Part shown: positions 1-33,073 of the stretch, piece by piece
Position numbering within the stretch: position 1 is the stretch's first letter
Layout of the letters: each line of letters opens with the position of its first letter
The notes under the pieces: model-generated
Told to the model about the DNA's origin: nothing
The model's input: only the letters and a program-made list of their open reading frames with translations
Database searches by the model: none
Translations under genes and position numbers: made by a program
DNA from: an uncultured Myxococcales bacterium
GTDB lineage: Bacteria; Myxococcota_A; Polyangia; Palsa-1104; JAEUJZ01
Direction of reading: 5' to 3'
Assembly: GCA_937859535.1 (NCBI GenBank)
Contig: CALLYL010000911.1
Span: forward strand, 1 to 33,073
DNA length: 33,073 bases

Positions 1-565
1 TCTTGCGTGGCTCGCCAACGTGGGTCAGGGCCTCTGCGAGCTTGCGGTCGGCCTCTGCGAGCAAAAGGACTGCATCAGGAGTCGGCGCAGAGTCGATTGG
101 TTCGCACTCCTCATTGGGCTCCTCAAGCAGTTTCTGAGATTCCCGTTTTGAACGGCAGTGCTCTAGGAACACGTTGCGGGCGATGCCAAACAGCCAGGAA
201 GACAATCGGGACGGCTCGCGCAGAGAGGCCATCGCGTCATAGGCCCGAACAAACGTCTCTTGCGTCGCATCATCTGCGGCAGCATCGTCTCGCAGTAGAT
301 CACCTAGGTATCGCCGTACGCCGGGACTGTGACGTACAAACAGACCGCGAAAGGCTTCGCGCTCACCCTGCTGGGCGCGAACGACCAGCGGAGTATCAAT
401 GTTGGCAATCGCGGACGAGGTCTTCACAAGAGCGACCGGTGCTGCTGCTGCTGACTCCGCGAGCGAATCCGGAACTGGCGGTGCTGGAATCGACAGCTCC
501 GCATCCGAAGGCGCTGCCAGCGGATGCGAAGTGTGGAGCAGCGTAAGCGCTCGTTTGGAGTTCAT
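1..565 (-). CDS. ECF-type RNA polymerase sigma factor, 3' end cut off by the window edge
   Basis: The reverse strand reads open from an ATG at 565 through the window edge (188 codons visible, no stop), so this is the N-terminal part of a longer gene. Residues about 1-58 are an Ala/Pro-rich low-complexity leader. Residues about 62-140 match sigma-70 region 2: GEREAFRGLFVRHSPGV, then DDATQETFVRAYDAMASL and SSWLFGIARNVFLEHCRSKR, the core-binding and -10 recognition helices of ECF sigma factors. Region 4 (the -35 reader) would lie beyond base 1. An in-frame TGA upstream of the ATG limits the start; a GTG just before the ATG is an alternative. The long leader is unusual, as most ECF factors begin close to region 2. 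No anti-sigma gene is visible. It lies 84 bp downstream of the CysQ-like gene on the same strand and might be co-transcribed. Confidence 0.85.
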   Translation of the reverse strand, partial: MNSKRALTLLHTSHPLAAPSDAELSIPAPPVPDSLAESAAAAPVALVKTSSAIANIDTPLVVRAQQGEREAFRGLFVRHSPGVRRYLGDLLRDDAAADDATQETFVRAYDAMASLREPSRLSSWLFGIARNVFLEHCRSKRESQKLLEEPNEECEPIDSAPTPDAVLLLAEADRKLAEALTHVGEPRK

Positions 566-649
566 CACATCCGTGAGTGAATCTCACAAGGATCTGGTTT
601 CAACTTTTTTTGCCGAAAGTACAAAAGGGGACGTAGCGCGCAGTCGATT

Positions 650-1531
650 CTATCCACGACCGACGAGGAAGGGCTCAAGGACGCGCAGCGCTTCGCGGTG
701 TAGGTGGCTGTTGCTGGCGACCAGACCGTTGTGATGGCCGAGCTCGCGATCGGAGTAGCGGAGCGCACTTCCTCGCATATCGGTGAGCTGACCACCGGCC
801 TCGCTCAGGATGATTTCCGGAGCTGCCGTGTCCCACAGCTTGCAACGTCCCGCCGGGTTCATATAGAGGTCTCGGGCCGCTGCTGCGATCAGGCACAGCT
901 TGACCCCGACCGAGCCGACTTGCAGCTCATCCCGGATGCCGGCGCGGTCGCGGACCTTGCGGACCAGCTCCTCGCGTGTCGATGCAGAGGACACCAGGCG
1001 CGCTTCGGCCAAGGTGGCAATGCTGGACACCGACATCCGGCGCGGTGGCTCGTGTTCGATGAATTCGAATGCGCCCCGGCCCCGCTCCGCCAGCCACAGT
1101 CGCTCGGCAGCGGGCTGATAGACCAGACCGAGGATGGGCTGGCCTGCTTCAACGAGGCCAATCATGACGGCGTAGCCGGCGCGACCCGCGATGAAGTCCT
1201 TGGTGCCATCGATTGGATCGATAAGCCAAAAGCGTGGTGCGGAGAGTCGAGCCCCATCGTCGGGACGTTCTTCCGACAGCACCACATCATGTGGGAATAA
1301 CTCACCGAGTCGAGCGATGCATAGCTCGCTGACGGCGCGGTCGGCCTCGGTGACTGGTTCTTCGGCGTCCTTCCATTCGACGGGCAGCGCCGATGCATCT
1401 TCCGCACCGTGCGGCTGGTGCCAGGCCCGGAAGTAGCGATGCGCAAGCTGGCCCGCTTCCAGCACCATCGGTAGAACCAGACGGGCCTCGGCCGAGAATC
1501 CATCCGGTAGCATGTTGGCTGTAAGATTCAC
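650..1531 (-). CDS. cysQ: 3'(2'),5'-bisphosphate nucleotidase / inositol-phosphatase family protein (CysQ-like)
   Basis: A 293-residue soluble protein of the Mg-dependent, Li-sensitive phosphatase superfamily. The metal-site motifs are all present: LSEERPDD (Glu87-Glu88), WLIDPIDGTKDFI (Asp105, Asp108, Gly109, Thr110) and the C-terminal WDTAAPEIILSEAGG (Trp233, Asp234). The TKDFI ending of the DPIDGT motif favours the CysQ/Hal2 branch, which removes the 3' phosphate of PAP or PAPS made during sulfate assimilation, over plain inositol monophosphatase. Substrate choice cannot be proved from motifs. Length is normal for the family. It lies 52 bp downstream of the response regulator gene on the same strand, so read-through is possible. 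No sulfate-assimilation gene is nearby, so the neighbourhood does not help with function. Confidence 0.85.
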   Translation of the reverse strand: MNLTANMLPDGFSAEARLVLPMVLEAGQLAHRYFRAWHQPHGAEDASALPVEWKDAEEPVTEADRAVSELCIARLGELFPHDVVLSEERPDDGARLSAPRFWLIDPIDGTKDFIAGRAGYAVMIGLVEAGQPILGLVYQPAAERLWLAERGRGAFEFIEHEPPRRMSVSSIATLAEARLVSSASTREELVRKVRDRAGIRDELQVGSVGVKLCLIAAAARDLYMNPAGRCKLWDTAAPEIILSEAGGQLTDMRGSALRYSDRELGHHNGLVASNSHLHREALRVLEPFLVGRG

Positions 1532-1583
1532 CGCCGCAGGTTAGCAGGCTTGGTGGCGTGTTGAAAAAGTGTCTGCTGGGTGG

Positions 1584-3029
1584 CTAGGAACCACGCGGCG
1601 TCTCGTCGTCCTCTTCGAGTTCCGCGCCATCGCTCACCTCGCGGTCGAGCTTGCGGTAAATGGTGCGGGTTGCGATGCCCAGGAGCTGCGCCGCCAGCTT
1701 CTTGTCGCCCTTTGTGTACAGCAGCGTTTCACGGATGACCGTGCGCTCGATCTCATCGAGGGGTGTGCCGAGTGGAAATGCCAGGCTGGGCAGCGTGCCG
1801 TGGCTCGCCGTCGTGGTCATCGTGAGCCCGCCGCAGCGAATCTCTTGTGGCAGATCATCGACGTCAATGACCGGCTGACGAGACAGCACCACCGCTCGCT
1901 CCAGCGCATTTTCCAGCTCGCGGACGTTGCCCGGGTAGCCGTAGCGACAGAGCAAGTCGAGCGCCGGGCGACTGATTCCGGTCACGTTCTTGTGGTTTTT
2001 GTCGCGGAACCGATTCAGGAAGTGATCCACGAGCAGTGGCACATCTTCAAGTCGCTCGCGCAGCGGCGGCACGGTGACGGCAATGACGTTGAGGCGATAG
2101 AACAGATCCTCACGGAAGCGGCCCTCGCTGACCATCTTGCGCAGGTCACGGTTGGTGGCAACGATCAGGCGAATGTCGACGCGGCGCAGCTTGCCACCGA
2201 GCGGCTCGATCTCGCCCTCTTGCAGCACGCGGAGCAGCTTCACTTGCAGGTGGAGCGGAATCTCGCCGATCTCATCGAGGAAGAGCGTTCCGCCATCGGC
2301 TTGGGCAAAGCGACCATCGCGCCGGGCCACTGCACCGGTGAAGGCGCCCTTTTCGTAACCGAACAGCTCGGCTTCCAAGATCGTTTCGGGCAGCGCCGCA
2401 CAGTTGACCGGCACCAGGGGCCGACCGGCACGTGGCGACAGATCGTGCAGGTGACGCGCCAACAGCTCTTTGCCAGTCCCCGATTCCCCAAGCAGCAGCA
2501 CCGTTGCTTGCGAAGGCGCGGCCTGCGCGATGATGTCGAGCGTGCGCCGCATCGCCAGCGAGCCCCCAACAATTGGCCGTCGCTCGGCCGCCGCCAGCTT
2601 TTGCCGCAGCGAGCGGTTTTCCAGCACCAGTGTCTGCCGCTCGAGCGCTTTGCCCACCACTCGGAGCACATGCGCTCGCTTGAGCGGCTTGGTGATGAAG
2701 TCGTATGCGCCGTCTTTCATCGCCTCGACGGCGGTTTCAATGGTGCCGTAGGCCGTCATCAGGATGACTTCCGTCTCGGGCGACAGCTTGCGACCGGCCT
2801 TTAGTAGATCCAGCCCTGAAATGCCGGGCATCAGCAGGTCGGTGAGGACGACGTCGATGCGCTGCTTGCGAAGGAGTTCGAGTGCTTCTTTGCCATCGCT
2901 ACAAGTCAGCACTTGCAGCTCACTGCCACTCGCTTCAGCGTCGGTGTGCGGTGGCACAAAGCGCGCAAAGGTGCGCTCCAGCGAGTCCAGATTCGAGGTC
3001 TCATCATCGACGATCAGTAGCGTCTTCAT
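1584..3029 (-). CDS. NtrC-family sigma-54-dependent response regulator
   Basis: A 481-residue enhancer-binding protein in the classic three-part layout. The receiver domain (about 1-125) has the acidic pair Asp8-Asp9, phospho-acceptor Asp64 ([10 protein letters not shown]), Thr92 and Lys114. The AAA+ domain (about 152-395) has Walker A GESGTGKE (181-188), an intact GAFTGA sigma-54 contact loop (228-233), Walker B LFLDEIGE and the [11 protein letters not shown] arginine-finger region. A Fis-type helix-turn-helix lies at about 425-462 ([11 protein letters not shown]). I start at the ATG at 3029 because [10 protein letters not shown] is the canonical receiver start; the reading frame stays open upstream but encodes nothing family-like. 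No partner histidine kinase lies in the window. A -24/-12-like element upstream (3078-3093) suggests possible sigma-54 autoregulation. It differs from the two FHA activators further on in both input domain and recognition helix. Confidence 0.95.
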
Positions 3030-3077
3030 CGGTAGATGCGATTCTGCTGCTTTCTGCGCGGTCGAGCAAACGGCGAT

Positions 3078-3093
3078 CGCAAATCTGCGGCCA
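3078..3093 (-). promoter_or_regulatory. Candidate sigma-54 promoter for the NtrC-type regulator
   Basis: The minus strand reads TGGCCGCAGATTTGCG: GG and GC are exactly 10 bases apart and TTGC is intact, but the last base is G, not A/T. It lies about 50 bp upstream of the regulator's ATG at 3029. There is no GCCCATGGGC palindrome nearby, so it would belong to a different circuit. A chance match is possible. Confidence 0.4.
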
Positions 3094-3113
3094 AAGTCTG
3101 TTAGCCTGAGGCC

Positions 3114-3899
3114 GTGATACCGCAAGAGATTTCTGTCGAGCGCAGCGACGAGCGTTCGGCACCAAATCGGACCCATGTGCTGACCTGTCCGCGCTGTCGG
3201 GCCCCCGTGGCGCTCGGCTTTTCGGATTCAACGGAGTGCCTCAAGTGCCAGGAGCAGGTTCCGATCCCCGAGCCGCTCCGTCATCGTCGTGACAATTTTC
3301 GCAAGGTCGAGGCCGAGCGTCGCCAGCGCGATCGGTTGTGGATGTTGGCCTTGCGAGCGCGTCCGCATTTCTATTTGAAGCCGGTGCTGCTCGCCTCGCT
3401 CAGCTACATCGCACCGTTTGCCGGGATCATCATCGGCTACCTGTTCGCGTATCGCCAGGGCAACTACCCGCTGGCGGCGCTGCTGTGGCTGTGGGTGATC
3501 GGCGTTGTGCACCTGATTTCGTCGTGGCTGCTGGTTCAGCGTAAGCCGCTCCATGTTCGTCAGCTCATGATGGCGCAGCCGGCCACCGAGCCCGGTCATC
3601 CGCCAAGCTGCCGCGTCTGTGCCTCGCCGCTGTCGGTGCCGCAGCACACTCCCGAGGTCGCTGATTCAATCGACTGTAGCTGCGATCACTGCGGTGCCGA
3701 CAACATGGTGGGAGACGCGCCCCAGGTGACGCCGCGACCGGACCTGTACAGCATCCAAGCGGCTCATCAAGAGGTCTTCGGAGGTCTGGTACAGCAGCGG
3801 ATGGATCGCGCCTATCCGTTTATCCTGCTGTTCGGTTTTGTGGTCTTGGGTGGGCTGGCGTTTTTGGCCGCCAAAGCACCGCAGACCCCGCTGAGCTAG
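3114..3899 (+). CDS. Zinc-ribbon integral membrane protein of unknown function
   Basis: A 261-residue protein I do not recognise by name. An N-terminal zinc-ribbon-like segment has paired cysteines Cys25-x2-Cys28 and Cys42-x2-Cys45. Two hydrophobic helices follow at about 89-111 and 118-141. A second cysteine cluster (Cys166, Cys169, Cys188, Cys190, Cys193) lies in the loop, and a third membrane helix at about 235-253 closes the protein. The layout suggests two small metal-binding domains held at the cytoplasmic membrane. The GTG at 3114 is used as the start because it is preceded by CCTGAGG and there is no earlier in-frame start; the first cysteine pair needs a start this early. It is transcribed divergently from the response regulator across an 84-bp gap. 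Catalytic residues are not apparent. Confidence 0.8.
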   Translation: MIPQEISVERSDERSAPNRTHVLTCPRCRAPVALGFSDSTECLKCQEQVPIPEPLRHRRDNFRKVEAERRQRDRLWMLALRARPHFYLKPVLLASLSYIAPFAGIIIGYLFAYRQGNYPLAALLWLWVIGVVHLISSWLLVQRKPLHVRQLMMAQPATEPGHPPSCRVCASPLSVPQHTPEVADSIDCSCDHCGADNMVGDAPQVTPRPDLYSIQAAHQEVFGGLVQQRMDRAYPFILLFGFVVLGGLAFLAAKAPQTPLS

Positions 3900-4074
3900 C
3901 CAATCCGGTTGATCATCAGGAGTCGTCCGCATCCCATTTTCCCATCTACTTGTGGGAGTTGCTGCGCTCGCCGGTGACCGCGACCCCACCGAATACCCGA
4001 CTATCCCGCAGTGTCGCTCCCAAGGAACAGACAAAAAGCGACTCGCAGAGTAGCCATTACTTCTGACTCTCCAG

Positions 4075-4090
4075 CGGTACGCAGTATGCT
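4075..4090 (+). promoter_or_regulatory. Possible sigma-54-like promoter upstream of the RsbR-like gene
   Basis: CGGTACGCAGTATGCT has the GG-N10-GC spacing and ACG and TGCT in consensus places, but the first T and one T of TTGC differ. A start site about 12 bases downstream would fall at the Shine-Dalgarno AAGGAGGT (4101-4108), leaving almost no leader. The rest of the 211-bp gap after 3899 shows only a weak inverted repeat (CCCA...TGGG, about 3941-3956). Confidence 0.3.
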
Positions 4091-4110
4091 GGTACGGTCC
4101 AAGGAGGTGC

Positions 4111-4208
4111 GTGTTGACGCAACAAGTCAATCCCAAGATCACGATTTCGGGCTTGACTTGTTGCGTGTTGACGCAACAAGTCAATACCAAGATCACGATT
4201 TCGGGCTT
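4111..4208 (+). repeat. In-frame 54-bp tandem duplication at the 5' end of the RsbR-like gene
   Basis: The segment beginning at 4111 (GTGTTGACGCAACAAGTCAA) is repeated from 4165. Over 44 aligned bases I see one mismatch. The period is 54 bp, exactly 18 codons, so the frame is kept and the protein gains a second LTQQVN.KITISG. The near identity implies a recent event or selection to keep both copies. Confidence 0.9.
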
Positions 4209-5268
4209 TGACATCGAGTGGGATCTGGAAAAAGGAATCAACCTTTGGGCCGGGTTCCCAACGCTCAGCATGTGGATCGGAACCACCACGGCGGGCATGA
4301 TGGCAGGCTTTCAGCGCATGGTCGGAGAGGACCGATTCAACCTATGTATGCAGATCGGCGGATTGAATAGCGTTGAAGGGGACTGGTCAGTGATTGCGAG
4401 TCGGCCCACCTTCGAAGAAGGGCTCCAGCTCCTCTCGGACATCGCCTGGCCAGCAGGTTGGGGACGGTGGCAGCTTGTCTCTCTCGATCGAGACAAGAAG
4501 GAAGCGCGCTACCGTGCCACCAACAGTTGGGAAGGTCTGTATCAGCGTGCTCTTGGCGTTTGCTGGGGCAGCGGAATGATCGCAGGGAAGTTCGCCGGGT
4601 TCACGAGTCGAGTCTTCGGAACGCCCTGCTGGTCTGAGCAGGTTCGGTTTATGGCGCGTGGCGATGAGTATGACGAGTTCGTCGTGACGGAGTCTGCATG
4701 GACTCCGCAGCAGCGACTTGATCGACTCCTCCATGAGGGAAAAGCCAGCAACGTGGACCTGGTGGTGGCTCTGCAGAAGCTACAGCACGAGGTACAGGAG
4801 CGCGAGCGCACCGAACGCGAACTACGTGACAAGCTCGATTTGATTCGTCGGCAAGAAGAGGCGCTGCGGACACTGGCTGTGCCGATCGTGCAGGTCTGGG
4901 ACGGAGTGCTGATGGTTCCGCTCATGGGCTCGTTGGACTCCGAGCGAGCGGGTGACGTGATGGAGCGGCTGCTGCAAGAGATTGTCAGCGCCCGCGCCCG
5001 ATTCGCCATCCTCGACCTGACTGCGGTGGATCACGTGGATACCAGTACAGCCAACCATCTGGTGCGAATTGTGCGTGCGGTCGATCTGCTGGGGGCACGG
5101 GTGGTCGTTACAGGAATCCGGTCCGCCGTTGCGCAAGCCATGGTGGGCTTGGGTATGGATTTGTCGTCGATGACCACCTTGCGCAACTTGCAGGAAGGTC
5201 TGCGAGCTTGCATGCGATGGCGCGCAGAAGAAGAGGCCACTTCGCACACCAGCAAGTTCGGTAGGTAG
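4111..5268 (+). CDS. RsbR-like stressosome/STAS-domain regulator with a V4R-like N-terminal sensor region
   Basis: A 385-residue protein. Residues about 255-370 form a STAS domain of RsbR type: VQVWDGVLMVPLMGSLDSER, FAILDLTAVDHVDTSTANHL with the likely phosphorylatable Thr311, then VVVTGIRSAVAQAMVGLGMD. A charged coiled coil (about 215-255) precedes it. In the N-terminal half, about 145-195 (GVCWGSGMIAGKFAG, CWSEQVRFMARGDEYDEFVV) resembles the end of a 4-vinyl-reductase/heme-NO-binding-like sensor domain; this part is less certain. RsbR-type proteins build stressosomes with RsbS and RsbT partners, none of which is seen here. The start is ambiguous. GTG at 4111 sits only 3 bases from AGGAGG; the adjacent TTG at 4114 has better spacing; and an in-frame GTG at 4165 opens the second copy of a 5' duplication. 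The first 18 codons are therefore a repeat of the next 18. Confidence 0.8.
   Translation: MLTQQVNPKITISGLTCCVLTQQVNTKITISGFDIEWDLEKGINLWAGFPTLSMWIGTTTAGMMAGFQRMVGEDRFNLCMQIGGLNSVEGDWSVIASRPTFEEGLQLLSDIAWPAGWGRWQLVSLDRDKKEARYRATNSWEGLYQRALGVCWGSGMIAGKFAGFTSRVFGTPCWSEQVRFMARGDEYDEFVVTESAWTPQQRLDRLLHEGKASNVDLVVALQKLQHEVQERERTERELRDKLDLIRRQEEALRTLAVPIVQVWDGVLMVPLMGSLDSERAGDVMERLLQEIVSARARFAILDLTAVDHVDTSTANHLVRIVRAVDLLGARVVVTGIRSAVAQAMVGLGMDLSSMTTLRNLQEGLRACMRWRAEEEATSHTSKFGR
4153..4184. repeat. Perfect 14-bp inverted repeat (hairpin) at the junction of the duplication
   Basis: TTGACTTGTTGCGT at 4153-4166 is the exact complement of ACGCAACAAGTCAA at 4171-4184, separated by GTTG. The RNA could form a 14-bp stem with a 4-base loop just inside the coding region and across the second GTG start at 4165. 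There is no T-tract after it, so it is not a terminator. It could affect translation or be the footprint of a hairpin-templated copying error. Confidence 0.85.
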
Positions 5269-5364
5269 TGTGACTTTCACCACGCCAGAATCCTGGCCGC
5301 TTGGGTATCCCAACCACGAGCACTGTTTCCAGCACTACGCGCTCCTGCCATCCGCGAGCCGCGA

Positions 5365-5913
5365 CTACTTCTTTGCGCCAGCGTAGTACCGCATCAGCCG
5401 CTTTTCACCAACCGTATGGATCTTCCCATCGGCCACCAGCTCGACGAGTGGCTGCCGGAGCTTGTCGGCCAGCTCTTCACGATCCACACCCACGTTCCCG
5501 AGCAGATCCTCATTGGAGTACTTCGCAATCTGGGCGCGGGTGAGTCCGTCTTTGATTCCAGCCAGAACGTTTACGATCACACCCTTGAGCGCGTTCTTCT
5601 GCGCTTCACTTAGCCGAGTCCGTCTGCCCGGGTTGCCGGTCGCTCTGTTCGGAGTCGGTGGCGCTGCTCCGCTTCGCCCCGTTAGGCTCGAAGCAAAGTC
5701 AAGGACTCCCATCGTCGAAACCACTGCCCAGACCTCTTTGTGCTGCCGGAGACCTTCTAGGAACTGCTCCACCGTGACCCGGTTGTTCGGATGCAACTTG
5801 GCAAACATCTGTGACGCCGCTTGTCGTCTCAGGTCTTCATGACTTGCTCGCAACTCCTGTTCAAACAGCGAGGTTACATCAAGCAGGGTTTCATCGGTTC
5901 TCTTGGCAGCCAT
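5365..5913 (-). CDS. Conserved-looking hypothetical protein, possible winged-helix-like C-terminus
   Basis: A 182-residue soluble protein I cannot assign to a named family. The N-terminal part (about 7-65) is predicted helical and charged. A Pro/Gly/Arg-rich linker (about 80-103) follows. The C-terminal 75 residues (ALKGVIVNVLAGIKDGLTRA, then DREELADKLRQPLVELVADG, then RYYAGAKK) have the helix-helix-helix-hairpin rhythm of a small winged-helix domain that reads DNA or contacts protein, but this is inference. The ATG at 5913 is chosen because GGAGA lies 8 bases upstream and the upstream extension is poor in coding character. It is convergent with the RsbR-like gene across 96 bp that hold no clear terminator. 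Confidence 0.65.
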   Translation of the reverse strand: MAAKRTDETLLDVTSLFEQELRASHEDLRRQAASQMFAKLHPNNRVTVEQFLEGLRQHKEVWAVVSTMGVLDFASSLTGRSGAAPPTPNRATGNPGRRTRLSEAQKNALKGVIVNVLAGIKDGLTRAQIAKYSNEDLLGNVGVDREELADKLRQPLVELVADGKIHTVGEKRLMRYYAGAKK

Positions 5914-6191
5914 CCGTTCATTCTCCGTATGCGGTCGGTTCTTGAAAGTGCGGCGATGTCCGTGTGGTAAACAGAATCTCCAAGCCGCCTCCGTAAGACG
6001 ACAAGCGCGATGGATTTGCGTGACCAACCAGGTGGATTCAGAGGTGCAAATGGACAAGCCGACACGACGAATCGAGAAGGCCTTTTGTGCGACTTGTCAA
6101 GAATTCGCATCACAGCTCACGCCTTGAGCTCGCGTTGCACCCAGCGCACCAAAGCGTCTCGGCAACGTCCAAGCAGATATTGACGAAAGGG
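5914..6191. other. Intergenic stretch without a recognisable gene
   Basis: This 278-bp gap lies between two divergently oriented genes. Both strands contain only short open stretches with poor starts. No palindrome of the GCCCATGGGC type and no good -24/-12 element was found here. Confidence 0.5.
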
Positions 6192-6539
6192 ATGCAGATG
6201 ATGCGAACGTTTCTGTGGCTTCTGTGCGGGGTGGTTTGCGTCACCATGGGCTGTAGCACGCCAGCACAGCCGGAGTCGTACGCAGTAGGAACCAGGCTTG
6301 GCGGCGGCTCGCTGTTATTCGGCGCAGATTCATGCACGTACACCGCTGCGCCTTCCGTTCCGTGTGCATCGTTGCCCATGGGCGCCCATGGGCAGTTCCT
6401 TGGCCACTCCACGCTTCCTCATCACAGACAACCTGGCAAGAGACTTGCACTGGCAGGGCGAGTCCGTTCAGATTTCCGCCACGAAAGGCATTCCCGATGC
6501 AGACCTCGCCCCGCGAAACGGTTACCTTCAAGGAACTAG
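6192..6539 (+). CDS. Candidate small lipoprotein or lipoprotein remnant
   Basis: From ATG 6192 (GAAAGG just upstream; further ATGs at 6198 and 6201) the frame begins with a convincing lipoprotein signal: MMRTFLWLLCGVVCV followed by lipobox TMGC. About 35 plausible residues come next. The remaining half then runs through the palindromic repeats at 6373-6394 and the sigma-54 element at 6434-6449, and overlaps the start of the CHAT gene at 6497 in another frame, where the translation becomes Arg/His-rich and unlike coding sequence. I think this is either the 5' fragment of a decayed lipoprotein gene later overwritten by control sequence, or a real short lipoprotein with a junk tail. A chance ORF remains possible. 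Confidence 0.35.
   Translation: MQMMRTFLWLLCGVVCVTMGCSTPAQPESYAVGTRLGGGSLLFGADSCTYTAAPSVPCASLPMGAHGQFLGHSTLPHHRQPGKRLALAGRVRSDFRHERHSRCRPRPAKRLPSRN
6373..6394. promoter_or_regulatory. Double palindromic enhancer-like site (two GCCCATGGGC, 10 bp apart)
   Basis: Two perfect GCCCATGGGC decamers at 6374-6383 and 6384-6393 abut head to tail, and with one flanking base on each side the 22 bp form a single perfect palindrome. The 10-bp period puts both sites on the same helix face. The centre lies about 64 bp upstream of the -12 element of the sigma-54 promoter at 6434-6449, a usual distance for an activator site. Confidence 0.75.
6434..6449 (+). promoter_or_regulatory. Sigma-54 promoter of the CHAT / FHA-activator / kinase unit
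   Basis: TGGCAAGAGACTTGCA matches the -24/-12 consensus TGGCACGNNNNTTGCW at all but one fixed base, with GG and GC exactly 10 bases apart. A transcript starting about 12 bases downstream would have a leader of roughly 35-40 bases before the ATG at 6497, with AAAGG in place. Confidence 0.8.
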
Positions 6540-8377
6540 CCCGTGTTCTTCAGCACTGGCTCGATCGGCAAGCCCAGACGCTCGATGTTCGTGAGCGCGA
6601 ACAACTCTTCGCCCATCTGGCGGCTCGGCTAGCGGTGATCGATGCGCGGCTGCAACAGGGGGATTCGCTTGAATCGGAGCGGCTCCTGCGGGCGCTGCTC
6701 ATCGACCTGAAGCTGCTCGGAGAGACTCGTTCGGCGTCACCGGGTGATGGCACGGACCCGTCGCGTGGAGAGCCGATGGGAAACACCCGCATACCGCTGC
6801 AAACCGGTGGCAGACTCTCCTCTCTGCTCGACAAGTTCAGACCGCGCAAACAGGCGACACCCCTTTGTACGTATCCGACCGTTTTGGCCCCGAGATCGGT
6901 GCGCCCACAAACTGTCTTTTCGGTGGAGGTTGCGGCACAGGCGCAGACGAGCGTCGATGGGTCACAGAAAGTCTCGTTTGAGAGGGTGCATGAGGACTCT
7001 CCGGTGGATGTGGAGCTGTCTCTACAACTGCCTACCGGTTCGGCCCTGCAAGCGCGTGGGCCGCTGTCCGCTGTCCTCCGCATCTGTCCGGATGGTCGCG
7101 CCGCAAAAGTCGTGTTCGAGCTGTATGCGAGCGAAGTTGGTTCACATTCCCTTGCCGTGGTGTTCCGTTACGATGGGGTGGAGCGCTTCCGAATGAAGCA
7201 CGTCATCCATGTGACAGAGGTGCTGTGGCCACAGCCTCTGCCAGCACCGCAGATTGCGCTTTCGTTGGGAATCGATTCCTCGCGTTCATTCGTTGGCTTG
7301 ATCTTGAGTCTGACGGAGCAGGATCGCAGCAGCGACCAGCGACACTTCGATGTTGTACTGAGCGGACCAGCCTGGGGTGGGCGGGCGCTGCGCGAACGCA
7401 TGAGTCTTCCGGCGGACGCAAACGAGCTTGTGACCAAGCTGTGCCGGGACATGGAACGTGCGTTGCGTGTCGGTGAATGGACATCGCGTGAGAACTCGAT
7501 GCAAGGCATTGGGTCCGACCTGGCCAATCGAATCCTGCCGAGGAGCCTTCAAGATGCGCTGCTCGCGGAGAGGTGGCTGGCAGGCACTCCTCTTCATATT
7601 GAGAGTGAAGATGTCTGGATTCCGTGGGAAGCGCTGTTTCTGGGTTCGCCAATCGGAACACGAGGAGGTCGAAGCGGCTTCTTTATGGGCGAGCACTTCG
7701 CGGTGACACGTTGGCTGCGGACCGGGAGTGCGCGAGAACAAGTGGGTGGGGCTTCGGCGGTGATGGTCGCACCGACAAACTCAGGTCTTTCGGTCGGTAT
7801 GGAACGTGCGGTCCTCGCGGAAGTCACGGGTCAAGCACCGCTTGATTTGGCGGACCTATCCGAGGTGCAGGGATGTCTGCGCGGGAATCCACGGGCCCAG
7901 GTGCTGCACTTCGCTTGCCACGGCCAGAGCAAAGCCGATGCCGCAATCGGCGAGGCGCTCATTCTCCAAGATGGAGAGCTACATGCGACCGACATTCCGC
8001 TCGCAAATCCCGGTGAACTTGGGAGCTTGGAGGGAACCCTGGTATTCCTGAATGCTTGCCAGGCAGGGATTGAGCAGCGTGGTCTGTGGCGTCACGGTGG
8101 CTGGGCATCCAAGCTGCTCGATGCTGGTGCCGGTGCGGTGGTGGCTCCTTCCTGGACAGTGACAGATGCGGGCGCGATGGGATTTGCTGAGCATTTCTAT
8201 CGCAACGCCAAGAGAGGGATGAGCCTAAGCGAAGCGGCTCGGCAGGCCCGGCGGGCCATTGCGCATACTGGCAATCTCGATCGGATTGGCTATGCGCTCT
8301 ATGCCGCACCGACGGCCATCGCGTGCTTTGAAACAGAGTCGGTGCACAGTGGCGACGCGACCGGCTCTCAGGTTTGA
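6497..8377 (+). CDS. CHAT-domain (caspase-like) peptidase with a large N-terminal extension
   Basis: A 626-residue protein. The C-terminal 240 residues form a CHAT domain, a clan CD cysteine peptidase related to caspases and separase. The catalytic His475 lies in QVLHFACHGQSK and Cys521 in TLVFLNACQAG; the upstream IPWEALF (about 375-381) and downstream GAGAVVAPSWTVTD are also typical. Residues 1-75 are helical and charged, about 80-125 a linker, and about 130-245 a beta-rich region of unknown family that may bind a partner. I start at ATG 6497 because AAAGG lies 8 bases upstream and it follows a sigma-54 promoter; the frame is open earlier, but that segment is promoter DNA. It is the first gene of a unit that continues, after 65 bp, into an FHA activator and a kinase. 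The substrate is unknown; CHAT enzymes often cleave a neighbour-encoded partner. Confidence 0.9.
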   Translation: MQTSPRETVTFKELARVLQHWLDRQAQTLDVREREQLFAHLAARLAVIDARLQQGDSLESERLLRALLIDLKLLGETRSASPGDGTDPSRGEPMGNTRIPLQTGGRLSSLLDKFRPRKQATPLCTYPTVLAPRSVRPQTVFSVEVAAQAQTSVDGSQKVSFERVHEDSPVDVELSLQLPTGSALQARGPLSAVLRICPDGRAAKVVFELYASEVGSHSLAVVFRYDGVERFRMKHVIHVTEVLWPQPLPAPQIALSLGIDSSRSFVGLILSLTEQDRSSDQRHFDVVLSGPAWGGRALRERMSLPADANELVTKLCRDMERALRVGEWTSRENSMQGIGSDLANRILPRSLQDALLAERWLAGTPLHIESEDVWIPWEALFLGSPIGTRGGRSGFFMGEHFAVTRWLRTGSAREQVGGASAVMVAPTNSGLSVGMERAVLAEVTGQAPLDLADLSEVQGCLRGNPRAQVLHFACHGQSKADAAIGEALILQDGELHATDIPLANPGELGSLEGTLVFLNACQAGIEQRGLWRHGGWASKLLDAGAGAVVAPSWTVTDAGAMGFAEHFYRNAKRGMSLSEAARQARRAIAHTGNLDRIGYALYAAPTAIACFETESVHSGDATGSQV

Positions 8378-8442
8378 GCGTTCTGAAACGGTAGCGCAAA
8401 CAACATTGCGATAGACTCTCCCCAGGAGCCCAAGGAGTAGCG

Positions 8443-9825
8443 ATGAGCGACACAGAGCAGATCGTCCAAGACGAAACCGAGGAAGAAGAGCCGCTGCGTG
8501 CCGAGCTACGATTGGTCTTTGTGGGCCCGAACAAGATCCAAGAGGCACCGCCGTATCGCCTTGCGGATCAGAAGAAGCTCACGATTGGTCGCAAGGACAG
8601 CAGTGATATCTGGCTACAGGATGCCACTGCATCGGAACAACATGCGAGCATCTGGCCGACGCTGACATCGCAAGGCTGGCAGGTCGAACTACGAGACAGT
8701 GCCAGCAGCAACGGAACCACTGTCAACGGTCAGAAGATCAAGTCTATCCATCTGCAAGACGGCGATGTGATTCGCATCGGGAGTTCCTTTCTGATCTATC
8801 GCGTTCACCGCATTCCCAACGAAGATGCAAAGATTCCCGAGCTGATCGGTTGCTCGCCGCCGATTCGACTGCTGCGCAAGCAGATCGAGGTGTTCGCACC
8901 GACTTCGGCTGTGATTTTGCTTCAGGGCGAAAGCGGTGTCGGCAAGGAAGTCGCCGCACAAGCGATTCACACCTTGAGCAAGCGGCGCGGTCCGCTGGTG
9001 CCAATCAACTGCGCCACGATCGAGAAATCACTCGCAGACAGCACTCTGTTTGGACACGTCAAGGGGGCCTTCACTGGCGCAGTCGATGATCACGTAGGAC
9101 TCTTCCAGCGCTCGGCCCAAGGAACCCTGTTTCTCGATGAAGTGGGTGAGCTAGAGAAGCCTGTGCAGTCGAAGTTTCTCCGTGCCGTGGATACGCTGAG
9201 GTTTGTGCGCCTCGGATCCTCTACCGAAGTCAAAACCGATGCGCGGGTTCTTGCGGCAACCAAGGTCGATCTCCAGCAAGCCGTGCATCAGGATCGCTTC
9301 CGCGATGACCTGTTCTATCGACTGTCGGGCGTGCGATTGCACATTCCGCCTTTGCGGGAACGAAAGGAAGACATCCTGCTGCTCGTGCAGCACTTTATCC
9401 AAAGGAAAAGCCCGGCAATGGTCATCACCACTGCGTTGGCAGAGGCACTGCTGGACTACTCGTTCCCAGGCAACATCCGCGAGCTGAAGAGCTTGATCGA
9501 CAAAGGGCTCGCTGTCGCTGCTAGCCGGAATTCGGGTGAGATCAAGCTCTCCTATTGTCGAGATCAGCTCGAAGAGAAAGACACCTCACTGCGCGGAGTT
9601 CGCGATACGTCCATGCTTCACGACGTGGTGCCAAAGCCCGCAGAAGATCGTGCAGCAGAACCGGTTCGAGGTCGTCCCACCCGCGAAGAGCTAGGGTCGA
9701 TTCTGACACGCTGCGATTGGAAGATTCTGAGAGTATCCAAGCTCACGCAGTGGGATCGTCATACGATTCGACGCTGGATGAAGTATTACGAGCTGACGCC
9801 GCCGAGCCCCACATCTGCCCCTTGA
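8443..9825 (+). CDS. FHA-domain sigma-54 activator (enhancer-binding protein 1)
   Basis: A 460-residue transcription activator in which the usual receiver is replaced by a phosphothreonine-binding FHA domain (about 22-122; Gly49-Arg50, Ser64-x2-His67, Asn90-Gly91). The AAA+ domain (about 135-375) has Walker A GESGVGKE (162-169), an intact GAFTGA loop (208-213), Walker B LFLDEVGE and RDDLFYRLSGV. The C-terminal helix-turn-helix (about 425-450) contains WDRHTIRRWMKYY. In FHA activators the trigger is expected to be Ser/Thr phosphorylation rather than a histidine kinase, and the next gene, 39 bp downstream, is a Ser/Thr kinase. The gene lies in a unit driven by a sigma-54 promoter with palindromic upstream sites, so it may activate its own operon. 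The start is supported by AAGGAG upstream. Confidence 0.93.
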   Translation: MSDTEQIVQDETEEEEPLRAELRLVFVGPNKIQEAPPYRLADQKKLTIGRKDSSDIWLQDATASEQHASIWPTLTSQGWQVELRDSASSNGTTVNGQKIKSIHLQDGDVIRIGSSFLIYRVHRIPNEDAKIPELIGCSPPIRLLRKQIEVFAPTSAVILLQGESGVGKEVAAQAIHTLSKRRGPLVPINCATIEKSLADSTLFGHVKGAFTGAVDDHVGLFQRSAQGTLFLDEVGELEKPVQSKFLRAVDTLRFVRLGSSTEVKTDARVLAATKVDLQQAVHQDRFRDDLFYRLSGVRLHIPPLRERKEDILLLVQHFIQRKSPAMVITTALAEALLDYSFPGNIRELKSLIDKGLAVAASRNSGEIKLSYCRDQLEEKDTSLRGVRDTSMLHDVVPKPAEDRAAEPVRGRPTREELGSILTRCDWKILRVSKLTQWDRHTIRRWMKYYELTPPSPTSAP

Positions 9826-9864
9826 CAGTAGCGACGGTTTTGAGGTGCTCTAGTCTGAGCCGAG

Positions 9865-11829
9865 ATGAGCAAGACCAAGCCACCTGACGACGAGAAAGAG
9901 GACGAGGCGGATGGTCATTCCTCCACCGATGGGAAGTCCGTTTCGGCAAACGACAAGAAATCGGATGATGCGCTGGACGAGGATGATGGCCCTGGACGGG
10001 CGGGCCAACAGGTCGACAAGTACCGTTTGGAGCGCCGGCTTGGGGCTGGCGGAATGGCGGAAGTCTATGTCGCGGTCCGCACCGATCATATTCAAAATCG
10101 CGTCGCGCTGAAGCTGTTGCACTCTTACTTCGCGAGTCGCCAGGATTACCGTCGTCGCTTCGAGCAAGAAGCACTCATCTTGTCTACGCTCAACCATCCT
10201 GGAATCGTCAAGATCGTAGACTACGGTGTATTGCCAAGCGGAGAGTCCTTTTTGGCAATGGAATACCTCGAAGGAACGTCACTGGCCGAGCGGCTGGCTC
10301 AAAGTCCGGGTCATCGACTTCCCATCGATGCCGCAGTACACCTCGGTTATCAGGTCGCTTGCGCGTTGGCCAGCGCGCATACGCGGGGCGTGGTTCATCG
10401 CGATCTCAAACCCAGCAACCTGATGATCGTTCCCGACTCTGCGGCGTGGGCGGGGGAGCGTGTCAAAATTGTCGATTTTGGCATCGCTCGGACCATCGAA
10501 GCGAGTGGTGAAGCGCTGACCGAGGTCGGCAAGATCATCGGCACCATGCGCTACATGTCACCGGAGCAGTTGCGCGGTGAAAAGGTGGATGGCTCTACCG
10601 ATGTCTTTGCGCTCGGTCTGGTCCTGTTTGAAATGATTGCCGGTCGGCCCGCGTTCACTGGCAATGGCTCGGTCCTCAAAGATCAAATCTTGCGGGAAGA
10701 GGCACCCAATCTGCGCACGGTGCAACACGAAGTGCCAAGACCGCTGAGCGATCTGGTGCGGCGCATGCTTGCCAAGGTGGCGACCGACCGACCGACCATG
10801 ACCCAGCTTGAGCAGGAGTTGTCGCAACTGTCGCTGACTGGTTCACGTAGCGCGATTCGCACCGTCAGTCCATCGCGTCTCTTTCCGCTTTCCCGCACGA
10901 CGCGCACGGTGATCGCCGTCCTCCTTGGATGCGTCGTGTCCGTTGGGATTGGCGTGGCGGTAGTTCGATCACTGAAGCGGCCCGTTGAGCCTGCGACCTC
11001 CGTGGCCATCCCGGAGGCGGTCGTCCATTCAGCGAAGCCGCCCGTTGTGTCGGCGACCACCGTCCGTATCCCAGAGGGCGACATGCTGATGGGGAGCACT
11101 CCGGAGCAAGTGCAGGACGCTTATAGCCGCTGCCGGATCGAAATGAAGGACGCTCCAAAATGGTGTCGCCCAGACATGTTTGAGAACGAACAGCCCCAGC
11201 GCGCGGTTCACATCAGAGCCTTCCAAATGGATCGCTCCATCGCGAATACCGCAGACTTTGTGCGATTCCTTCACAGCGTTCGATCGCGACTACAGATTCG
11301 CCCAGATAGTCAGAGTGGCAAGCCGCGCTTTGTCGAACTGGAGGGTCAGATCCTGTACGACCTCCACAGTGTACGGGCAACGATTGTTTACAATGCTGAA
11401 AAATGGGAGTTCTCCGCTCTCCAGCGCACCGAGGAGCAGCCGGTCGAACAGGCGACCTGGTTTGGCGCTGAGCAGTATTGCCGGTCGAACGGCAAGCGTC
11501 TCATTACCGAAGTGGAGTGGGAGTACGTCGCCAAGCTGCTTGAGACCCCAGAAGGACGAGCCAAGCTACCGGGGCGGATTGATCTTCCGGCCGACATTCA
11601 GGAATGGGTTTGGGATGAGTACAAAGCCCTCTATCCGGATTGCCATCGGTGCACAAATCCGGTTGTAGGCAAGCCGCCCGATCAACGCAAAACAGAAGAC
11701 GCCAGCGTCGTCCGGGGCTGTGACCGCGCCCTAGAACCAGCCGTATGTTGCCGGAGTGCGGCGCGAACCAAGCGAGAGAATTCCGCTGCCGCAACCAAGC
11801 TCGGCTTCCGTTGCGTCAGCGATGGATGA
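9865..11829 (+). CDS. Ser/Thr protein kinase fused to an FGE-sulfatase-like extracytoplasmic domain
   Basis: A 654-residue membrane kinase. An acidic, disordered leader (1-50) precedes a complete Hanks-type kinase domain (about 53-320): glycine loop GAGGMAEVY, Lys83, HRDLKPSN (178-185), DFG at 204-206 and MSPEQ. One transmembrane helix lies at about 349-367. The outer part (about 400-654) is a formylglycine-generating-enzyme/SUMF1-like fold, seen in VRIPEGDMLMGS, TEVEWEYVAK, IQEWVWDEY and the terminal KLGFRCVSDG. In kinase fusions this domain is usually taken as a ligand sensor; its catalytic competence is unclear. It is last in the unit CHAT - FHA activator - kinase and is the natural candidate to phosphorylate the FHA ligand. 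A second fusion of the same type lies at 25073-27064. Confidence 0.93.
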   Translation: MSKTKPPDDEKEDEADGHSSTDGKSVSANDKKSDDALDEDDGPGRAGQQVDKYRLERRLGAGGMAEVYVAVRTDHIQNRVALKLLHSYFASRQDYRRRFEQEALILSTLNHPGIVKIVDYGVLPSGESFLAMEYLEGTSLAERLAQSPGHRLPIDAAVHLGYQVACALASAHTRGVVHRDLKPSNLMIVPDSAAWAGERVKIVDFGIARTIEASGEALTEVGKIIGTMRYMSPEQLRGEKVDGSTDVFALGLVLFEMIAGRPAFTGNGSVLKDQILREEAPNLRTVQHEVPRPLSDLVRRMLAKVATDRPTMTQLEQELSQLSLTGSRSAIRTVSPSRLFPLSRTTRTVIAVLLGCVVSVGIGVAVVRSLKRPVEPATSVAIPEAVVHSAKPPVVSATTVRIPEGDMLMGSTPEQVQDAYSRCRIEMKDAPKWCRPDMFENEQPQRAVHIRAFQMDRSIANTADFVRFLHSVRSRLQIRPDSQSGKPRFVELEGQILYDLHSVRATIVYNAEKWEFSALQRTEEQPVEQATWFGAEQYCRSNGKRLITEVEWEYVAKLLETPEGRAKLPGRIDLPADIQEWVWDEYKALYPDCHRCTNPVVGKPPDQRKTEDASVVRGCDRALEPAVCCRSAARTKRENSAAATKLGFRCVSDG

Positions 11830-11879
11830 ACCCAGTTCGTCCACCCTCGCTGCGCTTTGGTGATTGCTTGGACAGGAAG

Positions 11880-12089
11880 CTAGCCACGGACCACGCCACT
11901 TGGTGGCGCTTCCTCTGTGTCTCCGCCACGAACAACACCGCTGGGCGGAGCCTCATCACCACCTGAGTGGAGCAGGGTGCGGCCCGTCTTGTCGCCACCA
12001 CGCTGCACGGGGCTCGGGGGCGGTTCCGGAATCGCTCGGCTCAGGTTGCGGGACGGAAGGGACGGGCTGTTCTGGGTCTGATTGTGCAT
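11880..12089 (-). CDS. Small Pro/Glu-rich protein with repeated EAPPSGVVRGG-type units
   Basis: A 69-residue protein. The start is very well supported: AGGAGGTG lies 5 bases before ATG 12089, and a near-perfect sigma-54 promoter lies just upstream on the same strand. After a Gln/Asn/Ser-rich N-terminus it has three related proline units: EPPPSPVQRGG, DEAPPSGVVRGG and EEAPPSGVVRG, the last at the C-terminus. There is no signal peptide, membrane helix or cysteine. The protein at 27096-27359 shows the same design (EEPPP... KRGG twice, ending in KRGG), and both sit directly after a kinase-FGE fusion gene. It may be a kinase substrate, a scaffold, a peptidase substrate or a peptide precursor; the sequence does not decide. 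It is convergent with the kinase gene. Confidence 0.75.
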   Translation of the reverse strand: MHNQTQNSPSLPSRNLSRAIPEPPPSPVQRGGDKTGRTLLHSGGDEAPPSGVVRGGDTEEAPPSGVVRG

Positions 12090-12116
12090 TGGAGCACCTC
12101 CTGACCCAATCGGTTT

Positions 12117-12132
12117 TGCAATCGTTGTGCCA
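12117..12132 (-). promoter_or_regulatory. Sigma-54 promoter of the small repeat protein
   Basis: The minus strand reads TGGCACAACGATTGCA, matching TGGCAC...TTGCA with exact GG-N10-GC spacing. The expected start site lies about 12 bases further along, just upstream of the Shine-Dalgarno at 12095-12102, leaving a short leader before ATG 12089. Confidence 0.82.
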
Positions 12133-12222
12133 ACTTAGGGGGCGCTGCGAGCTTCCTTGTTTCTTCCTTCGGGATCACGGCAAGTGGTGGGGCCAGTTCT
12201 CTGAATCTCCGTCGATCGCCGT

Positions 12223-12275
12223 GCTCATGGGCCGGCAAGGATGGCCCATGGGCAAACGGGTCTAGGCCCATGGGC
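12223..12275. promoter_or_regulatory. Cluster of three palindromic enhancer-like sites spaced 21-22 bp
   Basis: GCTCATGGGC (12223-12232, one base off) is followed by perfect GCCCATGGGC at 12244-12253 and 12266-12275. Start-to-start distances are 21 and 22 bp, about two helical turns, so all three would face the same side. The cluster is about 110-160 bp from the minus-strand sigma-54 promoter and about 260-310 bp from the plus-strand one, so it could serve both. Confidence 0.72.
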
Positions 12276-12340
12276 GTCAGCCGCTTCCCTTCCTTTACCG
12301 ACAGTTGTTCGCGCCGTTCTGCAAGTGCTGCACCCAAAAG

Positions 12341-12373
12341 CTGCCTTCCTTTTCATTTTCAATTGAAAGGCAG
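12341..12373. repeat. AT-rich inverted repeat between the enhancer-like clusters
   Basis: CTGCCTT (12341-12347) pairs with AAGGCAG (12367-12373), and a perfect 12-bp palindrome TTTCAATTGAAA sits inside at 12357-12368. It is an AT-rich island in GC-rich DNA and lies between activator sites and promoter, where DNA-bending proteins often act. I could not match an IHF consensus. Confidence 0.5.
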
Positions 12374-12376
12374 GCG

Positions 12377-12397
12377 CGCCATGGGTGCCCATGGGCA
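12377..12397. promoter_or_regulatory. Paired palindromic enhancer-like site
   Basis: A perfect GCCCATGGGC at 12387-12396 (with flanks TGCCCATGGGCA) is preceded 10 bp earlier by the imperfect copy CGCCATGGGT. This is the same 10-bp head-to-tail pairing seen at 6374/6384 and 24452/24462. It is about 150 bp upstream of the -12 element at 12543. Confidence 0.7.
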
Positions 12398-12529
12398 CGG
12401 CAGCTAGCACCACCTGTGTGGGGTTGTCTCTCAACCATCGGTAGGCAGGCCCATCGAATCAGTCTTGCCGTCGAGGTGAACCCACCCAGGGCGATCCGAC
12501 GCACTGGTTTTTCGTCGCCTAGCTCCAAC

Positions 12530-12545
12530 TGGCACATCGGTTGCT
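12530..12545 (+). promoter_or_regulatory. Sigma-54 promoter of the lipoprotein / pseudokinase / thioredoxin-like unit
   Basis: TGGCACATCGGTTGCT is an excellent -24/-12 match (TGGCAC and TTGCT, GG-N10-GC). It lies about 45 bases upstream of the TTG start at 12590, which has AAAGGAG at 12577-12583. Confidence 0.82.
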
Positions 12546-12589
12546 TCTGGTGCTGGTTGAACAGGAATTCCCCGACAAAGGAGCATGCC

Positions 12590-13381
12590 TTGCCTACCAA
12601 ACGAACTTTCTTTGTTTCGCTTCTGTTGCTGGGCCTTACCGAGCAGTCTGGCTTCGCACGAACCACGGTTCTTTTGACGGGCGTGCAGAGCAATGGTGTT
12701 GCAAGCGACCGCGTCGAACAAGCCATTGTGATGAGACTCAAGCGTTTGGGCGATACCGTGATCGTGACGCCGCGCTATCCCATCGGCAGCGAGTATGTCG
12801 GCTGCGATGAGTCGCGCTGCTTTGAACCGATCGCGTCCCGCGAAACGGCGGACTACTTCATCAGTGGAAGAGTCACCAGCTCCGAGCATGCTCGCCTTGC
12901 GCGCATTGCCATCTATTCCACGGCCCGCAAGGAAGTGATCGCCGAAGAAGTGGGCTGCGAAGACTGTCATGAAAAGGCGATTGTCGATCAGGCTGCAAGT
13001 CTGGCTACATCGCTGCTCGACAAAGCGGTGTCTCTGCCCGCACCGACACCAACGACAAGAGCGATTCCTGCTGCTACTGCACTGGTTGCTTCACCGTCAA
13101 ATGGTGGGCTCTGTCCCGCGTGTCCGGTCTGTGCAAGCTGTCCTGTCGCGTTGGGAAAGGAAGGCTTCCTCCCCCTTCCCACCTGGCGTCGGGCGCTCGC
13201 TGGTGTTCTGGGAGTCGTAGCCGGAGGTGCATTCTCTGTCGCCGTCACCGCAACCTGGGCACATGGGAAAGTCTCCTCTGATTTCAGTGGCCATTACAAC
13301 GGCAAGGCAGTGATGGGAGCCTTCTATCCCATCACCGCAGCGGCTCTCATCGGCCTGACCCTCACTCTGAAGCTTCCGTAA
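12590..13381 (+). CDS. Secreted or envelope protein with Cys-rich linker and two C-terminal membrane helices
   Basis: A 263-residue protein of no family I recognise. Translation from TTG 12590 is chosen because AAAGGAG lies 6 bases upstream and it yields a clean signal peptide (MPTKRTFFVSLLLLGL..., cleavage near Ala23). The periplasmic part (about 24-150) alternates strands and helices, with cysteines at 72, 77, 123 and 126. A Thr/Pro/Ala linker leads to the cysteine cluster CPACPVCASCP (175-185), and two hydrophobic helices follow (about 200-222 and 241-261). In overall shape it resembles myxobacterial envelope proteins that end in a repeat linker and a membrane hairpin. First gene of a five-gene unit; the cysteines fit with the thioredoxin-like protein at its end. 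Confidence 0.75.
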   Translation: MPTKRTFFVSLLLLGLTEQSGFARTTVLLTGVQSNGVASDRVEQAIVMRLKRLGDTVIVTPRYPIGSEYVGCDESRCFEPIASRETADYFISGRVTSSEHARLARIAIYSTARKEVIAEEVGCEDCHEKAIVDQAASLATSLLDKAVSLPAPTPTTRAIPAATALVASPSNGGLCPACPVCASCPVALGKEGFLPLPTWRRALAGVLGVVAGGAFSVAVTATWAHGKVSSDFSGHYNGKAVMGAFYPITAAALIGLTLTLKLP

Positions 13382-13396
13382 TCCGGAGTAGGAACC

Positions 13397-14110
13397 ATGA
13401 AAACCAACCTCTCTGTCAGTCTCCTTTTTACCAGTCTGTTGGGTGTCTCGGGCTGTCTTGAACCCTTCCCAGAAATGGAAGGTGCTGAGGATCTGGCGAT
13501 GCCCACGGATCTGGCCAAGGCCCAAGAGATCCCCTTGTCTGAGTTTAAGAGTGTCGGCGGGACCAATTGCGATCAAGCTGACGTTGCATGGAAGTGGATA
13601 GATGCGACCAAGTCGCTCACTGGGAACCTCACAGGCAAAGCTGTGTGCAGTACTCCAACGACGCAAGGCGCTAGCACTGAATCCAGTGCTTCGTGTATTA
13701 CACAGTGGGCACCCTTGCCAGCGGCGCTCAAAGGAGCAACGGCCTGGCTGTTGAGCTTTGAACCGACTTGGAAACCGGCGTCCTGGGCAACGGGCTTCCG
13801 GTTTGATGCCGTAGTGGTTTCTGTATATGGGGCCAATCAGCAGCTCATCGGTAGTTTTTCGAGCACCATTGCGAGCGGAAGTGCCTCGCTGAGTTGGGCT
13901 CAACAGCAACAGACCAAGGCCATCCCAGCGCCACCGAGTGTGGTCACGATTCCTATCTTGGGGCGAGAGACTTTGCCAGGTGTAAACCTAGACAAGAGCT
14001 TCATTCGAGTAACCCTCACGAGCGCCTGTTCCGCATCACTGGACAATCCTGCACCTGCCCCAGCGACCCTGGAGCTGAAGAACCTACGCCTGATCCCGAT
14101 GACCCCGTAG
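13397..14110 (+). CDS. Putative lipoprotein of unknown function
   Basis: A 237-residue protein beginning with a lipoprotein signal peptide (MKTNLSVSLLFTSLLGVSGC; lipobox VSGC, lipidated Cys20). The mature part has few charges and is rich in Ser, Thr, Ala and Trp, with predicted beta strands (LLSFEPTWKPASWATGF, FDAVVVSVYG, SFIRVTLTSACS), suggesting a beta-sandwich outside the cytoplasm. Cysteines at about 58, 83 and 99 and one near the C-terminus could form disulfides. It starts 15 bp after the previous gene, with GGAGTAGGAACC in front of the ATG. No named family is recognised. Its place between a membrane protein and a pseudokinase suggests it is part of an envelope sensing or structural complex. 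Confidence 0.78.
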   Translation: MKTNLSVSLLFTSLLGVSGCLEPFPEMEGAEDLAMPTDLAKAQEIPLSEFKSVGGTNCDQADVAWKWIDATKSLTGNLTGKAVCSTPTTQGASTESSASCITQWAPLPAALKGATAWLLSFEPTWKPASWATGFRFDAVVVSVYGANQQLIGSFSSTIASGSASLSWAQQQQTKAIPAPPSVVTIPILGRETLPGVNLDKSFIRVTLTSACSASLDNPAPAPATLELKNLRLIPMTP

Positions 14111-14147
14111 AGAACAACTACGCGCTGTCTTCGCGAGGAGGTTTGTT

Positions 14148-15737
14148 GTGAAGCCGCCCCCCCTTCCTAGCCCTGGAAAAGCGTCGCTCCCTGCTGTTGG
14201 AAACGCTGTCAACCGGCGCGTGGGGGCATTGCTTGCCGAAGGGTCGCTGTCTTGCGTGTATGAATTGCTGGAGTATCAATGCGCACCGATCACTCGTCCC
14301 TTGGTGCTCAAGCAGATCAAGTCTGCATTTGTTCATGATCCGCAGATTCGTGAGCAGCTCACGCTGCTGCGCGAGCGCCGGAGCGAGCTAATACATCCCA
14401 ACCTATGTGAGCGAATCGAAGTCCACATCGGTGAGCAAGACCTGTGGATCATCGAGCAGCGCGTTGAAGGACAGAGTCTGGCGACGATCCTCGAAGAGCG
14501 TGGACGGATGTCGTTGTCGGAGGCGCAGCAGGTCTGGCAGCAGATTGCAAAGGCGCTCCATTTTCTGCATCAGCAGGGACTTCGTCATACTGATTTGAAG
14601 CCGGGTCACGTGCTGCTTGCCAAGGTTGGAGAGGCGTACCAGGTCACCGTCATCGATGCGGGTCTTGCGCGACCTCTTGCAGACGGCCTCATCGGAACAC
14701 CATCGTACCTATCTCCCGAGCTTGTGCGTTCCGCGACACCGCGACCGACGGCCCGATCGGATATTTTCGCGTTTGGCTGTGTGGTGTACGAAATGCTGTT
14801 TCGCCAGCGTGCGTTTCCCGCGCAGACAGTCGCGGAACGGCGTGGCAACTTGAGCGCAGATCCTGGCCATCACTTTCTGACCGGAGAAGATCAGCCCAAG
14901 ACTGAAGCCGTGCGTAGTGCGCTGTTCTCTGCGCTCGAAGAGAGTCCGGAAAGACGTCCTGCAAAAATTTGTGAGCTCATCGCAAGATTGGATGCAGTCT
15001 TCGCCCCACCGGAATCAAATGCCGGTTCTGCGGCACCCACACCATCGCCACTGCCGGCAAGCTCGGGCGGGCATCGTGTGCTTCCTGCGGTTCGGGATGG
15101 AATCAGTCCTCCGCCAAGTGAATCGGGACAGCTTAGACCCCCCAATCCAAACATCCATCGGACCCCTGGTCCACGACCTACGATTCGGTCACGCGTGCCC
15201 TATGTGATGGCCTCGTTGGCACTCATTGTTGGCCTCAGCCTGGGCGTAAAGGCTTGGCTTCCCGACAGTGAATCGCATTCCGGAGTCATCACTGATTTTG
15301 CCGCTGCATCCGACCTTGTCGATTTGGGTGCGTCCCCGAGCGTGCTCGATCTGCCTGCGCCCCTCATCGAACGGATCGCGGATTCTGGTCTCGATGGATC
15401 TGCCGTGGGGAATCTCGAATCTCGTAGACCGCATGGTCACAAAGAAGAGCCACGTCCCGAACCACATCCGAACAGACCCAAACTGCACTGCGCCCTGCGC
15501 GGCACGTCAGGAATTGAAAAAAAGGATCTCGAGGCGATCCGGCGCTGCTGTGAAAAGCTCCCATCATCGCCGTCAAGTCGCTATTGCGTGGTTCTCAAAC
15601 AGTTGCTCAAGGAGCTGGTGCCCCAAGAGTTTCCGAACGCCTTCTTGGAAAGTCACAAGTCTTTCTTTGAGTGCGTCCGTACGGTGGAGCTGTTCGGAAG
15701 CATCCCCAAAAAAGGAGTGAGCTATGTCTGTGAGTAG
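14148..15737 (+). CDS. Probable Ser/Thr pseudokinase with one transmembrane helix
   Basis: A 529-residue protein with a Hanks-type kinase fold (about 22-285) whose key motifs are altered. The glycine loop reads AEGSLSCVY; Lys55 is kept (LVLKQI). HRD is HTD (147-149), the metal-binding Asn is His154 (DLKPGH instead of DLKPxN), and DFG is DAG (170-172). YLSPE and DIFAFGCVVYEML are normal. Loss of the Asn and of the DFG phenylalanine makes normal catalysis doubtful, so I call it a probable pseudokinase acting as a scaffold or regulator. A Pro/Ser-rich linker leads to a membrane helix (about 352-368) and a 160-residue outer part with cysteines near the C-terminus (RCCEKL, YCVV). It starts 37 bp after the lipoprotein gene (GAGGAGG upstream) and overlaps the next gene by 14 bp, indicating translational coupling. 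Confidence 0.88.
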   Translation: MKPPPLPSPGKASLPAVGNAVNRRVGALLAEGSLSCVYELLEYQCAPITRPLVLKQIKSAFVHDPQIREQLTLLRERRSELIHPNLCERIEVHIGEQDLWIIEQRVEGQSLATILEERGRMSLSEAQQVWQQIAKALHFLHQQGLRHTDLKPGHVLLAKVGEAYQVTVIDAGLARPLADGLIGTPSYLSPELVRSATPRPTARSDIFAFGCVVYEMLFRQRAFPAQTVAERRGNLSADPGHHFLTGEDQPKTEAVRSALFSALEESPERRPAKICELIARLDAVFAPPESNAGSAAPTPSPLPASSGGHRVLPAVRDGISPPPSESGQLRPPNPNIHRTPGPRPTIRSRVPYVMASLALIVGLSLGVKAWLPDSESHSGVITDFAAASDLVDLGASPSVLDLPAPLIERIADSGLDGSAVGNLESRRPHGHKEEPRPEPHPNRPKLHCALRGTSGIEKKDLEAIRRCCEKLPSSPSSRYCVVLKQLLKELVPQEFPNAFLESHKSFFECVRTVELFGSIPKKGVSYVCE

Positions 15738-16500
15738 TCTGTTTGCCCACCTAAAGGCTGCATCAAAACGCAGCGTTCGGAGGTCTGCTTGGCGAGCTGC
15801 GGCCTATGCTGTGCTCGCGCTGCCTAGTCTTAGCGGCTGTGTCTCACTCGACGAGTATCTGGCGATTCAGAACGATGTAAGAAGGCTGGAAAGACGCCTT
15901 GATGCGGTGGAAAAAAGGGCCGAAGACAGCAGTACCAACATTCGCTCGATCGTCTTGCGAGCGTTTTGTCCATCCGTGATTGGGGAGCTCATTCGCAAGG
16001 TCAAAAAAGTCTGCCAAAAAGAGGGGATCTGCATCGGAGAGTCGGTGAGCCTTGCGTTACTCAGCGTCGATCCAAGCAGCCGGGGGCACTTCCTGACACT
16101 GACCAAGACGCAGCCGCATGCGGTGATCTTTCTGCGCACCGATCAGGAAACGCTGTCTGATCTTCAGCGCAAGGAACTACGACATCTGCTCAAGCCGCCG
16201 TGGTTTGAACAGACACACTTCTTGATCGTGGCGAGTCCTGATCCACAAGAAAACGGCGATATGAACAACGGTGTTGCTCGACTCAAAAAGGTCGCGGCTG
16301 AGATCACGACGATGAAGTTCATCAACGAGGACAACGTTGAAAACTATGTCTCGCCCCCGGTGCCTCAAGAGAAAATTCTCAAGTGGGTATTTCCGTTTGT
16401 GAATCGCACCGAGCGCATTGACCCCAAAGATGCGCCCAAAAACTCTAACGAGACGCTCTATCGAAGCGTCTGGGTGTTCCGTGTGGACTGCGACACTTAA
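15724..16500 (+). CDS. Putative lipoprotein with coiled coil
   Basis: A 258-residue protein. A basic N-terminus (1-22) precedes a hydrophobic stretch and lipobox LSGC (Cys39). A short heptad-like coiled coil (about 45-75, DVRRLERRLDAVEKRAED) follows, then a mixed alpha/beta domain (about 80-215). The pattern around HAVIFLRTDQETLSD, HFLIVASPDPQENGDMNNGV and the following RLKKVAAEI recalls an OmpA-type peptidoglycan-binding domain, but not closely enough to name it. The first ATG overlaps the end of the pseudokinase gene by 14 bp (AAAGGAG lies in the end of that gene), so the two are likely translated together. Role inferred as an envelope partner of the pseudokinase. Confidence 0.78.
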   Translation: MSVSSLFAHLKAASKRSVRRSAWRAAAYAVLALPSLSGCVSLDEYLAIQNDVRRLERRLDAVEKRAEDSSTNIRSIVLRAFCPSVIGELIRKVKKVCQKEGICIGESVSLALLSVDPSSRGHFLTLTKTQPHAVIFLRTDQETLSDLQRKELRHLLKPPWFEQTHFLIVASPDPQENGDMNNGVARLKKVAAEITTMKFINEDNVENYVSPPVPQEKILKWVFPFVNRTERIDPKDAPKNSNETLYRSVWVFRVDCDT

Positions 16501-17071
16501 CTTCATTCTGTCTATGTCTCTGCTGGCTCCGTGTCTCGATGTCGGAGTGACACTGGAAAATCTCAAGACGGAGAGGACGGTTCTGAATCGTCCACTGCCG
16601 ATTCGGAAGTTGTCGAGATTCGATCCCCATGATCAGTCGTGGAGAGAGCAGTCCTTCGAGATCCGTCCCGGGCAGATTGTACTTCTGCACCTGTGGGCGG
16701 TGGAGTGCAAGCCATGCCTCGATGAGCTGAAGACGCTGACGCCTCTGCTCAATGGACTACGTGATGATCGACGTCTGCAAATTCTCTTTGTCACAGAGAC
16801 CCAGGACCGACAGGTGCTGACGAACTTCCTGCAAAACAATCAACAGGCACTTCCTGCGGTCCCGCACTATCAGATCAATCCGACCGAGTTACGGCGTAGC
16901 TTGGGTATCAGCGCGATGCCAATTACGTTGCTACTGGACTCGGACCTGACGGTTCGGCAGGCATTCCTGGGCCCACTGCACGGACGCCGCGAAGAGCTTC
17001 TTCATGCGATTGACCGGCTTGAAGCTCTGCGGTCTATGGCTCACCGCGATCGACAGCGCGAGTCTCACTGA
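16481..17071 (+). CDS. Thioredoxin-like (TlpA/ResA-type) protein
   Basis: About 196 residues from GTG 16481 (ATG 16514 is an alternative). A hydrophobic N-terminus (about 5-18) is probably a signal or anchor. The thioredoxin fold shows IVLLHLWAVECKPCLDEL with redox Cys76 and Cys79, and a cis-proline in the loop SAMPITLLLDSD (Pro147). TlpA/ResA proteins usually have Trp just before the first Cys; here it is Glu (ECKPC), an unusual active site likely to shift the redox potential. The start overlaps the preceding lipoprotein gene by 20 bp. These proteins reduce or isomerise disulfides outside the cytoplasm, and the unit encodes several Cys-containing exported proteins that could be clients. Last gene of the unit. 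Confidence 0.8.
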   Translation: MWTATLNFILSMSLLAPCLDVGVTLENLKTERTVLNRPLPIRKLSRFDPHDQSWREQSFEIRPGQIVLLHLWAVECKPCLDELKTLTPLLNGLRDDRRLQILFVTETQDRQVLTNFLQNNQQALPAVPHYQINPTELRRSLGISAMPITLLLDSDLTVRQAFLGPLHGRREELLHAIDRLEALRSMAHRDRQRESH

Positions 17072-17115
17072 AATAGAAACCGTGGTGTTCATTGTGTGCG
17101 CGGATGGATGAGCAC

Positions 17116-17125
17116 GCCCATGGGC
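17116..17125. promoter_or_regulatory. Palindromic enhancer-like site GCCCATGGGC
   Basis: A perfect copy in the 124-bp gap between the thioredoxin-like gene and the FHA-kinase gene. Its centre is about 61 bp upstream of the -12 element of the sigma-54 promoter at 17168-17183. A small inverted repeat CTGCT-CA-AGCAG follows at 17127-17138. Confidence 0.72.
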
Positions 17126-17167
17126 ACTGCTCAAGCAGACACCTTGCGCAGCGTCGAGACCAGCGCT

Positions 17168-17183
17168 TGGACTGCAACTTGCT
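17168..17183 (+). promoter_or_regulatory. Sigma-54 promoter directly before the FHA-kinase start codon
   Basis: TGGACTGCAACTTGCT has GG-N10-GC and CTTGCT. The -12 element is only 13 bases before ATG 17196, so the transcript would start at or next to the AUG, giving an essentially leaderless message. The GGGGGA at 17185-17190 would then lie upstream of the transcript. Confidence 0.68.
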
Positions 17184-17195
17184 TGGGGGATATTC

Positions 17196-19985
17196 ATGGG
17201 GACAACGGCCGCACCAATTCTTGGCCTTCAGGTTGTGATTCATGTTGAAACCGGCGCACTCGAGGGGATGGCGCGGACTTTCTGCGGACCTCGCGATGTT
17301 TTGCTGGGTCGGCATCGCGATGCAGACATCCGGTTTCCCGAACAAGATGGATTCGTATCCCAGCGACATCTGGGAATCAAGATTGCCCGCAACGAGTGTG
17401 TGGTCACCGATGTCGGGAGCACCAACGGAACCTGGGGCCTTCCCAGTCGGGAGCAGATTCGCTCACTGCGACTCATTCCCTCTGCGACGCCTTATCGGAT
17501 CACCCTTGGCGCGGGTGGACCCACAATTCGCATCCAGGTCAGCAATACCATTCCGTTCGGCTCGTATCGAGTGATCGGTCAGCTTGGGAATGGCGGAATG
17601 GCGACTGTCTTTGTTGCGACAGAGTCCTCCGATCTCAATCGCCTGGTGGTTCTCAAGTTGATCCATCCCAATCTGCTGTACTCATTTGACAAGAAGTCAG
17701 CAGGAGAGATGCTGATTGAAGAAGCTCGGATTGTTTCGCAGATTAGTCATCCCAACGTCGTCGGGATTCATGATGTTGGGGTCATCGGCGGCGTTCATTA
17801 CATCGCGATGGAATATCTACGAGGCGTCAATCTTGCTCACATTGTTGAGTCACTCCGTAAGCACGAACTTAGGCTTCCGTTCGAGCTAGCGGCGGCTCTG
17901 ATCGCGCAAGCGTGCTGGGGGCTTCATGCTGCACATGAAGCGCAAGATGCAAGCGGACGCCCTCTGTCGATCGTGCATCGAGACTTTACGCCTTCCAACT
18001 TGGTGGTGTCCCCAGAGGGAGACGTGAAGCTCATCGACTTCGGTGTTGCACGTGCGGTAGGCAGACAGCACCTCAACGAAGCCGGTCAGTTTGTGGGTAA
18101 ACCAGCGTACGCCTCACCGGAACAGATACAAGCCACCACTGAGATCTCGCGCCCTTCCGATTTGTTCTCTGCGGCCATCGTTCTGTACGAGCTCTGCGCG
18201 ATGCAGCCACTGTTTCTTCGTAACAACGATGCCGCAACGATGTTTTCGGTTCTGCACGATCCCGTTCCCTCGATCAAAGGTCTTCCCTCGGAGCTTGCAG
18301 AAGTGCTTGCCCGGGGACTTGCGAAAGACCCCGCGCAGCGCATCCAGACCGCAGCAGAGTTGGCGACACTGCTCGAGAAGTTTGTCATGAATCAGGGAGG
18401 TCGCTATCTCACGCACCGTGCGATTTCTGAGATGCTTACCCAAAGTGGAGTCTCGCTGCGTGCGGCACCCCCGCAACCGCTTTTGGGCTGGCCAGATATT
18501 TTTCCGATTCCGTCTGTTGAGTCGCCGATGGTGAAGGGTGGGAGAGCCAAGGTATCACTGCTGGCCCCGCCGAGCATCGAGCCTCCTTGTCAGTTGGTGG
18601 TCGCAGGTCAGGAGTATCAAGTCGAGAGTCTGCTTTCGGAGCACAGTGCAGTTCCGGGCGAAGGACTGGTCACCCGAACACTGCTGGCGCAGCCGATTGT
18701 TTCTCGGGAAAGCTCGTCTGTTCCTCAGCGCCACGCGCTTCGTCTATTCGGAACGGAACGGGCGCTCGCCGCCCCCCCTCCCGCCATCGAAAGACGGCTC
18801 GCAAGCTTCGCGGCCAAGTGGCAAGTCTTGAGCAAGGGAAGCGGCGGTGCACTGGGGGCTCTCATCGGTTATGGACAGGCATGGTCCGGCGGCCCCTGGT
18901 TCACGGCAACGCCCTACTACAGTCATACACTACAGAGCCTGAAGTCGGGTAAGTATCTCCGTGAGGAAGAGCGTAGGCTGCTGGCTCAACGGCTGTGTGG
19001 TGCTCTGGTGGCGCTGAATCAGCAGTGGCCCGGATTTGTGCATGGACAGCTATCTCCATCGAGAATTGCGCTTCCCTACTTTGACTCTGCGGTCCGTCCA
19101 GCCGGCTGCGATCGACTGACCGTGGCGCTGCTCGGAATCCACCCCTCATGGCTCTGCGGTGGCGGGCAGCCAGAGGATGTTTGTCTTGTTCCGGCTCAAC
19201 AAGACAAATACACACCGCCGGAGCGCGTCGCGGCAATGCCGCCCAGTCAGGCTGGTGACGTCTATTCCGCTGCGGCGATCCTCTATGAACTCTACGGTGG
19301 GGACATTCAACAGGCAGTAAAGGCGCTTGCGCGTGGACTTCCGATGGTCACAACCGATGGTGTGATGGTGATTCCTGCTCTCGTTGGGGAAGCGCTCGCC
19401 GCCGCACTATCACCGAATCCCAACTGGCGACCAAGTGCAGTGGAGCTTTTGCGTCGACTGACGCGTGAACAGAGTGCGGATGCAGGTGCCGTTCCCATCG
19501 AAGTTCCGCGCCAAGGGCAGACTGTCACGGTCGGAGACAAGAGCGGGATCACACTATATGGAATGGTGCTTAGCCGTCGAGATTGTCGATCTCCAGTGAC
19601 AATCCCACTGAGCGCCGTACCAGGACTGCTTCCGGTCGGAATCGACGTTTCGATTTTTGAGTCTGGTGTGGCCGTTGATATCCGTGAGTCTGTCGATTCT
19701 CACGGTCAGCGCGTCCGACTATATGAGGGTGACGATCACATCGGTCGCTCACGCGTGTTCCTGTCCGGTGACCGTGGTCGCTTCGAGATAGGAAACCGCA
19801 AGCAGAGCTGGCTACAGAGCATTGACTACCAGCGGCTACCCAACCAAGAACTTCAACTCAGCGACGGACCATCGCTTCACTTGGTCCGCCAACCGGAGCA
19901 CAAAGAGGCAGAACATCTTGTGCTCCACACCCGGGATACCCGTAGCGGAGTCACACACCTGGTTTCGATCAGCATCAACAAATGA
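17196..19985 (+). CDS. FHA - Ser/Thr kinase - degenerate kinase fusion protein
   Basis: A 929-residue cytoplasmic protein. The N-terminal FHA domain (about 10-115) has Gly38-Arg39, Ser55-x2-His58 and STNG at 75-78. A complete kinase domain follows (about 123-400): GNGGMATVF, Lys154, HRDFTPSN (261-268; the usual Lys is Thr, as in several myxobacterial kinases), DFG at 281-283 and ASPEQ. A second kinase-like region (about 545-760) keeps the fold signature (GFVHGQLSPSRIALP, KYTPPERVA, GDVYSAAAILYELYGG, PNPNWRPSAVELLRRL) but lacks the catalytic Asp and DFG, so it is a pseudokinase domain. A beta-rich C-terminal region (about 775-929) is unassigned. There is no transmembrane helix. The start is fixed by the FHA fold, since the next Met (25) would cut it. 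The FHA domain could bind phosphorylated partners, possibly the kinase itself. Confidence 0.9.
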   Translation: MGTTAAPILGLQVVIHVETGALEGMARTFCGPRDVLLGRHRDADIRFPEQDGFVSQRHLGIKIARNECVVTDVGSTNGTWGLPSREQIRSLRLIPSATPYRITLGAGGPTIRIQVSNTIPFGSYRVIGQLGNGGMATVFVATESSDLNRLVVLKLIHPNLLYSFDKKSAGEMLIEEARIVSQISHPNVVGIHDVGVIGGVHYIAMEYLRGVNLAHIVESLRKHELRLPFELAAALIAQACWGLHAAHEAQDASGRPLSIVHRDFTPSNLVVSPEGDVKLIDFGVARAVGRQHLNEAGQFVGKPAYASPEQIQATTEISRPSDLFSAAIVLYELCAMQPLFLRNNDAATMFSVLHDPVPSIKGLPSELAEVLARGLAKDPAQRIQTAAELATLLEKFVMNQGGRYLTHRAISEMLTQSGVSLRAAPPQPLLGWPDIFPIPSVESPMVKGGRAKVSLLAPPSIEPPCQLVVAGQEYQVESLLSEHSAVPGEGLVTRTLLAQPIVSRESSSVPQRHALRLFGTERALAAPPPAIERRLASFAAKWQVLSKGSGGALGALIGYGQAWSGGPWFTATPYYSHTLQSLKSGKYLREEERRLLAQRLCGALVALNQQWPGFVHGQLSPSRIALPYFDSAVRPAGCDRLTVALLGIHPSWLCGGGQPEDVCLVPAQQDKYTPPERVAAMPPSQAGDVYSAAAILYELYGGDIQQAVKALARGLPMVTTDGVMVIPALVGEALAAALSPNPNWRPSAVELLRRLTREQSADAGAVPIEVPRQGQTVTVGDKSGITLYGMVLSRRDCRSPVTIPLSAVPGLLPVGIDVSIFESGVAVDIRESVDSHGQRVRLYEGDDHIGRSRVFLSGDRGRFEIGNRKQSWLQSIDYQRLPNQELQLSDGPSLHLVRQPEHKEAEHLVLHTRDTRSGVTHLVSISINK

Positions 19986-20034
19986 ACGCAGGGTGGCCCA
20001 GTGAACTCCCAACAGAGTGAGCCAAGAGAGTGAC

Positions 20035-21954
20035 ATGGACAACGTAAAAGCTCTGCCCGTGATGAATGCCAATCTGGCGATCCGCTTCGAGTCCAACATT
20101 ACCTACGAATTGGAACAGGCGCAGGATCCCCACCAGGGATACATTGTGCCGAATCTCCTTGGACAGGGACGTTTTGCCAAGGTCTTTGGTGCCTGGCAGC
20201 GCAGTTCGGATCGCAACGTGCGTCGCGTTGCCATCAAGATTCTGCACGAGCATGTCGACTTGCGAGCAGAGGAACTCTCCCTTCAGGAAATCAAGCTGCT
20301 GAAGGATTTAAGTGCCACGGGCAATGAGAGCGTGATCTCTACCGTCGATATCATTCGGCTCGGACCGAGCGTGATGTGTGGCGGCTGTGGAAAACTCTAC
20401 CATCCACTGTGCCCGTCGTGCGGAAACGGCAAGTTGATTCGACATCAGCTTCGCAATCACGCCTATCCTGCGCTCAAATGTGAAAGTGAGCGTTGTAGCT
20501 TTACGCTGTCTGCGGAGCACATTGCTACACGCTACACCGAACTGCTGCGCGCTCCATCGAAGACCTGCTGCGCCAAGGGTCCGCATGCGCAACACGGAAC
20601 ACTGGTCAACTTCGTAGATCGTGAAGCCGTGGTGATGGAACTGCTCAACACCAAGCTCACCCAGTTTCACAGCCAGCGCAAGCGGGTCTTTGCTCGGTTG
20701 TGTGAACGGCACGGTCTGGTCGACCCCAGGATGTCATCGTTCCAGCCGGCGGTCTCGATTACGCCTGGCGACTCTCGTTCTGATCCAAAGGCCAGCAATC
20801 CACAACTCGACCTACTGCACCGCGTGGTACTTCTTGAAAAGATACGGGTGATCTGTCAGCTCTCGGAAGCAATTGCCTGGCTGCACGGTGAGAAGGGAAT
20901 TGTTCACAAAGACCTCGCTCCTGACAACATCATGGTGTCCTCACGTACCGCAGAAATCGACGAACATAAGGTCGGAGAGGAGGCCCATCATGAGCCGCTG
21001 ATGGATTCCCTGAACAACTATGCCACCCAGACGTCGTTTACGACCAAGGTGATCGATTTTGGCTTGGCAGATCAACATCAACTTTCGCGCAACTGGTACG
21101 AGGAACCGGCATCGTTTCTGTTTGCGGCGAATGAGAAGCTTCCGTATCTGTCCAGCGAGTCGCGCAATCGCAAGATCAAGCTCAACCAGCGGATCGAATT
21201 TGAGCCCAATGGATCGCGATTCCGCGTTCCGGATAACCTAATTCCGTCGAAAGCCGGCGAGCTGGCAATGATGAAGGGAGATATCCTTGCCGACGAACGC
21301 GATCCCCATCATCACTACTATGTGATGGTGCAGGAAATCATGGAAGAACCTGTGGGCAGCGGACAGTTCTGGGCCAAGTTCGAAGACAGCCCACCACCGC
21401 ACGCACATACCCGTCAGTATGATCTGACCCGGCCACTTGGGGAAGCGCACGACATCTATGCGCTCGGCGCGATTTTCTATTTCATCCTGACCGGCGAACA
21501 TACCGAGGTCGAGAAAATCGGCCACCTCGCTGGATCGCTTCAGTACACCCCCCAGCGACTCGATGCGCAATCGTTGCTGGTGAGTCAACCTCTTTACAAG
21601 ATTTGTCGCGACAGAATGCCCGAACCATTCTACCGCGATGAGCTCTTGATCCTCATTCTGCGGACCATGGTGCGTGGGCTCGACGATTCTTTTGTGAGCA
21701 GCCGGATCGAGCGCGGGCCCGAACCCTCCAAACGACTCCTTCAAGAAGCACGGCGGATCTATAATCAACTGCTCGCCGATATCCTGTCGGACCCGGTCTT
21801 GACCAGAGAGCGCGAGACAAGGAACCAGCTCGTTCAGCTACAGGACGTGCTTCGCCGCTCCAGTGACTACCAGCGCATCGCCTGGGGCGTTATCTGCGCG
21901 GGGATTCCCTTCTCTGCGGCAGCGGGCTGGATCCTCTCTCACTTCGGTCACTGA
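20035..21954 (+). CDS. Ser/Thr kinase with a zinc-ribbon-like insertion and a C-terminal membrane tail
   Basis: A 639-residue kinase of unusual build. The N-lobe has GQGRFAKVFGAW (43-54) and VAIKIL (Lys68). A cysteine-rich insertion of about 80 residues sits between N-lobe strands: CGGCGKLYHPLCPSCG (Cys115, 118, 126, 129) plus Cys149 and Cys154, most likely a zinc ribbon. The hinge VVMELL (199-204) is followed by a second insertion. The catalytic loop is HKDLAPDN (291-298), with Lys for Arg of HRD and Ala for the catalytic Lys of DLKP; VIDFG is at 339-343. A long activation/C-lobe region holds further insertions. The last 23 residues are hydrophobic, so the protein is probably tail-anchored with its kinase in the cytoplasm. 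ATG 20035 is chosen; GTG 20017 is possible. It follows the FHA-kinase gene by 49 bp. Confidence 0.85.
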   Translation: MDNVKALPVMNANLAIRFESNITYELEQAQDPHQGYIVPNLLGQGRFAKVFGAWQRSSDRNVRRVAIKILHEHVDLRAEELSLQEIKLLKDLSATGNESVISTVDIIRLGPSVMCGGCGKLYHPLCPSCGNGKLIRHQLRNHAYPALKCESERCSFTLSAEHIATRYTELLRAPSKTCCAKGPHAQHGTLVNFVDREAVVMELLNTKLTQFHSQRKRVFARLCERHGLVDPRMSSFQPAVSITPGDSRSDPKASNPQLDLLHRVVLLEKIRVICQLSEAIAWLHGEKGIVHKDLAPDNIMVSSRTAEIDEHKVGEEAHHEPLMDSLNNYATQTSFTTKVIDFGLADQHQLSRNWYEEPASFLFAANEKLPYLSSESRNRKIKLNQRIEFEPNGSRFRVPDNLIPSKAGELAMMKGDILADERDPHHHYYVMVQEIMEEPVGSGQFWAKFEDSPPPHAHTRQYDLTRPLGEAHDIYALGAIFYFILTGEHTEVEKIGHLAGSLQYTPQRLDAQSLLVSQPLYKICRDRMPEPFYRDELLILILRTMVRGLDDSFVSSRIERGPEPSKRLLQEARRIYNQLLADILSDPVLTRERETRNQLVQLQDVLRRSSDYQRIAWGVICAGIPFSAAAGWILSHFGH

Positions 21955-22014
21955 TCTGTTTGTCAACTTCCCTATCTGTTTGTCAACCTCCCTATCTGTT
22001 TCGCAAGCTCTCTA
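21955..22014 (+). repeat. Three tandem 20-bp repeats just after the kinase stop codon
   Basis: Units TCTGTTTGTCAACTTCCCTA (21955-21974), one mismatch at 21975-21994, and a more diverged copy TCTGTTTCGCAAGCTCTCTA (21995-22014) run head to tail from the base after the TGA. The near-integral two-turn period fits repeated protein-binding sites. They lie upstream of a palindromic site and a sigma-54 promoter. Confidence 0.8.
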
Positions 22015-22067
22015 CGATTCGCAGTTCCTCCCAGGCGGACTCCCTTTTCGACAATTGGCACGATGAA

Positions 22068-22077
22068 GCCCATGGGC
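22068..22077. promoter_or_regulatory. Palindromic enhancer-like site GCCCATGGGC
   Basis: A perfect copy in the gap after the Zn-ribbon kinase gene, about 114 bp upstream of the -12 element at 22186. Confidence 0.72.
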
Positions 22078-22172
22078 AGCCCGGTGCAGAGGCCGATTCC
22101 TTCCCGATTCCGGCTCATGAATCCGATCTGCGATCCGCTGTCTTTTCAAGCACTTGGTCGGTTTCTGGAATC

Positions 22173-22188
22173 TGGCGCAGCACTTGCA
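22173..22188 (+). promoter_or_regulatory. Sigma-54 promoter of the exported Pro-rich protein gene
   Basis: TGGCGCAGCACTTGCA: GG-N10-GC, with TGGC and TTGCA intact. The expected start site is near 22199, giving a leader of about 25 bases to GTG 22223 or about 78 to ATG 22277. Confidence 0.8.
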
Positions 22189-22276
22189 ATGACCCCTCTC
22201 TAAAAGGCGAACAGAGGCTCAGGTGACCGAGTGGTCTCTTGGGTGGTTCGCTTCTATGTGCAATGGGGGGATCTAC

Positions 22277-22933
22277 ATGTTTCGCCGCTTTCATCTGTTT
22301 GACGCGTCAGGAATGCACCGTGCGGGCGCGTTTTGGGCTGTGCTGATGGGGGTATCGTTCTGTACTGGCTCGCTCGATGCGAAGCCGCACCGCAGGCTGA
22401 CTTCGTTCCCAACCGGTAGTGCTTACAAAAAGGTGAGCGCAGCCCGGGGACGCTCAAAGCTGCATCTGCGACGCTTCGTCAAAACAGCGGACCCACAGTC
22501 ATCCACAGCCGCACCAAATGTCGCGACAGCTTCACCACCTTCACCACCTCCGCCACCTGCTGACAGTCTGCAAGATTCCGTGCTGAGCAGACAGCTCCAG
22601 CAGCACGCGATGGGTCATGGTGGATCCGGTGACGCGGTGGGAACGCCAATGACGGGCTTCGCCCAGGAAGCAGAAGGACACGCTTCCTCTGTACGTCTGC
22701 GAGCGGGAGAATGCTACCTGGTCGTCGCGATTGGTGAGTCATCGATGCGCTCTTTGACCACTTCGCTGTGGAGCCCGTTTGCCGAACGTCAAATCACCAT
22801 CATTGGGCAACAAGCGCCATGGACCGCAATACGTGCCCGCTTTAGCGGCGAACACAAGCTGATTGTGCGTCCGGCCGGTGGTCCTGGGCAGTACGCTGCT
22901 GGTCTGTACCCCTATCCATGTCCGGCAGAGTAA
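22277..22933 (+). CDS. Exported protein with Pro-rich linker and beta-rich C-terminal domain
   Basis: About 218 residues from ATG 22277, which has GGGGGG 6 bases upstream and gives a signal-peptide-like N-terminus (AGAFWAVLMGVSFCTGSLDA). An upstream GTG at 22223 (AGAGG in front) would add 18 residues and is also possible. After basic residues comes a Ser/Pro linker with a run of prolines, then a C-terminal domain of about 75 residues (GECYLVVAIGESSMRSLTTS, ERQITIIGQQAPWTAIRARF, GQYAAGLYPYP). This resembles a beta-sandwich module common at the ends of myxobacterial periplasmic proteins. I cannot name a function. It stands alone in its unit and is convergent with the second FHA activator gene. 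Its own sigma-54 promoter and palindrome tie it to the cluster. Confidence 0.72.
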   Translation: MFRRFHLFDASGMHRAGAFWAVLMGVSFCTGSLDAKPHRRLTSFPTGSAYKKVSAARGRSKLHLRRFVKTADPQSSTAAPNVATASPPSPPPPPADSLQDSVLSRQLQQHAMGHGGSGDAVGTPMTGFAQEAEGHASSVRLRAGECYLVVAIGESSMRSLTTSLWSPFAERQITIIGQQAPWTAIRARFSGEHKLIVRPAGGPGQYAAGLYPYPCPAE

Positions 22934-22982
22934 ATGCGCGGTGCGGACCTTTGATGGGAGTCTGCAACCGATGACGATAATA

Positions 22983-24392
22983 CTAGGGAGAACTGGCCGC
23001 AGAGTTCGGGCCCGGCAGATGACGGTAGGAATCTGCGGAGAGTTTGTGTAGCGCCAGGTAGCGTCGAACCGAGCGGCGATCGCAGCCCAGGATCTGCGCG
23101 ACCCGCGAGATGTTCCCCTGGTGCGTAGTCATGTGGTTGTGAAGCTGTTCCTTCGATGGGACGACATGCGGACGCGACTCACTGCTGGCGGGCCGTTCGG
23201 AGGAAGAGGACTTCGACTTTGCCACATCGCGCATCATCGCCTCCTCCTCTGCGTCAAAGTCCATGTCAGTCTCTAGCTGCTTGAGGAGCTGAATGACGTT
23301 GGCCGTGGACCGATCGATCCGAAGTTGCTGCGAGACGTTGAATAGCTGTCGGACGTTGAGCGGCCAGTCATGCCGCAACAGCACATGCACGAAGTCCGCA
23401 TCCAGAAGATTCGCAGCCTCTGGATAGAAATGGAGTAGCAGAGGAACGATGTCTTCTCGGCGGTCCCGTAGCGGAGGAATGTGGATTTGAAACTGCGCGA
23501 TGCGACCAAACAGTTCCTTCCGAAACGTACCGTTTGGGCTGTCATTCCAGAGCGCCTGGTTCGTCGCAGCGATCAAGCGAAAATCGCAAGCGACCGGAGA
23601 ATCGGAGCCGAGCGGTGTCACTTCTCGCTCAGATAGCACGCGAAACAGTCTGGGCTGGAGGCTCACGGCCATGTCGCCGATCTCATCCAAAAAGAGGGAT
23701 CCAGCATCGGCGGCCCGGAAGCATCCCTTGCGCGCAGCAGCACCGGTAAAGGCGGACTTGGTGTTTCCGAAAAACTCAGACTCGGCGAGCGTTTCAGGCA
23801 CAGCGGCACAGTTTACGGCCACAAACGGTCCGTCTTTCCGCTTGCTCAGTGCATGGATCGCACGTGCTACCACTTCCTTGCCTGTTCCTGTTTCGCCGAG
23901 TAGCAGGATGCTGACGGAATCTTGTGACGCAGCGCGAACAATTTTCGCCCGAAGATCCTTCATTACAAGGGAAATGCCCACAAGACTCTTGATGTCGGCA
24001 TCATCGGGTTTGACTGGTTCGTAACGCACCATCGCCAGCGTGTCTCCGATTCGGATCACATCGCCGTCTTCCACCCGGTGAGGGTGCTCATTTTTGTGAA
24101 GATGGGTTTCACGGACAGTCGTACCGTTCTTGCTGTGATCCCGCAGGAAAACGATCCCATCTGTTTCGCTTACCTTGATGCTGGCGTGCGATTTCGATAG
24201 CCCACTGTCGTGTGGGATCGAGATCATTTGGTCCCCCTCCGCACGACCGATCTCTGTTGTCCCCTTAAGCAACGAGAAGATCGTGCGTCCCCGATACGAA
24301 GGCGAGTAGAGGATGCGAAGCTGCGGAGCACCACGTCGCGAACTCTTTTGCTGTCCGCTTTTGGGCAGCGTTTTGGTCTCTGTGTCCTTCAT
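22983..24392 (-). CDS. FHA-domain sigma-54 activator (enhancer-binding protein 2), SAFTGA variant
   Basis: A 469-residue protein built like the activator at 8443. The FHA domain (about 24-126) has Gly49-Arg50, Ser66-x2-His69 and Asn89-Gly90. The AAA+ domain (about 135-380) has Walker A GETGTGKE (166-173) and Walker B LFLDEIGD (233-240). The sigma-54 contact loop reads SAFTGA (213-218) instead of GAFTGA, and the arginine-finger segment reads [11 protein letters not shown]. After a Ser-rich linker the C-terminal helix-turn-helix ([20 protein letters not shown]) has a recognition helix like that of the first activator (WDRHTIRRW). It is divergent from the 24572 unit across a 179-bp region with a double palindromic site. 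I found no good sigma-54 element for this gene itself, so it may be made constitutively. The Gly-to-Ser change could weaken or tune activation. Confidence 0.92.
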
Positions 24393-24451
24393 AAAGCCAG
24401 TATCGCCAACGTGCTAAGGCCGAAACAAGTGGGCACTTCGGCCTGTCTGCT

Positions 24452-24471
24452 GCCCATGGGTGCCCATGGGC
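24452..24471. promoter_or_regulatory. Double palindromic enhancer-like site between divergent units
   Basis: GCCCATGGGT (24452-24461) and perfect GCCCATGGGC (24462-24471) are tandem with a 10-bp period, as at 6374/6384. The pair lies about 84 bp upstream of the -12 element at 24545, and about 60-80 bp from the start of the divergent activator gene, where a bound protein could also repress. Confidence 0.74.
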
Positions 24472-24531
24472 GCGTTCGACACTCGCCCACCACCGATTCG
24501 CGGTCAGCGACGAAGAACCCTTGCTAAACAT

Positions 24532-24547
24532 TGGCATAAGGCGTGCA
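24532..24547 (+). promoter_or_regulatory. Sigma-54 promoter of the membrane protein / kinase-FGE / repeat-peptide unit
   Basis: TGGCATAAGGCGTGCA: TGGCA and TGCA in place with GG-N10-GC; one T of TTGC is G. The expected start site is near 24558, about 14 bases before ATG 24572, with AAGAAGGA between. Confidence 0.7.
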
Positions 24548-24571
24548 GCGCAACGAGTCAAAGAAGGATCC

Positions 24572-25063
24572 ATGCCGATGCCAGTGCCAACCCCAAGTCT
24601 ACCCAGCTTGCCAACACCGCGATTGATTGGAGCGATGATTGTGTTTTGGGTGGTGTTCATCTCGTGGGTGGGTGGGCCATCGCGTACCGCCGAACCAATC
24701 GAGCGATGGCGATGGCTTTTGGCGGGTCGTCCCATGCTTCATGTGCGGCTTGGCGAACATGCTCCCAACCCTAAGATTAGAAAGTACGAAGTGAGCGTTC
24801 GTTTTCCCGATAACGAACCGGTGCTGATGGAGTTTGGTACAAGTGACCCGCTCATCGGTGCCCTTCCGATGGCAGTTCCCGCTGGGCTTCTTGAGGGCGC
24901 ACGCCAGGTCGAGGTGCAAATTGCTGGTCTCGACGACAAGGGATGTATTCTCGAAGGGGGTGAGCAGCACATCGGAAGGAGCGCTCAATCGCCGTTCGCT
25001 GCCGCGGAGCCGGTGATTCAAGTGAACATGAAGACACTTCCCCGCGCTCTGTGCGTGCTATAG
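24572..25063 (+). CDS. Single-pass membrane protein of unknown function
   Basis: A 163-residue protein from ATG 24572 (AAGAAGGA 5 bases upstream). A Pro-rich N-terminus (MPMPVPTPSLPSLPTP) precedes one membrane helix (about 18-36). The outer part (about 45-163) is predicted beta-rich: HVRLGEHAPNPKIRKYEVSV, EPVLMEFGTSDPL and ARQVEVQIAGLDD. There are two cysteines only. I recognise no family. It is followed after 9 bp by the kinase-FGE gene, so the two are almost certainly made together, and its outer domain may work with the kinase's FGE-like sensor. Confidence 0.75.
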   Translation: MPMPVPTPSLPSLPTPRLIGAMIVFWVVFISWVGGPSRTAEPIERWRWLLAGRPMLHVRLGEHAPNPKIRKYEVSVRFPDNEPVLMEFGTSDPLIGALPMAVPAGLLEGARQVEVQIAGLDDKGCILEGGEQHIGRSAQSPFAAAEPVIQVNMKTLPRALCVL

Positions 25064-25072
25064 AAAGACCCT

Positions 25073-27064
25073 ATGGAAGTATCGTCGAAGTCCGCCGAAA
25101 TGACAGACGCTACTGCTCATCTTGCGCAGGATCCGCGTGTAGGCGTCATGGTTGGGAACTACCGACTGGTTCGCCGCATCGGCGAAGGCGGAATGGGAAC
25201 CGTCTACGAAGCTGTTCATCGCGAAAACGAAAATCGAATTGCGGTGAAGTTCCTCCGCCCAGATGCGGATGTGGACCCAGACAGCGAGGCCATTCGTCGC
25301 AAGCGATTCCACGATGAGGCCAGCGCGCTCGCTGAGGCCCGACACCCAAACCTCGTAACCTTCTTTGATGCGGGGGATCTTCCTGATGGCCAGCTCTACA
25401 TCATGATGGAGCTTGTGGATGGCACGACCTTGCGAGAGTTCGTCTCACAGCAAGGCGGAAGGCTGTCGGTCCCACTGGCCAGTGGGTTGATACGGCAGAC
25501 CGCGTCAGCGCTTGCGTACATTCACAGCCGGGGCATCGTCCACCGTGATCTGAATCTGCGTAACTTGATGGTCGTGAAAGACGAGGCCGTGCGGGAAGGC
25601 TGGCGGATCAAGATATTAGACTTTGGAATTGCCAAATTCCTCAATCATCAAGAACAAAGAACGCTCAGTCAGTCCCAGCTCGGCACGGTTCGCTATATGT
25701 CTCCAGAGCAGTGCGAGTCGGCCAAATCCGTCGATGCAAGCACCGACATCTATTCGCTGGGGTTGATTCTGTTTGAGCTGTTGACTGGTCAACCACCGTA
25801 TCAAGTCGCGGAAGATAGCGCCGCCAAATGGATTGACGCACACATCAACAGGCCACCCAGATCACTCAAAAAGTTATGGACGGATGCACCGTCCCAGCTC
25901 GCCAAACTGGTGGCCGAGATGCTCGACAAACATCCGGACTTTCGACCCAAAGCCGATGAGATTGTGGCTCACCTCGAATCGGGTATCAAGCTGCCGGGTC
26001 GACGAGGATTTTTCGGACCAGACCAGACCCTGGCTTTTTTGCTGGCCAGTGTGCTGATTCCCAATGCGGGTGCCGTGAGCTATGAGCTGCTATCGCGATA
26101 CCGAAAGCCCATGGATGAGCTCAGCGCGGCGCAGCTTGCGGTGCTGGCGAGAAATGCACCGGACGGCACGGTTTTGATTCCTCCCACCTCTCTGTTCATG
26201 GGTTCCTATCCTGAGGAACTGGCGGCTGCCCAGAAGGACTGCGAACAACGAAACACCAGAGACCAATGCGACCCTACGCTGATCCAGCGAGAAGCCCAAC
26301 CGCAGTTGGTATCGGCGGGCGCTTTTTACCTCGACAAGACAGAGGTTACCAACGAGCTGTTTCTGCGTACCCTACTCAGCATGCAGGAAGCCGTCGACCT
26401 TCGACCGGTGAACGGAAAGCCGCCGCGCCAGATTCGCCTGATTGAAGTCGATGGGAAACGGACCTTGATGTTTGATCTGTGGCACGATCAAGGGAAGGGC
26501 AGCGGTCTCGAATTGGTGGATGGCCAGCTACGCGTTCGACCCGGATTTGAGTCGCTGCCAATGGTTCAGGTCACGCACATGGCTGCGCAGCGGATCTGTG
26601 AGAAACGGGGAGGCACACTTCCCTCGGAAATTCAGTGGGAGGCGGCAGCACGTGGACGCGAACGACGCGAATATCCTTGGGGGGCCAAGCTTCCGGACTG
26701 CGCTGGGGTGGTCTTTGATCGCGGATCCGGGGGATTATGCAACGGGTTTCCGCCGCAGCCAGTGGCAGTCGGAACAGCAGCTCAGGATCTGACCCCAGAG
26801 GGCGTGTATGACCTGGGTGGCAATGTGATGGAGTGGGTGCGAGATTCGTTTATGAATCCATTTCCGCGCTGTGGCGGGTGCAAAGGATTCTTTGCAGAGG
26901 TGGCCCCCATCGCCATCTCTCCAACCACCGGCTATTCGATCAAAGGGGGGAGCTACGTCATGAGCCGCGAGGTGGCACGGGGAGCAAGTCGCTCGACGGC
27001 AGTGGCGCAACAAATGACACCGAACCTCGGGTTCCGATGTGCATTCCCAGTCGCATCGAAATAG
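25073..27064 (+). CDS. Ser/Thr protein kinase fused to an FGE-sulfatase-like domain (second copy)
   Basis: A 663-residue protein. The kinase domain (about 29-310) has GEGGMGTVYEA, Lys59, HRDLNLRN (157-164; the usual catalytic-loop Lys is Asn), DFG at 183-185 and MSPEQ. A hydrophobic stretch at about 322-343 is probably the membrane helix. The C-terminal part (about 365-663) is an FGE/SUMF1-like domain, clearer than in the first fusion: FYLDKTEVTNELFL, PSEIQWEAAARGRERREYPW, YDLGGNVMEWVRDS, KGGSY and NLGFRC. It shares architecture with 9865-11829 and, like it, is followed by a small Pro/Glu-rich repeat protein gene (31 bp downstream, same strand). The Lys-to-Asn change in the catalytic loop could reduce activity. 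Confidence 0.92.
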   Translation: MEVSSKSAEMTDATAHLAQDPRVGVMVGNYRLVRRIGEGGMGTVYEAVHRENENRIAVKFLRPDADVDPDSEAIRRKRFHDEASALAEARHPNLVTFFDAGDLPDGQLYIMMELVDGTTLREFVSQQGGRLSVPLASGLIRQTASALAYIHSRGIVHRDLNLRNLMVVKDEAVREGWRIKILDFGIAKFLNHQEQRTLSQSQLGTVRYMSPEQCESAKSVDASTDIYSLGLILFELLTGQPPYQVAEDSAAKWIDAHINRPPRSLKKLWTDAPSQLAKLVAEMLDKHPDFRPKADEIVAHLESGIKLPGRRGFFGPDQTLAFLLASVLIPNAGAVSYELLSRYRKPMDELSAAQLAVLARNAPDGTVLIPPTSLFMGSYPEELAAAQKDCEQRNTRDQCDPTLIQREAQPQLVSAGAFYLDKTEVTNELFLRTLLSMQEAVDLRPVNGKPPRQIRLIEVDGKRTLMFDLWHDQGKGSGLELVDGQLRVRPGFESLPMVQVTHMAAQRICEKRGGTLPSEIQWEAAARGRERREYPWGAKLPDCAGVVFDRGSGGLCNGFPPQPVAVGTAAQDLTPEGVYDLGGNVMEWVRDSFMNPFPRCGGCKGFFAEVAPIAISPTTGYSIKGGSYVMSREVARGASRSTAVAQQMTPNLGFRCAFPVASK

Positions 27065-27095
27065 AGGATGAATCAACGGAGCACGGAGATTTCCT

Positions 27096-27359
27096 TTGCT
27101 GAACAAAAAGCGTTACACACCAGAACCCACCCGCGATGAACCGATCGGTCGTGATCACGTTCCTCCCAACTTCTCGACCCGTGGAGAGGAGGGCGAGAGC
27201 AACGACTCTCCGAGCGAATCAGACAGTGAGGAGCCGCCACCGCCACCGCCGACCCCAACTCCCATAGTGGGAACCAAGCGCGGGGGTGTTGCTGAATCGA
27301 TCGATGACGAAGAGCCACCTCCTCCGCGAGAGATCACCGGTCCCAAGCGCGGCGGCTAG
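27096..27359 (+). CDS. Small Pro/Glu-rich protein with two EEPPP...KRGG units
   Basis: An 87-residue protein from TTG 27096 (GGAG 7 bases upstream). The N-terminal half is charged and Ser/Glu-rich. The C-terminal half has two related units: SEEPPPPPPTPTPIVGTKRGG split by VAESID from DEEPPPPREITGPKRGG, the last residues of the protein. There is no signal peptide, membrane helix or cysteine. The design matches the 69-residue protein at 11880-12089: acidic residues, prolines, a short aliphatic spacer, basic residue, Gly-Gly. Both genes neighbour kinase-FGE genes. Composition suggests a disordered protein. The conserved unit, with RGG or KRGG endings, may be a docking, phosphorylation or cleavage motif. 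Low complexity means the frame deserves checking, but the motif conservation between two loci argues that it is real. Confidence 0.68.
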   Translation: MLNKKRYTPEPTRDEPIGRDHVPPNFSTRGEEGESNDSPSESDSEEPPPPPPTPTPIVGTKRGGVAESIDDEEPPPPREITGPKRGG

Positions 27360-27496
27360 CGATCCTCGCCTACGTTCTGTGGTGCATTCCTTTCCCGCCA
27401 AGTGTCCCTCCTGACTTGTGCGGGTTCCTGCCTGCGTTGGTCATACCGACCGCCAAGTCATCCTGCCCAGCCAAAGAGTCCAAGATCGCCAACACC

Positions 27497-27506
27497 GCCC
27501 ATGGGC
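27497..27506. promoter_or_regulatory. Palindromic enhancer-like site GCCCATGGGC
   Basis: A perfect copy, about 126 bp upstream of the -12 position of the degenerate promoter at 27614-27629 and about 165 bp before the next start codon. Confidence 0.7.
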
Positions 27507-27613
27507 ATGTCCGGTCCTTGCGGCCTCTGCGCGCTTTGCATCGAAACTGATCACTTTCACTTAACCCTGTCTTTTCAGCGACTTACGCACGGATGGCGTT
27601 CTAGTGCAGCCCA

Positions 27614-27629
27614 TGGCACAGGACTTGGA
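27614..27629 (+). promoter_or_regulatory. Degenerate sigma-54 promoter (GG instead of GC at -12)
   Basis: TGGCACAGGACTTGGA matches the consensus except that the invariant -12 GC reads GG. Its location, about 43 bases before ATG 27671 with AAGGAG at 27656-27661, fits the other units. GCCCATGGCA (27609-27618), an imperfect palindrome, overlaps the -24 element. It may be weak, inactivated, or altered on purpose. Confidence 0.45.
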
Positions 27630-27670
27630 ATGGGAACCGGTCAACGCTGACAGCGTAAGGAGTCCGACCC

Positions 27671-28351
27671 ATGATGAGTTCGTTTCCCTCGATCGCTCCA
27701 ACATCCAATGTGCGCCGTGACCGCTCGGAGAGCGAGCGAGCGACACTGAGTCTGGATTGCAGCAAGCTTGCAGAGCAGTGTCGTCGCGAACATGAAGAGG
27801 AAAAGGACGAAGATACTTCGAGTCCGGTTCCGACGCCGGTTGTCAACGAGCCAACGACCCAGCCCTACCCAAGTGAGATCTACGTTCGGATGATGATGCA
27901 GGCCACCCAGAGCAGTCCGCCGCCAAGGCCCGCCGCCCAGCCGCTCCCACCGAGGCCGCTGAGCCTTCCTGGTGTTCGAGGCTCGCGCAGCAGCAAGCTA
28001 GAGGCAGTTCTGGTGCTGCTTGGCGCAGTGGGACTGCCAGCCGCCACCATTGGCAGTCTCCAGGCCATTGGGAATCCTACGCAGTCGTCCGTGATCGTCG
28101 GGAAGGAGCACAACACCGTGCCAGATGTGGTGAGCCACCAAAACCGCTCGTTGATTCCGCGTATTCGCGAGGAGCCGGAAGCGTTGACAGAGAAAGGCCC
28201 AGTACGTGGCCTACCAAATGAGACACCACCGTCTGTCTCTAAGCCGGCGACAGATGTTGGCACCATGAGCACACGCAGCGCCCAGCCCAAGAGTCGGCCT
28301 CGCATCACGCCAGCCAAGCCGCACCTGCCGACGATCGAGATCGAAGATTAG
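27671..28351 (+). CDS. Pro-rich single-pass membrane protein of unknown function
   Basis: A 226-residue protein with AAGGAG upstream of ATG 27671. The N-terminal 105 residues are polar: an acidic segment (HEEEKDEDTSS), then Pro-rich stretches (PPPRPAAQPLPPRPLSLPG). One hydrophobic helix lies at about 110-133 (KLEAVLVLLGAVGLPAATIG). The outer or C-terminal 90 residues are Pro/Arg/Thr-rich and end in IEIED. It has the shape of an anti-sigma-like or scaffold membrane protein with disordered tails on both sides, but no domain is recognisable. It is followed after 72 bp by the CHAT-EAD gene and probably shares its transcript. Confidence 0.68.
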   Translation: MMSSFPSIAPTSNVRRDRSESERATLSLDCSKLAEQCRREHEEEKDEDTSSPVPTPVVNEPTTQPYPSEIYVRMMMQATQSSPPPRPAAQPLPPRPLSLPGVRGSRSSKLEAVLVLLGAVGLPAATIGSLQAIGNPTQSSVIVGKEHNTVPDVVSHQNRSLIPRIREEPEALTEKGPVRGLPNETPPSVSKPATDVGTMSTRSAQPKSRPRITPAKPHLPTIEIED

Positions 28352-28423
28352 ATCGGCTGACACGCGAAAGGGAGGATGCACGGAACTCCAGATTTGGTAT
28401 CTTCGCTCCCACCAGAGTGTCCC

Positions 28424-29287
28424 ATGGACGACAATCAGATCCGCATCCTCTTTCTGTCGGCAAATCCGCGCAAAGACAAGCCGCTCGATCTCCAAGGCGA
28501 GTATAGTGAGATCGACACTGCGATCAGCGAAACCAAGCTGGGTGAACAGATCCAGCTCTATCCGCGATGGAAGGTCAGCAATGAACAGTTGCTGGATCAC
28601 TTTCTTCGCTATCAGCCTCACATCATCCACTTCAGTGGACATGGAACCGATGGCAGTCTCATTCTCGATGACGGTGAGGGCCACGAATGGCAGCTCGATC
28701 GAGCAACGGCCCGCGCTGCCTTTAAGACGACGGCAGGGAAGACGCGCTTGGTTGTACTCAACGCCTGTCTGTCCGCCGATGTTGCCCAGGTCTTATCAGA
28801 GGTGATCGACTGTGTGATCGGCATGTCGCAAGAGATGTTTGATGACACCTCGATCGTGTTTTCAGGAGCACTGTACCGAGGATTGAGCGAAGGTCTCAGC
28901 ATCCGCCAGTCCTTCGATCGGGCACGTACGCAGATCAATCTGGCAGGCAAGGTTGGCTCGCGAACGCCCATCATCTTGACGAAGCCTGGGATGGACGCAC
29001 GCCGCATGTATCTGAGCGATTGGGTTGGGCCCACAGGTGGGAGTTCTGGGCCTCCGCTGCCAAGCGAGCTGCGGAACACTCCGGCTGACCGCCCGTCGGT
29101 GCGTGCCCGCATTCAGGTACAGCTACGGCTAGACGCGGACTTCGATGGGTTCGTGTTAGACCATTTTCCGGATGTACACCGGCGATTCGCGGGCGGAATG
29201 GATCGCACCCAGAAGACCAATCTCCTGTTGACGCTGAAGGAGCCTGCCGAGATCCTCGCAGCCCTTCATCGCATACCGTCCCAGTAG
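28424..29287 (+). CDS. CHAT-domain peptidase with a C-terminal effector-associated-type (EAD-like) domain
   Basis: A 287-residue protein. The CHAT domain fills residues about 4-190: QIRILFLSANPRKDKPLDLQ at the start, catalytic His73 in PHIIHFSGHGTDG and Cys115 in RLVVLNACLSADV. A short Ser/Gly/Pro linker leads to about 55 residues (VQLRLDADFDGFVLDHFPDV, HRRFAGGMDRTQKTNLLLTL) that resemble small helical effector-associated adaptor domains found at the ends of CHAT, TIR and NTPase conflict proteins. Such adaptors pair like with like, bringing peptidase and regulator together. ATG 28424 is chosen because it begins right at the domain; an in-frame ATG at 28376 abuts GGGAGG with no spacer and would add 16 residues. 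The protein is far smaller than the CHAT protein at 6497 and has the CHAT domain first instead of last. Confidence 0.88.
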   Translation: MDDNQIRILFLSANPRKDKPLDLQGEYSEIDTAISETKLGEQIQLYPRWKVSNEQLLDHFLRYQPHIIHFSGHGTDGSLILDDGEGHEWQLDRATARAAFKTTAGKTRLVVLNACLSADVAQVLSEVIDCVIGMSQEMFDDTSIVFSGALYRGLSEGLSIRQSFDRARTQINLAGKVGSRTPIILTKPGMDARRMYLSDWVGPTGGSSGPPLPSELRNTPADRPSVRARIQVQLRLDADFDGFVLDHFPDVHRRFAGGMDRTQKTNLLLTLKEPAEILAALHRIPSQ

Positions 29288-29355
29288 GTCCGCCACTTAC
29301 CCTCTGTCTACGCCTCGTTCTGAATCCGCGCTCCCGCCCATCGATCCTACGGCTC

Positions 29356-29365
29356 GCCCATGGGC
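29356..29365. promoter_or_regulatory. Palindromic enhancer-like site GCCCATGGGC
   Basis: A perfect copy in the gap after the CHAT-EAD gene, about 69 bp upstream of the -12 element at 29429. Confidence 0.73.
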
Positions 29366-29415
29366 AGCGCTGCTGTAAAGAGGCTCCCAAGCAAGACCCA
29401 CCGTCGGACCGGCCT

Positions 29416-29431
29416 TGGTCCTGTTTTTGCT
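29416..29431 (+). promoter_or_regulatory. Sigma-54 promoter of the kinase-PEGA gene
   Basis: TGGTCCTGTTTTTGCT: GG-N10-GC with TTTGCT. The expected start site is near 29442, shortly before the Shine-Dalgarno GGAGGAG and ATG 29459. Confidence 0.77.
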
Positions 29432-29458
29432 TTCGACAGAGGCGGAGGAGTGTGCAAT

Positions 29459-30856
29459 ATGTCCATTGAGCGCAAGCGGATTGGTTCCTATCGGGTGATT
29501 CGAGTGCTCGGCGTGGGAGGCATGGGGACAGTCTACGAGGCCGAGCACTTGCAGATTGCGCGGAGAGTGGCGATCAAGGTTCTTCATGGTGAATTCTCTC
29601 ATAATCCGGAACTTGTCGAACGCTTCCTCAATGAAGCGCGCGCCGTCAATGAGATCAATCACGCGGGTGTGATCAAGATTGTAGATGCAGACAAGCTCGC
29701 CGAAGGAACGCCCTTTTTGGTCATGGAGCTTCTGGCCGGTCACTCGCTCGCCGAGTATCTGCTTCACAAACGGACGATGCCGATGAAGGTCATGCTGGAT
29801 GTTGCCCAGCAACTTGCAGAATCACTTCGCGCAGCGCACGCACGGCTGATTGTGCATCGCGACCTGAAGCCGGACAACATCATGTTGATTCCCGATCTTG
29901 GCCGAAGCTCACTTTTGCGTACCAAGATTGTTGATTTTGGGATCGCCAAACTGACGCTCGCGCTGGGCGGAGGGAAGACGGTCGCAGACTACCTGGGAAC
30001 GCCGACCTATTCTGCCCCGGAACAGATTCGGAATCCAGCTACAGTCGATGAAAAGGCCGACGTCTATTCGCTCGGGTGTATCTTGTATGAATGTGCGGCT
30101 GGCGTAACTCCGTTTGTGGCGGAGTCTCCTCTCGAGATGATGGCGAAGCAGCTCTATGCCACACCCCGCCGCTTAAACTCCATCACGGTTCACATCGGGG
30201 TTGAACTTTCAGACCTGATTGAAAGCATGCTTCACAAGGATCGAGCGCAGCGACCGAATATGGATCAAGTGCTGGCCGTGCTGCGTGAAGTGCGTGAGCG
30301 CTGCGCTGATGAAACAGTGGTCACACTAGACCCTCGTAATTTCTTTCCGCCGCCGCGCAACACCGTTCCGGGGAGCCTGGAGCCGATCCTCCCAGAGGAT
30401 CCGTCGATCGGCTTCGATCGAGCAGAGAAGCCGGATTTTCGCCGTACCTCTAGAGAATTGTTTGCGGTGGTGATTCGCCGCATTGGTCAGCGGTGGCGAT
30501 GGATGTGGGCCGGTACAGCGGCGCTGTCATTGCTTGTGACGGCTGGTGCCGCTCGCAGTATTGTTGCCAAGTCAACCCAGACCGCTCCGGCCCAGGTTGT
30601 CTCTGCTGCATCGCTGCGGCCTTGTCGAATCGAGTCATCACCGGACAATGCCCAAATCCTGCTGCCCAGCGGCGACAAGATCAACGCGGCCGGTGCGGTC
30701 TTGTTGTGGACGGAAGGAACTCCACCACTTCGCGTTGAAGTCAGTGCACCAGGGCACCGTTCCCGCTCTGTGATGATTGATGGGAGCTGTTCCAGTACGT
30801 TGAGGATATCGCTGACGCCCCTCCCTCAACCATTGGCAAAAGGCATCAAGAATTGA
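29459..30856 (+). CDS. Ser/Thr protein kinase with a transmembrane helix and PEGA domain
   Basis: A 465-residue kinase that looks fully active: GVGGMGTVYEAEH, Lys40, HRDLKPDN (133-140), DFG at 159-161, SAPEQ and DVYSLGCILYE. After the kinase domain (about 11-280) comes a linker, one transmembrane helix (about 347-367) and a PEGA domain outside (about 388-440: RIESSPDNAQILLPSGDKI, LRVEVSAPGHRSRSVMI), a small beta fold often found at the end of myxobacterial surface kinases. ATG 29459 is set by GGAGGAG about 8 bases upstream. It has its own palindromic site and sigma-54 promoter and is the last member of the cluster. With its complete set of catalytic residues it is a good candidate for a main kinase of the circuit. 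Confidence 0.94.
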   Translation: MSIERKRIGSYRVIRVLGVGGMGTVYEAEHLQIARRVAIKVLHGEFSHNPELVERFLNEARAVNEINHAGVIKIVDADKLAEGTPFLVMELLAGHSLAEYLLHKRTMPMKVMLDVAQQLAESLRAAHARLIVHRDLKPDNIMLIPDLGRSSLLRTKIVDFGIAKLTLALGGGKTVADYLGTPTYSAPEQIRNPATVDEKADVYSLGCILYECAAGVTPFVAESPLEMMAKQLYATPRRLNSITVHIGVELSDLIESMLHKDRAQRPNMDQVLAVLREVRERCADETVVTLDPRNFFPPPRNTVPGSLEPILPEDPSIGFDRAEKPDFRRTSRELFAVVIRRIGQRWRWMWAGTAALSLLVTAGAARSIVAKSTQTAPAQVVSAASLRPCRIESSPDNAQILLPSGDKINAAGAVLLWTEGTPPLRVEVSAPGHRSRSVMIDGSCSSTLRISLTPLPQPLAKGIKN

Positions 30857-30935
30857 AGACGCGGCCAGCGGATCTGCACTTTCTGCAATCAAGGACTCGC
30901 TTCCGCCGCCGACTTGGCGATAATCCGGCCTGCCT

Positions 30936-32099
30936 ATGGACTCCGTACCTGCTACACGCGCTGCCGTCTCTCATTCAGTCCGCACCGATCGGAGCGTAAG
31001 ACCCTCTGTCGTGTTGTGGCTGATTGGGAATCGACTGACTCTGTTTCTGCTGGTGTTTCTTGCGCTGTCGCTGTTTCCCCATCTGCTCGTGCCGGGGGCC
31101 TGTGTAACGAATCCGCAACATCCTATCTTCGACGGATGGATTCGTTGGGACGCTGGCTGGTATCACCAGATTGCGAGCACCGGCTACGACAACCTTCCAA
31201 ACGGGGAAGGGCAGCGCGACACGGCCTTTTTTCCTCTGTTTCCGCTGCTGACCCATGTGCTGGGGAGAGTCATCGGCCACTTCGGAATCGCTGGACTCCT
31301 GGTCGCGAACTTGAGCGGTTTGTGGGCCTGTGTGTTGCTGTTTCGACTGACCGGTCGTCGCTTCGGTACCGCCGTGGCGGAGAGAACGCTACTGCTGCTG
31401 CTGTTCTTTCCGTATTCGTTCTATCTTAGCTCGATGCACACCGAGCCGCTGTTTTTGTGCTGGGTGGTCTTGGCGTTCTATTGTGCCGACAAGCGGCAGT
31501 GGCTTCGTGCGGCCTTGTCTGCGGCCTGTGCCAGTGCGACTCGCAGCGTCGGAGTGTTGGTTACCTTGGGACTCCTTGTCGCCTATCTGGAGTCGATCGA
31601 ATACGATCTGCGAAGGATGCGCGCAGACGTATTATATCTGCTGCTCTGTCCACTTGGTCTCATGGGCTACATGCTGTTCCTGTGGAAGCGGTTTGGGACT
31701 CCGCTCCAGTTTGTCTATAGCCAGGTTGCGCATGGCTGGGCAGGTAGCGCGTTTGTGAAACACCCCGGTACGGAATCCACCTGGACGCACTCTCTGTTGT
31801 CGTGGTTTCTACGCCTACAGTTCGGTCATCTGTTGGCGCTGGGAACGATCACCTTGCTCGTAACGATGCGACGGCGGCTGCCGCTTTCCTTCGTTCTTTG
31901 GGCTGTCGTTACGCTCTGTGTATCGATGAGCAGTCCGGGCTCGCTTGGGAGATTCCTGATCGTTGTATTTCCGGCGTTTATCGCACTGGCACTCCTGCCT
32001 TGGCCGCGCAAGGTATGGATCGCGGTGCTTACGCTATCGGGGGCTCTGCTGGCGATGAATGCGGTCAAACAATCGCTGGGGCAATGGGTCGCCGGTTAG
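30936..32099 (+). CDS. Polytopic mannosyltransferase of the PIG-V type (GT76-like)
   Basis: A 387-residue membrane protein with about ten hydrophobic helices. It carries the family signature in the first outside loop, IRWDAGWYHQIASTGYDN, with the conserved Asp that takes part in catalysis in GT-C enzymes, followed by DTAFFPLFPLL, then FFPYSFYLSSMHTEPLFL. These are features of PIG-V-like mannosyltransferases, which transfer mannose from a lipid-linked donor. In bacteria the acceptor (a glycolipid or surface glycan) is usually unknown. ATG 30936 has no clear Shine-Dalgarno. No sigma-54 element of good quality or palindrome precedes it, so I place it outside the cluster. Its stop overlaps the convergent LysR gene's stop by 4 bp. 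Confidence 0.88.
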   Translation: MDSVPATRAAVSHSVRTDRSVRPSVVLWLIGNRLTLFLLVFLALSLFPHLLVPGACVTNPQHPIFDGWIRWDAGWYHQIASTGYDNLPNGEGQRDTAFFPLFPLLTHVLGRVIGHFGIAGLLVANLSGLWACVLLFRLTGRRFGTAVAERTLLLLLFFPYSFYLSSMHTEPLFLCWVVLAFYCADKRQWLRAALSAACASATRSVGVLVTLGLLVAYLESIEYDLRRMRADVLYLLLCPLGLMGYMLFLWKRFGTPLQFVYSQVAHGWAGSAFVKHPGTESTWTHSLLSWFLRLQFGHLLALGTITLLVTMRRRLPLSFVLWAVVTLCVSMSSPGSLGRFLIVVFPAFIALALLPWPRKVWIAVLTLSGALLAMNAVKQSLGQWVAG

Positions 32100-33055
32100 G
32101 CGTGGTCTTTGGGCTTGGTGAAGCGATGCCAGCCGAGCGCTCCGGAACTGCCCTCTGTCCCTTTTGCGCAGATGGTTTCAATGAGTGCTTGCAGGAACAG
32201 TTGAGAGCGGCGCGGTTTACGCTTCGCCGACGGTAACTCCGCATACAGTGTGACCTGTTTCCATATCCAGCCGGGGCAAAGTCGAACCAGCGCCCCGCGT
32301 CGTAAGTCCTCGACCAGCATGTACTCCGGGAGGACTCCGATTCCGACTCCTGCCAGCAGCAGAGCGCGCACTCCTTCGCCGGTATTGCTCTGGGCGCGTA
32401 ACGTCAGCGGCACGGTGTCGGTCTCTCCCTTCGGACCGAGGAATGTCAGGCTATCGCTCCGAGATACCAGCGAGTGGCGTGCCCAGGGCGCACCCGCTAG
32501 CTCTCGCGGGCGACTGGCGGTGGCATAAGACGACGCCAGCGCGGGTGTCGCGACAATCGGTTCGGGAATGTGCGCGAGCGTCCGCACCACGTTTCCCGAT
32601 TCTCGCGGCACGCCGAGTCGGACCGCGACATCAATGCGGCTCGCGATCAGGTTTTGGGACAGGTCATCACTGACGATGTCGACGGTCATCTGCGGATGCT
32701 GGAGCAAAAGTCGTGCTGCCACTGGTGCTACCAGTATCGAGCCCAAGTCATGAGTGGTGGCGATGCGGAGCGTTCCCACCGGAGCGTTGCGGTGCTCCTC
32801 CAAGATCGCGTCCAGGCTGCGGGCCGCTTCGGAGATCGCGGTGGCAGTCACCAGCACTTGTTCGCCGACTTGGGTCAGGCGCAGCTTGCGCGTTGAGCGT
32901 TCAATCAGACGGACCCCGCAGCGTTCCTCCAGCATGCGGACATTGTCGCTGACCAAGCTCTTCGACAAACCCAGCGCGTTGGCGGCAGCGGTAAATGAGC
33001 CGTGGGGGATCACCGCAGAGAAGACCGCTAGCAGGGGGAGATCACGAGCGTGCAT
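32096..33055 (-). CDS. LysR-family transcriptional regulator
   Basis: A 319-residue regulator. The N-terminal winged helix-turn-helix (about 6-65) reads LLAVFSAVIPHGSFTAAANA, LGLSKSLVSDNVRMLEERCG, VRLIERSTRKLRLTQVGEQV, the CrgA-like branch of LysR proteins. A linker helix (about 68-90) and a periplasmic-binding-fold effector domain follow (about 92-295; GTLRIATTHDLGSILVAPVA, DVAVRLGVPRES, LLAGVGIGVLPEYMLVEDL). The ligand is unknown. The ATG at 33055 is 18 bases from the window end, so its control region and any divergent target gene lie outside. It is convergent with the mannosyltransferase gene and not linked to the kinase cluster by any control site seen here. Confidence 0.93.
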   Translation of the reverse strand: MHARDLPLLAVFSAVIPHGSFTAAANALGLSKSLVSDNVRMLEERCGVRLIERSTRKLRLTQVGEQVLVTATAISEAARSLDAILEEHRNAPVGTLRIATTHDLGSILVAPVAARLLLQHPQMTVDIVSDDLSQNLIASRIDVAVRLGVPRESGNVVRTLAHIPEPIVATPALASSYATASRPRELAGAPWARHSLVSRSDSLTFLGPKGETDTVPLTLRAQSNTGEGVRALLLAGVGIGVLPEYMLVEDLRRGALVRLCPGWIWKQVTLYAELPSAKRKPRRSQLFLQALIETICAKGTEGSSGALGWHRFTKPKDHA

Positions 33056-33073
33056 GATTGTTCGATGTTACCG

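Follow-up and report, generated by a model that had tools for sequence, protein, structure and literature searches.

Introduction

Enhancer-binding proteins with an FHA domain are reportedly associated with the sigma-54 regulon of Myxococcus xanthus, as treated by Jelsbak, Givskov and Kaiser in 2005. Myxobacteria-like genomes are rich in sigma-54 activators of the FHA type and in Ser/Thr kinases, and to our knowledge few of these proteins have known targets. Locally autoregulated clusters run by a bacterial enhancer-binding protein (bEBP) include PspF with psp and the activators of type VI secretion. A third set of related systems, the CHAT/EAD/FGE conflict systems of multicellular bacteria, is described in PMC8195603, PMC7159879 and PMC10907252, the last two of which never use the word 'sigma'. 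A literature search covering mostly sources outside subscription journals returned no FHA-bEBP regulon over a CHAT/kinase cluster.

The locus analyzed here shares features with all three. In common with the M. xanthus proteins, its activators carry FHA in the place of a receiver domain, followed by AAA+ and HTH domains, with predicted RpoN targets and Ser/Thr kinase signalling. As in the PspF and type VI cases, an activator lies beside its putative targets, which have sigma-54 promoters with upstream sites, and feedback is predicted. CHAT proteases, kinases, sensor-like FGE (CLec) domains and a probable SIR2-like target gene are shared with the conflict systems. The window, that is, the whole stretch of 33,073 nucleotides under study, comes from an uncultured Myxococcales bacterium. 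We consider its region 12095-12592 likely to be a two-way sigma-54 control region, one of seven in a cluster-encoded FHA-activator/RpoN regulon acting through the palindrome GCCCATGGGC.

Results

An earlier note on this DNA had read 12095-12592 as a two-way sigma-54 region with a 69-aa ORF on one side and a five-gene unit on the other, and this reading is well supported by the sequence, with ORFs present on both sides. The two -24/-12 promoter matches, TGGCACAACGATTGCA (12117-12132, minus strand) and TGGCACATCGGTTGCT (12530-12545, plus strand), lie where the note had placed them, face outward and rank first (18.2) and second (16.5) window-wide on a graded sigma-54 matrix with generic weights rather than weights trained on this genome. 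Both show the -24 GG and -12 GC elements (TGGCAC-N5-TTGC) of predicted RpoN promoters. The exact form of this string occurs only at 12118-12132 (minus) and 12530-12544 (plus) in the window, against 0.17 expected, and a count of two is reached in 2 of 100 whole-window shuffles. When 12095-12592 is shuffled 2000 times with dinucleotides preserved, any site scoring at least 16 appears in 5 shuffles and one per strand in none. The predicted starts at about 12106 and 12556 leave leaders of 17 nt to the 69-aa ORF and 34 nt to the TTG codon at 12590. No sigma-70-like promoter was found in 11800-12700.

The five palindromic sites noted between the boxes are all real and of CCATGGG type, but they are unequal. 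Three are perfect operator-like copies of GCCCATGGGC (12244-12253, 12266-12275 and 12387-12396); a fourth, GCTCATGGGC (12223-12232), matches the consensus at 9 of 10 positions; and the fifth, CGCCATGGGT (12377-12386), located 10 bp from the next site, is degenerate and keeps the CCATGGG core alone. Three occurrences of CCCATGGG are found together in 0 of 2000 shuffles of 12095-12592. Successive centre spacings are 21, 22, 111 and 10 bp, which places a left group of three sites at about -122, -142 and -164 from the minus start and a right group of two at -174 and -164 from the plus start. The spacings within the left (21/22 bp) and right (10 bp) groups equal whole helical turns and are those expected for an oligomeric activator that occupies the sites jointly. 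A single enhancer set serving both promoters, as previously proposed, is possible but not needed, because each promoter has its own phased site group on its side. The AT-rich inverted repeat at 12341-12373 exists, but the DNA bend suggested for it is unsupported and was rejected, since the single-stranded hairpin fold is no better than that of shuffles (z -0.86 and -1.42).

Across the window, GCCCATGGGC is the commonest 10-bp palindrome, with 10 copies versus 3 for the runner-up. When the exact 10-mer alone is counted, the 7.4 Mb genome (948 contigs) contains 21 copies, 10 of them inside the 33-kb window that makes up 0.45% of the sequence (binomial 1e-18); for comparison, the genome has 8 copies of the reversed control word. 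All 10 window copies are intergenic, where intergenic DNA accounts for 13.5% of the window by the gene calls made here. Each of the six window sigma-54 sites scoring at least 12.5 sits 55-149 bp downstream of a GCCCATGGGC copy; only 0.26 such sites are expected within 20-200 bp downstream of a palindrome under random shifts, and the 51 of 20000 shifts that equal the observed value are presumed to be near-zero shifts. The seven matches ranked next (10.8-12.4) include one palindrome-linked site, at 29416; a further such site, at 17168, is weak, with a score of 9.9. Palindromes are positioned at -72 to -174 from the predicted starts, consistent with enhancers lying roughly 80-200 bp upstream and with the usual 100-150 bp given in PMC7057263.

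The same arrangement of palindrome and sigma-54 box is found at six other regions. Tandem palindromes with 10-bp spacing (6374-6393) lie upstream of TGGCAAGAGACTTGCA (6434-6449, plus), which precedes an apparent operon of CHAT, activator 1 and STPK-FGE genes starting with the ATG at 6497. The palindrome at 17116-17125 is followed by a weak box at 17168-17183 (score 9.9) that leaves a 2-nt leader to the FHA-STPK gene at 17196, and this region may also serve the STPK gene at 20017. Upstream of a gene for a small exported-looking protein, a palindrome (22068-22077) precedes TGGCGCAGCACTTGCA (22173-22188, plus). A second tandem pair (24452/24462, spanning 24452-24471) separates activator 2 on the minus strand from a plus-strand operon, in which TGGCATAAGGCGTGCA (24532-24547, plus) is followed by the 24572 ORF, STPK-FGE 2 and an 87-aa ORF. 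The remaining palindromes are at 27497-27506, upstream of TGGCACAGGACTTGGA (27614-27629, plus), the 27671 ORF and the second CHAT gene, and at 29356-29365, upstream of a weaker box (29416-29431, score 11.1) and the STPK gene at 29459. The boxes at 29416 and 17168 are thus the weak ones among eight promoters. Taken together, the seven control regions span about 25 kb and make up a probable single regulon of up to 18 genes, a size that depends on operon extents inferred from spacing. Kinases are among its proposed members, as are two CHAT proteases, two small RG-repeat proteins and a sigma-54 activator of the FHA type. Because the palindrome and sigma-54 pattern recurs at these six regions and at some loci outside the window, 12095-12592 appears as one node of a cluster-wide regulon, and given the common DNA signature at all seven control regions the entire cluster probably turns on together.

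All 11 GCCCATGGGC copies outside the window were retrieved and scanned for sigma-54 boxes. Four have a box scoring at least 11, in the right orientation and within 220 bp: a box of 15.5 before an M4 thermolysin-like protease gene, with a second CCCATGGG 44 bp further (L067); one of 12.7 before an ORF of no assigned family that adjoins an STPK gene (L070); one of 11.5 before a SIR2-like gene, with a near-site 21 bp further (L066); and one of 11.1 at a contig edge (L072). The other seven copies have no sigma-54 box scoring at least 8 nearby, and several of these boxless copies fall within ORFs, as chance copies would. The regulon thus probably extends to the SIR2-like and thermolysin-like genes. 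A separate observation concerns a 44-residue segment, DADF..FV.DH.P.V..RF..G.DR.QKTNLLL, which forms the C-terminal end of the second CHAT protein (28376-29287, plus) and recurs near the start of a protein encoded elsewhere in the genome (L069:1336-2058, minus) close to a lone GCCCATGGGC. The two copies are 57% identical and have no Pfam match at E 0.05.

In the left direction, the minus promoter faces a 69-aa Pro/Gly/Arg-rich protein (11880-12089, minus) that contains the decapeptide EAPPSGVVRG twice. This ORF looks like a real protein gene. A strong Shine-Dalgarno sequence, AGGAGGTG, lies shortly upstream of its ATG, and 8 of 10 codon pairs differ between the two repeats with every change silent, which is good evidence that the ORF is translated and selected. 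Its codon score is intermediate between those of genes and of shadow frames; a score this high is reached by 8.6% of the shadow fragments. The protein has no family in Pfam, no convincing match in NCBIfam, PHROGs or viral contigs, and no convincing homologue in 19 genomes, where the best hit (E 0.00125) contains an in-frame stop, is of low complexity and overlaps other frames. An 87-aa ORF with two EEPPPP...KRGG units (27096-27359, plus) lies directly behind the second STPK-FGE gene and recalls the 69-aa ORF beside the first; the two give a BLASTP E of 0.11, so the likeness is by eye only. The 87-aa ORF has no known family in NCBIfam or PHROGs, and an Rfam scan of the window returned no family.

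In the right direction, the five same-strand ORFs described in the earlier note were confirmed. The unit starts with the TTG at 12590 and encodes an exported or membrane protein of 263 aa (12590-13381) with a TolB-N/PelC-like fold and two C-terminal helices in a low-confidence model (mean pLDDT 65.7 from a five-sequence alignment; PelC/TolB N-domain fold match E 3e-6 with low TM-scores). It is followed by a lipoprotein-like protein (13397-14110), a degenerate kinase recognized by Pfam and motif inspection with HTD..KPGH and with DAG replacing DFG (14148-15737), another lipoprotein-like protein (15724-16500) and a thioredoxin-like protein assigned by Pfam, whose start is uncertain (16418-17071). 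Both lipoprotein-like assignments were made by eye from the translations, which have no Pfam match. Beyond this unit, Pfam identifies a CHAT protease with the catalytic His and Cys in place, as in conflict systems (6497-8377, plus), and two kinases with a C-terminal FGE/CLec domain, STPK-FGE (9865-11829, plus) and STPK-FGE 2 (25073-27064, plus). Such content, together with the SIR2-like gene, resembles conflict or cell-death modules. Among the scanned cluster proteins, however, no NTPase core (STAND, MoxR/vWA or similar) is seen, the only AAA+ domains being those of the bEBPs, and PADLOC models give generic kinase, CHAT and RtcR-like matches with no coherent system; the cluster is for these reasons not assigned to such modules. 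Two repeats were also observed in the window. Short tandem repeats of the CTATCTGTTTGTCAACYTCC type (21950-22010) occur at and just past the end of the STPK gene at 20017-21954, and an ORF with a STAS domain opens with the near-duplicate stretch LTQQVNPKITISG / LTQQVNTKITISG (4111-4215), which suggests a DNA repeat ahead of the ORF's real start.

Two sigma-54 activators of FHA-AAA+-HTH type are encoded in the window, activator 1 at 8443-9825 (plus) and activator 2 at 22983-24392 (minus). In both, the FHA domain and the sigma-54 interaction AAA+ domain score above the Pfam cut-off, which is the architecture of a bEBP, and an HTH can be aligned, although Pfam scores it below the cut-off in activator 2 and does not report it in activator 1. 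The two proteins are 35% identical over 419 columns, HTH included. Activator 1 keeps the S/H/N residues of the FHA domain and an intact GAFTGA sigma-54 contact loop, which reads SAFTGA in the activator 2 alignment. The genome has one rpoN match (PF04552, 206.8 bits), and the DNA-binding regulators that Pfam recognizes among the scanned window proteins are all bEBPs.

Comparison of the intergenic region with relatives, as the earlier note had called for, gives a divided result. The cluster as such is absent from the two same-genus genomes searched; at E 1e-100, none of the 18 other genomes contains a match to the STPK-FGE gene. In related clusters of genomes G002 (locus L061) and G003 (L131), an STPK gene and an FHA-bEBP gene point away from each other, and the short stretch between them holds two outward sigma-54 boxes, at 11412 (minus, 16.6) and 11503 (plus, 14.8) in the former and at 13828 (minus, 16.0) and 13905 (plus, 13.5) in the latter. 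Outward pairs therefore recur, and with them predicted bidirectional sigma-54 control of such clusters, but the palindrome does not: GCCCATGGGC is absent from both clusters, where dyad and k-mer searches gave no convincing operator, so its conservation is unusable as support. Of the 12 non-self homologues found for the 263-aa protein, nine were examined. A box scoring at least 15 is located upstream of two and a weak one (10.1) upstream of another; one more has a box of 8.7 far off, and five have none scoring at least 8.5. The tandem operator CCATGGGYGCCCATGGG occurs in 4 of 317 genomes of the class (G000 and three others), and no regulon-like context is visible at the other three places in the short loci retrieved. 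In the G002 locus, about seven 11-bp tandem repeats of the GAATCGAACAG type (L061:6405-6480) were also observed between an FHA-bEBP gene and an STPK-FGE gene.

An attempt to demonstrate co-variation of HTH and operator gave no support for it. In 15 neighbourhoods picked by HTH similarity, TGTCCN4GGACA is found 30 times against 0.26 expected, in some cases with a CCCATGGG core. This palindrome is genome-wide in several genomes (1599 copies in G119, 1341 in G122, 85 in G112, 87 in G115, 6 in G106 and 9 in G000), so its local abundance proves nothing. Its abundance in the genus of G119 and G122 is itself an observation, the reversed control there occurring 4 and 2 times, respectively.

Discussion

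From these motifs, their rarity and positions, and the domain and gene content, all observed directly, we infer a binding protein, a phospho-signal, DNA looping, RpoN dependence and a function for the cluster. A signal would be sensed by kinases of the cluster, which would phosphorylate an enhancer-binding protein with an FHA domain, or a partner of that protein. The protein that then binds GCCCATGGGC would be activator 1, possibly in mixture with activator 2; some promoters carry two or three of these sites on one helix face, 10, 21 or 22 bp apart. The bound activator would loop and remodel the RNA polymerase-sigma54 waiting at the downstream -24/-12 boxes. At 12095-12592, the left sites would fire the 69-aa repeat protein, and the right sites the five-gene unit that runs from the 263-aa envelope protein to the thioredoxin-like protein. 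The same signal would turn on the operon of CHAT, activator 1 and STPK-FGE. Positive feedback is the natural reading of this operon, as activator 1 lies within it and a palindrome/sigma-54 pair heads it.

Binding of the palindrome by an FHA activator is proposed from the position of the sites, with activator 1 as the favoured candidate, and the identity of the cognate protein is where the main alternative arises. Activator 2, or a mixed hexamer of the two, may be what binds the palindromes, with activator 1 answering to a different signal or having a modulating role; the shared architecture and the identity that extends through the HTH allow this, and the tandem palindromes at 24452/24462 lie in activator 2's own upstream region. 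Its SAFTGA loop may however weaken the contact with sigma-54, and no high-scoring sigma-54 box faces its gene, whereas the operon of activator 1 has one, so that we hold this assignment to be possible though doubtful. That the palindromes are operators of some other regulator, such as a repressor encoded elsewhere, over RpoN promoters activated through other sites is unlikely: 10-bp palindromes suit several regulator classes and the related clusters lack this one, but the sites are far upstream and include phased tandems, where a repressor site would usually overlap the promoter, and all DNA-binding regulators that Pfam recognizes among the window proteins scanned are bEBPs.

The product of the minus promoter and the motifs themselves can also be read differently. 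This promoter could make a regulatory RNA with the 69-aa ORF untranslated, a proposal that draws on the intermediate codon score and on the missing homologues in databases and relatives. Set against the strong Shine-Dalgarno sequence, the silent divergence of the decapeptide repeat and the empty Rfam scan, it seems quite unlikely. Chance occurrence of consensus-like strings in GC-rich intergenic DNA is a concern in principle, as sigma-54 consensus matches arise in any genome and the boxes were picked as the best, but it is exceedingly improbable given the sigma-54 pair that no shuffle reproduced, the clustering of the palindrome and the proximity of all six top boxes to palindromes. An FHA-activator/RpoN regulon read through GCCCATGGGC is the reading we prefer.

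A further step from this regulon to a biological role is highly speculative and, in our estimate, very unlikely to be right as it stands. The regulon could be an inducible, self-amplifying protease alarm in which the recurring units of the small repeat proteins are CHAT cleavage substrates or released signal peptides. If so, FGE-sensor kinases would trigger the FHA activator, and one palindrome would fire all alarm targets, namely the CHAT proteases, the SIR2-like NAD enzyme, the envelope TolB-N-like protein and the two repeat proteins with (PP)...RG units. The bidirectional region would then co-produce substrate and envelope module.

On the regulatory level, a single 10-bp palindrome, readable in the sequence, yields a candidate map from activator to promoters across the cluster, and the same palindrome picks out the SIR2-like and M4 protease genes elsewhere in the genome. 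Because the target sites are readable in this way, the link from kinase signal through FHA activator to RpoN promoter is directly testable.

The cluster differs from each of the known systems that it recalls. The conflict systems have a STAND or MoxR/vWA core, neither of which is seen here among the scanned proteins, nor is a reverse transcriptase. Compared with PspF-psp and the type VI activators, it is set apart by its seven control regions within about 25 kb, one of them bidirectional and centrally placed, and by a probable phospho-Ser/Thr input. In contrast to the M. xanthus FHA-bEBPs, the two activators here are encoded within a cluster of kinase and CHAT genes whose own promoters repeatedly carry a private palindrome. 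FHA-bEBPs with sigma-54 regulons are already known, and what is new here is a further member with an unusually readable operator.

Follow-up and report, generated by a model that had tools for sequence, protein, structure and literature searches.

A short palindrome as the putative enhancer site of a sigma54 regulon confined to one locus of a Myxococcales genome

We analyzed a whole contig of 33,073 nucleotides (the window) from an uncultured Myxococcales bacterium. The 10-bp palindrome GCCCATGGGC, which recurs in the window, is proposed to be the upstream activating site (UAS, or enhancer) of a sigma54 regulon that is limited to one locus and comprises Ser/Thr kinases and CHAT (caspase-like) proteins, with the locally encoded activator bEBP2 as its most likely reader. 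We give this reading a probability of roughly 0.8. The protein bound, the cooperativity, the input through FHA domain and kinases, and the feedback are the parts of it that we infer from sequence. The two activator genes and two small open reading frames of the locus are as follows.

8443 to 9825, plus strand: bEBP1, second FHA-type sigma54 activator (Pfam FHA and Sigma54_activat), inside the operon of cluster A
22983 to 24392, minus strand: bEBP2, FHA-type sigma54 activator (Pfam FHA, Sigma54_activat and a weak Fis-type HTH), divergent from the operon at 24578
11880 to 12089, minus strand: small ORF of 69 aa, downstream of the cluster B promoter, with proline/RGG repeats, related to 27099-27359
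27099 to 27359, plus strand: small proline/RGG ORF, related to 11880-12089, with a counterpart in the sister species G002

The draft genome (7.4 Mb in 948 contigs) contains 21 perfect copies of GCCCATGGGC, and 10 of these were found in the window. Since the reversed control word occurs only 8 times genome-wide, the palindrome is concentrated at this locus. Three imperfect decamers were detected at 12223 (9/10), 24452 (9/10) and 12377 (7/10), and each of them completes a pair or triple that had been named in the earlier note. Thus, the window carries 13 decamer sites, which we grouped into eight clusters.

Cluster A, 6374 to 6393: two abutting perfect decamers, 10-bp period
Cluster B, 12223 to 12275: triple of GCTCATGGGC (9/10), GCCCATGGGC and GCCCATGGGC, spacings 21 and 22 bp
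Cluster C, 12377 to 12396: CGCCATGGGT (7/10) and GCCCATGGGC, 10-bp period
Cluster D, 17116 to 17125: single decamer
Cluster E, 22068 to 22077: single decamer
Cluster F, 24452 to 24471: GCCCATGGGT and GCCCATGGGC, 10-bp period, between the divergent bEBP2 gene and its putative target operon; decamer kept in G002
Cluster G, 27497 to 27506: single decamer, kept at the orthologous promoter of G002
Cluster H, 29356 to 29365: single decamer

All 13 sites are intergenic (0/13 within genes of the window), and intergenic DNA makes up just 9.9% of the gene cluster. Of the eight gaps exceeding 100 bp, seven carry decamers and the eighth lies outside the module. The count of CCCATGGG was 11, against 0.63 expected from shuffles. 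Copies of GCCCATGGGC elsewhere in the same genome lacked a partner in register, and for most of them there was no good promoter either. Furthermore, comparable repeated palindromes were absent at 20 other loci of paralogous activators or kinases in this genome and in relatives.

The surroundings of the clusters were searched for sigma54-like -24/-12 promoters with the consensus TGGCACG-N4-TTGCW, scored out of 23. A match of at least 19/23 was detected at all eight clusters, 41-134 bp away (cluster edge to -24), oriented away from the cluster and facing a gene start. These distances agree with the roughly 50-200 bp at which inverted-repeat UAS lie upstream of sigma54 promoters.

Promoter A, 6434 to 6449, plus strand: TGGCAAGAGACTTGCA, 22/23, 41 bp from cluster A, leader about 38 nt; operon of CHAT (6497), FHA-bEBP1 (8443) and kinase-FGE (9865)
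Promoter B, 12117 to 12132, minus strand: TGGCACAACGATTGCA, 22/23, 91 bp from cluster B, followed by AGGAGG and the ATG of the 69-aa ORF
Promoter C, 12530 to 12545, plus strand: TGGCACATCGGTTGCT, 22/23; operon from TTG 12590
Promoter D, 17168 to 17183, plus strand: TGGACTGCAACTTGCT, 19/23; FHA-kinase (17196) and kinase (20017)
Promoter E, 22173 to 22188, plus strand: TGGCGCAGCACTTGCA, 21/23; gene 22223-22933
Promoter F, 24532 to 24547, plus strand: TGGCATAAGGCGTGCA, 20/23; operon 24578-27359 (161-aa protein, kinase-FGE, small ORF); G002 counterpart TGGCACAGACTCTGCT
Promoter G, 27614 to 27629, plus strand: TGGCACAGGACTTGGA, 19/23, unusual TTGG at -12; genes 27671-29287 (unknown protein, CHAT)
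Promoter H, 29416 to 29431, plus strand: TGGTCCTGTTTTTGCT, 19/23; kinase from about 29459

A random position has such a promoter in 8% of cases per strand, and none of 20,000 random placements did as well as the observed sites (p < 5e-5). Likewise, none of 200 permuted consensuses did as well. The promoters at G and H are weak matches to the consensus. Taken together, the eight promoters account for all operons from 6.4 to 30.9 kb. Seven are on the plus strand, with predicted leaders of 3-38 nt to the gene start, and the cluster B promoter is on the minus strand. At promoter D the start codon is about 3 nt from the predicted TSS, which would give an almost leaderless mRNA. The rpoN gene was found in the genome.

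To the arrangement upstream of promoters is added the comparison with G002. The bEBP2 ortholog of this species has 69% identity, keeps the recognition helix CDRRS-[VI]-RRYLALH and lies next to the same decamer. The divergent operon also keeps its order (small unknown protein, kinase-FGE, Pro/RGG ORF, unknown protein, CHAT, kinase). A perfect decamer was detected at both the F and the G positions, although the flanking DNA has diverged. G002 has TGGCACAGACTCTGCT as the -24/-12 element of F and TGGCATGCTGCTTGGA as that of G; CTTGGAATGG is common to the G promoters of G002 and the window. The F position of G002 carries a single full decamer, followed at exactly 10 bp by a TGGGC half-site (GCCCATGGGC-ACAGG-TGGGC). 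Among the words of at least 8 letters common to both orthologous promoter regions, most belong to the decamer core, to the -12 region of G, to a ribosome-binding site or to ACAAGTGGGCACTT, a second element; a few are isolated 8-mers. This conservation evidence comprises two promoters and the single ortholog found. The earlier note had taken the palindromes for activator sites. Their position upstream of sigma54-like promoters at 8/8 clusters, and the two sites kept with their promoters beside the ortholog of the local FHA-type activator, bear this out, so that a putative activator function of the decamers is well supported by sequence.

The earlier note had further claimed that the palindromes are paired with helical phasing. 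Its positions and spacings are exact: 10 bp at 6374/6384, 12377/12387 and 24452/24462, and 21 and 22 bp at 12223/12244/12266. A genome-wide histogram of distances, obtained by pattern search, showed that the spacing distribution is not flat. The genome has 18 CCATGG pairs whose centres lie 10-40 bp from each other. Three of them have the 10-bp spacing, all in the window; the distances of the 14 pairs outside the window were scattered over 11-39 bp. With random placement of sites in their own intergenic gaps, three or more spacings of 10 bp have p = 1.5e-5. All five close spacings deviated by no more than 0.1 turn from whole turns (28% expected), and the phase of neighbour spacings gave a Rayleigh p = 0.003 at 10.5 bp, for n = 5 spacings of which three are identical. 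The 10-bp composite is not a widespread motif: it was found in 12 of 318 genomes of the class, and three at one locus occur only in the present genome.

Pairing holds for clusters A, B, C and F. However, D (17116), E (22068), G (27497) and H (29356) have no in-register partner, and since these are four of the eight clusters, pairing is not general. The spacings of 10, 10, 10, 21 and 22 bp are whole turns, but 12266 to 12377 is 111 bp (10.6 turns), so that not all distances between neighbours are whole turns. The phase between decamer and promoter was not significant in the window (p ~0.3-0.4) or with the sister species added (p = 0.2-0.8). Thus, helical phasing is real but not the rule, with five spacings (10 bp three times) as its basis. 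The note's reading of cooperative activator binding on one helix face is supported in part: the palindromes have the behaviour of activator sites and the spacing is not flat, whereas cooperativity and a need for phasing are conjectural. Against such a need are the single decamer at half of the promoters, the unphased distance from site to promoter and the incomplete 24452/24462 double in G002. Cooperative phasing is therefore a plausible reading with few examples behind it.

The 10-bp spacing may instead have arisen when the decamer was duplicated in tandem, without selection for helical phase, and a single decamer would then be enough. We consider this possible, though we lean against it. Duplication would fit the doubles, which abut without a gap, the four promoters with a single decamer and the imperfection of the F double in G002. 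However, the linkers within the triple (11 and 12 bp) are unrelated, and yet its spacings are 21 and 22 bp. The flanks of the three doubles are also unrelated, and the TGGGC half-site of G002 is kept exactly in the 10-bp register. In a rather doubtful proposal of our own, the abutting 20-bp double would be a composite enhancer, at which two FHA-bEBP2 dimers at one-turn spacing (a dimer of dimers) nucleate the active oligomer. This geometry would be tighter than that of known NtrC-type UAS, and together with the single and two-turn sites it would allow a self-contained kinase/CHAT regulon to be expressed at graded levels.

The decamers might also be read by bEBP1, or by mixed oligomers of bEBP1 and bEBP2, rather than by bEBP2 alone. 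The sigma54-contact loop is an intact GAFTGA in bEBP1, against SAFTGA in bEBP2 (TAFTGA in the G002 ortholog), and the bEBP1 gene is in the operon behind the double site A. In G002, however, the decamers adjoin the bEBP2 ortholog, and the best match to bEBP1 has 42% identity and is on another contig. Moreover, G002 shows no match to the CHAT gene of the bEBP1 operon (the one behind cluster A), so that bEBP2 is the better candidate, and we regard a reading by bEBP1 as unlikely. The loop of bEBP2 is changed from GAFTGA and its remaining AAA+ motifs look intact; the SAFTGA loop may alter its contact with sigma54.

A short perfect palindrome is typical of operators, and a LysR gene (32096) and an NtrC-like response regulator (1584) lie in the window. 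The decamer could then be the operator of a repressor, or of a non-sigma54 regulator that merely shares these promoters. The sites are, however, 41-134 bp upstream of the -24/-12 elements and not over them, and the conserved neighbour is an FHA-bEBP, which makes this quite improbable. A genome-wide iterated palindrome or restriction/methylation site is hardly credible: GCCCATGGGC does exceed its reversed control in many relatives, but such a word would need an even spread over the genome, which the local clustering contradicts for the window copies, with about half of the genome copies in a 33-kb contig and 13/13 window copies intergenic. A highly iterated (HIP-like) palindrome was rejected on the same count, 10 of 21 copies lying in this contig with no genome-wide spread.

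With bEBP2 as the reader, the regulon would most likely work as follows. bEBP2 would bind the decamers as dimers and oligomerise through its AAA+ domain. By looping, the oligomer would reach the RNA polymerase-sigma54 at the -24/-12 element, over a distance of 41-134 bp, and would open the promoter. All operons between 6.4 and 30.9 kb would be switched on in this way, and with them the CHAT proteins, the Ser/Thr kinases, the second FHA-bEBP and the small Pro/RGG proteins. The 10-bp doubles and the 21/22-bp triple would raise the local density of activator on one helix face at four of the eight promoters. FHA domains recognize phosphothreonine. The FHA domain of bEBP2 might couple activation to threonine phosphorylation by the co-regulated kinases, and the resulting positive feedback would make a self-reinforcing switch. 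Classical NtrC-type sites are about 16-17 bp, and the shorter length of the 10-bp palindrome speaks against this reading.

Several known systems resemble this arrangement in part. Nla28 of Myxococcus xanthus is an autoregulatory sigma54 activator of the NtrC type and a response regulator. It uses tandem 8-bp near-palindromes, CT[C/G]CG[C/G]AG, upstream of TGGCACG-N4-TTGC(T/A); these elements are degenerate and spaced 3-67 bp, and two are needed where tested (PMC9765219). The present locus likewise has tandem short palindromic elements upstream of sigma54 promoters. Unlike those of Nla28, its decamer is near-invariant, the putative activator is of the FHA type and the regulon is one locus. CbrB of Pseudomonas putida, a monomer in solution, recognizes three non-palindromic subsites upstream of sigma54 promoters, 20-25 bp apart centre to centre on one helix face, and its authors suggest that spacing is possibly more important than sequence (PMC6296734). 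The in-phase sites upstream of sigma54 promoters are shared with CbrB, whereas the decamer is palindromic. The 12223/12244/12266 triple resembles the triple UAS of NorR, in which three adjacent sites gather three dimers (described in PMC6296734). In contrast to NorR, the sensory domain is unrelated and a triple is present at only one of the eight promoters. Tandem palindromes help hexamerisation (PMC6296734). FHA-domain enhancer-binding proteins of Myxococcus xanthus are attributed to Jelsbak et al. 2005 where that work is cited in PMC12288465; like these, bEBP1 and bEBP2 are sigma54 activators with FHA and AAA+ domains.

The in-phase tandem UAS is thus of an already known kind (CbrB, NorR). 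New features are the decamer, which is unusually short as a site, its assignment to an activator of the FHA type, the restriction of the regulon to one locus and the 10-bp doubles that abut. In the literature searched, GCCCATGGGC was not found as a regulatory site (of 38 papers containing the string, the ten judged by title appear unrelated), nor was a site of FHA-type activators comparable to the decamer. Almost no DNA sites are assigned to FHA-type activators in that literature, and the locus gives an explicit candidate pair of activator and site. Per genome, the relatives searched have some 24 to 168 candidate stretches with a relationship to this activator. The locus offers a complete local regulon; its promoters, all of one system, have putative enhancers with one site, two sites (one turn) or three sites (two turns), and this natural series makes the part played by helical phasing directly testable. 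CHAT and small Pro/RGG proteins are also tied here to one proposed phosphorylation-linked switch.

No Pfam family was found for the two Pro/RGG ORFs of the window. These ORFs and their G002 counterpart (L129, about 15.5-16.2 kb) consist of repeated proline-rich segments ending in an (I/V)xGxxRG(G)-like motif, for example PPSGVVRG and PPPPREITGPKRGG, each directly before the stop. The small proteins could be substrates of the CHAT or kinase proteins of the cluster. Among 96 relatives, none has an ortholog of the CHAT gene at 6497 (best 28-32% identity), and the kinase at 20017 has relatives of only 37-47% identity. A defence system, suggested by PADLOC matches, was rejected because the matches reflect generic kinase/AAA+ similarity. 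Ser/Thr kinases fused to FGE-sulfatase (formylglycine-generating-enzyme-like) domains are encoded at 9865-11829 and 25073-27064.

The following element was identified between cluster F and bEBP2.

24427 to 24438: second conserved element AAGTGGGCACTT, a near-palindrome, identical in the G002 ortholog promoter

In G002 the same AAGTGGGCACTT was detected between the F decamer and bEBP2 and again beside the second decamer (G002:C22 136889 and 133629), and it is perhaps the site of another regulator. The TTGG for TTGC at -12 of promoter G was observed in both species, within the shared CTTGGAATGG (27614-27629; G002:C22 133547). Finally, a 20-bp tandem repeat, ATCTGTTTGTCAACCTCCCT, is present in 2.4 copies at 21954-22001, directly after a kinase gene.
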